A stretch of 64,000 bases of DNA, taken from positions 27,580,615 through 27,644,614 of the forward strand of contig OX326959.1 in NCBI GenBank assembly GCA_946800325.1, in the 5' to 3' direction. The translations under genes and the position numbers were made by a program. Below the pieces are notes generated by a model. It had not been told where the DNA came from. It saw only the letters and a program-made list of their open reading frames with translations, and did no database searches. The DNA is from Luzula sylvatica. Its lineage: Eukaryota > Streptophyta > Magnoliopsida > Poales > Juncaceae. Below, piece after piece: positions 1 through 64,000 of the stretch. Numbering within the stretch: position 1 is the first letter of the stretch; the number at the start of each line of letters is the position of its first letter.

Positions 1-2709
1 GAAAATAACAACAAGAATCAGTCCATTTATAACATAAATACTACTCAAACTAATGAAACATACTCATGGCATTGTCGTCTCGGACACATAAACGAGAAAC
101 GCATTGCTAGACTCCAAAAGGATGGAGTGCTAGATTCTTTTGACTTAGAGTCAATAGAAAATTGCGAATCTTGTTTGATGGGTAAGATGACAAGGACACC
201 TTTCTCCAAGAAAGGAGAAAGATCGAAAGATGTGTTGGCCCTCATACATTCCGATGTATGTGGACCGATGAGTGTCGAGGCTAGAAATGGGTATCGCTAC
301 TTTGTGACTTTTACTTACGATTATAGTAGATATGGTTATCTATACTTAATGCGTTACAAAAGTGAAAATTTTGAGAAATTCAAAGAGTTTCAACACGAAG
401 TAGAACTTCAACTGGGCAAGAAAGTAAAATCCTTTCGATCGGATTGAGGTGGCGAATACTTGAGCTATGAGTTTGATAACTATCTTCGAGATCGGTGTAT
501 AGTATCACAATGGACTCCACCCGGTACACCCCAATGGAATGGAGTGTCTGAGAGGAGGAATCGGACCTTGTTAGACATGGTTCGCTCGATGATGAGTCGA
601 ACGGAGTTGCCAAAGTCATTTTCAGGTTTCGCGCTTCAAACGGCCGCTCATATACTGAATAGAGTTCCGTCCAAATCGGTTGAAAAGACACCATATGAAT
701 TATGGCATGGCATGGTGCCATCATTGTCTTATCTTAAGATTTGGGATTGCGAGTCATACGTCAAAAGATTATTGACGGAAAAACTCGAACCAAGATCAGA
801 CAAGTGTTTATTTGTGGGGTATCCTCAAAAAACAAAAGGATACTACTTTTACTTGCCTAGCGAAAACAAGATTTTCGTGGCTCGACGAGGACACTTCTGA
901 GATAAGAAATTCCTAGATCGTCAAGCCAGTGGGAGTAAAATTGATCTTGAAGAAATTCGAGAACCACAAAGTGAACAAGTTGATTTGGAACAAGATTCTG
1001 AGTTACCATTGGATGGTGAGCCAGAATCTAGTACACAAGCTATACGTAGATCTTGTAGGAATCGTCAACAACCTGAGAGATATGGATTTCTCATTAGTAA
1101 TGACGATAATGAGTTGACTCTAAATGATGAGCCAACTTCCTACAAAGGTGCTATGTCTAGCCTGGATTCCTCGAAATGGCACGAAGTCATGAAAGCCGAG
1201 ATCCAGTCCATGTATGATAATAAGGTTTGAAATCTTATTGATCTACCTAATGGTGCTAAAACCGTTGGGTGCAAATGAGTTTTCAAGAAGAAAACCGACA
1301 TGGATGGTAATGTACACACTTTTAAAGCAAGGCTAGTGGCGAAAGGTTTCAAGCAAATTCATGGTATAGACTATAATGAAACGTTTTCTCCAGTAGCCAT
1401 GTTTAAGAGTATTCGCATTCTTCTAGCGATAGCTGAATATCACGATTATGAGATATGGCAGATGGATGTTAAAATCGGTTTCCTTAACGGGAACCTTACC
1501 GAGGATGTGTATATGACACAACTTGAGGGTTTCGTCGATCCAAATAATACGAATAAAGTGTGCAATCTTGTGAGATCCATTTATGGATTAAAACAAGCAT
1601 CTCGTGCGTGGAACATACGATTCGATGAGGTCATCGCAAAGTATGGTTTTATTCAGAATATCGAGGAACCTTGTGTTTACAAGAAATTCAGTGGGAGTTT
1701 AGTCGTATTCCTCATCTTGTACGTGGACGACATCTTACTTATTGGAAATAACATCCCAATGCTTAACCAGGTTAAGGCATATTTGGATAGTCAATTCGCA
1801 ATGAACGAATTAGGAGAAGCCGCCTATATTTTAGGCGTGAAGATCTATAGAGATAGATCGAGGAGACTTCTCGGACTAAGTCAAAGTATATATATTGACA
1901 AAGTGATAACTAGGTTTCAAATGGAGCAATCCAAGAAATGAGTTCTGCCAATGTCACATGGCATTTCTCTCACAAAGGATCAGTGTCCTTCAACAGACGC
2001 TGAACGTGAGCGAATGAGTCGGATCCCATACTCTTCGGCTATAGGATCGATCATGTATGCCATGATATGTACTAGACCAGATGTAGCATATGCGTTGAGT
2101 GTGACTTCCCGCTATCAGTCTGATCCAGGGAAAGTTCACTGGTCCGCAGTCAAGAGCATTCTTAAGTATCTCAGGAATACTAAAGATATGTTTCTTGTCT
2201 ACGGAGGTTCGGAAGGAGATCTGATTATCCAAGGATATACAGATGCTAGTTTCTAAACTTGTCCGGACGATTTCCAATCTCAAAGTTGTTACGTCTTCAC
2301 GCTCAATGGCGGAGCTGTTGTTTGGAAAAGCTCCAAACAGAAGACGGTGGCTGATTCTACAAATGAAGCGGAATACATCGCGGCTTCGGAAGCCGCAAAG
2401 GAGTCTGTCTGGCTACGACAGTTTGTGATGGAACTTAGAGTTATGCCAAGCATCTCGGGTCCCATGGATGTGTATTGTGACAATAACGGAGCAATAGCAC
2501 AATCCAAGAAACCGCGAGCGCATCACAGGTCCAAGCATGTACTCCGGCGTTACCACTTGATTCGTGAGATTACGAAGAGAGCTGACGTGAAAATAATGAA
2601 GATACCTACTGATGATAACGTGACCGATCCATTTACGAAGCCACTATCACGTGCCAAACATGAGCAGCATATTAGGGCGATAGGATTGGGATATCTATCG
2701 CAGTGTTAG
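1..2709 (+). pseudogene. Element A: Ty1/copia gag-pol polyprotein, 5'-truncated by the window edge, six internal stops
   Basis: One reading frame (frame 1) runs from base 1 to the TAG at 2707-2709 and encodes the end of gag-pol. The order is gag-pre-integrase (WHCRLGHI and CESC give the HHCC zinc site), integrase core (HSDVCGPM, the RSD-GGEY site, QWNGVSERRNRT), reverse transcriptase (LVAKGFKQ, MDVKIGFLNG, YGLKQASRAW, YVDD at 1720-1731) and RNase H (DASF, NEAEYIAAS, CDNNGAI). The frame is never shifted, but it is stopped at 445 (TGA), 898 (TGA), 1228 (TGA), 1276 (TGA), 1939 (TGA) and 2254 (TAA). At least four of these (445, 1228, 1276, 2254) fall where the family normally has Arg, Trp, Trp and Gln, so a single C-to-T or G-to-A change explains each. 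The polyprotein cannot be made as one chain. The family is a non-Sirevirus copia lineage related to element B; the exact lineage is not assigned. Confidence 0.93.
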
Positions 2710-2764
2710 ATTGGGTGTTTTATTTATGTTTCTTATTGCATAAGGGAATTCGGTCTGCCTAGTG

Positions 2765-2776
2765 CAAGTGGGAGAA
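2765..2776 (+). other. Polypurine tract of element A
   Basis: A purine-rich run (core AAGTGGGAGAA) lies about 55 bp after the pol stop. Copia elements prime plus-strand DNA synthesis at such a site, just before the 3' LTR. Its position and composition fit, and it marks the approximate start of the LTR. Confidence 0.7.
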
Positions 2777-2780
2777 CATT

Positions 2781-3976
2781 TATTATGCCCTAGACGTGTT
2801 ATTGGGATTGTGTTTGTTTATGAGACAGATATTTATATTATTATTCATTATATGACCTAAACCTTCATATTTTTCAAAAAATTTAAATAACAAGAAAGTG
2901 TGTGAAAGGTTATTCGATTATAATAATCGGATAGACCTTGAATTTTATTCTAGTTTAGTGCATCGAGTCAATTGAGAATAATATTTTGCATGGCAATAGT
3001 CTGGCATATTGATTCGTCAATTGAATGATAGTAAAACCGCTAAACGGAATGAATATAATTCTAAAACGTCCCTCGTGTATAAAGTTGTTCATAGGTTTGA
3101 ACCAGGTAGTCCATTCACTGAATGAAGACTTTTACATACACTGACATATTCGTAGATGAGATGATCAGGTTTTGTTGATCTGGGGCGGTAGCGTCGATTC
3201 TAGAATATGGATATACGCGGCGTCGTATATTGGACTGACCACTATATGAGTTTGTTACAAGGTTAGAGTCATTGGAGACGAACTAATATCCAGATAGTGC
3301 GTTTTAGTTCTTCATACTTGAATAATCTCACGGATACCTTGTATGTGAAAAGACAATGCTTTGATATAATTAACCCTACGCGTAACTGTGTAGCAGAGAT
3401 TACTATTGGGTATTGTTTTTAGCATAGGCAAAGGATGTGAGGTTGCAAGATAGAAATTGTTCCTTTCTGACCTTGAAAAAGGATAGAGGGAGATATCTCT
3501 CGGGTCCTTCGATTGAATTGAGGTTGATGAAATGCTTGGCCAAGCTCGATGGAACTCAGAAGAGTTCGCATTGTTATTACCAATCTAATTCTTATCGAGA
3601 AATAATGTATCTGATCAAAAAGAAAAGGGGATGACTTGAAGTCTTACGATTCACCGTGACCCTTTTGATCGGAATATATCGCGAACAAGAGGACTAGTAA
3701 CACTTATCTAAGCTAGGTATGAAGATGTACTGTATATTCATAAAGGTGTTCTCCATCTTTTTCGTGCTAATTCTGGGTAGGTATTAACGGCAGTCTAGTG
3801 CTCGCAATACCTTGTGGATTGCTGCCATATCCACTGCCAGTCTTAGACGAACCTACAAGGTCACACCAAGATTTCGTAACATATCGGATTCTCAAGATAA
3901 TGCTCACTAATACGTTTGTTGGACAAACAAAATGGAATCACGTGTGATTAGATCTCACGACATATGTTGGACATAT
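2781..3976 (+). repeat. Element A 3' LTR, left part (split by element B)
   Basis: After the polypurine tract comes non-coding sequence that starts TATTATGCCC. This looks like a mutated TGTTATGC, the inverse of the GCATAACA found at the far end (12,756-12,763). The LTR is interrupted after 3976 by element B and resumes at 12,107. Removing B and one CATAT copy gives an LTR of about 1.85 kb. The short ORF at 3437-3634 inside it is not convincing. The left boundary is inferred because the 5' LTR is outside the window. Confidence 0.6.
3972..3976. other. Target-site duplication CATAT, left copy (element B)
   Basis: CATAT abuts the LTR start at 3977 and recurs directly after the LTR end at 12,102-12,106. 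Five bases is the usual copia duplication length. It shows that B inserted as a unit into the LTR of A. Confidence 0.9.
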
Positions 3977-4987
3977 TGAAGGAGAAAATATCCTCGACCC
4001 CGGGCCCGCGCAGCGGAATGAAGGCCCGGTCCGATTCCCCGATTCCCGAGATCACGCCATGACTTCGAGGGTACGATGCGAATAGAAGGATAGATCTATA
4101 CCAGCGTGAAATTGATCACGCACGAAGGGTTGATCGCCGCCTTCTATCTCCTGTCACGTTGGTGACAATCCGCGCGTCCCATACCACGCGTCTTTCACCG
4201 TTCGTTGACCGTCTTCTCACTCCTTGAGTCGATCACAATCCAAGAGCCACAATTGTCGCTCCTCTACTTGTATCCACCGTGAGTCGCAAGACGTCGGTCG
4301 CGGATGCACCTGCCTAGACGATGCACCGGCGAACTTGCTCGATCTAATCGATTCTCTATTACTCGAGAAACTCCTTTCTCGATTTCTCTCTCTTCGCACC
4401 CTTTCACTCACTAAAGATCAAATCTGAATTTGCTCTTTTTCTTGTGTATATTGGGCAGAATAATCAATTGCTTAGAATGATTCAACTGATTTCCATTAGT
4501 GAAGATGAGAGAGAAAATCCTATTTATACCTAAATAGGATAAGGATTAGCCAAAAGGCATGTATATCCAATATACACCCTTTCACACAGAAAACTGTATG
4601 AACCTGTTCAGTATTCTGTCCAGACGAAATTGATAAATTTCTCTGACAGAAAATCAACCAACACGAAAGTTGTAGATAATCTTATTATCTACACAACCCA
4701 ATTTGTCCCAGACCAATTGGAGTTCGTATGCAAATGTTATGACTGTTGTACTAACTGTATGTCATACTGTTGCACCCTTTCGGTATTTCACAGAAACGAC
4801 ACTTATACTTCGTTCATATGAAATATATTTCTATATGAAGGTTGTAGATAATCTCATTATCTATCTAACCCAATTTGAACCATTCTAATTGGATTTTCCC
4901 ACTGAAAGTTATGGCCACGAATGTACGACTACATTCGTTTATCCTTGTGTACACTTTTACGGTTGATCCGAAACTGTATTTCTTTCA
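3977..4987 (-). repeat. Element B 3' LTR (1,011 bp)
   Basis: On the plus strand it reads TGAAGGAG at the left and ends TTTCTTTCA at 4987, giving TG...CA ends. It matches 11,091-12,101 base for base wherever compared. The short ORFs inside it (for example 4217-4411 and 4224-4427) are not genes and recur identically in the other LTR. Confidence 0.95.
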
Positions 4988-4998
4988 GTCTCCCACTC
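4988..4998 (-). other. Polypurine tract of element B
   Basis: Read on the minus strand, AGTGGGAGAC lies directly before the 3' LTR, which starts TGAAAG in that orientation. This is a typical copia plus-strand primer. Confidence 0.8.
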
Positions 4999-6150
4999 AA
5001 TTTCAGATCTACCTAAAAGGTACTCATGCATATCCAATACGCACGATTTTAGAGAATATAGCTCGCGTATCAAATACCAAGCTATGCACATCCAATGTGC
5101 CGATTTTATGATCAAGCCCGACTTAGTACGACTCGTTGTGTGACCATGTAGGTTCGACTTAACGATGGTAGTAGGTTGTTTCCAATGCCTACAAGCTCAT
5201 GAGCGGGATCTAGTCACTCCATCATAGCTACCCATGTTAAACGAAAAATGATTGTGATCATTGTGCCTATCTCGAATAGCGGTTACTAGTTCTCTTGTTT
5301 ACGATATCCGTTAATCAAAAGCCATGGTAATAGTCATCCTTATAATTTGATTAACTACACTTATTCCCCGATTCCGAGTTGAGTTAACAAATTTCAATCG
5401 ATATTAACCATTAATATCCTTGACCGTGGCCACGGTTTTCGTTAATCGACTCATCGAGCGGCGCCTAAGAGATATCTCTTCCTTTCGGAATAAACAATTC
5501 CTATCTTGGAGACTCACATTGAATTCCGTGTTTCGGACAATACCCAATGATGACCCTTTTAACTCCCTGTTACGGTGAGCGTAAGATCATATCAAAGCAT
5601 TGTGTTACGCACGTAACGCAATCAATGATCCCCTCAAGTATGAAGAATCTAAAACCCCATCCGTCGCAAGTCCATCTATAATGACTAAACCATGTCATGG
5701 TCTCGCGGCTTCGGTCATATCCAATACATGTAACCTAACATATATCTACGTTCCCGATTCGACAAACACCTTGTCCCATGATTAGCAAAACATAATCATC
5801 TCCTCGGCTAACGTACTAGTGTACGCGTTCAGTCTATTCCCTTGTAATAGTAATGCTTCTCTCTTAAGCAAACTGACCCGCGACTAGGGATGTTTAGAAA
5901 TGACACTTTAAGTGTGACGGTTTCGCTGCACATGGTCCTCAACCATGTCGACGTCCACACAAGCTCAAATCAGGGTTCATGTAACAATCATATTACACAA
6001 CCCGCACACAGTTTTCATATAAGGTGAATGCATGAAAATTTAAGTAAACAAAATTTTTAAAAGGGATACATTCATATGGACTAAGTATTTGGGTGATACA
6101 ACGTTTACCTATGGGTATCTCCATACCCACAACCTGCGAGGACTATCGTA
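4999..6150 (-). repeat. Element B 3' non-coding region, homologous to the LTR of element A
   Basis: About 1.15 kb between the end of RNase H and the polypurine tract has no meaningful ORF. Read on the minus strand, it follows the same order of sequence blocks as the LTR of element A at about 2,900-3,880. Shared blocks include the one with GCTTTGATAT, GGGTATTGT and GAGATATCTCT, the one with ACAAGAG and ACTAGTAAC, and the one with GAACCTAC followed by GGTCACAC. In A this lies after the polypurine tract; in B it lies before it. Confidence 0.6.
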
Positions 6151-9100
6151 TTAGATAGCTACACTCTACTCTCTTCTTCCTCCTCTAGGTATCTACATAC
6201 CCATAGTCATCGCATGACAGTCACGCGCGACTAGAGAGAGCGGTTTTGTAAACGGGTCCGCACGTTCCCGCTAGTGTTAATCTTCTGCAGGATTGGAACA
6301 TTTCCAATACCCACGATCACATCTTTTCGCAAAATTTCATGGATCAATGAAATTTTCTGAGTATTAGTTAGAAGTGGTTGTGACCTCGGCATTTTTGGCT
6401 TGTACTATTGCGTTTCACGCAATAAACAACCATAAATCCGATAACTCGTGGCTACAAGAGTTTGGTCATGTATCCTTGATCCATACCACTTCTTTTTGCG
6501 ATTAATAACCGCAATATACTCGCCTCCGTAAATAGAATCATAAACTATTGGTCTTGTGGAACCTTTCCACATAACCGAGTTTTCATTTAAGAAAAACATG
6601 TACACACTTTGTGATCGAAAGTTGTGCTACATATTTGGACGTGCTTAATCTTTGGAAACTGTTGTTGTTATATCTCTTTATAACCAACACGTCCTCCACA
6701 CCATTATAGATAAAAAATCCTGAATTCTTTCGCAAAGTATTCAAGGATAAACCTCACCGCTATCAATACAAATCTCGATGGGTTTAAATATACATAACCA
6801 TTATGTATATATTTGTATAACCATTATACATTCACAAGAGTTAGTCTCATGTAATCGAATTACATTCAAACTCATGTGATTCCCACGAATTGTATTGAAG
6901 GTGAATTAGACGCTTTATTTGTACGACAGATAGCCACATACATATCATGACAGATATAATAGATCCAAACATCAAAATGTAAGGCATCATATTATTACTT
7001 TTCGCGCTGCTTGATGTCTCACATCGAGCCGTTGAAAATTTCTGTCATTCGACATTTCGATTTAACTCCTCCAAGGAGTTTACATCTTGAAAACCATTTT
7101 CAACAATATGTCGATATATGTGCTATAAAATAGAACGAGGAACTTCTTAGATCTATCCTATAGATCTTCACGCTTATTTCATAAGCGGTCTCGTCTAAAT
7201 CCTTTGTCGTTACAAGAAATATAACGCAGCTCCCACTAACCTTCATGTGTACACAAAGTTTCCATTCGTTTCGACAATTTTATAACAGTTTATAACTTCG
7301 TCAAAAACGAATATTCCAATTCCGAGAAGCTTTCTCTAATCCATCATATGGATCGTTAAAGCGTGCATATCTTATCCCCGATTCTTATGAATCGACAAAA
7401 CCGTAAGGTTGTGTCAAGTACACATCCTTTCATAAAATTTCTGTCAAGAAATTCGGTTTTGACATTCATTTTGCCACATCACATATTCATAATACGCGAC
7501 CATGGCAAGCAGAATTTCGAGAATGTGAAAGCATGGCAACAAGCGAAAACGTTTCTTCATAGTCCGACTATGAATTGCATGAAACTTTTCGCAAAAAGCC
7601 TCGCTTTACATATATGCGTATTCCTATCCATGCCGGTTCTTCATCTTGAAAAACTCACTCACATTTCACGGGTCTAACCCAGAAAGTAATGAAATCAAGT
7701 TCTAAACTTGATAATTTACATGGATCGAATCTCAGATTTCATGACACCATGTCATGTGGAATCAACTTTTCATAGCATCCTTGTAGGATATCGAATCATC
7801 ATATGATTTCGATCTATCATCATTAGCCACGATAAATCCGTATTTACCGGCTTATGATATAGCCTACTAAATCTACGAAAAATTCCTTTGTGTGTTCGAC
7901 TTGCGTTCATCAATTCTTGATGAAGCCATGTCAACTTTCATCGGTACAATGTTCATTTTCAGATCTCGAACTCTTTCGAGATTTATTCTACTCCCACTAG
8001 CCCGCAAAGAGATAAATGGCACCAAGTTCCAAACTTGTGCGCATCTAGTCCTCCTCCAAGAAGGCATCTCTTCGAGCCACGAAAATCTCATTTTCGTTGG
8101 GACGTTAGAACTAATACCCTTTAGTTTCCTTAAGGATAAACGAACAATTTCCAGATTTGGGATTGAGTTTAACCGAAACAAATTTCGAAATACACTCACA
8201 TCCTCAAATCTGTACAAGTGACAACTTCGGAACCATTCCGATCCATATCTCATATGGCGTCTTTTGTACCGATTAGAAGGTTTATGGTTCATATCTTATA
8301 TGCAACCATTCATTAGTGCCGCTGTCTCAAGGGCGTATCCCCAAAACATTTTTGGGAGATCTTATTGATTCATCATTTATCGAACCATGTCCAACATGCG
8401 TTCATTTCCTCTTTTCGGACACATCTCAATGTTCCGAATAAAGGCAATCGTGAAACGATTCCACAATCATAAATGATCATCAATATTCATAACTCAAATA
8501 TCGCCTCTTCGATCCTATCGAAAGGTTTAGCTCAAATACTCGCCTTCTCGATCCTATCGAAAAGCTTTGATTTTCTTGCTTAGTTGATTTCGTATTTCGT
8601 TTTTGAAACTCTTTGAACCTTTCAAAAGTCTCCATTTCGGCACGCATTAAATAAATATTTTCATATCTACTTTGACCGTCCATAAACGTAACAAAATACC
8701 GATAGCCTCCTCTTGCCTCGGAACTTATCGGAACATTACATCTAAATGTAATTTCCAATAATTCGTTGGATCTTTCTCCAACCTTTGGAGAATGATGCCA
8801 TTGTCGTCTTGCCTAATAAATAAGTATCGCATTAATCAATCGAATCTAATTCGGATGATTCTAGCAATCCATCACATGGAATCTAGATACGCGAGTCTTG
8901 TTTATATAGCTAAAACGGCAATGCCAAAGGAAGCAATCAACTTCTAGGTTTAATCCTCCTCGGATTTCACCATTCTTTGAGTCATTAGTTTGGACAACTC
9001 TTTGTCCGAACTCTCCATTTTGGAAAACATTTTCCAAAATACCCTTAGACATACATTTCTTTCGATCCCGCTTTTGAATTACAAGGACATCCATGCATCT

Positions 9101-9520
9101 TTATGCTTTGGATTCCCCAGAAACTCTAAGTATCTCCTATTCAAATTTCCATCGCATCAAATGCAATTTCGGGATCGACTTATCTATCGAATGCATATGA
9201 TATTCGGTCACGAAGATCAAATCTCGTACCATCAACACACGAGTGTTAATCAAAGACCCATAAGGCGTCTCAAAATTAACCTACTCTTTGAGCCGCATTG
9301 AGTCATTCAACGCGCTCTAGCTCTTGAAACTATTTCTTGAGCGTTGTGTTTTACTTTCATATACACCCGAATTCTCAAACAATTTTGAGAAATTTGCGTC
9401 TATACATGCCACCACAAGGCACGTAATATTGTTCGATTCCTTCTTAAGTTTATCGAATCCGGCTTTCTCTAAAGCCAAATCCTCGAGCCCCGAATCTACC
9501 ATTTCCGTGTCCAACACGTT
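6150..9520 (-). pseudogene. Element B gag-pol, heavily decayed
   Basis: Fragments in different frames keep the copia order on the minus strand. Gag-like sequence is at about 9,320-9,520 (NNITCLVVACID followed by FENSG). Gag-pre-integrase is near 8,880-8,930 (LWHCRFSYINKTRVSR). Integrase core is at 8,590-8,760 (EARGGYRYFVTFMDGQSRY) and integrase C-terminus at 7,930-8,110 (NENEIFVARRDAFLEE, then ASGSRINLE). Reverse transcriptase is at about 6,700-7,860. RNase H is at 6,190-6,605 (NSVMWKGS, then YGGEYIAV, then KINTSGNV). The active-site motif at 7,101-7,118 reads YIDILL where element A has YVDDILL, so one catalytic Asp is missing. In RNase H, the position of NEAEY in element A reads YGGEY. No segment over about 140 codons is open. 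Confidence 0.85.
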
Positions 9521-11077
9521 CCTTTAAGTCTAAGAACTATTCTTTGACTATCAAGGTTAATAACGGTAATTCCGGCCCAAAAGTCATCTATCATATCGAT
9601 CTAATCGATATATTTGGTGTTGCTTGAAAACATAATTCTAAACGGATGATGAAGATTAACTCCTAACCGTGCGTACTTAATCTATATGCTTATATGATGA
9701 ATATATGAATGTGTTATTTTTATCGAATCGATAACCCTCATACCGATACGGGACTCCAAGTCCATAACACTCAAGACCCATATTTTACGATCCTCCCATA
9801 AGTGACTATGGCCGACAAATGAGATCTCGATATTTTAGGTAGGATTATATCCAATCGCATCCAATGCGATTCTTGAACCGTTATAAGATTTCGGTGATGA
9901 ATCGTATCCAATACAATCCCAGTTCCGTGTGTGCATCCTATCTATGCCCCGAACTCCAATCGGATTGGCTTGGACGGTTAAGTCACAACCATATCCATCG
10001 TATCGTTCAATTGAACTACTCACGTGCCCGACTATGGCCTGAAACCACGTGAATCCCCAATTAACGCTTACCACCCGCACCAATATATACAATAGTACGT
10101 GCCCGACTATGGCCTGAAACCACGCACTATGTCATATCAATCTCGATGGTTGTGGATATGGAAGGCATTTCCATGACTTAAATATTATGAGGGATCATGC
10201 CATTGCATGTTTCTAAATTCGTGACATAATCCAATTATATCACTATCACAAGATTTTCTATATGCATATGATTTTATTCGGGAGCCTAATTATTCTAAAT
10301 AATTATCTAATAATATGCTAGTATGATTGATGCCGATCAAATCGATATAAAGAACTCAAAATTCCAAGTTGTGTAGCCAAAGTTATCACGAAAACAAAAT
10401 CAGCAACCAGAAACCAGTCCGTTGTAACGCAACATAGTCCGTTACAACGGACCTCCAGTATACTTGGCACTCCGTTACAACGGAAGTCCAGTCCGTTACA
10501 ACGCTATTTATTTCGGAGTTTGGCTAAATTTTGCCAGAAACATGTCCGTTACAACGCAACATAGGTCCGTTACAACGCTATTTTCTGCAAACCTTCGTCC
10601 AAATTTCCAGAGATCAGTCCGTTACAACGCAACATACAGTCCGTTGCAACGGACCAACTGCGTAGAGCTCCGTTACAACGGACCCAGTCCGTTACAACGG
10701 ACTCCAATAGACACCCTTGGCATCCCCGCAACCTCGTATCAGATACAAGGTCCGTTACAACGGACTCCAAGTCCGTTACAACGGAATATGTGTTTTTTCG
10801 AAAAATTCTCAATTTCCTGTATCTGCTACCCTTGACTATGCGATTTTTGAACTGCTGTTTTCGCTCGTTTCCAAAACGATCAATCATGAAACCTTTTCAC
10901 GATTATTCCTAGATACTCTCAATCAACTATTGATCGATCTCTAGCGAATTTCACTTGTGATTTTAATGGAATTTGACATTCTAAATATATAACATCATGC
11001 AAACGGGTACGAACTTTGATAACCCGTGCGTATATCTAATATACGACTATGATTCGACCCTCGAATCGATGGCGATC
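9521..11077 (-). other. Element B 5' leader
   Basis: This is the stretch between the primer site and the first recognisable gag remnant. It has no convincing coding sequence: the minus-strand ORF at 9,835-10,092 and the plus-strand ORF at 10,464-10,835 are unrecognised, and the latter simply reads through a palindrome array. That array, 12 copies at 10,419-10,784, is listed separately. Confidence 0.6.
10419..10784. repeat. Palindrome array, 12 copies of CCGTTACAACGG-type sites
   Basis: Twelve-base imperfect palindromes start at 10419, 10439, 10472, 10493, 10546, 10567, 10619, 10641, 10670, 10689, 10752 and 10773. Most read CCGTTACAACGG or CCGTTACAACGC; the first reads CCGTTGTAACGC. Start-to-start distances are 20, 33, 21, 53, 21, 52, 22, 29, 19, 63 and 21 bases. 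The spacers between sites do not look alike, so this is not a simple tandem repeat. Each site holds two opposed AACGG-type halves. Confidence 0.9.
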
Positions 11078-11090
11078 GCTCTGATACCAC
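11078..11090 (-). other. Primer-binding site of element B (initiator tRNA-Met)
   Basis: On the minus strand it reads G-TGGTATCAGAGC, immediately after the 5' LTR. TGGTATCAGAGC is complementary to the 3' end of plant initiator tRNA-Met and is the usual copia primer site. It fixes the element's orientation. Confidence 0.92.
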
Positions 11091-12101
11091 TGAAGGAGAA
11101 AATATCCTCGACCCCGGGCCCGCGCAGCGGAATGAAGGCCCGGTCCGATTCCCCGATTCCCGAGATCACGCCATGACTTCGAGGGTACGATGCGAATAGA
11201 AGGATAGATCTATACCAGCGTGAAATTGATCACGCACGAAGGGTTGATCGCCGCCTTCTATCTCCTGTCACGTTGGTGACAATCCGCGCGTCCCATACCA
11301 CGCGTCTTTCACCGTTCGTTGACCGTCTTCTCACTCCTTGAGTCGATCACAATCCAAGAGCCACAATTGTCGCTCCTCTACTTGTATCCACCGTGAGTCG
11401 CAAGACGTCGGTCGCGGATGCACCTGCCTAGACGATGCACCGGCGAACTTGCTCGATCTAATCGATTCTCTATTACTCGAGAAACTCCTTTCTCGATTTC
11501 TCTCTCTTCGCACCCTTTCACTCACTAAAGATCAAATCTGAATTTGCTCTTTTTCTTGTGTATATTGGGCAGAATAATCAATTGCTTAGAATGATTCAAC
11601 TGATTTCCATTAGTGAAGATGAGAGAGAAAATCCTATTTATACCTAAATAGGATAAGGATTAGCCAAAAGGCATGTATATCCAATATACACCCTTTCACA
11701 CAGAAAACTGTATGAACCTGTTCAGTATTCTGTCCAGACGAAATTGATAAATTTCTCTGACAGAAAATCAACCAACACGAAAGTTGTAGATAATCTTATT
11801 ATCTACACAACCCAATTTGTCCCAGACCAATTGGAGTTCGTATGCAAATGTTATGACTGTTGTACTAACTGTATGTCATACTGTTGCACCCTTTCGGTAT
11901 TTCACAGAAACGACACTTATACTTCGTTCATATGAAATATATTTCTATATGAAGGTTGTAGATAATCTCATTATCTATCTAACCCAATTTGAACCATTCT
12001 AATTGGATTTTCCCACTGAAAGTTATGGCCACGAATGTACGACTACATTCGTTTATCCTTGTGTACACTTTTACGGTTGATCCGAAACTGTATTTCTTTC
12101 A
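11091..12101 (-). repeat. Element B 5' LTR (1,011 bp)
   Basis: Identical partner of 3,977-4,987 at a constant offset of 7,114. Plus-strand ends are TGAAGG and TTTCA. It abuts the primer site at 11,090 and the CATAT duplication at 12,102. Confidence 0.95.
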
Positions 12102-12106
12102 CATAT
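12102..12106. other. Target-site duplication CATAT, right copy (element B)
   Basis: Second copy of the CATAT found at 3,972-3,976. Confidence 0.9.
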
Positions 12107-12181
12107 GGCCAAGTTGATTAAGTCTTAATCCAAGAGATTGTTTGAAAGAAAATATGGCTTAAGAATTAACTTGGAAGAATT

Positions 12182-12191
12182 TATATAAATA
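12182..12191 (+). promoter_or_regulatory. Candidate TATA box of element A LTR
   Basis: TATATAAATA lies in the right half of LTR A, 26 bases upstream of the first palindrome. A second AT run at 12,366-12,375 is the alternative. Transcription start is not determined. Confidence 0.45.
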
Positions 12192-12216
12192 GGCTATTAT
12201 GCAGTCAGAATTAGGT

Positions 12217-12355
12217 TCGTTCGAACGAACTATATGAGTGCGTTCGAACGGACTTATTCGTGACAGTCAGATTTGGTTTAGTTCGAACGAAATACTTAAG
12301 TGCGTTCGAACGAACTGGGTTCGTTCGAACGAACCATTTGGGTGCGTTCGAACTG
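12217..12355. repeat. Palindrome array, six copies of CGTTCGAACG-type sites in LTR A
   Basis: Sites start at 12217, 12240, 12279, 12302, 12321 and 12344, with cores CGTTCGAACG, AGTTCGAACG or CGTTCGAACT. Distances are 23, 39, 23, 19 and 23 bases. The core has the same CGTT-NN-AACG form as the arrays of elements B and C, but CG sits in the centre. Confidence 0.88.
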
Positions 12356-12770
12356 ACTTAGTTCATATATATATAGAATTCTGATTTCGTTTTGACCTAA
12401 GTTTTTCTAGGGTTTTGAGCCGCCGTTTCTCTCTTCTCTTCCACAGAAATTCTAGATCAGATCTGGAGTGATTGAGAGGGAGAATTGAGCAAGGATCTAG
12501 AGAGAAGTAATCGTGACGTCGACTAGAACGGCGTTGACGATTTCTGATCGGTCGAAATCAAGGTGGACACGAGTAGAGGGACTGCACGAGCATTCCTTGG
12601 AGAAGGTTCACGGATTTGGAGAAGTAATCGACACGTACTAACTTGTACGAGGTAATTATCCAACTCTTCCTTTTTGGATGGTTTTAGAGGATGATCCCGG
12701 TAGAATTATGTTACGCATGAGAGAATAATTCCGCTGCACACTTTGATAAACGTGTGCATAACATTTCTAT

Positions 12771-13181
12771 GAAAATCACGCCTCGACTTCGAGAGTACGA
12801 TGCAAAGCAGGATAGACGATTACCAACGTGAAAGTGATCACGCACGGCGGGTTGATCGCTCGCATCCTTCTCTTCCTTCGGTGTCACGTTGGTGACTAGC
12901 CCGTGCGTCCCATACCACACGTCTCCCACCGTCTTGACACGCGTCCGATTGTCTTCATGCGTTCCGTTTCCGATTCGTTTGTTTCCGTCTTCGACATATT
13001 TCGTTTCTCCGAATCGATCAGAACCGAAAGAGCCCCAGATGTTGCTCCTCTACTTGTATCCACCTTGACTCGTAAGACGTCGGTCGCGGGTGCAACTGAT
13101 TAGACGAAGCACCGGCGAACTTGCTCGATTGATTGATTCTCTTCTCCGGAAAAAATGTTTTTCTCGGTTCTCTCTCTTTAC
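12771..13181 (-). repeat. Element D 3' LTR, left fragment
   Basis: This is clearly related to LTR B from its ATCACGCC block (near 4,050) onward. Shared blocks include GTCACGTTGGTGAC, GTCCCATACCAC, GCTCCTCTACTTGTATCCACC, AAGACGTCGGTCGCGG and GCACCGGCGAACTTGCTCGA. About the first 70 bp of the LTR are missing at the element A boundary. Element C interrupts it after 13,181. The ORF at 12,903-13,103 is incidental. Confidence 0.85.
13177..13181. other. Target-site duplication TTTAC, left copy (element C)
   Basis: TTTAC abuts the LTR start at 13,182 and recurs at 24,315-24,319 after the right LTR. Confidence 0.9.
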
Positions 13182-13519
13182 TGTTGGTTCAAATTTCCTA
13201 TTTTTTGATTATCTCAAATACAATGTCGATACTACTAACGAAATCTAGCAAGATAAATGTGTAGGAGATAGGTACAAAATGAAAGGATCAATCAAGAATA
13301 ACAAGAATCAAAGACATCGAAGAATCATGGATAAAATACAGAGGCACATAAATCAAGACGTTGAAGAATTGCGAAGAAGATCAAGACATAGAAAATTCCG
13401 CAAGTTGGGATAGCCACCTAATCATCAATACAATATATAGGTATCTCTAAACTTGTTTAAAATATTAAACTCAATGAAAAAGTACTTGAATTCAATTAAA
13501 AAGGCTGAAATCAGTATGT

Positions 13520-14064
13520 CCGTTGCAACGGAATTCCAGTCCGTTGTAACGGAACTACTCGATTTATTCAACATGGAAAAAACCAGTATAGTCCGTTGCA
13601 ACGTAATCACCAATACGTTGTAACGGACATGTACGTTGTAACGGAACTCTATCTCCGTTGCAACGTTATTTTATTTCCAATGAGGAAGCCTGTCACAGAA
13701 GAATGTCCGTTGTAACGGACATTAATGTCCGTTGTAACGGACATCAAGGCTTCACTTCAGTATAAACTTCCACATAAGTCCGTTGCAACGGATTAACCAA
13801 TCCGTTGTAACGGAACCCCTCACCACGTTGTAACGGAAAACTCTCCGTTGCAACGGGAATTAAAACCAAACCTGAAGTGTTGTCTCAGTAGCATGTCCGT
13901 TGGAACGGACTCAAGTCCGTGGCAACGGACTAGCTAACACAGACTTCCGTTGCAACGAACTACGTTCCGTTACAACGGACTGTGCAATAAATTCAAGTAC
14001 GACAGCCATAACGGCTAGTTTTTTGAGAGTTCCGTTGCAACGGAACATATGTCCGTTGCAACGG
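13520..14064. repeat. Palindrome array, 18 copies of CCGTTGNAACGG-type sites (5' LTR of C)
   Basis: Sites start at 13520, 13541, 13593, 13615, 13633, 13655, 13707, 13729, 13780, 13802, 13825, 13845, 13897, 13917, 13947, 13967, 14032 and 14053. Distances are 21, 52, 22, 18, 22, 52, 22, 51, 22, 23, 20, 52, 20, 30, 20, 65 and 21. Most read CCGTTGCAACGG or CCGTTGTAACGG, with single-base variants at the outer positions. Spacers differ from one another. Confidence 0.93.
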
Positions 14065-14103
14065 ACTATTCAGAATAAGCAAGTGAGGGAAGGGACTATG
14101 TGT

Positions 14104-14113
14104 TATATAAATA
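14104..14113 (+). promoter_or_regulatory. TATA box of element C 5' LTR
   Basis: TATATAAATA lies 39 bases after the last palindrome. The right LTR has the matching TATAAATA at 23,757-23,764. The palindrome array therefore sits in the U3 promoter region. Confidence 0.7.
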
Positions 14114-14665
14114 GAACCCTTCCCTCATTCTCTCTCATCACTTCATCTATACAAATCTAAACTTCCAAAGAGAGAAACCTTGCTATATCATTGAGCTAAA
14201 ACAATCTTCTAAATCATTCTTAGAGATTAAATTTCCCTCTTCCCTTCCAAATACTATTCCCAACTTGCGTGACCGATCACGTTTAGTTAGTATTTAGATA
14301 TTGTAATAGGCTAGTACCAAGAGTGTAAAGCCGCCATAGATCGAGAGAAACGTGTAACTCGATCTAGGCAAAACCTTGTATGAGTGAGTTGGAATTCAAT
14401 CGAACGCCGAAAAGGCACAAGGCATTCCCGGAGACGTAGGTACTCGCAATTAATTGAATCGGTCAATTAAGCGAGTAAACAGTGAGTTAAAGCTACAAAC
14501 CAACCACCTACCGAACTCCGTAATAAACATCGCGTGTTCGGTATCTTCTTTTCATTATTAACTTAAATTTATATTCCGCACTAAAATTAGAATTTGTATA
14601 CTTAGTCGATAATTGCCCATTAGGTTACCTATTCACCCCCCTCTAGGTTAGAATTAACCAACAAT

Positions 14666-14677
14666 TGGTATCAGAGC
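14666..14677 (+). other. Primer-binding site of element C (initiator tRNA-Met)
   Basis: TGGTATCAGAGC starts two bases after the LTR end at 14,663. It is complementary to the 3' end of initiator tRNA-Met. Confidence 0.94.
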
Positions 14678-14725
14678 AAAATACTAACCATCTCTTTGAG
14701 TAAAATTGACAACTTGTATACGATT

Positions 14726-16192
14726 ATGGCCAATACCACCGTTCCCAAATTGCAACTTAGCTATCCCAAGGAATTGGACGGTAAATATTGGAATGTTTGG
14801 AAACGATGCATGTTGAATGTATTTTCCATTCAAGGCCTAAAATCGATAGTAGAAGATGGGTTCATACTCAACTCTACTACCGATGCCGAAGGGAAAACAC
14901 TTCTATCACCCGATTCCATGAGTAACCAAACCTCCGACATCTATGCCCAAAATTTAATTCTCACCAACATGGTAGGATCACTCTCCGTTTTGGTAGATGG
15001 ATGTGATACCTCTCATCAAATGTGGCGAGCTCTCCTCAATCGATTTGAAGGGAACAATCAAATGAAAAGGACCAATCTTATGGGACTTGAACAACAATTT
15101 GATAGTTTCCGGATGATCGAGGGCGAATCCGTAGATGATATGTACCTTCGTATGAATCATATCAAAAACGGATTCACCGCTCTTGGAGAGTCCCTAACAA
15201 ACTCTCGAGTTGTAGGTAAATTGATTCGAGCAATGTCAATGAGTTGGGAGACTCTACGAGTGGCATTGGAGACGATAATGGCTACACAAGACATGTCGCC
15301 CGAAGACTTGGTAAGTTATTTCCGAAACTTCGAAGCTCGACTCAAGCAACTCACTCAAGAGAATGCTTCAACTTCTCGCCCAAAGGCTGTGGCTCTACCC
15401 GCCGTAGATGCAAGCGATGATGAGAGCGAAATAGCTCTTTTGGTAAGAAAATTTCGTGAATTTAGGTCACACGAAAATCGTTTCAACGACAACCGAAAAC
15501 GACAAAACTTGAAGCCATATTGTTTTGAGTGCAACAAGAAGGGTCACACCATCGAGACGTGTTGGACTCTTCATCCCGAAATCGCCCCATGGAACAAGAA
15601 GGAGGACGAGAGCAAAGATAGAGAAAGGTATGAACAACGACATGAAAGGCGACGTGAAGACACAGGTCGCAATGAACGCCACAAGGACAAAGGTAAAGAA
15701 GGTAAAAAGAAAAAGACATATAAAGCTCATGTAGGGATATGGGGAAAATCGGATGCATCAAGCAACTCATCCGACTCGGAGTGTAACTCGGATCGGGAAA
15801 TCGCCAACTTGGCACTAATGGCGGAAATCACTCCATCGGTGGATGATGTAGTGGAAAGAGCGATCCAAGCAATGCTCCTCCAACGAGCACCAATACCGGA
15901 ACACCATGAGCATCACTCTCCGAGAGTTGCCTCTCTCACCTCTACATCCAACACGTCACGTGACCTAGGTCATGAGGTATATCTCAACTCTTCATTAGAC
16001 TTAATTATGCCCATCTCAACCTCGTATTTGTCCTCTCAAGATGATTCGACATTAGAGCTTGAATCCTTTGACGAGCTCTTGAGAGGAGTTGATGAACCTC
16101 GACAAAATGAGGGCAAACTCAAGAGCTCGACACTAGCTCTTGAGGAAAAGGTAGCTTCTCTAGAGTTAGCGATTAGGTCGTATAAGGCATAA
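14726..16192 (+). CDS. Element C gag (capsid/nucleocapsid), ended early by an in-frame stop
   Basis: ATG at 14,726 opens 488 codons; an upstream in-frame TTG at 14,696 is an unlikely start. Residues about 60-220 form the copia gag capsid domain (UBN2 type; YWNVWKRCM near the start, then FEGNNQMKRTNLM, RMNHIKNGFTALG and RVVGKLIRAM). A CCHC zinc knuckle, CFECNKKGHTIETC, occupies residues 266-279 (15,521-15,562) and would bind RNA. A charged Lys/Glu/Arg-rich stretch and an acidic tail follow. The frame stops at TAA 16,190, yet the same frame continues with coiled-coil-like and basic sequence, so the stop is probably a mutation. Confidence 0.9.
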   Translation: MANTTVPKLQLSYPKELDGKYWNVWKRCMLNVFSIQGLKSIVEDGFILNSTTDAEGKTLLSPDSMSNQTSDIYAQNLILTNMVGSLSVLVDGCDTSHQMWRALLNRFEGNNQMKRTNLMGLEQQFDSFRMIEGESVDDMYLRMNHIKNGFTALGESLTNSRVVGKLIRAMSMSWETLRVALETIMATQDMSPEDLVSYFRNFEARLKQLTQENASTSRPKAVALPAVDASDDESEIALLVRKFREFRSHENRFNDNRKRQNLKPYCFECNKKGHTIETCWTLHPEIAPWNKKEDESKDRERYEQRHERRREDTGRNERHKDKGKEGKKKKTYKAHVGIWGKSDASSNSSDSECNSDREIANLALMAEITPSVDDVVERAIQAMLLQRAPIPEHHEHHSPRVASLTSTSNTSRDLGHEVYLNSSLDLIMPISTSYLSSQDDSTLELESFDELLRGVDEPRQNEGKLKSSTLALEEKVASLELAIRSYKA

Positions 16193-17136
16193 TTAAAAGA
16201 ATTTCAATGTTTTTCAAAATGTGAGTGTCAAGTTTTAAAAGGCGAGATATCTCACTTAAAAGTCGAACTTTTAAATTTGAAAGTTGAAAATGAATCCTTG
16301 AAGAGGACTTGTGCATCAATTGCACCAAGCTCTACTTCATTGGATGAAGTCTTAAAAGGGTCATTAGTGGGACAAAAACCCAATGACAAATCCGGTTTAG
16401 GATTTAAGAAGGATAACGGTAATAAACCCGGTCCTTCCAAATCCAAAAATCAAAAATCAAAATGAGAGAAAAATCGAACAAATAGTCACGGAAATGCTTT
16501 CATGTACCGTGACTATAATACGGGTAAAAGTGTGAAAAAGGAACAACCTAAAAATGCTAGCTTTAATAGGACTAATCATTTCACACAACATACACCCCAT
16601 AGACGTAACAATTTGGGACGATCCGATTGCTTGTTCAAACGGGGACCAAATGGTTACTTCTATGAGGTAAATTACCACAATGACGCTACATTTCAAACAA
16701 GGGCTCCCAAACATTACAACAACACACATAACATTTTCAAACTAATCAATTTGCCAAAACGACCAAACCGGTAATTCAACGGAGAAGCGACACAAACCTA
16801 CTCTCGAATCATTTTGTCAAGAGTTCCGAAACCGTCAACAAACCAACAATTGCATTTTGCAACTATTGTTGTAAATTAGGACACATATCTATCTCTTGTG
16901 ATCTTCGCAATCCTAGGCTTAACCCAAAGGTTATGTGGATGCGTAAAGATCGTCACACAATGGGTCCCTCCTCCTCAAAGGGAATCGGACCCTCGAGGAC
17001 GTAAACGAGTGTGTGATTATATACTCCCTCATCCAATTACCTTAAGCCAAATATTAAGGGGGAGTATAATCATAAGAATTCATATTAGGATAATTTTTCT
17101 TATGAACTATTGACTAATATGAATTTCTTGTAGATG
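16193..17136 (+). pseudogene. Element C gag C-terminal part and gag-pol junction, broken
   Basis: Frame 2 continues after the gag stop with a leucine-rich heptad-like segment (HLKVELLNLKVENESLKR). It is cut by TGA at 16,463 and TAA at 16,772. A frame-1 stretch then encodes a second zinc knuckle, CNYCCKLGHISISC (16,858-16,899), and a basic tail ending at TAA 17,002. The reading frame must change between these parts, so at least one indel has occurred. Two CCHC knuckles far apart are unusual but recur in Sirevirus gag-pol. The function of the region between them is unknown. Confidence 0.7.
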
Positions 17137-20100
17137 TGATTAAGTTCCAAAAGCAAGTCATCGAAATGGTGTCTAGATAGTGGTTGCTCTAGACACATGA
17201 CTTGGAACCAAGAAATGTTCAAAAACTTAGAACCATTCAAAGGAGGTGATGTTACATTTGGAGGTAATAAAAAAGGTAAGATAGTCGGTATCGGTTCCAT
17301 AGGTACTTCAAATTTGACCCTAGAAAACGTCTACCTTGTCATAGGGCTTAAACACAATTTAATTAGTATAACCCAACTATGTGATGCCGGGTATTGTGTA
17401 AAATTTGATCAAACCTCATGCCTAATCGACCGAACAAGAGATAACGTTACGGTGTGCAAGGGAACCCGACACAATAATCTCTACTACTTCGATTTTGAAT
17501 CATTCACATCGGGAATCCATTGTCTCACCGTAACGGAATCCACTTCACGATTATGGCATAGGCGATTGGGACACATATGTATGGAAACAATTCACCGTAT
17601 GTCCAAAAAGAAATTAGTTAGGGGCCTACCATCCCATAAACTCAAATTGGAGGGATTATGCGATGCGTGTGAAAAGGGTAAGCACACGAAGTCCTCCGGT
17701 TTCAAATCCAAAGATACCGTCACGACAAGACGACCTCTCCAACTCATCCATCTCGATCTTTGTGGACCAATGAGCGTCTCAAGTCTAGGTAATAAAAGGT
17801 ATATGTTTGTAATTGTTGATGATTATTCACGCTTTACTTGGGTAATTTATTTACTTCATAAAAGTGAAACGTGTGACGAATTCATTAAATTTTGCAAAGT
17901 GGTTGAAAACGAAACCAACACTTCCATCATCACCATTCGAAGTGATAATGGAGGTGAATTCAAAAATGCAAAATTTGATGAATTTTGTCACACCAAGGGA
18001 TATATACGTGAATTTTCCGCTCCTCGCACACCTCAACAAAACGGTGTCGTTGAGTGTAAAAATCGAACGATAATTGAACTTGCCCGTACCATGCTCAATG
18101 AACACCCTTCTCCAAAATTTCTTTGGGCCGAAGCGGTTAACACCGCGTGTCATGTCGTAAACCGACTTAGCCTAAGACCATTTTTGAAGAAAACTCCATA
18201 TGAGCTATGGTATGGGAGAAATCCAAATATCTCAATGAGAGTATTTGGATGTAAAAGTTTCATTTTAAATGAATCAAATAATATCGACAAACTTGACCCA
18301 AAATCTCTTGAGGGAATTTTTGTTGGATATTCAAGTACTAGTAAAGCATATCGGGTTTACATTAAATCCTCGAGAATAGTATGTGAATCCGTACATGTTC
18401 ATTTTGATGAAACTAACAAAGAAGCCGAGAAAGGAAATCAAAATGTAGGTACCCAAGAAAAAGAACTCGAGGAGGCACCTCAATGTTCCACACCACTCGA
18501 GCATAGATTCCTCGACATCACACTCGATGAAGTTGAACATCAAGTGGAACATCTTGAAGATGAAGAGGAAGAATCGATTAACCTTTAATACCAAATTCCC
18601 GATGTTCTTAGGGAGGTATCGGCTCATCCTCTCTCAAATGTCGTGGGAGACCCAAGGGAAGGGGTTCGGACCCGATCTCGAATTCACAATTATGTAGCTC
18701 ATTGCGCATACCTCTCTCACATCGAACCAAAATCATTCAAAGAGGCCAACAACGATGACGATTGGATCTTAGCCATGCAAGAAGAGCCAGAACAATTCGA
18801 GCGAAATCAAGTGTGGTCCTTGGTGCCAAGACCGATGACAAGGTCCGTAATTGGCACTCGATGGATCTATCGAAACAAGCTAGACGAGCACGGAAATGTG
18901 GTACGAAACAAAGCTCGACTCGTAGCCCAAGGGTTCAAACAACAAGAAGGTATTGACTTCGAAGAGACATTTGCCCCCGTCGCCCGTTTGGAATCCATAC
19001 GACTCCTATTGGCTTACGCCGCCATCGAGGGATTCACTCTCTATCAAATGGATGTCAAAAGTGCCTTCCTAAACGGGGAAATCGAAGAAGAGGTCTACGT
19101 TGAACAACCTCGAGCTTGGTATGGATCTCTCGACATTTCTTCTATCCAACGGATTCGAGCGTGGTAAAACCGACACCACCCTCTTCACACGTAAAAAGGG
19201 AGATTCAATTTTACTCATTCAAATTTATGTAGATGACATTATTTTTGGATCTAGTGACCCGGCACTTGCCGAAGAATTTTCAATTCTTATGCATAGTGAA
19301 TTCGCCATGAGCATGATGGGAGAGCTCACATTTTTCCTCGGACTTCAAGTGAAGCAATCATCCGAGGGGATATTCGTCAATCAATCCAAATACACTCGCG
19401 AACTCCTCAAACGATTCGAGCTAGATCAAACTAAAACGAGTGATACTCCCATGGCTAAGGAATCGAGACTAGATGCGGATGAGGATGGCGAATCATTCGA
19501 CATAACGGAATATCGAGGTATGATTGATAGTTTATTATATCTAACGGCAAGTAGGTCCGATATTATGTTTTCCGTATGTCTATGTGCCCGGTTCCAAGCT
19601 AACCCTAAGGTATCACACTACATCGCGGTAAAACGCATCTTCCGATACCTTAAGGGAACAATCGACTTAGGAATTTGGTATGGCCATAGTGGAAATCTCG
19701 CTTTGATAGGGTACACGGATGCGGACTTCGCCGGTTCAAGGGTTGACCGCAAAAGTACGAGTGGAACTTGCCAATTCTTAGGCGGGTCACTCGTCTCGTG
19801 GTCAAGCCGGAAACAACATTCCGTTGCCCTATCAACGGCCGAGGCCGAATATGTAGCGGCGGGAAGTTGTTGTGCCCAACTACTATGGCTAAACCAAACA
19901 CTAGGCGATTACGGGTTAAATTTTCGAAAAATCCCCATATTGTGCGACAATAATAGCGCAATATGCATCTCGAAAAATCCCGTGCATCACTCCCGAACCA
20001 AGCACATAGACATCCGTCAACACTTCATCCGGGATCACGTGGAAAAAGAGGACGTCAAACTTGAACGGGTAGACACGCTAGATCAAATCGCCGATATTTT

Positions 20101-20173
20101 CACAAAAGCTCTACCGTTTGCTCAATTCTCCGTCCTACGATTAAAGCTAGGTATGCTTTCTCTCAAAGATTAA
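17137..20173 (+). pseudogene. Element C pol: protease, integrase, reverse transcriptase, RNase H; broken
   Basis: Frame 1 opens with protease (catalytic DSG at 17,176 in WCLDSGCSRHM). Integrase follows: LWHRRLGH and CDACEKGKH form the zinc site, then HLDLCGPM, RSDNGGEF and QQNGVVECKNRT carry the D, D, E residues. TAA at 18,586 stops the frame, which continues unshifted into reverse transcriptase ([29 protein letters not shown]). Near 19,108 the text jumps from VEQP straight to RAWYG, losing about 26 codons that normally include the LYGLKQAP part, and the frame then shifts to frame 2. The remainder has YVDDIIF and RNase H (DADFAGSR, STAEAEYVAA, CDNNSAI) up to TAA 20,171. Reverse transcriptase should be inactive. 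Confidence 0.92.
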
Positions 20174-20383
20174 AATTCCTATCAAAATTCATTAGATACG
20201 CATCATTGATTATCATGAATACTCTCATGCGCATTTCATAAATTTTTCATGCGAAATTTTGTCACGAAACGCATATTTCCATATCCATAAAACCTATTTT
20301 AGATAAAGTATATATTTTTGAAATTTATGACACACAAAAACTTTTCAAAAGCCAAATTTTAACTCCTCGTCACAGTAAATAGT

Positions 20384-20714
20384 CCGTTATAACGTAAGTG
20401 TCTGCGTTCCAACGGACAAACTGAGTTCTGAAAACCTCTCCAAACACAGAAGTCCGTTACAACGGATCAACCAATACGCTGCAACGGACATAGCCTCTCC
20501 GTTACAACGTAAGTGTCTGCGTTCCAACGGACGAACTGAGGGCTGAAAACCTCTCCAAACACAGAAGTCCGTTACAACGGATTAACCAATCCGTTACAAC
20601 GGATGTGTGCGTTACAACGAACATAGTTCGTTATAACGGAAGTCTGCAATACCAGTTGAAATACCCCCAATTCGACAGTTGCGTTACAACGGAACTACAC
20701 TTCCGTTGCAACGG
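20384..20714. repeat. Palindrome array, 12 copies, between pol and the extra gene of element C
   Basis: Sites start at 20384, 20404, 20454, 20475, 20499, 20519, 20569, 20591, 20609, 20628, 20681 and 20703. Distances are 20, 50, 21, 24, 20, 50, 22, 18, 19, 53 and 22. Forms include CCGTTATAACGT, GCGTTCCAACGG and CCGTTACAACGG. Part of the array is a local duplication: about 115 bp at 20,384-20,498 recurs at 20,499-20,613 with changes. The array ends 270 bp before the ATG of the extra gene. Confidence 0.9.
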
Positions 20715-20983
20715 ACTTCACGATAACTGCATAAAAACTGTTCGACTGGTTTCTCTCTCCACTCTCTTCACTTCTCTCCACTTCGAAAAACTGTTTCACC
20801 TTCTCAAAACCTCCGAGATTCTTCTCCAAAACCGAAAATCTTTTCCTATTCCTCAAAGTTAAACTCCTTCCTCTTCTAAAGATCGAAAAATCCAACTATT
20901 TTACTCCCTAATCTCTCTCCATTCCCTCACCACTCCTCACACTCTCTATAATTCGAAACCCTAATCCTCTCTCTCTCTCGAAA

Positions 20984-22342
20984 ATGTCTACCAAAAGGGC
21001 CAAACGACCATTACCAACCGGCCCTCGCCGATTTGAGTTTCAAAATACCAAGAATCATTACCTTTTCGAATCAATTACGAGAGCTCGCAAATATCACGAC
21101 GAGTTCAAAGAGCGTCCGGTGGCGAAATGTTTTTTCGTAGACATTCCTTCCGAGGCTATCACACTTCGCGAAACCGTACTACCTCGCATCCAAAATTGGA
21201 GCCTCGGTGGGTTATGCGGTCTTCAATACCCCGCGTACAAAGAAATCGTGCGTCTTTTCTACGCCCACGCCACGCATGACGATGATGAGAAGTGCATTCG
21301 AAGCTATCTCCTCGGTAAGGATATAATTATTTCCGAATCAAATTTAATCGAATGGCTTGGGTTGTCCGCGGACGGTGAGAGGTTCTACATTAGTCGTGGT
21401 GATTCGTATCACGGAAACGACTCGTAAGAAGTAGAAAACATCACCACAAATGATCGAACGTATTTTTACTCCACCAAATACGAACCAAATCTCCGGGTTA
21501 CGTGGCAAATCGGGAACAACATTCTCACCCCGGTTGTCAAACTCAAAACCAATCTCGAAACCCGAAACAAGGTATTGATCTACAATCTTTGGTACCAAGA
21601 CAGACCATCCATCAACGTTCCAAACTTGATAATCAAGCATATGGAATACTCGTTGCGAGTCGGCACCTCTTCTCTTCCTTATGGACACATTATTACACTC
21701 GCATGTTTCAAAACCGGGATTATTATACCGGAATCGGATTGGCCATTCGGGAAAGTCCCAACCGAAAATCTTTTACTCCCCGAACGCCTCGAAGTCTTTG
21801 GACTAACTCGAAAGACCTCCCGAGGACTCTCGGATCACTATTCTCGTAACAACCGAGCCGGTCCCTATTCCTTTCCGGAAATCCCCTCCGCATGGGTCCC
21901 GTTTAACCCTCCGGCGCAAGAGACGAACGATCCTCCGGAATCCTATCGCGGGCCCAAACGGCGTGCCCTCAACGATGGCTCCAGCTCATCAACGCAAGCA
22001 TCGTTCGCTCTTGAGGACATACAAGCACTTCTCGCGGCACAAACCCTCCAACAAAACACACACGTCGAATCGGTCCGCGATGAGATTTTCGCCGACAATC
22101 GCATGACCCGCGATTCCATTTTTGCGATCCGCGATGAGATTTTCGCCGATAATCGCGTGACCCGCGATACCGTTCTTGCGGCACGCGATGAGGTATTGGT
22201 TGATAACACTCTCACCCGAAGCCATGCGGTTCAACTCCGTGCCGAACTATATGACTATGTCGATAACCAATTTGAGACAATGAACTGTCGTTTCCAATCC
22301 AACAACAATCCCGATGACGAAGACTCAACCGGAGATGATTAG
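20984..22342 (+). pseudogene. Element C additional ORF downstream of pol, one in-frame stop
   Basis: ATG at 20,984 follows a pyrimidine-rich leader. Frame 2 runs 1,359 bases to TAA 22,340, interrupted only by TAA at 21,425-21,427. The first 147 residues start basic (TKRAKRPLPTGPRR). They then resemble the 'putative plant transposon protein' family found in extra ORFs of plant LTR elements (LPRIQNWSLGGL, YKEIVRLFYAHA, ESNLIEWLGLSADG); this assignment is from memory of the family pattern. After a Pro-rich linker, the last third is an acidic coiled coil with three 18-residue repeats (VRDEIFADNRMTRDSIFA type, 22,073-22,234). It sits where Sireviruses carry an env-like gene. No signal peptide or membrane segment is seen, so an envelope role is not supported. 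Confidence 0.75.
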
Positions 22343-22854
22343 AGCGGAGTGTGCGTCCACCTAGCTCATTAGAGCCTAAAAATATTTTCTAAAACTAGTA
22401 GCTATTTGCATTGTTATGTTCTGTTTTTGAAATTCGTGTTTATTTGTGTTATTTTGATTATGTGTATCCATCGCATGTTTCTATGTATGAACTTGAAAAT
22501 GTTTTAAGAAAGAGTTGATTTGGTTAAAATAGTTGTGCAAATGAGTAGTATATTACTTTGTTCACATTCTCATTACTAAAACTCGAAAATTATATCACCT
22601 ATTAATCTCAAAAATCATTCATAATTTAAAAAGAGTATTCAACTACATCAAAGCCTATACATGCGTGATATGCACATGTTTAGGGGGAGCTTGCATGTAG
22701 GGGGAGCTTTCCTTCATGATTTTTTTTTCATATTCAATCCCTTTTGATCCACTTTCAAAAAGGGGGAGAAAGGATAATCGTATTGGAAAGTTACCGATAA
22801 TCGATGTATCTCTCCAAATCGGCATTGTTTTGAAATGAATCAAAAGGGGGAGTT
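22343..22854 (+). other. Element C 3' untranslated region with polypurine tract
   Basis: About 500 bases have no gene. They include several GGGGGAG runs (22,682, 22,698 and 22,760 region) and the terminal tract AAAAGGGGGAG (22,843-22,853), directly before the 3' LTR at 22,855. Multiple G-rich purine tracts before the 3' LTR are typical of Sireviruses. Confidence 0.8.
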
Positions 22855-24314
22855 TGTAGGTTCAAATTTCCTATTGTTTGATTATCTCAAATACAATGTC
22901 GATACTACTAACGAAATCTAGCAAGATAAATGTGTAGGAGATAGGTACAAAATGAAAGGATCAATCAAGAATAACAAGAATCAAAGACATCGAAGAATCA
23001 TGGATAAAATCAAGACGCACATAAATCAAGACGTTGAAGAATTGCGAAGAAGATCAAGACATAGAAAATTCCGCAAGTTAGGATAGCTACCTAATCATCA
23101 ATACAATATATATGTATCTCTAAACTTGTTTAAAAGATTAAACTCAATGAAAAAGTACTTGAATTCAATTAAAAAGACTGAAATCAGTATGTCCGTTGCA
23201 ACGGAATTCCAGTCCGTTGTAACGGAACTACTCGATTTATTCAACATGGAAAAAACCAGTATAGTCCGTTGCAACGTAATCACCAATACGTTGTAACGGA
23301 CATGTACGTTGTAACGGAACTCTATCTCCGTTGCAACGTTATTTTATTTTCAATGAGGAAGCCTGTCACAGAAGAATGTCCGTTGTAACGGACATCAAGG
23401 CTTCACTTCAGTATAAACTTCCACATAAGTCCGTTGCAACGGATTAACCAATCCGTTGTAACGGAACCCCTCACCACGTTGTAACGGAAAACTCTCCATT
23501 GCAACGGGAATTAAAACCAAACCTGAAGTGTTGTCTCAGTAGCATGTCCGTTGGAACGGACTCAAGTCCGTGGCAACGGACTAGCTAACACAGACTTCCG
23601 TTGCAACGAACTACGTTCCGTTACAACGGACTGTGCAATAAATTCAAGTACGGCAGCCATAACGGCTAGTTTTTTGAGAGTTTCGTTGCAACGGAACATA
23701 TGTCCGTTGCAACGGACTATTCAGAATAAGCAAGTGAGGGAAGGGACTATGTGTTCTATAAATAGAATCCTTCCCTCATTCTCTCTCATCACTTCATCTA
23801 TCCAAATCTAAACTTCCAAAGAGAGAAACCTTGCTATATCATTGAGCTAAAACAATCTTCTAAATCATTCTTAGAGATTAGATTTCCCTCTTCCCTTCCA
23901 AATACTATTCCCAACTTGCGTGACCGATTACGTTTAGTTAGTATTTAGATATTGTAATAGGCTAGTACCAAGAGTGTAAAGCCGCCATAGATCGAGAGAA
24001 ACGTGTAACTCGATCTAAGCAAAACCTTGTACGAGTGAGTTGGATTTCAATCGAACGCCGAAAAGGCACAAGACATTCCCGGAGACGTATGTACTCGCAA
24101 TTAATTGAATCGGTCAATTAAGCGAGTAAAAGGTGAGTTAAAGCTACAAAGCAACCACCTACCGAACTCCGTAATAAACATCGCGTGTTCGGTTTCTTCT
24201 TTTCATTATTAACTTAAATTTATATTCCGCACTAAAATTAGAATTTGTATACCTAGTCGATAATTGCCCATTGGGTTACCTATTCACCCCCATCTAGGTT
24301 AGAATTAACCAACA
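22855..24314 (+). repeat. Element C 3' LTR (1,460 bp)
   Basis: Runs from TGTAGGTTC to CCAACA and pairs with 13,182-14,663. It differs by about 30 substitutions seen by eye and by one 22-bp deletion after 23,391 that removes exactly one palindrome plus spacer. Its array of 17 palindromes spans 23,193-23,715. Confidence 0.95.
23193..23715. repeat. Palindrome array, 17 copies (3' LTR of C)
   Basis: Same order as the 5' LTR array at an offset of 9,673, then 9,651 after loss of the unit corresponding to 13,729. A few sites carry substitutions (for example CCATTGCAACGG, where the 5' copy has CCGTTGCAACGG). Confidence 0.92.
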
Positions 24315-24714
24315 TTTACAACCTTTCACTCAATAGAAATATGTCTCTCAATATTTCTAGAATATTCTGAATATTCTGAATGAATTTACATCTAGATTGA
24401 CCAGAGAGAGAGAGAAACATCATATTTATATCACATAGGATTATGATTGGCCAAAAGACATGTATATCCAATATACACTCTTTCACACAGAAAGTTGCAT
24501 GAATCTGTCAAATATTCTGTTCATACGAAATTGGTAAATTCCTCTGACAGAAAATCAACCAACACGAAAGTTTTAGATAATCTTATTATCTACACGACCC
24601 AATTTGGTCTGGCCCAATTGGAGTACGTATACAAAAGTTATGACTGTTTTACTAACAGTATATCATAATGTTGCACCCTTATTTACGGTTGATCCTGAAA
24701 CTATATTTCCTTCA
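24315..24714 (-). repeat. Element D 3' LTR, right fragment
   Basis: Begins with TTTAC, the target duplication of C, and continues the LTR interrupted at 13,181. It matches LTR B (4,520-4,987) with many substitutions and lacks about 190 bp present in B between TTGCACCCTT and TTTACGGTTGATCC. It ends ...CCTTCA at 24,714, the same boundary as LTR B at 4,987. Confidence 0.85.
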
Positions 24715-27495
24715 GTCCACTCAATTTCAGATCTACCTAAAAGGTACTCATGCATATCCAATATGCACGATTTTAGAAAATATATCTCGCGTATCAAATA
24801 TCAAGCTACGCACATCTTATGTGCCAATTTTATAATTAAGCCCGACTTAGTACGGCTCGTTGTGTGACCAGGTAGGTTCGGTTAACGATGGCAGTAGGCT
24901 GTTTCCAAAGCACTACAATCCCATGAGCGGGATCTAGTCACTCCATCATGACTACCCATGTTAACACGAAAAATGATTGTGATCATTGTGCCAATCTCGA
25001 ATAGCGGTCATTATTCTCTTGTTAGCGATATCCGTTAATCAAAAGGCATGGTGGTAGTCATCCTTATATTTTGATTAACTATACTTATTCCTCGTTTCCG
25101 AATTGATTTAACAAATTCAATTGATATTAACCGTTAATATCATTGACCATAGCCATGGTTTTCGTTAATCAATTCATCGAGTGGCCAAAGAGATATCTCT
25201 TCCTTTCGGAATAAACAATTCCTATCTTGGAGACTAATATTGAATTCCGTGTTTCGGACAATACCCAATGATGACCGTTTTAACTCCCTATTACGGTGAG
25301 CGTATGGTCATATCAAAGCATTGTGTTACGCACGTAACGCAATCAATGGTCTCCTCAAGTATGAAGAACATAATACCCTACTCTTCGCGAGTCCATCCAT
25401 AATGACTAAACCATGTCATGGTCTCGCGGGTTCGGTCATATCCAATATATGTCACCTAGCATATATCTACGTTCCCGATTCGACAAACACATTTGTCCTA
25501 TGATTAGCAAAACATAATCATCTCCTCGGCTAACGTACTAGTGTACATGTTCAGTCTATTATCTGATAATGTAAATGCTTCGCTCTTAAGCAAACTGAAT
25601 CATGACTAGGATGTTTAGAAATGAAACTTTAAGTGTGACGGTTTCGCTGCACATAGTCCTCAACTATGTCGACGTCCACACAAGTTGAAATCAGGGTTCA
25701 TGTAATCAAATTACACAACCCGCACACAATTTTCATATAAGGTGACTGCATAAAAATTTAAGTAAATAAATTTTTTAAAATGCACTCATATGGATTAAGT
25801 ATTGGGTGATACAACGTTTACCTATGGGTATCTCCATACCCACAACCTGCGAGGACTATCGTATTAGATAACTACACTCTACTCTTTTCTTTCTCCTCTA
25901 GGTATCTCATACTCATAGTCATCGCATGACAATCACGCGCGACTAGAGAGAGCGGTTTTGTAAACGGTTCCGCATGTTGCCGCTAGTGTTAATGTTCGTA
26001 AGGTTTGGAACATTTCCATATACCTATGATCACATCTTTTCACAAAATTTCACGGATGAAATGAAATTTTCTGAGTATTGGTTAGAAGTGGTTGTGACCT
26101 CGACATTTTTGGCTTGTACTATTGCGTCTCACGCAATCCACAACCATAAATCCGATAACTCGTGACTACTCGAGTTTGGTCATGTATCCTTGATCCATAC
26201 CGCTTCCTTTTGTGATTCATAACCACAATATACTCGCCTCCGTAAATAGAATCATTAATTATTGGTCATGTGGAACCTTTCCCCGTAATCATGTTTTCAT
26301 TTAAGCAAATCATGTACACAGTTTGTGATCGAAAGTCGTGCTACATATTTGGACGTGTCACATTTGGAAACTGCCGTTGTTATAACTCTTTATAACCAAC
26401 ACGTCATCCACACCATTATAGATAAAATAAAATTCTGAATTCTTTCACAAAGTATTCGAGGATAACATTCACCGCTATCAATACAAATCCCGATGGGTTT
26501 AAAGATACATAACCATTATGTATATATATGTATAACCATTATACATTCACAAGAGTTAGTCTCATGTAATCGCATTACATTCAAACTCGTGTGATTCCCA
26601 TGGATTTTATTGATGGTGAACTAGACGCTATATGTGTACGACGTATAGCCACATACATATCATGACAGATATAATAGATCCTCACATCAAATGTAAAGCA
26701 TCATATTATTATTTTCCGCCCTACTTGATGTCTCACATCGAGCCGTAGAAAATTTCTGTCATTCGACATTTCGATTTAGCTCCTCCAAGGAGTTATATGT
26801 TGAAAACCATTTTCAACATTATGTCGATATACGTGCTATAATCTAGAACGAGGAACTTTTTAGATCTATCCAATAGATTTTCACGCTTAATAGCGGTCTC
26901 GCCTAAATTATTTGTCGTTACAAGAAATATAACGCGGCTCCCACTAACCTTCATGTGTACACAAATTTTCATTTGTTTGACAATTTTATAGCAGTTTATA
27001 ACTTCGTCAAAACAAATATTTCAATTCCGAGAAGGTTTCTCTAATCCATCATATGGATCGTTAAAGCGTGCATATCTTATCACCGATTCTTATGAATCGA
27101 CAAAACCGTAAAGTTGTGTCAAGTACAAATCCTTTCATAAAATTTCTGCCAAGAAATTCGGTTTTGACATCCATTTTGCCACATCACATAGTCATAATAT
27201 GTGATCATGACAAGCAGAATTTTGAGAATGTGAAAGCATGGCAACATGCGAAAACGTTTCTTCATAGTCCGACTATGAATTACTTGAAACTCTTCGCTGC
27301 GAGTCTCGTTTTGCATATATGCAAATTCCTATCCATGTAGGTTATTCACCTTGAAAACCCATTCACATTTCATGAGTCTAACCCAGAAAGTGATTGAATC
27401 AAGTTACAAACTTGATAATGTACACGGATTGAATCTCAGATTTCATGACACCATGTCATGTGGAATCAACTTTCCATAACATCCTTGTAGGATAT
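24715..27495 (-). mobile_element. Element D internal region: decayed copia relative of B, 5'-truncated
   Basis: Colinear with B 4,988-7,793 at roughly 90% identity by eye: 3' non-coding part, then RNase H remnants near 26,100-26,290, then reverse transcriptase. The active-site region (26,814-26,831, minus strand) reads YIDIML, lacking the same catalytic Asp as B. Similarity to B stops at about 27,495 (after CCTTGTAGGATAT). Gag, integrase and the 5' LTR are absent, so the element is truncated there. Confidence 0.85.
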
Positions 27496-30400
27496 ATAAT
27501 CTAACAACTCAAATGCATCCACAAATACATGAATTATTATGTATTCCAAAATATCCCAAATCAAACATGCCGAAAAGGTGAAGGAAAATCCTAAATTGAT
27601 CTTGGTTGGTCAGCATAATGTTCAGTTATTTTTATCATAACTAATTCCTCGTTTTCTTGAGTTAACTAAACTACCGCATTGTATAATTTCAAAGATTGTA
27701 ACCACCTAATTATTTTTATGAATAGACCATTAAAAATGTGATTTAACAAGGATCTATAAAAATGCAAACAAACAAAAATTCATGATTCATAAACATTCAC
27801 TTTTGAATTACTTTCGGTTCAAAAATAATGACAGTTTGTTGTTTTGATGGTGAAACCAATAATTCATCTCTACAGATATCAGATTCACGTGAGTTACTCG
27901 AACCAATAATTCATCTCTACACAATATCATGGTTGACACTCAGTAAGATTAACAGTCAATAATTTGCTATGATAACTGTTTGAATTTTGAGGCCCCAAAC
28001 TCTTTGGGTCACTCTCGCTTGTACCACTTACCATACCAATAAATCAACTGAGAATTTGGATCGAGATCAAAATTCAGATCTGAGTTAAAAGATTCAATCT
28101 AAGATTTGATAAGAAAACGATGTCTTTTGTTAGCCAATGAGTGGGTGCATGGATTTGGCGTGCTATTTGTGCCAGTCCAGTCCACTTAAAAAGTCTCATT
28201 CGATTTGAACTCCTAGGTTTGGAGGTATTCTTTAGACACGACTCAAAGTGTGGGTTAAAAATCTCTTTGAAAGAGATTGGATTTGCCAATTGCACATTCA
28301 TTATTTTGGTCCTGCTTCTAATATGCGGTGAGGATTGTGAGGGTGATCAATTGTTTTATATAACCTAGTTGGTTGAGTGTTTGATAAAATATTATAACAT
28401 TAATAAATGAAGCATCACCGAATCTTCTTCATTTATTCTAAAAAAAAAGTTGTGATGAGAAGACCCCGCAATGACGCTATCTTCAATAATCATCTCTCAT
28501 CTTCGACATCCGTGAGGCAACTAGCATGCGAAGATACAAGATGGTGGAAAACATACTGCAAGTAATCTGTAGAATTGGTTACTACTTATGGACTCACTCG
28601 AATTCGGCAGAGTAGTACAAAATAAATCAATAGAAAGTTAGGAGTATTTTGTTGCTTTGTAACTTTCTATTATTACTTGTATGATGTAATTACATACAAT
28701 TTGATTAAATATATTCGACGTGCCGGCCTTTTGTCGATTCTCCTTCAAAAAAAAAATGTATATATGAGTGAAATACAAGTTAATTGTTATAGCTAAGGAG
28801 TGTCAACCGTTCGGATACGGATTTGAATATGGAACTACCCGGATTCGGATATGGGTCAAATATTATATTATATATTATTATTTATTAATGATATTATTAT
28901 TATTAGTATTAGTATATTAATTTACTTTGCCAGGTAAACCTGAATTGGAATAAAATGAGAGTATTTTGGTTCAAAAATTTACTTATTTCATGAAAAAGAA
29001 AGTTGTTCCGTCTTCTCTGTGAAAAAATGATATTCCACTCATATTCAAGATATGTTCTTTAATCAATTTTGAAAGTTTATCCGTCATTCTATTGTTATAA
29101 CTTGATCCGTGACTATATTAATATCAAGAATGAACTAAACTATAACAAAGAACGAATATTATGGTGTCTAATTATAGATACAAGTTTATAAAATTATCCA
29201 TCTCATATTTAAGATATGTTCTTTAATCAAATTCAAGATTTGATTGATTAATTTCCTCGTCAAAAGGGTGTTTTAAATAAAACATATAAATTTCGCTAGT
29301 CATCATTGGAACATACAAGTCCTAAAAGTTGCATCCTTCCTACAAATAATAACAATCTAATATCATCTGGATTTTTTATTGTTTTTTTATAAGAGGAAAT
29401 TCAAAGTGGCAGCCTTTAATTTATTTCTTTTGAAATATTGAGTGGCAGCCTTTTGACCTAGACTTCAAAGCTTAAACCTACTTTTTTTTCATTTTCAATT
29501 TTCATTTTTTTTTCATTTTTTTTGTTCAATATTGTATAGTTTTTATGACAGAGCATGCAACTTTGTTGACAAGCAAGACCATTTTTTTCCAAAAGGGGGC
29601 AAAATAATTTGTGTTTGAAGTTTAGAGTTTGAAATTTAAGTTTTTTTGACTTTCAGATGCTTTGGTAACATGCCTCTGATAAGAACTTTGACCTTTTAAA
29701 CTTATGGAATCAACCAGTTTCAAAGAGTCAAAAATAATTTAAGTCTATATTTTATGCTAGAACATACAATTACAGAATTTTGAGTGGAATAATATGTTGA
29801 ATTAATAAGCAATTATAATTAAATTACTATTACAAAGTAATATAATTTGACTCAAAAGAAACAATGCATGGTTATTAGATTTCGATGAAATAATTTGAAC
29901 TTTTCCAGTCCAACTTATTTTCTTATCTATGTGATAGTGCCTCCAATAGTTTATGTTGGAATCGAGAAACTTAAATTGCTTTCACATTGTAAATTCAAAG
30001 ATTGTTTTTAGTTATATTACCATTTAAGAGAATGCTTCAAACTGTTTTTGAGTTTGAATAGTGTGAAACATTCCCCTTCATCATTCAAAATTGGCATGTG
30101 ATCCAATCCCCAAAAATTTCCTTTTTTAGTTTTCCATACTTTTTTTTTTAATTTCTTCAAATTAAAAGAAGTGTGGTGATATTAAAAAAACTAATGTGAC
30201 TTAATTAATAGTAATTTAATCTTTTTGCTAACAAATGACCTTATATCCCTATTTATTTTGGATGCTATTTATTACACTCATATATTAATATTATTATCTT
30301 TCTTTAATCATGCAAAAATATATACTTATTATGAAGAATCAAATATAATAAATATAGAAATATAAATAAGTCAAATTATTCGTACATTCCTTTTTTTTTA

Positions 30401-31419
30401 TGAATCATCCGTACTATGAAATGATCATAGTGTGATTATTTTATGCCACAATCAAATGGATGTCCAGAAAAATTATATCTCCTACCTCTTTGGACACGAA
30501 GTCGTCATGTCCAAAAATTTACTAGAGGAGGTGTTCCGGTTAGTAGATTTAGGAGAATAGGAATATATGAGTGAAGTGTTTCCTCAAATTTTCGAAACAG
30601 AAAAGACAAGTATCTGCAAGCATGTAACGAAAAATGTCACGACGCATTCAAACTTTTTTTATCCAAACATTCGGACTATGCTCGACATAATTGCACGGCC
30701 AAACTCTTTTTAGCCAAGCATTTTAACTACGAGATAGTAGTTTTTTTTTTCTTTCCTCAATAGCACATCTAATTAGGAAAGAAACAAAGTGAATGGAAGG
30801 TGACCGAATTGACGGCCCACATTAGACCACATTCATCCACAACATTTCCCACTTGTCCCGTGGACCTCAATATAATATTCCAAATAATATTTTCTTTACC
30901 AAAAAGTAAAATAGGCACTTTACGTTATCACTCAAATTCTACCAACTTAATAATTAATCATCAACTATCATTATAGCATGTGTGAAAAATGTGAAGTGTT
31001 CTCTTTTTACATTCAAACTGGAGAGAAGTGTCAACAAACATAATAAAAGATCTAAAAGGACATGGACTACATGCACCATTCCACTTTTTGCAGCCTAAAC
31101 AAATACCTAGTCCATGAACTCCACGTCCACCGGTCAACAAAATGCGGTGGAGAAGAGACCTGGTCCTCGTCCGGGGACCATATTTTATCATTTGCTCTCT
31201 TATCTTCTAGTCGGTAAACCAGAATACACTTTCGTTGTGATGTAAATTTGGATGGACTGGGTCCAGGAATTTAATGTGTGGGTGGACATTAAGAATTAAG
31301 AACAATCGACATCAAGACATTCTCTAATCCATTTCAGATGAGATGATTAAATAAGGTTGAGGGGTTTTGTTGCAAAATATACATATCTTTGACCATGCAT
31401 TGACCTGTGTCGGCATCCA
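27496..31419. other. AT-rich spacer without a recognisable gene
   Basis: No ORF here has a recognisable product; the longest, 28,141-28,368, is unconvincing. A stretch ending in a run of ten A (about 28,440-28,757) could be an old retroposon 3' end. A GGATACGGATT patch near 28,815 resembles the hAT element ends described at 31.4 kb. Many T-runs are present. Confidence 0.5.
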
Positions 31420-31427
31420 CTTTTAAC

Positions 31428-33020
31428 CTATGTTACGCGGATACTTCAAAAACGCAGAAGTATCCTGAGGATACGCGTATCCGATACGGATACGGGTGCG
31501 ATACGGCTCGGATACGTATCGGATACGCCACGTGGCGTATCCGAATATTTTAATATTTTTTTTTTCCGGATACGGCGGGGACACGGCAGGATACGGCAGG
31601 ATACGGCTGGGGATACGGCCAGGATACGGCTGGGATACTCCATTTATGATACTTCGGCCCATTATATATTTTGGCCCATAATATTTTTAAATAAATTATA
31701 GGGGAATTCTTCAAAAACCCCCCAACTTTTCTGAAAATTCTGAAAAACCCCCTCTACTTTTAAAAAACCCCCTATATTTTTTAGATTCTCTCAAAAACCC
31801 CCTATATTTTTTGCTTCTTCAAAAACCCCCTAACTTTTTTAGATTCTCTCAAAAACCCCCTATCTCTTTATTATGTTTTTTAAAAAATAACCATTATACC
31901 CTTTAGTTTTATTTTTTAAATTTTTATAATTTAATAAATAATGAATATATATTAAACTATTATAAAAAAATTAAAAATAAATAATACATGATATTATAAT
32001 ATTATAATAAATAATATATAGTATTAAAATATTATAATAAAAAATATATTGATATTAAAATATCATTTTCAACAATTATTATAATATTTTAATATCAACA
32101 TATTATTTATTATAATAATTTAATATATATGTATTATTTATTATAATATTTTAATATCATGCATTATTTATTTTTTATAATTTTATTGATATTAAAATAT
32201 CAATAAAAATGTTATAATAATATAATATCATGCATTATTTATTTTTTATAATTTTATTGATATTAAAATATCAATAAAAATGTTATAATAATTTAATATC
32301 ATATATTATTTATTGATATTAAAATATTATAATAAATAATACATAGATATTAAATTATTATAATAAATAATATATTGATATTAAAATATTATAATAATTG
32401 TTGAAAATAATATTTTAATATCAATATATTATTTATTATAATATTTTAATACTATATATTATGTATTATAATATTATAATATCATGTATTATTTATTTTT
32501 AATTTTTTTATAATAGTTATATATTCATTATTTATTAAATTATAGAAATTTAAAAAATAAAACAAAAGGGTATAATGGTTATTATTTAAAAAACATAATA
32601 AAAAGATAGGGGGTTTTTGAAAGAATCTAAAAAAGTTAGGGGGTTTTTGAAGAAGCAAAAAATATAGGGGGTTTTTTAGGGAATCTAAAAAAGATAGGGG
32701 GTTTTCTAAAAGTAGAGGGGGTTTTTCAGAATTTTTAGAAAAGTTGGGGGGTTTTTGAAGAATTCATAGGATACTTCTAGATTAGTTCTAAAATATTTCT
32801 AGAACAAGTTTATGATAGTTTTATGATACTTGTATTGTTTGTTTGATATTATTTATTGCCATGATATTTAATTTAAAAATATAATTAATTAATTATTTAA
32901 TTTATTACTTATTTATTAATTATATATAATATAAATATATTAAATTGCCGTATCCCCGTATCCGTGATTTTTTGAAAATTGCCGTATCGCCGTATCCGTA
33001 TCCGTATCCGTGCAACATAG
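31428..33020. mobile_element. hAT-type MITE, with a foldback element inserted
   Basis: Left end CTATGTTACGCGGATAC (31,428) and right end GTATCCGTGCAACATAG (ends 33,020) are imperfect terminal inverted repeats. Both sides are flanked by CTTTTAAC (31,420-31,427 and 33,021-33,028). An 8-bp duplication is the hAT signature. GGATACGG-type repeats fill the sub-terminal parts. Without the inner insertion the element would be about 525 bp and has no transposase. Confidence 0.88.
31703..32765. mobile_element. 1.06-kb foldback element inside the hAT MITE
   Basis: Left and right halves are inverted copies of one another. The outer part has repeated CAAAAACCCCC blocks (31,711-31,861) mirrored by GGGGGTTTTTG blocks (32,600-32,757). 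The AT-rich inner part (31,890-32,570) is mirrored too. The proposed 5-bp duplication ATAGG flanks it (31,698-31,702 and 32,766-32,770). There is no coding capacity. It would fold into a hairpin of about 500 bp. Confidence 0.82.
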
Positions 33021-33028
33021 CTTTTAAC

Positions 33029-33549
33029 ACAAATAATAATGTATAATTTCTAGAAAATTATATATTAAAGATTTATAAATGAAATTAGTTCATTTTTACT
33101 ATAAGAATGATGAGATAATCGAATTGAATTTCAATTTATCATAAATGCAGATAATTCAAAACCAAGCATTGAAAACCATCAAAAATAGAAATCTTAGCGC
33201 ACACAAACTCTCAAACATGAGTCCAAATCAAACAAAATTCAAATCAAACCCAAGTGGCTTGCTATGATCTACCACACTTGTCCTTGTCCAATGACATCCA
33301 AATTAGATATCCTATTATCATGATTTCCCATCGTTGAACAGTCCACTTCACAAAGCCATCACAATTCACAACTACAATATTTACATTAAAACCCTCATCT
33401 TGAAGTATTTATTACAACTACTCCTTGGTCACTAATAGCTTTATTTGCAAGTGTAAACACTCGTTGAAAACGGCTATTTTCTCCACGTTTTTATTTTCTT
33501 TTGGTACTAAACCATTTCTTTTGTTAGTTAATTATTTATGGGACCTTTC
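33029..33549. promoter_or_regulatory. Upstream region of the ERF gene
   Basis: About 520 bases between the hAT MITE and the TATA box of the ERF gene hold no ORF. Any regulatory elements would lie here or in the MITE, but no specific site is identified. Confidence 0.4.
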
Positions 33550-33557
33550 TATAAATA
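33550..33557 (+). promoter_or_regulatory. TATA box of the ERF gene
   Basis: TATAAATA lies 97 bases before the proposed ATG at 33,647, leaving room for a 5' leader of about 60-70 bases. Confidence 0.6.
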
Positions 33558-33646
33558 GTAGCATTCATCCAAGGGTTTGAAAATGAGTTGAATAAGACTT
33601 CTTTACACATTTGACTCTCTTTTTTAGATGCAAGTATATAGTTTTC

Positions 33647-34599
33647 ATGGTGAGAACAAAAGAAGAGGAAGATTATCAGGAAGAACAACAATCTGGATTG
33701 TCGATGACGAACGAAATGCTTTCGAGATTCAATCAAGAGCAGGAAAATGCTACCATGGTGTCTGCGCTTGCGAATGTTTTAGCGGGTGGCGGGGCTGACG
33801 GTTCGAGTCTGCCAGCCTGGCAGTGGCAAACGAATAGTTCGCCGGTTCAAGGGACGAACTACTACTATCCTTATGATCATCATAACTTAGGCGTTCAAGG
33901 TAAAATACATATTATTTACTTTCTGTTTGCTTTTGTTTTTTACAGTATCTCTTCATGCATTGATTTCTTACATTTCATAAACACATTGTTCTTGCATAGA
34001 TTCAAATGTTATATTTATACATTCTAAATATAGTCGTTGCTTCATCAAATGTATGTATGTATGCATGCACAGTGGCGGATTTGTGTGTGTGTGTGTGTGT
34101 GTGTGTGGGGGGGGGGGGGGAGGCGGGAGGCCCGGCTCCCCCTATGAAATCAAAACTCGATGTGTTAGCGCGAAAATAAGGTGATTTTGCTTGTTTGGGA
34201 AGTAATAAATATGATAAAGTTGTTTGTATTTCACAAACATTAGAGTAGTATAGTGATAAAATTGATGTTTGGGAAATGAAATGTCTTAAGTTCAATATCC
34301 TCAATCCACATATTTTGATTTTTTTTTATTTCGGCCCCCTCTATAAAATTCTGTTCCCCTATATATTAATTCTGGATCCGCCCATGTGCATGCATGCATG
34401 TATGTGCCCTCTTTATGTTTGTTTTTGTTTCTTTCAAAGTTCCAATATTATATCATTTCAAGGACATCGAGAAAGAACATTGAGAAACATGTGGAGATTA
34501 ATTGCATGTTTATACAAATGTGATATACGTGTTTGTTTGTGTTACAACTTTCAAAGCAAATGTCACAGGTGAGATTCTAAATAATACTTAACTAAGATA

Positions 34600-34634
<35 letters not shown>

Positions 34635-36357
34635 AAGAAATTTTAAATGATCATTTTCTTCGTTATATGTATAGAGATCTATTCCATGATGATGTGTCAA
34701 CACAGCTAGGGTTTCCTTAGCCTATAAACTTACTGCCTTGTGCTTTGTGACAAAGACAAAAATATTACATCATGATAAACAAACTAATTAATACTTAAGA
34801 CAAAGAAAATAAAGAGATATATCCTTGTATTATGTCCTTATTCAATGTATTTCTTACAACATGACATATCTCTCATTAATTCTTTTCTATGCTTACCCAT
34901 GCAAATATTTTACAAAAACAAGGGGTGTTTAAATTTTCTTTATGTGGATATTATTTGAAGTGATTGTCTTTTGAACTTATGATACTTGCCCCAATTGGTA
35001 TTTGGTTAGTAGTAGGTAAAAGAAATTTCTTATTAGACTGTTTCTTTAATAATTAAAGTCCTTAAATATACAGGGGTCAAAAGAAGCCCCTTGTCACAAA
35101 TAGCAATAAGAAATAGGTTGGATATGCAAATATTGTTTCTTCTATATAAGGGAACATGAAGAGGTCGAGATATTCTGATCTTATCTTCAAAAATTCTCGA
35201 AGCTCCTTTCAAACTTGAACCGACCCATATTTCAAACACTAAAACCGAGGTGCTCTGTTCTTATCTCGAGATAACTCAAGTTGGTTCAAATCTGAAATTC
35301 AATATAGGCTGTGATTTCGGAAAGGTAAGATAAGAAGTAGTCTCTAATTCAATATTTACTAAGGTTGATAAAGGAGAAATGAGATACATAGAAAGAGTTT
35401 AATTTGTATGTTTATTTTCCTTTTTTTCAAATTGAATCATCTTCAATTTCCTTCTCTACTCTTTTTATTCATTTATTGCAAAACTAATTTTTTTGTTCTT
35501 TCATTCATATAGATCTTTAATTTTGTTTTTTTTTTTTTTATGAAATGAATAGATATTGAGATTATCTCATAAGGTTTTTCTACTCCTCCGTGTAAAGCTA
35601 TGATGATAGTCAAAAACACAAACGAGAAAAAGTCACATTAATTTTGCTCACCTCTGTACACAAATGGCTTGAAATTATCTACTTCTATGATCATAAATAT
35701 CTTCTAACATACAAATTACCATTTTATATAGCTTCACAAGCAAACCAAGCACCAATAATGGAGGCTCAATCGCCTTCTTCTTCATCCGGCGATCCAAACC
35801 AAGACGAACAACAAACTCCATCGACACAGACAGTCACGGCAAACCCTCGCCCTCGGTACCGAGGGGTTCGTCAGAGGCCCTGGGGCAAATGGGCAGCCGA
35901 AATACGCGACCCACACAAAGCTGCCCGTGTTTGGCTCGGCACCTTTGAAACGGCCGAAGCAGCTGCGAGAGCTTACGATGCCGCTGCCCTCCGCTTTCGC
36001 GGGTCCCGTGCAAAATTAAATTTCCCCGAAGAAGTTCAACTTGCTGCACCTGAAGCCCCGATGCAAAATATCGGTAACAGTAGTAGTAACACGCAAGGAG
36101 TTTTACAAGGATATACAAATCAAGATTTTGTGTATGGGTCTAGTGGATATGGACTGCCGTACTCGGTACCGTCTGTTTCGAGTACGATTACCAGTACTAG
36201 TTCTAGTTCTGGTTCAGGGTTTGGTTCCGGTTCGAGTTCGAGTTATCCGGTTTATTATGGAGGTGAAATGGATCAGAGCGAGTTGATGAGTTATTTAGGG
36301 GATTTGGGAGGACCGTGGACCGGTTCGAGTCATTATCCGCCCTCTTCGTCATCTTGA
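33647..36357 (+). CDS. AP2/ERF-domain transcription factor, group X-like (two exons)
   Basis: Proposed exons are 33,647-33,899 and 35,732-36,357 (879 bases, 292 residues). The donor is CAAG|GTAAAAT; the acceptor TATATAG|CT keeps the frame. Exon 1 encodes an acidic start ([15 protein letters not shown]) and [12 protein letters not shown], which resembles the N-terminal motif of ERF group X (RAP2.6, ABR1, ERF110). Exon 2 holds one AP2 domain, residues about 126-184 ([19 protein letters not shown], then [19 protein letters not shown]), with the ERF-type Ala and Asp. It should bind GCC-box DNA in the nucleus. The tail is Ser/Gly-rich and ends with an acidic patch ([15 protein letters not shown]). 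In Arabidopsis, group X members respond to stress, wounding or ABA; that role is inferred. The 1.8-kb intron contains a MITE. Confidence 0.88.
34070..34386. mobile_element. hAT-type MITE in the ERF intron
   Basis: The ends CAGTGGCGGAT and ATCCGCCCATG are imperfect inverted repeats. They are flanked by TGCATGCA on both sides (34,062-34,069 and 34,387-34,394), an 8-bp duplication. A (TG)n tract followed by 14 G lies near the left end. The element is 317 bp and has no transposase. Confidence 0.85.
34598..34632. repeat. (ATT)n microsatellite in the ERF intron
   Basis: About eleven ATT units in a row. Confidence 0.85.
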
Positions 36358-36749
36358 TCGGAGAAGAACACACTAATAAAGATTTTGAGACAACTCCATT
36401 TCATTAAGGAAGAGAAGAGATCGATCATTTTTAATTTATGGAGTTTGATGAATAATATTATGGAAGGTGATTTCGGTTTGTAGTTTGTTATTTTTTAATG
36501 TTTTTTTCGAATTCTTTTTTGTAACCAAGAATGGTAAAAGTGGACAAAAAATTAGTGTAGGTGTTCATTTTGTTTTGTGTTTTGGCTTCCTCATGATGTT
36601 GAATTAAGTTGAAACTCAAATATAATTTGCATTCACGTACTTGATTGAATCAATTATATTGATTATATAATTAGTAACGAGTAAGAGTAAAAGCCACCTC
36701 ATCACTTGGTCATAATCACCTAAGCCACCTATTACATGTCGACAAGATC
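36358..36749. other. 3' flank of the ERF gene
   Basis: Likely 3' UTR. CTAATAAAG at 36,372 and AATAATATTATGG near 36,450 are possible polyadenylation signals. No other gene is seen. Confidence 0.4.
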
Positions 36750-38065
36750 GGGGCTTGTTTGGATCACTAAGAAATATCAATTATTTTGTAGTCTAGGGAA
36801 AAAATCCAAATAATTTGCTAGTGTATGTTTTGGATACATATTAGTAAATTGTAGTATATATTTTAGGTAAGGAATTTGTAGTAAAATTGTATAGTAAAGT
36901 TGTCGAAAATGAAATAGCTGAGTTTCTTTCAGGAAAGGAAAGCCCTAATTATTACCGCCTCTTCTCTCTCTTCCTTTTTTTTCTTCGCCATGCCTTTCTT
37001 GCCTCTTTCCCTTCTTCCCTACCGCATATCTCATCCTGATCTCACACCTTAACCTCCTGGCGGAGCCTTTCTCTCGCCCAACAAGAAGCCTCTTCCTCTC
37101 TCGTCTTGGCTGCATGGATCGAAAAACAAAGATTCTGAACTGATTAAGGCTCTGGTGGAAAGACTAGAGGCAGTGATTGTGCGATTGGAGACAGAGCTGT
37201 TGGCGGATGCATTCGTGATGCTGCAATGGACATGATTTAGGCAAAGACTCGTTGGCACTAACCAATTCGATGAAATTTGCTGCACAGAACACCAATTTCA
37301 ACAATGAGCTCATAAATGTGTCTTTCAGACGGGTTGTCTTGTTGGGGCTGCAAGAAAGATTAGAGATGCGGTACTGCAATGATTCTCAAGGAGTCGTTTT
37401 GGGCAGAAAGGAAGCTTCCGACTAAACCTAAAAAAATGTGAGAAACTCGATGTTCACGGCTCATAAACAGGCATTTAAGGAGCCTGCACTGTACCCGAAC
37501 CAGTTGAGGTTGAGATGCTTATCAATTGGTTGATAATTGAACCGGTTACTTTCGTCGAATCAAATTTCAGATTTTGCTATTAATTACCCAAATTATAGAC
37601 ATTTATCTTTAGCTAATTGCACAATTTTATAAATAAAATAAAACCAGAGGATATTGGTTTAAGCATCGATCTACTGTTCTTCGAGGAGATGATGCCCGAG
37701 AACTTCCTACCTATTCGAAAATAGAAGATTTTGATCGAAAGAAATAACTTATTTGCTCGAAAAATAAAACCAGAGGATATTGGTGAAAGGACAAGAACTT
37801 GAAGGTTTCGTCAATGGAGAAGCCAAGGTGGAGATGAAATATTGGTTTCCATCTCGAATTTTAACTCAAGTGTATTTTCGTTTATTTCTCATAGCTTCGA
37901 GTCTTTAATTGGTCCTTTGTTATTTGGGTAGTGATTCGGACATGAACGTTTTTTATGATCGCAAGAAATTAATTCCTGCAACAATAAAATTTGTTCCTGT
38001 CCCAATCATTCTCTCATTATTTTTTATTTGGGTAGTGCTTATTTTTCCATATCCAAACAAGCCCC
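36750..38065. mobile_element. Possible TIR element of 1.3 kb with a gene-like fragment
   Basis: GGGGCTTGTTTGGAT (36,750-36,764) and its inverse complement (38,051-38,065) are perfect 15-bp inverted repeats of the kind found at ends of plant class II elements. No matching target duplication is visible, so the superfamily is not assigned. Inside, plus-strand sequence near 37,120-37,215 reads as a coherent amphipathic helix (DSELIKALVERLEAVIVRL) before the frame breaks. This suggests a captured or decayed gene piece. Confidence 0.5.
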
Positions 38066-38119
38066 TAATTGTTTTCATAACTATTATTCTTTAGTCTGTC
38101 CTAACCACCACATCCGGAT

Positions 38120-38395
38120 TCGATTTTGACGTTGGATCCGGATTGCATTTCCAATCCAGAATGTCCAAATCACAAGCGATGCTGCTCAAGATTGATTGAA
38201 CAAAGCTTTTGGGTCAGTTGGTCCTTCCTAGACAGTTTCTGGAAGGCCTCAGGTTTTCCGGTCAGATGGATCCAATGGGTGAATTACCTGTTGTGCACTG
38301 CCGCTTCGGCCCAGCCGAGGAAAATAAGTTCAGGGCGGGAAAAACGGGATTCGAACCCGCGACTTCTGGCGTGACAGACTAGCACTCGTTGAGAA
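38120..38395 (-). repeat. tRNA-related SINE-like remnant
   Basis: On the minus strand GCGGGTTCGAATCCCG (around 38,344-38,360) is a T-arm with the RNA polymerase III B box (GGTTCGAATCC, 38,347-38,357). An anticodon-arm-like stretch lies before it, but no complete cloverleaf or clear A box is seen. The sequence after it is not tRNA. A SINE head or old tRNA-derived repeat fits better than a functional tRNA. Confidence 0.4.
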
Positions 38396-38399
38396 ATGA

Positions 38400-39930
38400 T
38401 ATATGAACTTGGAGAATGTTAATTTTTTTTTTTTATTATAATACAGAATACATATAAATACGATAATATTGATATTATCATATAATAATATGATAATATC
38501 ATATTTTTATATATTTTCGTACGGTGTAATGTTGAATGAGTATATGCATATTTATCGTACTTAGTTGAGTGATCAAATCAACCATCATTTTCTTACCATG
38601 CATTAGTTTAGGCATTTCATGAATATGCAATTCATTTTAAATAATAATCTTACTATAAGTCGCATTTATTTTGGAGCATTTAGTTAAATGGATAAAATAT
38701 TGGTCAACAAACCAAGATAACATAAGTTACTTATTTTATTTTTTTTAATGTTTTCATACAAACCAATATAACATGATATACAAAGCACAATTCTTTCAAA
38801 AGGCTTGATTAGGAAGAAAAAAGCAATTGAATTGAATTGTGTCTGTGTTTTAAAGGAATTCAGGCAATTGTAGGCAATTGTTGTCTCAACTCATGACTAA
38901 TCTTTACCAACTGAGATTTAAAATGACAGAAATGAGTGAAGGAGTTTTCAAAATGCTGACATGAATAGACACATCAAATCAAATTATATTCAAATATTGC
39001 AAATCTCGACTATAATACAAGTTTGTGATTTTGGCATAGAAAGAAGAAAAGACTTTATTTCTATTTCTATTTCCTGTTGTCCAAAAAAGATCCACAAATA
39101 TGCAAAAAAATGTTTATATGCTCATGACAATTAAAAATGCAAATTTTAGTTGTGTAGTACACATAAATGTGACTTGGCATCACCAGTGTATGTGTTGTGA
39201 AGAAATTCATCAACTCAGCCTTCCTCGTCACCTGATTTCTCCCTATGTTATTGTTACGTCATACCTTATACGGCTCTTCTGATTGATCTTTTCCTGTACC
39301 AAGAAAAGTTGTGCAAAACTAAAAATTCTTTTAATGTAGAGTGCTAAGTCGACTGAATGTGCATAGGCCAAAAAATATAAGCAGATTGTCGTGCGAGAAA
39401 TGTCCTGATTGTTGAGGAAGGCCGGATCCTCAACAATCAAAATATTTCAGCATTGCGATCTCGATGGATCCATACATATTGAGGTGATTAGCCAAAACAA
39501 AAAATTTACTGAGTTGTGTATGTGCTTACGAATGTTAATTACCAACAAAAATTGTACATGAGTTTGTATCGACTTATTTCAAAAATGTTGAATTGTTTTT
39601 GATAAGTATTGTCTTTGGTAAACGAACTCATTATGAAAAAAAGAACTTTAATTGAATTGTGTATGTTTTACAAATGCTAAATACGTAGAAAAGATGTATA
39701 TGAGATTAATCCAGCGTTGAAAAAACTAATGATCTGAACCTGAAGTGCTAAATAGAATGAATGTGCATAGACTTATTCAAAAAATATCGTCTATAACATT
39801 CCTTTTGTGTCTTTGATAAATGATGTCCTTGTGAAAAAATAAGTCCATTTGAATTGTGTATGAGTTTAGAAAGCATTCATTTCAGTTTACGGGAGTTCCA
39901 ACTTACGGAAGTTTCAACTACCGTAGCTGG
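38400..39930. other. AT-rich spacer without a recognisable gene
   Basis: Only short ORFs with no recognisable product. An 11-base GATAATATGAT-type patch near 38,460-38,510 is AT-repeat sequence. Confidence 0.45.
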
Positions 39931-41580
39931 ACTATAACTATATACCTATTTCACCTGGACCTGAACCCTTGCTCTTCATTTTATCATTTTCCCTCCCCAT
40001 CGCTTTTCCATGCTCTTCATTTCATCATTTTCCCGCGCCGCCTCAGAAGCCTCCTTTCTCTTCTTCGCTTTTCCTCTTGTCGGTTTCTCCTCTTCAGAGG
40101 TCTTTTCTTCTCTAATGGCGTTGAGTGGCGTTGAGGACTTCGTTTCTCTCCTATCGCCTCTCTCGTGCAGATCTTGCGCCCTTCCACACCAGGTATCCTT
40201 TTTCTCCCACTCTATGCAGTTTGTTTTTGTTGAGATCTTATCTGATCAAGTCTTCCAAACGAGACGGTAATTTCTTCTCTTTTATTTTTCTCTCTCAAAT
40301 TTTGTGCTCTTTTTTTTTTGTACGAAACTAATTTTGTTTTTCTTTTTCATGTCAGGAAAACTTTTCTGAAGCTTGCTCCTCTCCATAGTTCGTTGTACTC
40401 CCATTGTAATGATGGGGGAAACAAAAAATTAACGATTTGGGGGTAATTTTGAATACAAACAATGTGAGGACATAAACACTCCTGATAATTCTCAAGAAAT
40501 TTCGAAGGGTATACATGATATTTACTATGTTTTGTTTAACACAGGTTTGACAATATGCGAATAACCCCCGGATCTTTGGAGATATCAGCGTAGGGGCCGC
40601 CGGGCCTTGCTGTGGCATTATGGCAAGCAGGTCTTGAGGTGTAATTATGCAATAAAGGCCCTAAATCTTTACTTGCATCCTCTCGTTTCGTCGCTAGTGA
40701 GAATTGGTCTTTGCTTCTTGCATCAAGTATGTTAAACCCTAAAATTTACTTCCTTTACCTAAGCCCTAATACGTCTCTCTTTTTTACAGGTAAGGACAGT
40801 ATGAAAGTGCGAAGAAAACATTTGAGCTAATCTCAGACTAAGAGTCCATGCTCGACCTCTTCATCCACTTAAAAGCTCGAAGAAACCTTGTCAGACCAAG
40901 AACTGCGCTGCGCCGCCACCTGGAGAGAATTCTCTATGTTCGTTATACCATGTGGACACAGGAGGGCATTTCCGCAAATTGGGAAATCGGAACCCTAAAT
41001 CCTGGCAAGTTCTGACCCCAATGCCGCATCGATATCCGAAACCAACCCAACCCCAACCCCAATGCCAGAGACAAGTTCTGACGACTGACGAGGTGATCTA
41101 ACACTTTCGGGACGGTAACAATACCATCAAATCTCATCTCGGAGAATATTCAAATCAAATGTTGATAAATGGCCTCCAGCTACGGAGATCATTGTCTCAG
41201 TGGAAGGAAGAATTGATGTTGCAGGTTTGTTTCTTCATATTTATTTTTCAAATATACCCTCCAAAAATTTCAAAATCTAATTTGGAGGAGGGGTAATGTG
41301 CCTTTCAGCCCTTCCGAGTACGTATATGTAAAGGGCAGATCAGTCCACACGAACATCCAATTGGATTCTTATGAGGCTTGGTAGACATTGAGTATATTTG
41401 AGGTACTTTTTTTTCTCTTCAGACCAAGAGTTTTCTCTATATATATTTGAGGTACTTTTTTTTATATTTTTAAGTTCTGGAAGGGTAGATACGAAATTTG
41501 ATATTTTTGTTTGATAGGAGCATCACAAAGGGGGAGATCGAGGGCAATAGCGTCTTTTTTCAAAAGGCGAAGGAATGAGA
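39931..41580 (+). other. Gene-like region of unknown identity (possible decayed or non-coding gene)
   Basis: A pyrimidine-rich leader-like stretch at about 39,960-40,110 precedes ATG 40,115. A short ORF (MALSGVEDFVSLLSPLS...) then reaches a donor-like CCAG|GTATCC at 40,192. Later GTAAGG- and TTTACAG-type sites (40,789 region) also look like splice signals. No continuous protein can be assembled and no family is recognised. Confidence 0.3.
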
Positions 41581-41892
41581 GCCTTGCAAAGAGATTCCTT
41601 CTCTCAAGGTCATCAATCAGACTCTTCCTAGTTGGTTTCGGACAATTGTGTGAAACGTCCTTGTTTTTATTTCGTGGTTAATTGCTTATGTGGCATCATG
41701 TCATTGGTTGCTTTCGGACAATTTATTTCCTAGTTGGTTTTTTTGTTTTCTGTTTGGAAATTTGAATACGGCATATTAATTGCTTTTTTTTGTTTATGTT
41801 ATATGATACCCTTTTTAGTTTTAGCTCTATTTCATTAATCTCAATATATCAAATTAATCTCAATATATCAAATAACCCTGAAATATCCAGTC

Positions 41893-44485
41893 TCCCACTT
41901 TTTTTTTCAATTATTTTGTAAGTATTTTTTGAAAAGAAAACCCGTAGACCAGGATAATCAAAAGTCTCTTGTAAGATACAAAGGATAAAATTAAATGAGG
42001 AATTTTTATGATGATCTTGCTACAAAAAATTAAATGGATAATTTTCTATGATAATCTTACTACAAAAAATTGAATTTAAATATAAAAATAGTTGTCTTTT
42101 CTAGCCTCACGTATCGACTTTTCCTCATGCTGTGATTTTTTTAAATACTGCCAAATAGTCAGAAATTTTATAGAGAATTTGTAAATCTAAAAAAAACAAA
42201 ATACTATTAAGAGAATTATATGTGTCGTTGGATTTTGTAATTATTTTTTTTTTTTTTGATAATTTTTGTGTGATATCTTTTAAATTAATAGAGGTGAAAG
42301 GATAAAATTAGATGAGGATTTTTATGATGATCTTGTAAGATAAATAGAGGTGAAAGTACTCAGATAGGACATGGCTTAATGTGAAATTATTTTTTCATCA
42401 ATTGTTATAAAAAAATAAATAAATAATAAGCTAGGTAGGATCATATGGTTTACTCAATACTAACATATATGTTTAAACATCTTGTTACTAATTAGCTAAC
42501 ATAATTAAATTCCTAACGGTCATAAAATATTCAAAAATCTAATCCTAACGTTAAGAAATTCTTGCAAATCTAATCTTAACGTTAATATCCGCATGCTATA
42601 TGAAATGAACTCGGTCCACTGTTTAATGAGAGCACCTGAGGATGACATTGAGAGTTGGTGTATATATAAATTTATATGCCGGGTTTATGGAATAATATCT
42701 TAGCACAGCCTCCGTCTTCATCTCTATATACCTCCTCCGTCTTCATCTCTGCACATTCGTCCTCTCACAAACAAATCCCCTTTCTTCTCTCCTCCTCTCT
42801 TGTCTCGCACAAAATTTCTTCTCTCTTCTCTCCCACAAAAGAAATCCTCCATCTAGATTAGTTGCAACCAACACCAAACTTCTCTTCTGTAGATTGTTCG
42901 ATCAGAGACGAGAAGGGGAAATCTGAACTCGAGAAGAACGTTTTCTTCTAAACTTGTGGACTCAGACCTCTACAATGGATGATTTCCATGTTTGACGTGA
43001 GATTCTTTACTGGACAGACAGAGCACGTAAGCGTTTCTCCTTCATTATTTGTATTTTATCAGAATTAGTTGTTTTTCTTTTTTGAATACCCCCAAATGAC
43101 CAAAGTAAATGGTTCGGTTTGTCTTACGTTCTCTTTTCTTTGATTTTGATTATTGAAAAAAACCCTCATGGATTCTTGATTTCGATTGCTCCTTTTTTTG
43201 ATTGATTTTATACTTTAAAAGATTCCTGATGACCAAGAGACCTGGACATGAATTACATTACCCCGTTACCAGAATTTCTTCTCTTTATATTACGATTTTG
43301 CATTGTTTCTTATTTTTTAAATGCTAATTTGTTTTTTTTTTTTTTAGATCTATGATGAATACTGGTCAATTCTATTAAACCAGTTCAAATCGAGATTTAT
43401 TTAGCACTCGACGAATTATACTCTAAAATCTGAAGTCAACATAACAACAAAGCAAGAATCAATGACGCTGAAACTCCAAACAAGGCAATCAAAATTTGAT
43501 CCATTTTTATACCATTGCAAGACGACAACTAAGACAGACTTTATCACTTTGCTGTACGAGGTAATTTTCAGTTTTATCCCTTCCTAAAAAATCCAATCTA
43601 TTTTGTTAATTATTGGATCTAATTTATTTTAACAAAGGTACTGTGAGTTCCTTCGAGAACTGGGTCGAAGAGGTCATTTCGGGCTAGAAGTTTTCATCTC
43701 GATGCAACAGAACTAAAAAGCGGCACAAAACTGAACTTCAAATTAGGTATCATTATAGTACAATTTTGCATTTCTTTTTTCTTTTTTAAATGCTAATTCG
43801 TTCTTTTTTTCAGATTTATGATGAATACTGCCCAACTCTATGAAGCCCAGTTCAAATCGAGAGAAGACACCGAATTCGGTACATTCAATTTAGCACTCGA
43901 TGGATTCTACTTGAAAATCAAAAGTCAACGATCAGAGGAACAATAAAGGTTATATAGGAGGACTCGCCGACCGAGAAACGGAACAAAATTAAACTCGATC
44001 AGGTCCAAAACAAAATCAATTGAATTATTTGTTTATTTTTCTGCAAAATATTAATTTAACTATGATTATTTCCGGTGCAGGAGAATTGAGTGTGTGCACA
44101 ATCTCGACGACTTAGGTTCTTTGGGTTTGCTTAGGAACTAGGGCGATACTGTGTAAAAGGTAATTCTCAATTTTATTCCTTAATAATCTAATAAATTTTG
44201 TTAATTTATTTTCACTCAATGTGCAGAGATTGGGTAATCATCAAATCGATTTAAGCACAAGACATGTCTGCAACATCTTCAAAGTGTGGGAAAAACAAAT
44301 TATGTACATGTTGCTAATGTGTGTGGGTGTCAGTTTTTTCTATTTTTCTTATGTGCATGTGTTTGTGTGTGGGTGTCAGTTTTTTCTATTTTTCTTATGT
44401 GCATGTGTTTGTGTGTGTGTGTGTTTTGTAAGTTTGTGTGTTTGTGTGTATGTGTCCTGTAAACGTGTGTGTGTCCTGTAAACGT

Positions 44486-44520
<35 letters not shown>
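41893..44520 (+). repeat. Left arm of a 5.7-kb inverted repeat
   Basis: This arm recurs inverted at about 45,160-47,592. Examples: the 61-codon ORF starting MPGLWNNILAQPPSSS (42,676-42,861) is mirrored at 46,706-46,888 on the other strand, and the AGACCAGGATAATCAAAAGTC block at 41,946 is mirrored near 47,535. The arm has a TATA-like sequence (42,662), a pyrimidine-rich leader and several exon/intron-like junctions (AG|ATCTATGATG at 43,348; GAG|GTAATTTT at 43,560) but no long ORF. Confidence 0.85.
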
Positions 44521-44521
<1 letters not shown>

Positions 44522-45163
44522 TTGGGGCCGGGCCAGCGGAGGAGGGTGGGTTCGGTCCAAGTGGATTGGGCCTGCGGAGTTCGGCCCAAGTGGGCCCGGG
44601 GGGAGGAGCAGGCCGGGCGGCCCGGCGGGGGGTGTCGGTCGGGTCCGGAGGGCCCGGAGGGGTCGGCCCAAGCAGGGCCGGGCCCGGGGATGAGGTGGGG
44701 TCGGCCCTGGCGGGGCCGGGCCCGGGGGTGAGGGGTCGGCCCAAGCGGGGGTGGGCCAGGCCCGGTGGGGGGGGGCGGGGGAGGGGTCAGCGGGGGTGGT
44801 GGGCTAGGCCGGGGAGAGGGGCCCAAGCGGAGCCAGGGCCTTGTCCCGTTTGGGCCGACGCCGACCCCCCTTCCGGGACCGGACCCGCTCCGGGCCGACC
44901 CCCCCCCTCCGGGCCGAACCTCGCAGGCCCAGCCCACTTGGACCGGACCCCCCCTCCGGGCCGAACCTCGCAGGCCCAGCCCACTTGGACCGGACCCCCC
45001 CCTCCGGGCCGAACCTCGCAGGCCCAGCCCACTTGGACCGGACCCCTCCTCCGGTACGAACCTCACAGGCCCAGCCCACTTGGACAGGACCCCCCCTCCG
45101 GGCTGAACCTCGCAGGCCCAGCCCACTTGGACCGAACCCCCCTCCTTTGCAGGCACATTCACA

Positions 45164-45209
<46 letters not shown>

Positions 45210-45210
45210 G
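44483..45210. repeat. Centre of the inverted repeat: TG/CA microsatellites and GC-rich minisatellite
   Basis: A (TG)n tract at 44,484-44,520 and a (CA)n tract at 45,166-45,207 face one another around a GC-rich core that is itself partly mirrored. Within the core, a unit of 47-48 bases (containing GGCCGAACCTCGCAGGCCCA) recurs five times, starting at 44911, 44958, 45006, 45053 and 45100. The long overlapping ORFs here (up to 326 codons) on both strands are repeat artefacts. Confidence 0.9.
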
Positions 45211-47592
45211 CACAAGCATACAAGCATACAAGAAACACACAGAGAACACGCAAGAAAAACAGAAAAAACTGACACCCACACGCACATTAGCAACATGTAC
45301 ATAATTTGTATTTTCCACACTTTGAAGATGTTGCAGATTCATAATGTCTTGTGCAAAATCGATTTGATTACGCAATCAATCTCTGCACATTGAGTGAAAA
45401 TAAATTAGACTGAATAATTAACAAAATTTATTAGATTATAAGGAATAAAATTGAGAATTACCTTGTACACAGTCGATTCCTAAACAAACCCAAAGAACCT
45501 GAGTCGTCGAGATTGTATACACACTATTCTCCTGCACCGGAAATAATGGTAGTTAAAATTAATATTTTGCAGAAAAATAAACAAATAATTAAATTGATTT
45601 TGTTTGGGACCTGATCGAGTTTAATTTGGTTCCGTTTCTTGATCGCCGAGTCCTCCTATAACCTTTATTGTTGCTCTGATCGTTGACTTTTGATTTTCAA
45701 GTAGAATCCGTCGAGTGCTAAATTGAATGTATCGAATTCGGTGTCTTCTCTCGATTTGAACTCGCTGAAGAGTTGGGCAGCATTCATCATAAATCTGAAA
45801 AAAAGAACGAATTAGCATTTAAAAAAGAAAAAAGAAATGCAAAATTGTACTATAATGATACCTTATTTGGAGTTGAGTTTTGTGCCGCTTTTTGCATCGA
45901 GATGAAAACTTCTAGCCAGAAATGACCTCTTTGAGCCAGTTCTCGAAGGAACTCACAGTACCTTTGTTAAAATAAATTAGATCGAATAATTAACAAAATA
46001 GATTGGATTTTTTAGGAAGGGATAAAACTGAAAATTACCTCGTACAGTACAGTGATATAGTCTGTCTTGCTATGGTATAGAAATGGATCAAATTTTGATT
46101 GTCTTGTTTGGAGTTTCTGGTCGCTGATTCCTTGCCTTGTTTGGAGTTTCAGCGTCGTTGATTCATGCTTTGTTGTTACTCCGTTGACTTCAGATTTTAG
46201 AGAATCGACCAGTATTCATCATAGATCTAAAAAAAAAGAACAAATTAGCATTTAAAAAATAATAAACAATGCAAAATCGTAAAGAGAAGAAATTCTGGTA
46301 ACGGGGTAATGCAATTCATGTGCAGGTCTCTTGGTCATCAGGAATCTTTTAAAGTATACAAATCAATAAAAAAAAGGAGCAATCGAAATCAAGAATCCAT
46401 GAGGGTTTTTTCCAATAATCAAAATCAAAGAAAAGAGAACGTAAGACACACGCCACCATTTACTTTGTTGATTTGGGGGTACTCAAAAAAGAAAAACAAC
46501 TAATTCTGATAAAATACAAATAATGGAGGAGAAACGCTTACGTGCTCTGTCTGTCCAGTAACGAATCTCACGTCAAACATGGAAATCGTCCATTGTAGAG
46601 GTCTTAGTCCACAAGTTTAGAAGAAAACGTTCTTCTCGAGTTCAGATTTCCCTTCTCGTCTCTGATCGAACAATCTACGAAAGAGAAGTTTGGAGTTGGT
46701 TGTGACTATCTGGATGGAGGGATTTCTTTAGTGGGAGAGAAGAGAGAGGAAATTTTGTGCGAGAGAAGAGAGGAGAGAAGAAAGGGTATTTGTTTGTGAG
46801 AGGACGAATGTGCAGAGATGAAGACGGAGGAGGTATATAGAGATGAAGACGGAGGCTGTGCTAAGATATTATTCCATAAACCCGGCATATAAATTTAGAT
46901 ATACACTAATTCTCAATGTCATCCTCAGGTGCTCTCATTAAACAGTGGACCGAGTTCATTTCATATAACATGCGAATATTAACGTTAAGATTAGATTTGC
47001 AAAAATTTCTTAACGTTAAGATTAGATTTTTGAATATTTTATGACCGTTAGGAATTTAATTATGTTAGCTAATTAGAAACAAGATGTTTATAACAATAGA
47101 TGAAAAAATAATTTCACATTAAGTCATGTCCTCTCTGAATACTTTCACCTCTATTTATCTTACAAGATCATCATAAAAATTCCTCATCTAATTTTATCCT
47201 TTCACCTCTATTAATTTAAAAGATATCAAAAAAAAATTATCAAAAAAAAAATAAAAAATAATTACAAAATCCAACGACACATATAATTCTCTTAATAATA
47301 TTTTGTTTTTTTAGATTTACAAATTCTCTATAAAATTTCTGACTATTTTGTAGGATTTAAAAAAATCACAGCATGAGGAAAAGTTGATACGTGAGGCTAG
47401 AAAAGACAACTATTTTTATATTTAAATTCAATTTTTTGTAGCAAGATTATCATAGAAAATTATCCATTTAATTTTTCTAGCAAGATCATCATAAAAATTC
47501 CTCATTTCATTTTATCCTTTGTATCTTACAAGAGACTTTTGATTATCCTGGTCTACGGGTTTTCTTTTCAAAATAATTGAAAAAAAAAATGA
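45211..47592 (-). repeat. Right arm of the 5.7-kb inverted repeat
   Basis: Inverse of 41,893-44,480, with small indels and an estimated 90-95% identity. For example, SSSLVSHK in the left-arm ORF corresponds to SSLLSHK here. It ends near 47,592 in the T-run and CAATTATTTT block that begins the left arm. Confidence 0.85.
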
Positions 47593-47712
47593 GAGATATG
47601 ATATAATTATATTTGCAAATATGTCATGATCAAATTAATTAGTTCAAACACCCGCGTGTTAATTCTACTTAAATAAATAATGTAAAAAACATGTAAAAAA
47701 AGAAATATGATA

Positions 47713-47741
47713 TCCCGCGCAATTGCGCGGGGTAAAGCTAG
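47713..47741 (+). mobile_element. Helitron 3' end
   Basis: A perfect hairpin CCCGCGCAATTGCGCGGG (47,714-47,731) is followed seven bases later by CTAG (47,738-47,741) and then T. A hairpin about ten bases before a CTRR end is the Helitron 3' signature. The 5' end was not found; it could lie left of the inverted repeat. Confidence 0.7.
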
Positions 47742-48511
47742 TTGTAAACAAAATAGAATAAAAATTAAACTGTTTTTTTTATTCTGTTGGCATACCTCCC
47801 CTTTATTGTTTTATTTATTTCCTTTCGGTTATGTTTTGGTTTTTGATTAATTAAGTGTTTCTCTCATTTTTTTATGCCATTGGTATTCTTTGCATTAATC
47901 TTTGGATCAAATCATCAAAATAATAATACCATGAACTTATTTCATTACATAACATTGGGGGACATAATATATATGCATTGAACATAATATTGAATCATGA
48001 GATTCTGGAGTGTGTGAATGTTTGTGTATGATCACCAATTCACTCGGAAAATTATGAAATGTGGTGGCAACAAATACTAATTGGCAAAATTGTATTATTT
48101 ATTTTTATTTTATTTTTAGTTACAAAATATAGTGAAATGTAATATGAAACGTAAAACATAGAGTATCATCAAAGACAAGCGATCGCTTGTTGGGTACCGT
48201 TAAAAAAATTTCTCTTGTTTAAAGAGTTTAAAGAGTTATGCTATCAAAATATTTCCATCAAAGACAAACATAGTGATGACCTTTCAGCGTTGAGATTATT
48301 TTCTTTAGTATTTGTGTCAAAATATTTCCATTTAGTTCATTATGCAATAGTGTTTAAAGAGTTATGCTATCATATTCATGATACTTGTGTTCTTATGCGA
48401 TTTGAAACTTGTGTTCTTTTCATAGTGTTAAGTTTAAGGGCCAGTTTCTATTGGATTTAATTGAATGGTCAAATGAGTTGAATGTATATGTTGAGACTAG
48501 ATTTTGAGCTT

Positions 48512-48513
<2 letters not shown>
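47742..48513. other. Spacer without a recognisable gene
   Basis: The 81-codon ORF at 48,215-48,460 has no recognisable family. The phrase AAAGAGTTATGCTATCA occurs twice (48,229 and 48,357), a small local duplication. Confidence 0.4.
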
Positions 48514-48517
<4 letters not shown>

Positions 48518-48546
<29 letters not shown>

Positions 48547-48640
48547 ATTAAAAGCCCGTAGGCATTCTCTCTCCAGAGGAATTTCTCGAGGAGAGAGAAC
48601 GAATGCTTCAAGAGCTCTTTCCCTCTTGTACCCTCTTACC
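48518..48640 (-). mobile_element. Poly(A)-tailed retroposon 3' end (minus strand)
   Basis: A run of about 28 T (48,518-48,545) is followed by GATTAAAAGCCCGTAGG. On the minus strand this reads as sequence ending GGCTTTTAATC plus poly(A), as in plant LINE or SINE 3' ends. The 5' extent is unclear. Confidence 0.4.
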
Positions 48641-48995
48641 AGGTCAGCATTAATACCAGTTTAGGATTATTGTACCTGCGAGATAGTTTTAATGTCTGTA
48701 CACCGAGTTCAATACAGCTTTGTCTTAATATTTATTTGAGGGGTTATTTATAAATTGTCATATCCAAAATTTTATAAGGACTCTTTGATAAACTTGTCCA
48801 ATTGAAGTCCACAGACCAAAATTTTGATGTCAACAAGTAGTAGTTCTGATATTCTATTTTTTTTTAATTATCTTATGTATTTGTAGCAGTAGAAACGGTT
48901 AATTAGTGGAATGCATACTTAATACATAGTTTTGGCAAATTTACGCATAAGCCCTCAATAATTCACTAATTTAACATTTGATAATGAAATTACAG

Positions 48996-49651
48996 GAGTA
49001 GAACGATTCGTTAACCATCTTCGTGCAAACGACGTACCCATGTGTGTTGCAACTGGGTACGCTAACTCCTCTCTCTCTCTCTCTCTACAAATATCTACAT
49101 TGATATTTTACTTTTTAATATTTTGGTGAAGATCTCACAAGAGGCATTTTCTACTGAAAACACAAAATCATGGGAAAATATTCGAAATGATGAATCATAT
49201 CGTGATGGGAGACGATCCCGAGGTCAAGCAAGGCAAACCTTCTCCTGACGTGTTTCTCGCCGCTCTTCGCCGATTCCAGGTCCAACATTTATAATTATTT
49301 TTTTAATTATTTTTTGTTATTTTTTAATTATTTTGTGTTAATGTATTATTTTAGGGAAATGTGGAAGCGAGCGAGTGTTTGGTTTTCGAGGACGCGCCGT
49401 CTGGTGTATCCGCAGCTAAAAATGCGGGGATGTAAGTCTTTACATAAAGTTTAATATTTATATAATTTTTTATTTACCTAATTTTTTCAGGTCTGTGGTG
49501 ATGGTACCGGATCCAAGACTGGATTCCAGGTAATTTTTTATTTACCTAATTTTTTATTTACCTAATTTTTTTTAATTATTTTTTATTTACCTAATTTATT
49601 AGCTCTCTGTTGGATTTCGAGCCTGAGTATTGGGGTTTGCCTCCATTTTAA
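48996..49651 (+). pseudogene. GPP: Glycerol-3-phosphatase (GPP, HAD superfamily), C-terminal fragment, five exons
   Basis: Exons 48,996-49,056, 49,132-49,279, 49,355-49,431, 49,491-49,529 and 49,603-49,651 all have GT/AG borders and join in frame to TAA. They encode GVERFVNHLRANDVPMCVAT, SHKRHFLLKTQNHG, MGDDPEVKQGKPSPDVFLAA (HAD motif III Lys), VFEDAPSGVSAAKNAGM (motif IV acidic pair), VVMVPDPRLD and LLDFEPEYWGLPPF. This is the second half of plant GPP-type phosphatase, which dephosphorylates glycerol-3-phosphate. The N-terminal half with motif I (the DxDGT-type nucleophile Asp) is not found upstream, and about ten residues before the last exon are missing. An enzyme from this locus would lack its nucleophile. 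The preceding 6 kb is filled by repeats, so the 5' half may have been displaced. Confidence 0.85.
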
Positions 49652-49683
49652 GATTATTATTAGAAATATATATCAGAGAATAA

Positions 49684-49849
49684 TCTCCCTCTCCCATTAA
49701 AAGTTGGATACTAAGAATATGGTGAGGCCACGTCACCAGTACTGTTCACTGCCTGTTACTGTTCACTGCCGGGTACTGTTCACTGTCATTTACTGTTTAC
49801 AACCGGTACTGTTCACAATCGGTACTGTTTAATTAGGTACTGTTCATAT

Positions 49850-49893
<44 letters not shown>

Positions 49894-50272
49894 GTATGCC
49901 TTGTATTCTAAATAAAATATTTGAATTTTTCTTTTGGAACATATGATATGTTTTGAGGAGGAAAAAAGTTTGTATTTATTGCATAATACTTGTGAGACTA
50001 TTTAATATCAGATTTTTTTTTTTAAATTAACATTTATGAAGATTACTTTTGTTTTGCACTTATAACGTTTTAGATAAAATTATTATTTTATAATCATAAC
50101 AAATTTTGAAAAATCCCAGTGAAGCGCGAGAAATATTTCTATTTTCTTATCAAATAATATATTTCGCAGCGAAATAATATATCAAATAATATATAAAATT
50201 ATTACTTTTGCTTATTATATTATTTCTTATCAAATAATATATCCCGCAGCGAAGCGCGGGCTATTTTCCTAG
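49684..50272 (+). mobile_element. Non-autonomous Helitron, 589 bp
   Basis: Starts TCTCCCTCTCCCATTAAAAG, ends with a CCCGC...GCGGG hairpin (50,243-50,260) and CTAG (50,269-50,272). It sits between host A and T with no target duplication, as Helitrons do. It begins 33 bases after the GPP stop codon. Internally it carries about seven copies of a GTACTGTTCACTGCC-like unit (49,739-49,850) and a poly(T) tract (49,857-49,890). No helicase gene is present. Confidence 0.78.
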
Positions 50273-53200
50273 TAATAATAATAATAGCTCTAATTTCTTG
50301 ATCTATTGTTTCTAAATTGTATTGCCTTTTGTGATTTGGAGGCTAAGTTCATTGACATGTTTAATATTTTTTTTGTCACTTCTTCTTTCTAGTTTCGTAT
50401 AATAAAAGAATGTCGTACAGATCAAACCCAAATTAACGTATAAATAAAGAATTTGAATTGAGAAATAATTCTCGGAAGAAAAAAAATATAATCTTCCATC
50501 TCTTTTGAACGAGACAAAATATAATCAATTTTAGAGCACTTTCATTTTATTTTATGTTCTCTTTTTTATTTACTCCAATTGGCCTAAATATAAATTTCTT
50601 TTCTTGAACGTAGAGTAGCATATCTTGTTTTTAAAGAAAATCCTAAAGTTATCCTTACATAGTAAGCAATAGTTTTAAATCGACACAAAAAAGGATTATT
50701 GTAACCCGAAAGTAATATAAACACAATGTAATTTGGACTTGGTTTTATAAGAACTGCAAATAAAATCATGACATTTTAATGTTCAACAAATACACAACAA
50801 AAGATTGATGATGCTTAACAAAAAAAAGGAAAAAGAAAATCCATTGTTAACGAAATTGCAAAAATGAAAATCCTAACATTAAGTCATTTTACTAGTTTTG
50901 GTACTCAGCGATCAAATAAGTTAACAAGATCTCCATGTAAAGCTAATTTAATTCCTTCCAATTGCCAATTTCTCTTTTTATAAAATGCTATGTCCAAAGT
51001 TTTATAAGGGCTGTTATGTAAACTTAGCCATTAAAAGCGCATATTATTTTTTTTAAGATCTTTAAGAGGGAAGATGATTTTTTACAATTTTAGTCCATCT
51101 AGGGTTTTCTTGCAATTTTAGCATGACAAGGGCACACTTTTTATGCAATTTTTCTTTTAGCAAAATTAATATTATTTTCCTCAAAATAATCTGAGAAAAA
51201 TTGTTGGTTGCGTTTTTCATGATTATATTCGAAATTATTTATGGTTTTTAATATAAATTATAAATACATCAATTGTTGGTATGAATTGTTTTTAGGAATC
51301 AATTCAATTCAATTTATTCTCAATTCAATTCAATCCAATTCAATTTGAATATAATTTTAAGATTCCTTCTCGAACTTCAAATTTAATTTAAAGAAAATGA
51401 TGGTACCATATTTAGGGTTCGTTGGTTTGGTGGTGCAACATCTTAATTTTGATAATTTGACCATCATTTTGAGCTATAATTGCAAGTCCTTGAACCTTGA
51501 CCCTTATGGATCCATTGGTAAGTTTTCATAATTTCAAGTTTAATTTAATTTAATGAATTTTCTAATAACTTTTTTTTTTCGTAGATGATACTGCGATGTT
51601 TTGGGGAATGAAATATTACAATTTACAATGACCTTTTAATGCAAGCGGGTTCGGAAGGAAATTTACAGTTGTTTCGGAAAGAATCGTCAACTTTCACCTT
51701 TTGAAAGGATGGGTCTTTCCGCAATGAATTTACTTTAATGGGGATAATTGCGTAATGCCTCTTCCGATCAATCCATTGTTGCCCAATTCTTCTCCGACAT
51801 CAGAACTGCCGGTTTCGGGTACCGGTTTCGATTGTTTTGGTGGTGGTGTTGAATTTAGTAATTTTATGAGGTTGATTCTGTATGGTTCTAGGGAGTCTTT
51901 GTGGGTTGTGTGAATCTGGGGTGGGAGTTTAACTAGAGATGTAAATTGGGGGAAATTTAGTGATGTATTAGTGAGTTTAATGTAAAATAATTTAGACTTT
52001 TGTACTTTAAATGGATTTTGAAAATTATATGGAAGAAAATGATATTTACATATTACTTGCCTGAAATTATTTTTGATTAAGGTGAGTTTGTATTAGAGTA
52101 TGGTTCCATGTGAATAGTAATGAAACAAATAATAGTAATCACCAAATCTAATTTATTTTCTAAGCAGAAATTGAAAAAATATGACAATATAAAAAAAATC
52201 ATCAAATCTTCTATTCTTTCTCGCAAAAGTTACATGCTCCAAGACTCCATGGTCATCTCTTCTATTCTTTCTCATCACAGCAAATCGGCGATTTTTTGCA
52301 TATTGCCCATAATAATACCGAAATAACATAACCTCCTTCGATTCTTCGACTAGAGTATCGAGATCGTGTCCTTCGCCTTCATTAATTTCTAAAATATTTA
52401 TCATCTCCATTTCTATTAAATGAAAAAAAAAATCAAATTTATTATCAAAATAAGACAGTAATACAATTTTCAGATTAAAAAAATTATTATCCTCATGTAC
52501 AATTTTCATCTCCAAAGGCATGTATCCTTCGTGTAGAATTTTCAGATTAAAATAAAAACAGAGGATTGCACATCTTACGGTGAACAGTGTTTAGGAAGTA
52601 GACAGAAAACAGAGGATTGAAGGAAGAGCAACCCTCGTCAAATCAATCTGAAATACAAACGTCATTGTAAATGAATCATTTGAATTGTGTTTTTGTTGAC
52701 AAATGCTAAATTTCATGTGCTTGATTAAGCATTCAAAATTAAAAAACCTGATGCTAACTGGAATGAATGTGTACAAACTTATTCAAAAAAATATATTCTG
52801 AAAAAAAAGTTGAATTCATTAGTGCTAAGTATCAAGCAAAATTGAACATGAATTTAATCAAACGTAAAAAAAAAAAAAATACTCTTAATATCAATTGCTA
52901 AGTGGAATAATTCGATAAATGATCTGGTTATAAGAAATCAAATGTGCGAAAAAACAATACTCTCAATATTAAGTGTTCAAGTGGAATAAATATCCATAGA
53001 GTTGATATTCATGATCACACGAAAAGAAACAAGTTACCAATATGAAATCAATGTTTCGATTATCAATGAAAAATTGTTGATCCATGAAATCACAAATACA
53101 TATACATGATAAAATAGAAATAAAATTGTCAATATGAAATACAATGGCAGAACACAAGTACGGACTAGACACACAAATACGAAATGCCAAAACGACTAAT

Positions 53201-54090
53201 ATTTTTTCAAAATTAGAGAACTGATTACCAAGAAATTGATTACCAAGGTACGAGTGAAGTGATCAGATAAACAAAGACCAAAAACCTCAAAATTGAACCA
53301 ATTAATCCTAAATCATCAAATCAATCTCATCCCAGCTTACACAAAACAGAGAAAACCCTAGTTAAGAAAAATCACAATTAACAAAAAAGAAAGCGCACCT
53401 TATGAAAGATTACTTAATCATTCCGCATCAAATCCCCAGATTAAAGAAAAAACACCCTTTCCACCGATTTCGCTTAATTTTTCTAATAATTTTCACTGAT
53501 TGAGATTTTCTGGTGACAGCTTGAAGTGCGGCTTTGTTTCCTTGGTTTGAGATGAGTTGTCGCGGTGAAATCAGAGAGAAAAGCTAGGTCTACCCTAGAC
53601 TCGGTGTACCCTAAACTGCGCGACGAAAGATTATATTTATTAATGGGTTGAATATGCTAGGTCTACGTAAAAGTATCCCTCGAGGCTCGAGGAACGGAAG
53701 GTAAAATCAGAATTTAGAATAGTGCATCTCTAGCACAGTTGTTCTTCTCTGCCGGTGTTTACTGTTTACAATAACGTTAAATTAGCCCAAGGGCTTTTCT
53801 GCAAAAAAGAAAAAAGAAAAGAAAAACAATAATGTTAAATCTCTCCAGTTTTAAAGAACTGGAATAATCAATTAGTTTTATATGACAATGATGAGATATT
53901 ATTGTAACACGCTAATGGATATTATAATAAATGGAGATGATTAAAGATCGGTAAGATAGACGGAAGTCAGAAGAGTTTTTCTGTGATTGTGAATAATCAT
54001 GGAATAAATTTTGAATTCAAATATTTTATATTTTTCATATTTTAGGGGCCATAATATAATATTTTATAGTTTTCGTGCCATTACCGTAAT
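50273..54090. other. Spacer without a recognised gene
   Basis: Two stretches look gene-derived but are unidentified. One is a 52-codon ORF at 51,755-51,913 (MPLPINPLLPNSSPT...), downstream of a possible intron boundary TTCGTAG|ATGATAC near 51,585. The other is a minus-strand leader-like stretch at about 53,404-53,600 followed by GTGCGC. The 122-codon minus ORF at 52,153-52,521 is AT-rich and unrecognised. CAATTCAATTCAATT repeats lie at 51,300-51,345. Confidence 0.4.
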
Positions 54091-54099
54091 GCTGCCAAA

Positions 54100-56475
54100 A
54101 GTTAATTTTGGTGCCGTTTAGAAGCCGCTGGCAAAAGATTGTTTTCGTGCCTTTACAGGCAGCCGCTGCCCAAAGATTGTTTTCGTAACGTTTACAGTGC
54201 CGCTGAGAAATGATAGCTCTCGTGACGTTTACAGTGCCGCTGCCAAAAGGAAGTATTTGTGCCTATTCAGGAAATCGCTGCCGTAAAATTGTTTTTCGTG
54301 CCAATTACATTAACAGCTGCCAAAAGATTGTTTTCGTGCCGATTACAGTAACAACTACCAAAATATAGTTTTGGTGCCGTTCACTGTCAGCCGCTGTCAA
54401 AAGACATTTTTCGAGCCCATTACCCTAAAGCTGCCAAAAATTTGTTCTCGTGCCGATTACAGAAAAGGCTGCCAAAAGATTGTTTTGGTGTCATTCAAGG
54501 TCAGCCGCTACCAAAAGTTAGTATTCGTGCCGACTACGCTAACTGCTCCCAAAAGATATTATTTGTGCCAATTACACTAACAGCTGCCAAAATATTGTTC
54601 TTGTTCCGATTAAAAAAAAGCTGCCAAAAGATTGTTTTGGTGTCCTCACTGTCAGCCGCTGCCATAAGTATTCGTACACATTACGATGACTACTGCCAAA
54701 AGACATTTTTCGTGCCAATTACCTTAACAGCTGCCAAAAGATTGTTCTCGTGCCGATTACAGAAACGGCTGCCAAAAGATTGTTTTGGTCTCATCAACTT
54801 TCATCCGCTGCCAAAAGTTAGTATTCGTGACGACTACTCTAAATGCTGCCAAAATACATTATTCGTGCCAATTAACCTAACAGCTGCCAAAAGATTGTTC
54901 TCGTTCCGATTACAGAAACTGCTGCCAAAAGATTGTTTTGGTGTCATGAACTTTCCGCCGCTGCCAAAAGATTGTTCTCGTGCCGATTACAGAAACGGCT
55001 GCCAAAAGATTGTTTTGGTGTCATCAACTTTCATCCGCTGCCAAAAGATTGTTTTGGTGTCATCAACTTTATTCCGATGCCAAAAGATTGTTTTGGTGTC
55101 ATCAACTTTCATCCGCTGCCAAAAGTTAGTATTCGTGACGACTACTCTAAATGCTGCCAAAATACATTATTCGTGCCAATTAACCTAACAGCTGCCAAAA
55201 GATTGTTCTCGTTCCGATTACAGAAACTGCTGCCAAAAGATTGTTTTGGTGTCATCAACTTTCAGCCGCTGCCAAAAGATTGTTCTCGTGCCGATTACAG
55301 AAACGGCTGCCAAAAGATTGTTTTGGTGTCATCAACTTTCATCCGCTGCCAAAAGATTGTTTTGGTGTCATCAACTGTCTTCCGCTGCCAAAAGATTGTT
55401 TTGGTGTCATCAACTTTCATCCGCTGCCAAAAGATTGTTTTGGTGTCATCAACTTTCATCCGCTGCCAAAAGTTAGTATTCGTGACGACTACTCTAAATG
55501 CTGCCAAAATACATTATTCGTGCCAATTAACCTAACAGCTGCCAAAAAATTGTTCTCGTTCCAATTACAGAAACTGCTGCCAAAAGATTGTTTTGGTGTC
55601 ATCAACTTTCAGCCGCTGCCAAAAGTTAGTGTTCGTGCCGACTACTTTAACTGCAGCCAAAAGACCTTATTCGTGCCAATTAACCTAACAGCTGCCAAAA
55701 GATTTTTCTCGTGCCTATTACAGAAACGGCTGCCAAAAGATTGTTTTGGGGTCATCAACTTTCAGCCGCTGCCAAAAGTTAGTGTTCGTGTCGACTACTT
55801 TAACTGCTGCCAAAAGACCTTATTCGTGCCAATTAACCTAACAGCTGCCAAAAGATTGTTCTCGTTCCGATTACAGAAACTGCTGCCAAAAGATTGTTTT
55901 GGTGTCGTTCACTGTCAGCCGATTGCTGCCAAAAGACATTTTTCGTGCCAATTAACCTAACAACTGCCAAAAGATTGTTCTCGTGCCGATTACAGAAACG
56001 GTTGCCAAAAGATTGTTTTGCTGTAGCCCACTGTCAGCCGCTGCCAAAAGTTATTGTTCGTGCCGACTACGCTAAATGCTGCCAAAAGACATTTTTGGTG
56101 CCCATTACCCTAACAGGTGCCAAAAGATTGTTCTCTTTCCGACTACATAAACTGCTGCCAAAAGACATTTTTGGTGTCTTTCACAGTAATTGCTGCCAAA
56201 ATATTGTTTCGTGCACTATCACAGTAACACTGCCAAAAAATTGTTTTCGTGCCGTTTATTGTGACACTTGCCAAAAGTTAGTTTTGGTGCTGTTTATTTT
56301 CAGCAGCTGCCAAAAGATTGTTTTTTGTAATTATTTTACAGTCTGCAGTCAAAAGATAGTTTTAGTGCCGATTGCATTCAGCACCTGCCTAAAGATAGAT
56401 TCGGGCCTTTTACAGTCAGCCGCTGCCAAAAAAAAATTTTGTGTCAATTCCAGTAACCGCTGCAAAATGAAAAAT
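54100..56475. repeat. Minisatellite array, 38-39 bp unit, about 60 copies
   Basis: The phrase CTGCCAAAAGATTG recurs about every 38-39 bases, followed by TTTTCGTGCC or TTTTGGTGTC and ATTACAG or ATCAACTTTC variants. The middle (about 54,700-55,900) shows a higher-order arrangement: a block with AATACATTATTCGTGCC recurs at 54,853, 55,160 and 55,507. Where the unit is 39 bases it equals 13 codons, which opens ORFs of 200-250 codons reading CQKIVLVSSTFIR-like repeats. Edges are more diverged than the centre. Confidence 0.93.
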
Positions 56476-56691
56476 GAAAAAAACTATGTTACCACTAATT
56501 AATTAAACAATCACATTTTAACTGAGGTTTTTGGTCAGTTTTTGTTCCTCACATGTCCTCTCTTCCTTTTTTCTTTATTTGCCATCTCTCCTTCCATTTT
56601 TACCCAAGGACCAATACTTTCATTTTTTTCTTCTTCTCAAGTATGGCCATAACGCCCAGCCAAACCTCCTCCTCTCTTGCTCCTCCATTAT

Positions 56692-56692
<1 letters not shown>

Positions 56693-56754
<62 letters not shown>
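56693..56754. repeat. (CT)n microsatellite
   Basis: About 29 CT units. The SLSLSL ORFs across it are artefacts. Confidence 0.95.
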
Positions 56755-56757
<3 letters not shown>

Positions 56758-56784
56758 TGGGTGTTCTTCAAAATACTTCTGTTC

Positions 56785-56853
56785 TAATGGAAGATCTCCT
56801 ATAAATTAAAATGAATTTTTTTTTAGAAATATAATACATGAGTGTAGATGAAA
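56785..56853 (-). repeat. 69-bp copy of an NLR splice-junction region
   Basis: Nearly identical to 63,932-64,000 at the right edge, where it forms the junction between an intron and the LRR exon. On the minus strand it reads TTTATAG|GAGATCTTCC. After the shared part the two copies differ on the exon side. The copy may continue beyond 56,853, but its partner leaves the window. Confidence 0.75.
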
Positions 56854-56859
56854 TTCTCC

Positions 56860-57700
56860 TCCCCAAAAAGAGATTCGAATTCCATTTTACATGTTAATAT
56901 GGGTACTTATTAACTAACTAAATCAAACAACCAACTATTATCAGTAATTACTAATGACTTGTTAAAAACAGGAAATAAAAACAGAGTATTATGATGAATT
57001 TCGGTGTGTTTAATTTCTGCTCCATATGTCAATTAGTTATCTCAAAGTCAAAGACGTGAATATTTTCCATCTTCTTTCAATTTGATAGAAGTTTGATGAA
57101 TCTAATAAATATGTTTCTTCGATTTTGTTGATTTTGGACTTATTAGTTCGACAACGAGCAGATACGTTAATAATCACTTTGAGTTCAAGTTTCTTTTTTT
57201 TAGAATAATGTGTTCAAGTTTCTTATCTCTCAGATAGATATTGAAACACCCAAGGACTTGTTTGAAAAAAAAACTATATACTGAAAGAAAATGGTCTGTC
57301 ACATTAATGATCAAAGTTTATTATGAGTAAATTTTTTTTAATGAACTGAAGTTTATACTAATTTCTGATTATATCAGTTCCTCGAAATTTTTATTAGTTT
57401 ATAAAATTGGAAATATTTATTGGGTTTGAGATTAGCAATAGTTTTTTTTTTTTTTTTTTGTAAAAGAGATTTAAGCAATATAATTAAGTTAATTAAAATG
57501 AAAAGGAGTACTTAGATTCCAGATATTTTAATTATTGTTTGCAAACAATAATAGATATATAAGCATCCTACAATTTACTTGACAACCAAACTTACTAATT
57601 TTTATACTTTCTAGGTTTTGTAATCCTATGGCTTCCTTTGGATGGAGGATAAGGTGGGTATAAATTATTTGAGGGATAATGAGTTATCTCTATTTATACC
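56860..57700. other. AT-rich spacer without a recognisable gene
   Basis: No supported coding sequence. T-runs near 57,190 and 57,440. Confidence 0.45.
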
Positions 57701-57701
57701 T

Positions 57702-58027
57702 AAATTTTGGAATGGTTTTTGGTAAGATTGTGTGGATAAATTTTGGGATAGTATTGATTTTAAAATAGAATATTTTGAAATGACCAAAATACCTTTGAAG
57801 TTTTTTGGAATGATTTTGGAATGATTTTCTTATTCGATTCTTCAAAGTTTTTTGGAAGATGCTAAAATTTTGGAATGGTTTTTGGTAAGATTGTGTGGAT
57901 AAATTTTGGGATAGTATTGATTTTAAAATAGAATATTTTGAAATGACCAAAATACCTTTGAAGTTTTTTGTGATAAATTTTGGAATGATTTTCTTATTCG
58001 ATTCTTCAAAGTTTTTTGGAAGATGCT
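57702..58027. repeat. Tandem duplication, 163-bp unit, two copies
   Basis: The segment starting AAATTTTGGAATGG near 57,702 recurs from 57,865. It includes GATAAATTTTGGGATAGTA and ends GTTTTTTGGAAGATGC in both copies. The copies differ by a few bases where GATTTTGGAATGATTTT repeats. The minus ORF at 57,690-57,950 reflects this repeat. Confidence 0.88.
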
Positions 58028-58084
58028 AAAATTCAGTCATATCATATCCCACTCATCTTCAAACTAGAGATGTATAATAAATTA

Positions 58085-58172
58085 GGTTATTCTCCTGCAT
58101 TTCTGAAGTATCGAATATCCGTATATGTATCGAATACCCGTATTTTGAAGATACTTATGCATTTTTGAAGTA
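58085..58172. mobile_element. Fragment of the hAT MITE family seen at 31.4 kb
   Basis: GTATCCGCGTAACATAG (ends about 58,185) is the inverse of the left terminus at 31,428, with CTTATGCATTTTTGAAG before it matching the subterminal part. The other end is missing or unrecognisable. Confidence 0.55.
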
Positions 58173-58189
58173 TCCGCGTAACATAGGTT

Positions 58190-60440
58190 ATCCGACAAGT
58201 ATCCGTAAGGATAGAAAATGTGTCAATGGTGATGATTTCATTTTCGTATTATTCTTATAATTGTTCGAAAAAACTTATAAAATTAGAAAATTATTTATGT
58301 TTCGATACATTTATGTATTGTTTGATTCATATGTGGTGTCCCTCAAATTTCTCCCAACATCATATGTATCACAAATTAACGATTAATTAACATGATAATT
58401 TAACGAAAACACATTTCATTAAAGTAGATATGAATTGACAATTCTTAATCAATATCATGTTACTTAATTGTTACCATGTTATTTAATTAATTGTTAATTG
58501 GTGGTACACAGGATGTTTGATGGAGTTTGAAAGGCATGATATAATAATTCTATATCTATTAAGCATTATTTTATACCTTATTTAATTATTTATACCGATT
58601 AATAATAATGTTATTGTTCCCCTTATGATCTATCAACCAAAACAGCTATAATCTATCTCTTTCTGGAAAAAAAAAAAATTATATTTTACAAATATTTATG
58701 AAAAATTCTAAATAAAATTATATTGATTATTCCAAAAATCATTATGGATGAAGATATTGTTTACGATGTTCAAGAATCAAAAATATCTCATCCTAATTTC
58801 CAATCCTTTCAGTCATGGTCGTCGATTTTGTTTGGCGTACAAATGATTTCAGATAGAAAATGGTACCGAGAAAAAGATGACATTAACGCCGACAACAAGT
58901 TCGGTATAATTCGGGCCTATTTGAGCCAATTGAGCCCAAATTAAATATTCATAGTTAGACTAAATTAAATATTCAAAGTTAGACTAAATTAAATATTCAG
59001 AGTTAGGCCGAATTTCGGGACTAAGTTTCTTATTCGATTATTCAAAATTGTTTTTCTAGAAGGATGCTAAATTCAGTTGAGATGATTCGAAACTTAGGTA
59101 GAGTTTCAGTACACATAAAAGAATAATCACATTTTTGTTAATATAATCTTGTTTTTATATAATAAATGCAAAGCATCATGATGATTCATTGTGGATAATA
59201 TTCTTTACATGCAGGAATAAGCTAATTATGTTATTGTTGTCATTATTTCGAAGCAACATGAATCACATGATAGATAGCTATATAAAATGTGATAATGGGA
59301 ACAAGTTATAAATATGAAAATAAAAATAATATCATTTCGTCATTACATCACGGACTGTTTTATTTGAAGTCACGTTATCTTATATTATCATTATATTTTG
59401 TCAAATAAAGGTCGGTATTTTGTTAATTTTCTGTTAGGAATAATTAACGAAATTAATATTATCTACATACATTTTAATGCCTGAAATTATCTACATCTCA
59501 AAAAGTCAATTTTTGCATCAATTTTTGTATGTTATCTAAATTTTTTTTGTATGTAATCTAAAAAAATTGAAATTATTATCGTTTGGTTATCCGAAAGACA
59601 GACGATATTGTTTCAACAAATTCCAAGTTTTATTATCTTCTTTTGTTAACGCAAACATATTTCATGTCGATATGGTAAAAGTTTTCGAAACTATATTTTT
59701 CATTTTTCAATCATCTTTTCAAATTACAATTCTTCGAGATGAATTGCAACCTATCCGAATTTAAATGCAATCCTCCTTTCTACTTGCAAAGTGATTTTAT
59801 GGTAGGATTTTAAAAAAATCAATATAAAAAAAAATGTACAATAATATTTCAAAAATAATGTACAATAATATTTCAAAAAAATGTACAATAATTTTATGGT
59901 AGGATTTAAAAAAAAAAAATTCGGTATTTTCAATTAATTCGAATTCTTTTGATATGTACAATAATATTTTTCTATTTTCTCTAGCATTAATTGATAAAAA
60001 ACACTCTTGAATATTATCATTAAATAGACAAATATCCAAAATATTCTTTTAAAATGATTCATCATAAAATAAAATCTTGTCATATAACTCCTCTTCGGAA
60101 TATACTCAATTAATCGATTAACAAAAGTCACGATTGAGGCGTATAACAATTCAATTTGTGGGACTTTGTATCAATATCAAAAAAGTAAAACCATATTTAA
60201 ATTCAAACATACAATTCAAAATAATCTTTTTTGTAATTATAAATTTACCGACAATGGATTTGAGGTCAAATGACGGTATTAAGCATTTTCGTCAGTTAAG
60301 GTTTTTAAAATGTATTTTCCTTGAGGATTCTGTTTGGTGCCGAGGAAAGAGTCGTCTCTGAATTCTGAGACATCACGCATAAATTTGTGAAATAAAACTT
60401 GATGCTGCTACAAAAATGTTGCAATTATTTTCGCCATACT
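58190..60440. other. AT-rich spacer without a recognisable gene
   Basis: The 73-codon ORF at 58,723-58,944 is unrecognised. A 24-25 base unit (AGACTAAATTAAATATTCA type) repeats three times at 58,943-59,008. ACAATAATATTTC repeats lie at 59,838-59,876. Confidence 0.45.
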
Positions 60441-60447
60441 ATTCGGC

Positions 60448-60454
60448 GAAAAAA

Positions 60455-60508
<54 letters not shown>
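60448..60508. repeat. (A)n(TA)n microsatellite
   Basis: About 23 A followed by about 19 TA units, directly left of the inverted-repeat element at 60,514. Confidence 0.9.
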
Positions 60509-60513
<5 letters not shown>

Positions 60514-60514
<1 letters not shown>

Positions 60515-60740
60515 ATGGTTAAGATACTTAATTAAGTATCATGAGTTTGATACTTAAGACTTTTGGACCATTATATTTGTTTTGAGATTTGTGCATTTAA
60601 TTATTAGTACAAACTGATATGACAATCATTAATTATGAGTATATATAGCATTAACAAAACAAAAATCTCAAAGTAAATTCAATAGTCAAAAAATCTCTAA
60701 GTATCGAATTCATGATACTTAATTGAGTATCTTAGTCATC
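60514..60740. mobile_element. MITE-like inverted-repeat element bordered by microsatellites
   Basis: Left arm 60,514-60,560 and right arm 60,691-60,740 are imperfect inverted copies of about 45 bases. Each contains a GATACTTAATTAAGTATC-like palindrome (perfect at 60,523-60,540). About 130 AT-rich bases lie between them. (TA)n on the left and (CT)n/(GT)n on the right abut the ends. There is no coding capacity. Confidence 0.7.
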
Positions 60741-60755
60741 CCCTCTCTCTCTCTC

Positions 60756-60793
<38 letters not shown>
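60741..60793. repeat. (CT)n and (GT)n microsatellites
   Basis: CCCCTCTCTCTC followed by about 15 GT units. Confidence 0.9.
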
Positions 60794-60799
60794 GCCTAT

Positions 60800-63470
60800 A
60801 CGTGACACCAATTACTTCTTTGTTAGCTCTGGTGCTTGGAAAAAATAAAAAACATTTTCGGCACTCTAGCTAGCGAAAATAGTCTTTTTCTTCATTTTCT
60901 TTAGCCGAACTTGTTTAATAAATTTTTTTAACCTGATCAATTTTTAAGGATTTTTAAAACTATTTTATTTTTAGAAATAATGTCATACATAAAAAAAAAC
61001 TAAGCGAGAAAAGAACCTTTCTTGGTTTTGGAATAATACTCAGTTGATCTGTTTTCGAAAGTCACGAATCACGCCTATAAAAATCTATCATGCAAATTCA
61101 TGGGACTTTATATCAATATCGAAAAAGTAAACCATATTTAAATTCAAGTATACAATTCCACCCCAAAATCTTTTTGTCAACTATATAAATTTACCGACAA
61201 TGAATTTGAAAGAGAAATATACAAATTCATAAACAAATTCAAATCCATATCCACAAAAACAAGCCCCCAATTCAAACGGAGATTTGAAAAAATTTGTTCC
61301 CTTTAGAAGCGCTACAAACAACCACCTTTTGATGACATATGAGAAGTAATCCAGTAATAATTAGTTAATTTTATTGTTCAAATTATAAAAGAACCTTACC
61401 AATCATGTTTTTTGTATTGATTTTAGTTATTATGTTCGCTAATTTATGAAATCAAAATAATATTTAACATTTTTTCAAAATTAATTTTTTTTGCCGATGG
61501 ATTGTAATCCTACAAAAATGAAAGGTTTTCTCTCGGCCCCCCTCATAAAGTGATTCTAGTTACGCCCCTCTATACAAACTGTTAAATTTCTGTTAAGTTT
61601 ATCGTTATTAGAAAAAATACAAATCTAATTAAATCCACAAATACAAATTCAAAGACCAAACAACCCCTTCTTATATATTTTCAAACCAAGCAAAACAAAA
61701 TCATGTGTCTTCTCTCATAACCAAACAAACGCACACCTGAACTCAAGTCGAGCCAAGGAAAAGTTTGATCAATCCTGACGAGCAAGGATAAAATCTCGCT
61801 TCTCTTCACCTCACCTCTGTAAACTCCATCTCTTCACCTCCCCTCCTCTGACCCATCTTTTTCTCGCTACCTCTAAGTCTCTTGTGTCTCGTTTTTTTCC
61901 TAACCTTAATTCAATCAAGTGTGGTTAATTCTAATTAAGTTGTAACTGACTTTGATTCATCTACTATTAATCTTAATTTAGAATATTTAATCCCCAATAA
62001 CTCCAATTAAGCTATCATTTACCCAAACCCAGCTGTAGTATTTGAATTCACCACAATTGGCCTTCTTTAAGCGATGGTGATTAATGACCAGCAAAAGGTT
62101 TTAATATTGGAATTAATTCACTACCCGAAAAGTTCAATTTGGAGCAAAATATACAAGGACCAAGATCAAAAATTATTTCTTAGGCTTTGATGCTTGATAA
62201 TTCTTAACATGCAAGATACAAGTTGATCTAGAAGACAAGAGCAATAGAGAAAGAATATCAACTATATTTTCATTCTCCGAGCGCATAGTCAGGACGAGGA
62301 AAGTCAATCAGGTTCGAGAGGTAGTGACTAGCGCATGATATTGCCTGGTCCAAACAGAGGAAGAAGTACACGCTACGAGACGCCAAGAGGAGATGAAGTA
62401 TCTTCTAGTATAGCATATTGTCACTGGATGATTGCCTGTCCATAATTGCTACGGTGAGGACGAAAGTAAGATAGGTAATGTCCTTTCACTTGTTTTCCGT
62501 TAAATTTAATGAAAAATGTTAAGTCAGGATAATTTTGATATAAATTCAAGTTTGAGGGATAAATTTGTTATTTTAGAGTTTAGTAGGAATATATAAAAAA
62601 TTGCCCCTAAATTTGTTTATCTTGAAAGTATTAATATGAAGGTCCAGATTAAATTGATCAAAGTATTTTTAAAAAATAAATTTAAAAGCTTCTAGTATTT
62701 AAAAGCTTCTAATAGTAGATCTTCTATCCTTGGAAACGGTACCGATTAAATCTCCTTCATGTTTTGTTATTTATTTATTTTCAAAGATAGAAGGTCCGGA
62801 TTAAATTTTTTGTTATTTTTTCTGTTCTTAGATGGGTACAAAGGTATGTTGATTTAAGATTGTTTGAAAAAATGTATGGGAATGTACTTTTGCATCATTG
62901 ATATAACATAAATCCAATAAGTTGCGTCTAAACTTGAAATTTTTATGATGAAAACAAAAAAAAGATCCAATACAATTCTTTAAATAATCTCTAATATTTC
63001 TATAATGAATCACATAAAAAATATAATACCAAAATTAATTTTCAACTCCAAAGCAAATATAATCACAAAATAATTGCAATAAACGGAAACAACACAACAG
63101 AAAAAAAAAATTGCAATATTAAAATTGCACGTAACTGGCGGATAGAGGTATCACCTCTATCTGCATCGTCAACTTCTCCTTGATATACGAACACCTAAGA
63201 ATGAATTGAGACAGGGACATTGTAGTTGTATAAAGGATAATTATGCCATGTGCCCTCATTTTCCTATCATATCATCTATATCATCAATTAACCATTAATT
63301 GATGATTAATTAACATGATCATTAACAAAAAGATATTCGATTAATAATTAATTGATATTAATTAAGAATTATTAATATATATGTATTTTAATTATATATC
63401 AATTAATTATTAATGAAGTGTCACTAATTATCCAATTAGGGATATAGAGAATGTTGTGGGAAAATTGGGG
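60800..63470. other. AT-rich spacer without a recognisable gene
   Basis: GGCCCCCCTC...TTACGCCCC near 61,536-61,568 resembles an end of the GTGGCGGAT-type hAT MITE family and is likely a remnant. No supported coding sequence; the minus ORF at 62,828-63,013 is unrecognised. Confidence 0.45.
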
Positions 63471-63475
63471 GTACA

Positions 63476-63950
63476 CTATATGGCCTTTTGTATAAAAGTC
63501 GCATAAAAAGAATCATGGTAACTGGTAAGCGCAATGCAGTGAAAGCATATTTTTTCCAATATATTGGAATACCTGTTAGTAGTTAGATCTATTCGCAGCC
63601 ATCCATGGGACGTATAAAATTTTGGGCAATGATCTACATTGAACTTCTTAAGGGATGAGAGGTCCAATATATTCTTTACCAACAAAAGCTCAGCACAATG
63701 CCTAATCTCCAACCTTTTGAACATGGGAAGATTAGTTGGTAGATCAAGAGATCTCATTTTATGGAAATCGCCAATTTTAAGGGATTCGAGTGATGGGAGG
63801 TTTGGGACGTAGGGTAGTTTTACGCAAGAATAGATGGATAACTCCTTAAGAAAAGAGAAGTATGGTATATTCTTCAGCATAGGACATTTATTTATGGAAA
63901 GAGTGCGAAGGAGAGGACAAATCCCCTTATTAATGGAAGATCTCCTATAA
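63476..63950 (-). CDS. NLR-type disease-resistance protein, last LRR exon (partial)
   Basis: On the minus strand an exon appears to begin at a TTTATAG| acceptor near 63,950 and ends at TAG 63,476-63,478. It encodes leucine-rich repeats of the NLR type, in which L-x-x-L-x-I-x-x-C recurs: LLRTLSINKCPMLKNIP, LKELSIYSCVKL, LPSLESLKIGD, FKRLEIRHCAELL, SLKKFNVDHCPKF. These are the last repeats of a CC-NB-LRR-like intracellular immune receptor and would form the ligand-sensing solenoid. The NB-ARC domain would lie to the right, outside the window. A fragment rather than a full gene cannot be excluded. Confidence 0.75.
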
Positions 63951-64000
63951 ATTAAAATGAATTTTTTTTTAGAAATATAATGCATGAGTGTAGATGAAAT
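63932..64000 (-). repeat. 69-bp NLR splice-junction sequence, partner of 56,785-56,853
   Basis: Contains the proposed intron end of the NLR gene. It matches 56,785-56,853 with one or two substitutions up to the window edge. Confidence 0.8.

Follow-up and report, generated by a model that had tools for sequence, protein, structure and literature searches.

Palindromic boxes arrayed in the LTR of a Ty1/copia retrotransposon of Luzula sylvatica (element C), and boxes of the same kind in several unrelated LTR lineages, where they occupy different positions within the element, are set apart by distances near whole turns of the DNA helix, and this helical spacing is real and general. It had been proposed for the one array by a sequence-only reading, and it holds in five separate groups of arrays. 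With a probability of about 0.55, we interpret the array of C as a variant of the RM boxes of Sireviruses, in which helically spaced boxes of MYB-like half-sites would be occupied by a putative host dimer or pair of monomers that drives transcription. The window is the whole stretch of DNA that was analysed (64,000 nucleotides), and positions given without a locus refer to it. Element C comprises the following features:

13182 to 14663, plus strand: 5' LTR of element C (Ty1/copia, Sirevirus-type), with the TSD TTTAC at 13177-13181 and 24315-24319.
13520 to 14064, no strand: U3 array in the 5' LTR, 18 boxes of the CCGTTRYAACGG type.
14106 to 14115, plus strand: TATA box, TATAAATAGA, 52 bp from the start of the last box core.
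14723 to 20170, plus strand: gag and pol (Pfam Retrotran_gag_2, gag_pre-integrs, rve, RVT_2), broken, in several separate frames.
20385 to 20713, no strand: linker array, 12 boxes, between the end of pol and the ENV-like region (ATG at 20984).
20984 to 22342, plus strand: ENV-like region, named by position, with open pieces at 20984-21424 and 21575-22342.
22682 to 22852, plus strand: four AGGGGGAG polypurine octamers, at 22682, 22699, 22761 and 22845.
22855 to 24314, plus strand: 3' LTR, 96.4% identical to the 5' LTR, with 17 boxes at 23194-23714.

Of the 18 boxes in the U3 array, 17 have an exact core CGTTNNAACG, against a chance expectation with a mean of 0.056 and a maximum of 2 (2000 first-order Markov simulations of the region). 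The boxes had been described as eighteen 12-base palindromes; their number stands, but perfect 12-base palindromes make up only 5 of the 18, the remainder having a non-palindromic centre (mostly GT), one or more altered outer bases, or an altered inner base (once in the core). Start-to-start distances are 21, 52, 22, 18, 22, 52, 22, 51, 22, 23, 20, 52, 20, 30, 20, 65 and 21 bp, so that 51-52 bp occurs four times and 30 and 65 bp once each, just as first reported. Exact cores number 60 in the window, and 59 of them lie inside five arrays. Examined as a CpG island, the array of C has a CpG observed/expected ratio of 1.45 at a G+C content of only 0.44. A plain one-unit tandem repeat is ruled out for it, since Tandem Repeats Finder reports a single 22-bp duplicate inside; this unit is an exact tandem copy in the 5' LTR and single in the 3' LTR, whose array is shorter by that unit. 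Self-BLAST of the window matches the array to itself at an offset of 187 bp (72%), which we think is largely due to the boxes, and no long-spacer pair within the U3 of C was among the 60 best of 778 spacer comparisons.

A 335-bp LTR probe of C gave 2113 candidate places in the genome; 40 family copies were scored, two of them the window's own, and 32 of the other 38 were examined, all 97-99% identical over the probe. Eighteen boxes at near-identical distances are found in 23 of these 32 copies, 17 boxes in five, and 15, 10, 9 and 1 in one copy each, and the last box lies 52 bp from TATAAATAGA in every one. Spacing is kept within the family, although at such identity its near-constancy says little by itself. 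At locus L043, a C-family LTR carries the TATA box and the last box, and no further box was found in the fetched stretch.

Judged from its sequence, element C matches the non-coding signatures of a Sirevirus as described in PMC2829016, where the octamer lies 10 bp before the 3' LTR and several PPT copies are found in the linker, mostly after ENV. The last octamer AGGGGGAG of C (22845) stands exactly 10 bp before the 3' LTR (22855); all four linker copies follow the ENV-like region, and one more lies at 17057 in the coding part. The Sirevirus inverted repeat has its left arm at the terminal PPT and its right arm about 28 bp into the 3' LTR, and an inverted repeat at this junction also occurs in about half of the classic elements (PMC2829016). 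In C, AATCAAA (22838-22844) borders the octamer and its inverse lies 22 bp inside the 3' LTR (22877), a pair seen in 0 of 500 shuffles when a 7-bp exact core was searched for. The polyC-rich integrase signal, for which PMC2829016 gives a distance of about 21 bp to the 3' end of the LTR, would correspond, going by that description, to TTCACCCCCCTCTAGG, which the 5' LTR of C carries some 15-20 bp short of its end. Boxes are present at both expected places, 18 in the 5' LTR upstream of TATA and 12 in the linker upstream of the ENV-like region, in which no Pfam family was found. The best match of the RT of C is 92% identical, and Juncus effusus, tenth in the list and the nearest among the noted entries that carry an organism name, matches at 75% over 86%. 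An older A-family element seems to have received C as an insertion in its LTR (flanks 12775-13181 and 24318-27501); the flanks match the A LTR (70% and 87%) and the A LTR plus internal sequence (89%). The window further contains an AT-rich inverted repeat at 31704-32765 (arms 95-96% complementary; fold-back or MITE-like), an AP2/ERF transcription factor gene at 35644-36357 (Pfam AP2), a large inverted repeat at 41910-47590 (arms 90-97% complementary in pieces, with a GC-rich C/G-tract centre at about 44600-45200), and a higher-order tandem array at 54069-56396 with periods of 38, 77, 115 and 153 bp.

The same boxes, termed class 1, are carried by elements of other lineages. Element E (C1:88326-98808; loci L064, L065 and L077) is young and has 1571-bp LTRs that are 99.94% identical and an open gag-pol of 1797 aa in the Ty3/gypsy domain order, and its primer site is one that we take to be Athila-like. 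It bears 12 class-1 boxes per LTR, with 14 more in the stretch from pol to the 3' LTR, and further copies of the element lie at 1.44-1.48 Mb. Family A is represented in the window itself:

3977 to 12101, minus strand: element A, non-Sirevirus copia by its sequence, with decayed pol, identical 1011-bp LTRs, TSD ATATG, and an array downstream of the PBS.
10419 to 10784, no strand: 5' leader array of A, 12 boxes of the CCGTTACAACGG type at distances of 20, 33, 21, 53, 21, 52, 22, 29, 19, 63 and 21 bp.

This leader array begins about 310 bp and ends about 670 bp past the LTR end and recurs at the A-type loci L067-L071; a leader probe gave 1769 candidate places in the genome, 40 of which were scored. 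A and C differ in their LTR ends, the integrase fragment of A is close to that of element B and unlike that of C, and AGGGGGAG was not found beside the 3' LTR of A (4988-6200 searched); the assignment of family A to copia outside the Sireviruses is made on these characters. Since its LTRs are identical and its gag-pol is decayed in several frames, A was probably mobilised in trans. The arrays of E and A lie about 640-1220 bp downstream of TATA (a single TATA motif was found in the E LTR, at 413, and the array there spans 1054-1389), and promoter-proximal action is therefore not general. The original placement of the array just upstream of the TATA box is right for C (52 bp) and for its relative F (locus L066), whose last box lies 53 bp before TATA, but it does not serve as a general rule.

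Five of six comparisons of spacers between lineages do not beat shuffles; E-type against A spacers exceed them on the top three matches (0/100). The spacer GGATTAACCAATCC, which includes a CCAAT box, is identical in C (13790-13803, 20579-20592 and 23441-23454, in the U3, linker and 3' LTR) and in the Ty3/gypsy element E (L064:5556, L065:4468, L077:1556), and because of such few shared spacers the arrays of different lineages may not be fully independent. The weak or absent homology suggests either that the lattice was shared long ago and the spacers have since been scrambled, or that the lineages converged. The claim that spacing rather than spacer sequence is kept thus agrees with the little or no homology between lineages, but not with the exact 22-bp duplicate in C or with the homology of the C and F arrays. 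In viral contigs the box-pair pattern was found in 23 stretches, and no relative of the RT of C was found there. In Luzula sylvatica (2n=12, six pseudomolecules, 468 Mb), the LTR lineages of highest abundance are Angela, Athila and SIRE (PMC11538461).

The arrays used to assess the helical period lie in the window or at fetched loci, almost all of them within the first 20 Mb of a single chromosome. They were grouped as Sirevirus (C, F), E-type, A-type, K and class 2, with L083-L085, L088 and L089 assigned by spacer resemblance. After removal of intervals whose spacers were at least 70% identical, 88 of 277 intervals (up to 80 bp) were retained, and they fall at 17-25 (36), 29-34 (10), 39-45 (7), 50-54 (21), 61-66 (7) and 72-76 bp (3); the short-range peak comes from the fetched arrays. 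By these bins, which were chosen after the data had been seen, 84 of the 88 are in phase at 2 to 7 turns and 4 lie between bins, and intervals within a lineage share ancestry, so that the independent evidence is smaller than the raw counts. A bin-free scan of the 88 intervals gave a best period of 10.4 bp with R(10.5)=0.57, which none of the 4000 controls jittered with an SD of 5 bp equalled. Each of the five groups alone peaks at a period of 10.1-10.5, and for intervals of at least 27 bp the p values were 0 (Sirevirus), 0.006 (E-type), 0.0125 (A), 0.04 (K, 4 intervals) and 0.016 (class 2). At a stricter spacer cut of 60%, 31 intervals gave a best period of 10.8 and R(10.5)=0.53; an earlier run, in which the cuts were different, is in agreement apart from a peak at 11.0 when only its long intervals are taken. 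Across the genome (445 Mb searched in 37 contigs, six of them of 60-77 Mb), box pairs with RY centres lie 17-25 bp apart 23,722 times, against 2 for the reversed pattern. Pairs 54-60 bp apart number 1210, and an intervening box, intact or with 1-2 mismatches, was seen by eye in all 50 of the places listed among them. Decayed boxes hidden in the 50-53 bp spacers were ruled out (0 in 42 intervals), which makes five turns a primitive distance.

The boxes themselves were compared across eight arrays, whose shared ancestry makes the counts non-independent. An RY centre is found in 109 of 113 class-1 boxes with an exact core, so that YAACG is read on both strands, and C and G stand outside the core in 63 of the 113; the half-site YAACGG (also read CNGTTR) fits what we take to be the MYB consensus. 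In the other 50 class-1 boxes the outer pair is changed, and the change is compensated on the other side in one, while self-complementary centres number 36 against 54.5 expected under independence. These counts look like two separately read half-sites rather than a hairpin selected for pairing, and a putative protein dimer would fit them. Boxes of a second class, CGTTCGAACG, have a CG centre in 34 of 44 and do not fit YAACGG. One such array lies in the window:

12218 to 12354, no strand: array X, six class-2 boxes CGTTCGAACG (two with one mismatch) at distances of 23, 39, 23, 19 and 23 bp.

At L073 and L075, class-2 arrays lie upstream of ENV-like sequence. L073 shows the array followed by ENV-like sequence twice (3496-3839 and 8655-8998, 5159 bp apart), with class-1 and class-2 centres mixed.

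The half-site counts also weigh on a different reading, in which the palindromes act as RNA or single-stranded hairpins and the self-folding array transcripts feed or resist small-RNA silencing. Folded as RNA, the C array reaches -264 kcal/mol (z -19.7 against 100 shuffles), the palindrome regions of maize Sireviruses are hotspots of sRNA mapping (PMC5311732), and the arrays of E and A, being downstream of TATA, would be in transcribed leaders. However, complementarity is not kept at the outer pair, self-complementary centres fall below expectation (shared ancestry weakening both counts), and a helical DNA period has no obvious reason in RNA. We regard hairpins as unlikely, if the least unlikely of the alternatives.

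Slightly less probable again is a Su(Hw)-like array for insulation or chromatin docking, by which a host architectural protein would shield the element rather than activate it, an idea drawn by analogy with the Drosophila gypsy insulator (340 bp, 12 sites, in the 5' UTR; PMC2374998). Family A resembles that insulator in that its 5' leader holds about a dozen clustered sites, which in gypsy serve one host protein; the sites of gypsy are non-palindromic zinc-finger sites in an animal element (PMC2374998), and no homology is claimed. With 12-22 clustered sites over about 340-725 bp, the A-type 5' leaders and the E LTR are comparable in scale, and the variable position of the arrays relative to TATA would suit insulation. 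The arrays of C and F, however, immediately precede TATA, a position expected of an activator, and we know of no Su(Hw)-like protein in plants, which also counts against shielding.

Conservation of the boxes was examined between C and F, whose U3 is 67% identical to that of C over about 1 kb and whose U3 array is homologous. Boxes are 81% identical (193/238), array spacers 60% (168/278), the upstream U3 74% (242/328) and the downstream flank 63% (73/116). The difference is clear between boxes and spacers (p=3e-7) and between spacers and upstream U3 (p=0.0005), while the boxes are only weakly better conserved than the upstream U3 (p=0.04); change is thus faster in the spacers than in the upstream LTR, while the boxes are retained. 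The largest indels between the two arrays, of 42 and 21 bp, equal four and two turns, and the smaller ones are 1-5 bp. Neutral hypervariable tandem repeats, grown by slippage or unequal exchange and spaced by the copying of a few units, would account for these two large indels between homologous arrays, for the 22-bp duplicate and for the fast spacers, and have a parallel in the tandem repeats common between pol and the 3' LTR of plant Retand elements (PMC11963269), but they are the least probable explanation, given boxes kept over spacers, a 10.5-bp lattice in five groups whose spacers show little or no homology to one another, 31- and 52-bp distances that are not multiples of a 21-22 bp unit, and 50-53 bp spacers free of decayed boxes.

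The favoured reading is the variant of the Sirevirus RM boxes. Spacing that is strict, largely independent of the spacers and found again in several lineages suggests that proteins cooperate with one another on the DNA. In each box, a host dimer or two monomers would occupy a pair of inverted half-sites of MYB-like type (YAACGG); boxes 2, 3, 4, 5 or 6 turns apart would bring the bound factors onto the same face of the DNA, where they could cooperate and, acting like an enhancer, drive the element's transcription from its LTR; in C, the linker array perhaps drives the ENV-like gene. One module may thus serve at three places, ahead of TATA, within transcribed leaders and ahead of ENV. It is possible, at somewhat less than even odds, that LTR elements of both superfamilies converged on, or exchanged, one modular MYB-like dyad lattice at whole turns; this would embrace the Sirevirus copia, the Athila-looking Ty3/gypsy element and the non-autonomous non-Sirevirus copia, with the lattice usable at each of these three places. 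If a single factor serves all of them, one host protein would govern several abundant LTR lineages at once, and a lattice common to Ty1/copia and Ty3/gypsy would mean that unrelated retrotransposons rely on one host switch, which is unusual. The boxes could be used as bait to find that factor.

The nearest known system is that of the Sirevirus RM boxes, which are palindromic, number 8 to 32 per element and lie in the LTR before TATA (PMC2829016, Bousios et al. 2010), and also upstream of ENV in ENV-bearing Sireviruses; they are reported absent from classic Ty1/copia elements (PMC2829016). The sequence-only reading knew of no copia promoter with such a layout, which was mistaken, as this arrangement before TATA and ENV had been published (PMC2829016). 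The array of C shares with it many palindromic copies before a conserved TATA and again before ENV, high identity between copies and an apparent richness in CpG, and is thus an array of a known kind. The RM core is CGG-CCG, whereas the boxes here read CCG-N6-CGG, in reverse order, and for this reason we class the array as a variant rather than a plain member; the published RM of Tnd-1 also departs from the CGG-CCG signature (PMC2829016). A spacing rule does not appear in the accessible part of PMC2829016, where 'spacing' and 'helical' occur in reference titles only; that part leaves the role of the palindromes open and calls for promoter tests. The LTR palindromes of maize Sireviruses (Bousios et al. 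2016, via PMC5311732) form a palindrome-rich, hypervariable regulatory region, as does the array of C, and are discussed for small-RNA mapping and rapid evolution, with no spacing rule found in the portion of PMC5311732 available. In the literature searched, with subscription papers mostly outside it, we recognised no report of helical spacing or of these palindromes in Ty3/gypsy. RM boxes are described for Sireviruses in PMC2829016, whose accessible part makes no mention of them in Ty3/gypsy, whereas class-1 boxes are also present in the Ty3/gypsy element E and in the non-Sirevirus copia family A. The present arrays go beyond the literature found in two respects: the helical spacing, and the occurrence of the same box with the same spacing in Ty3/gypsy and in non-Sirevirus copia.
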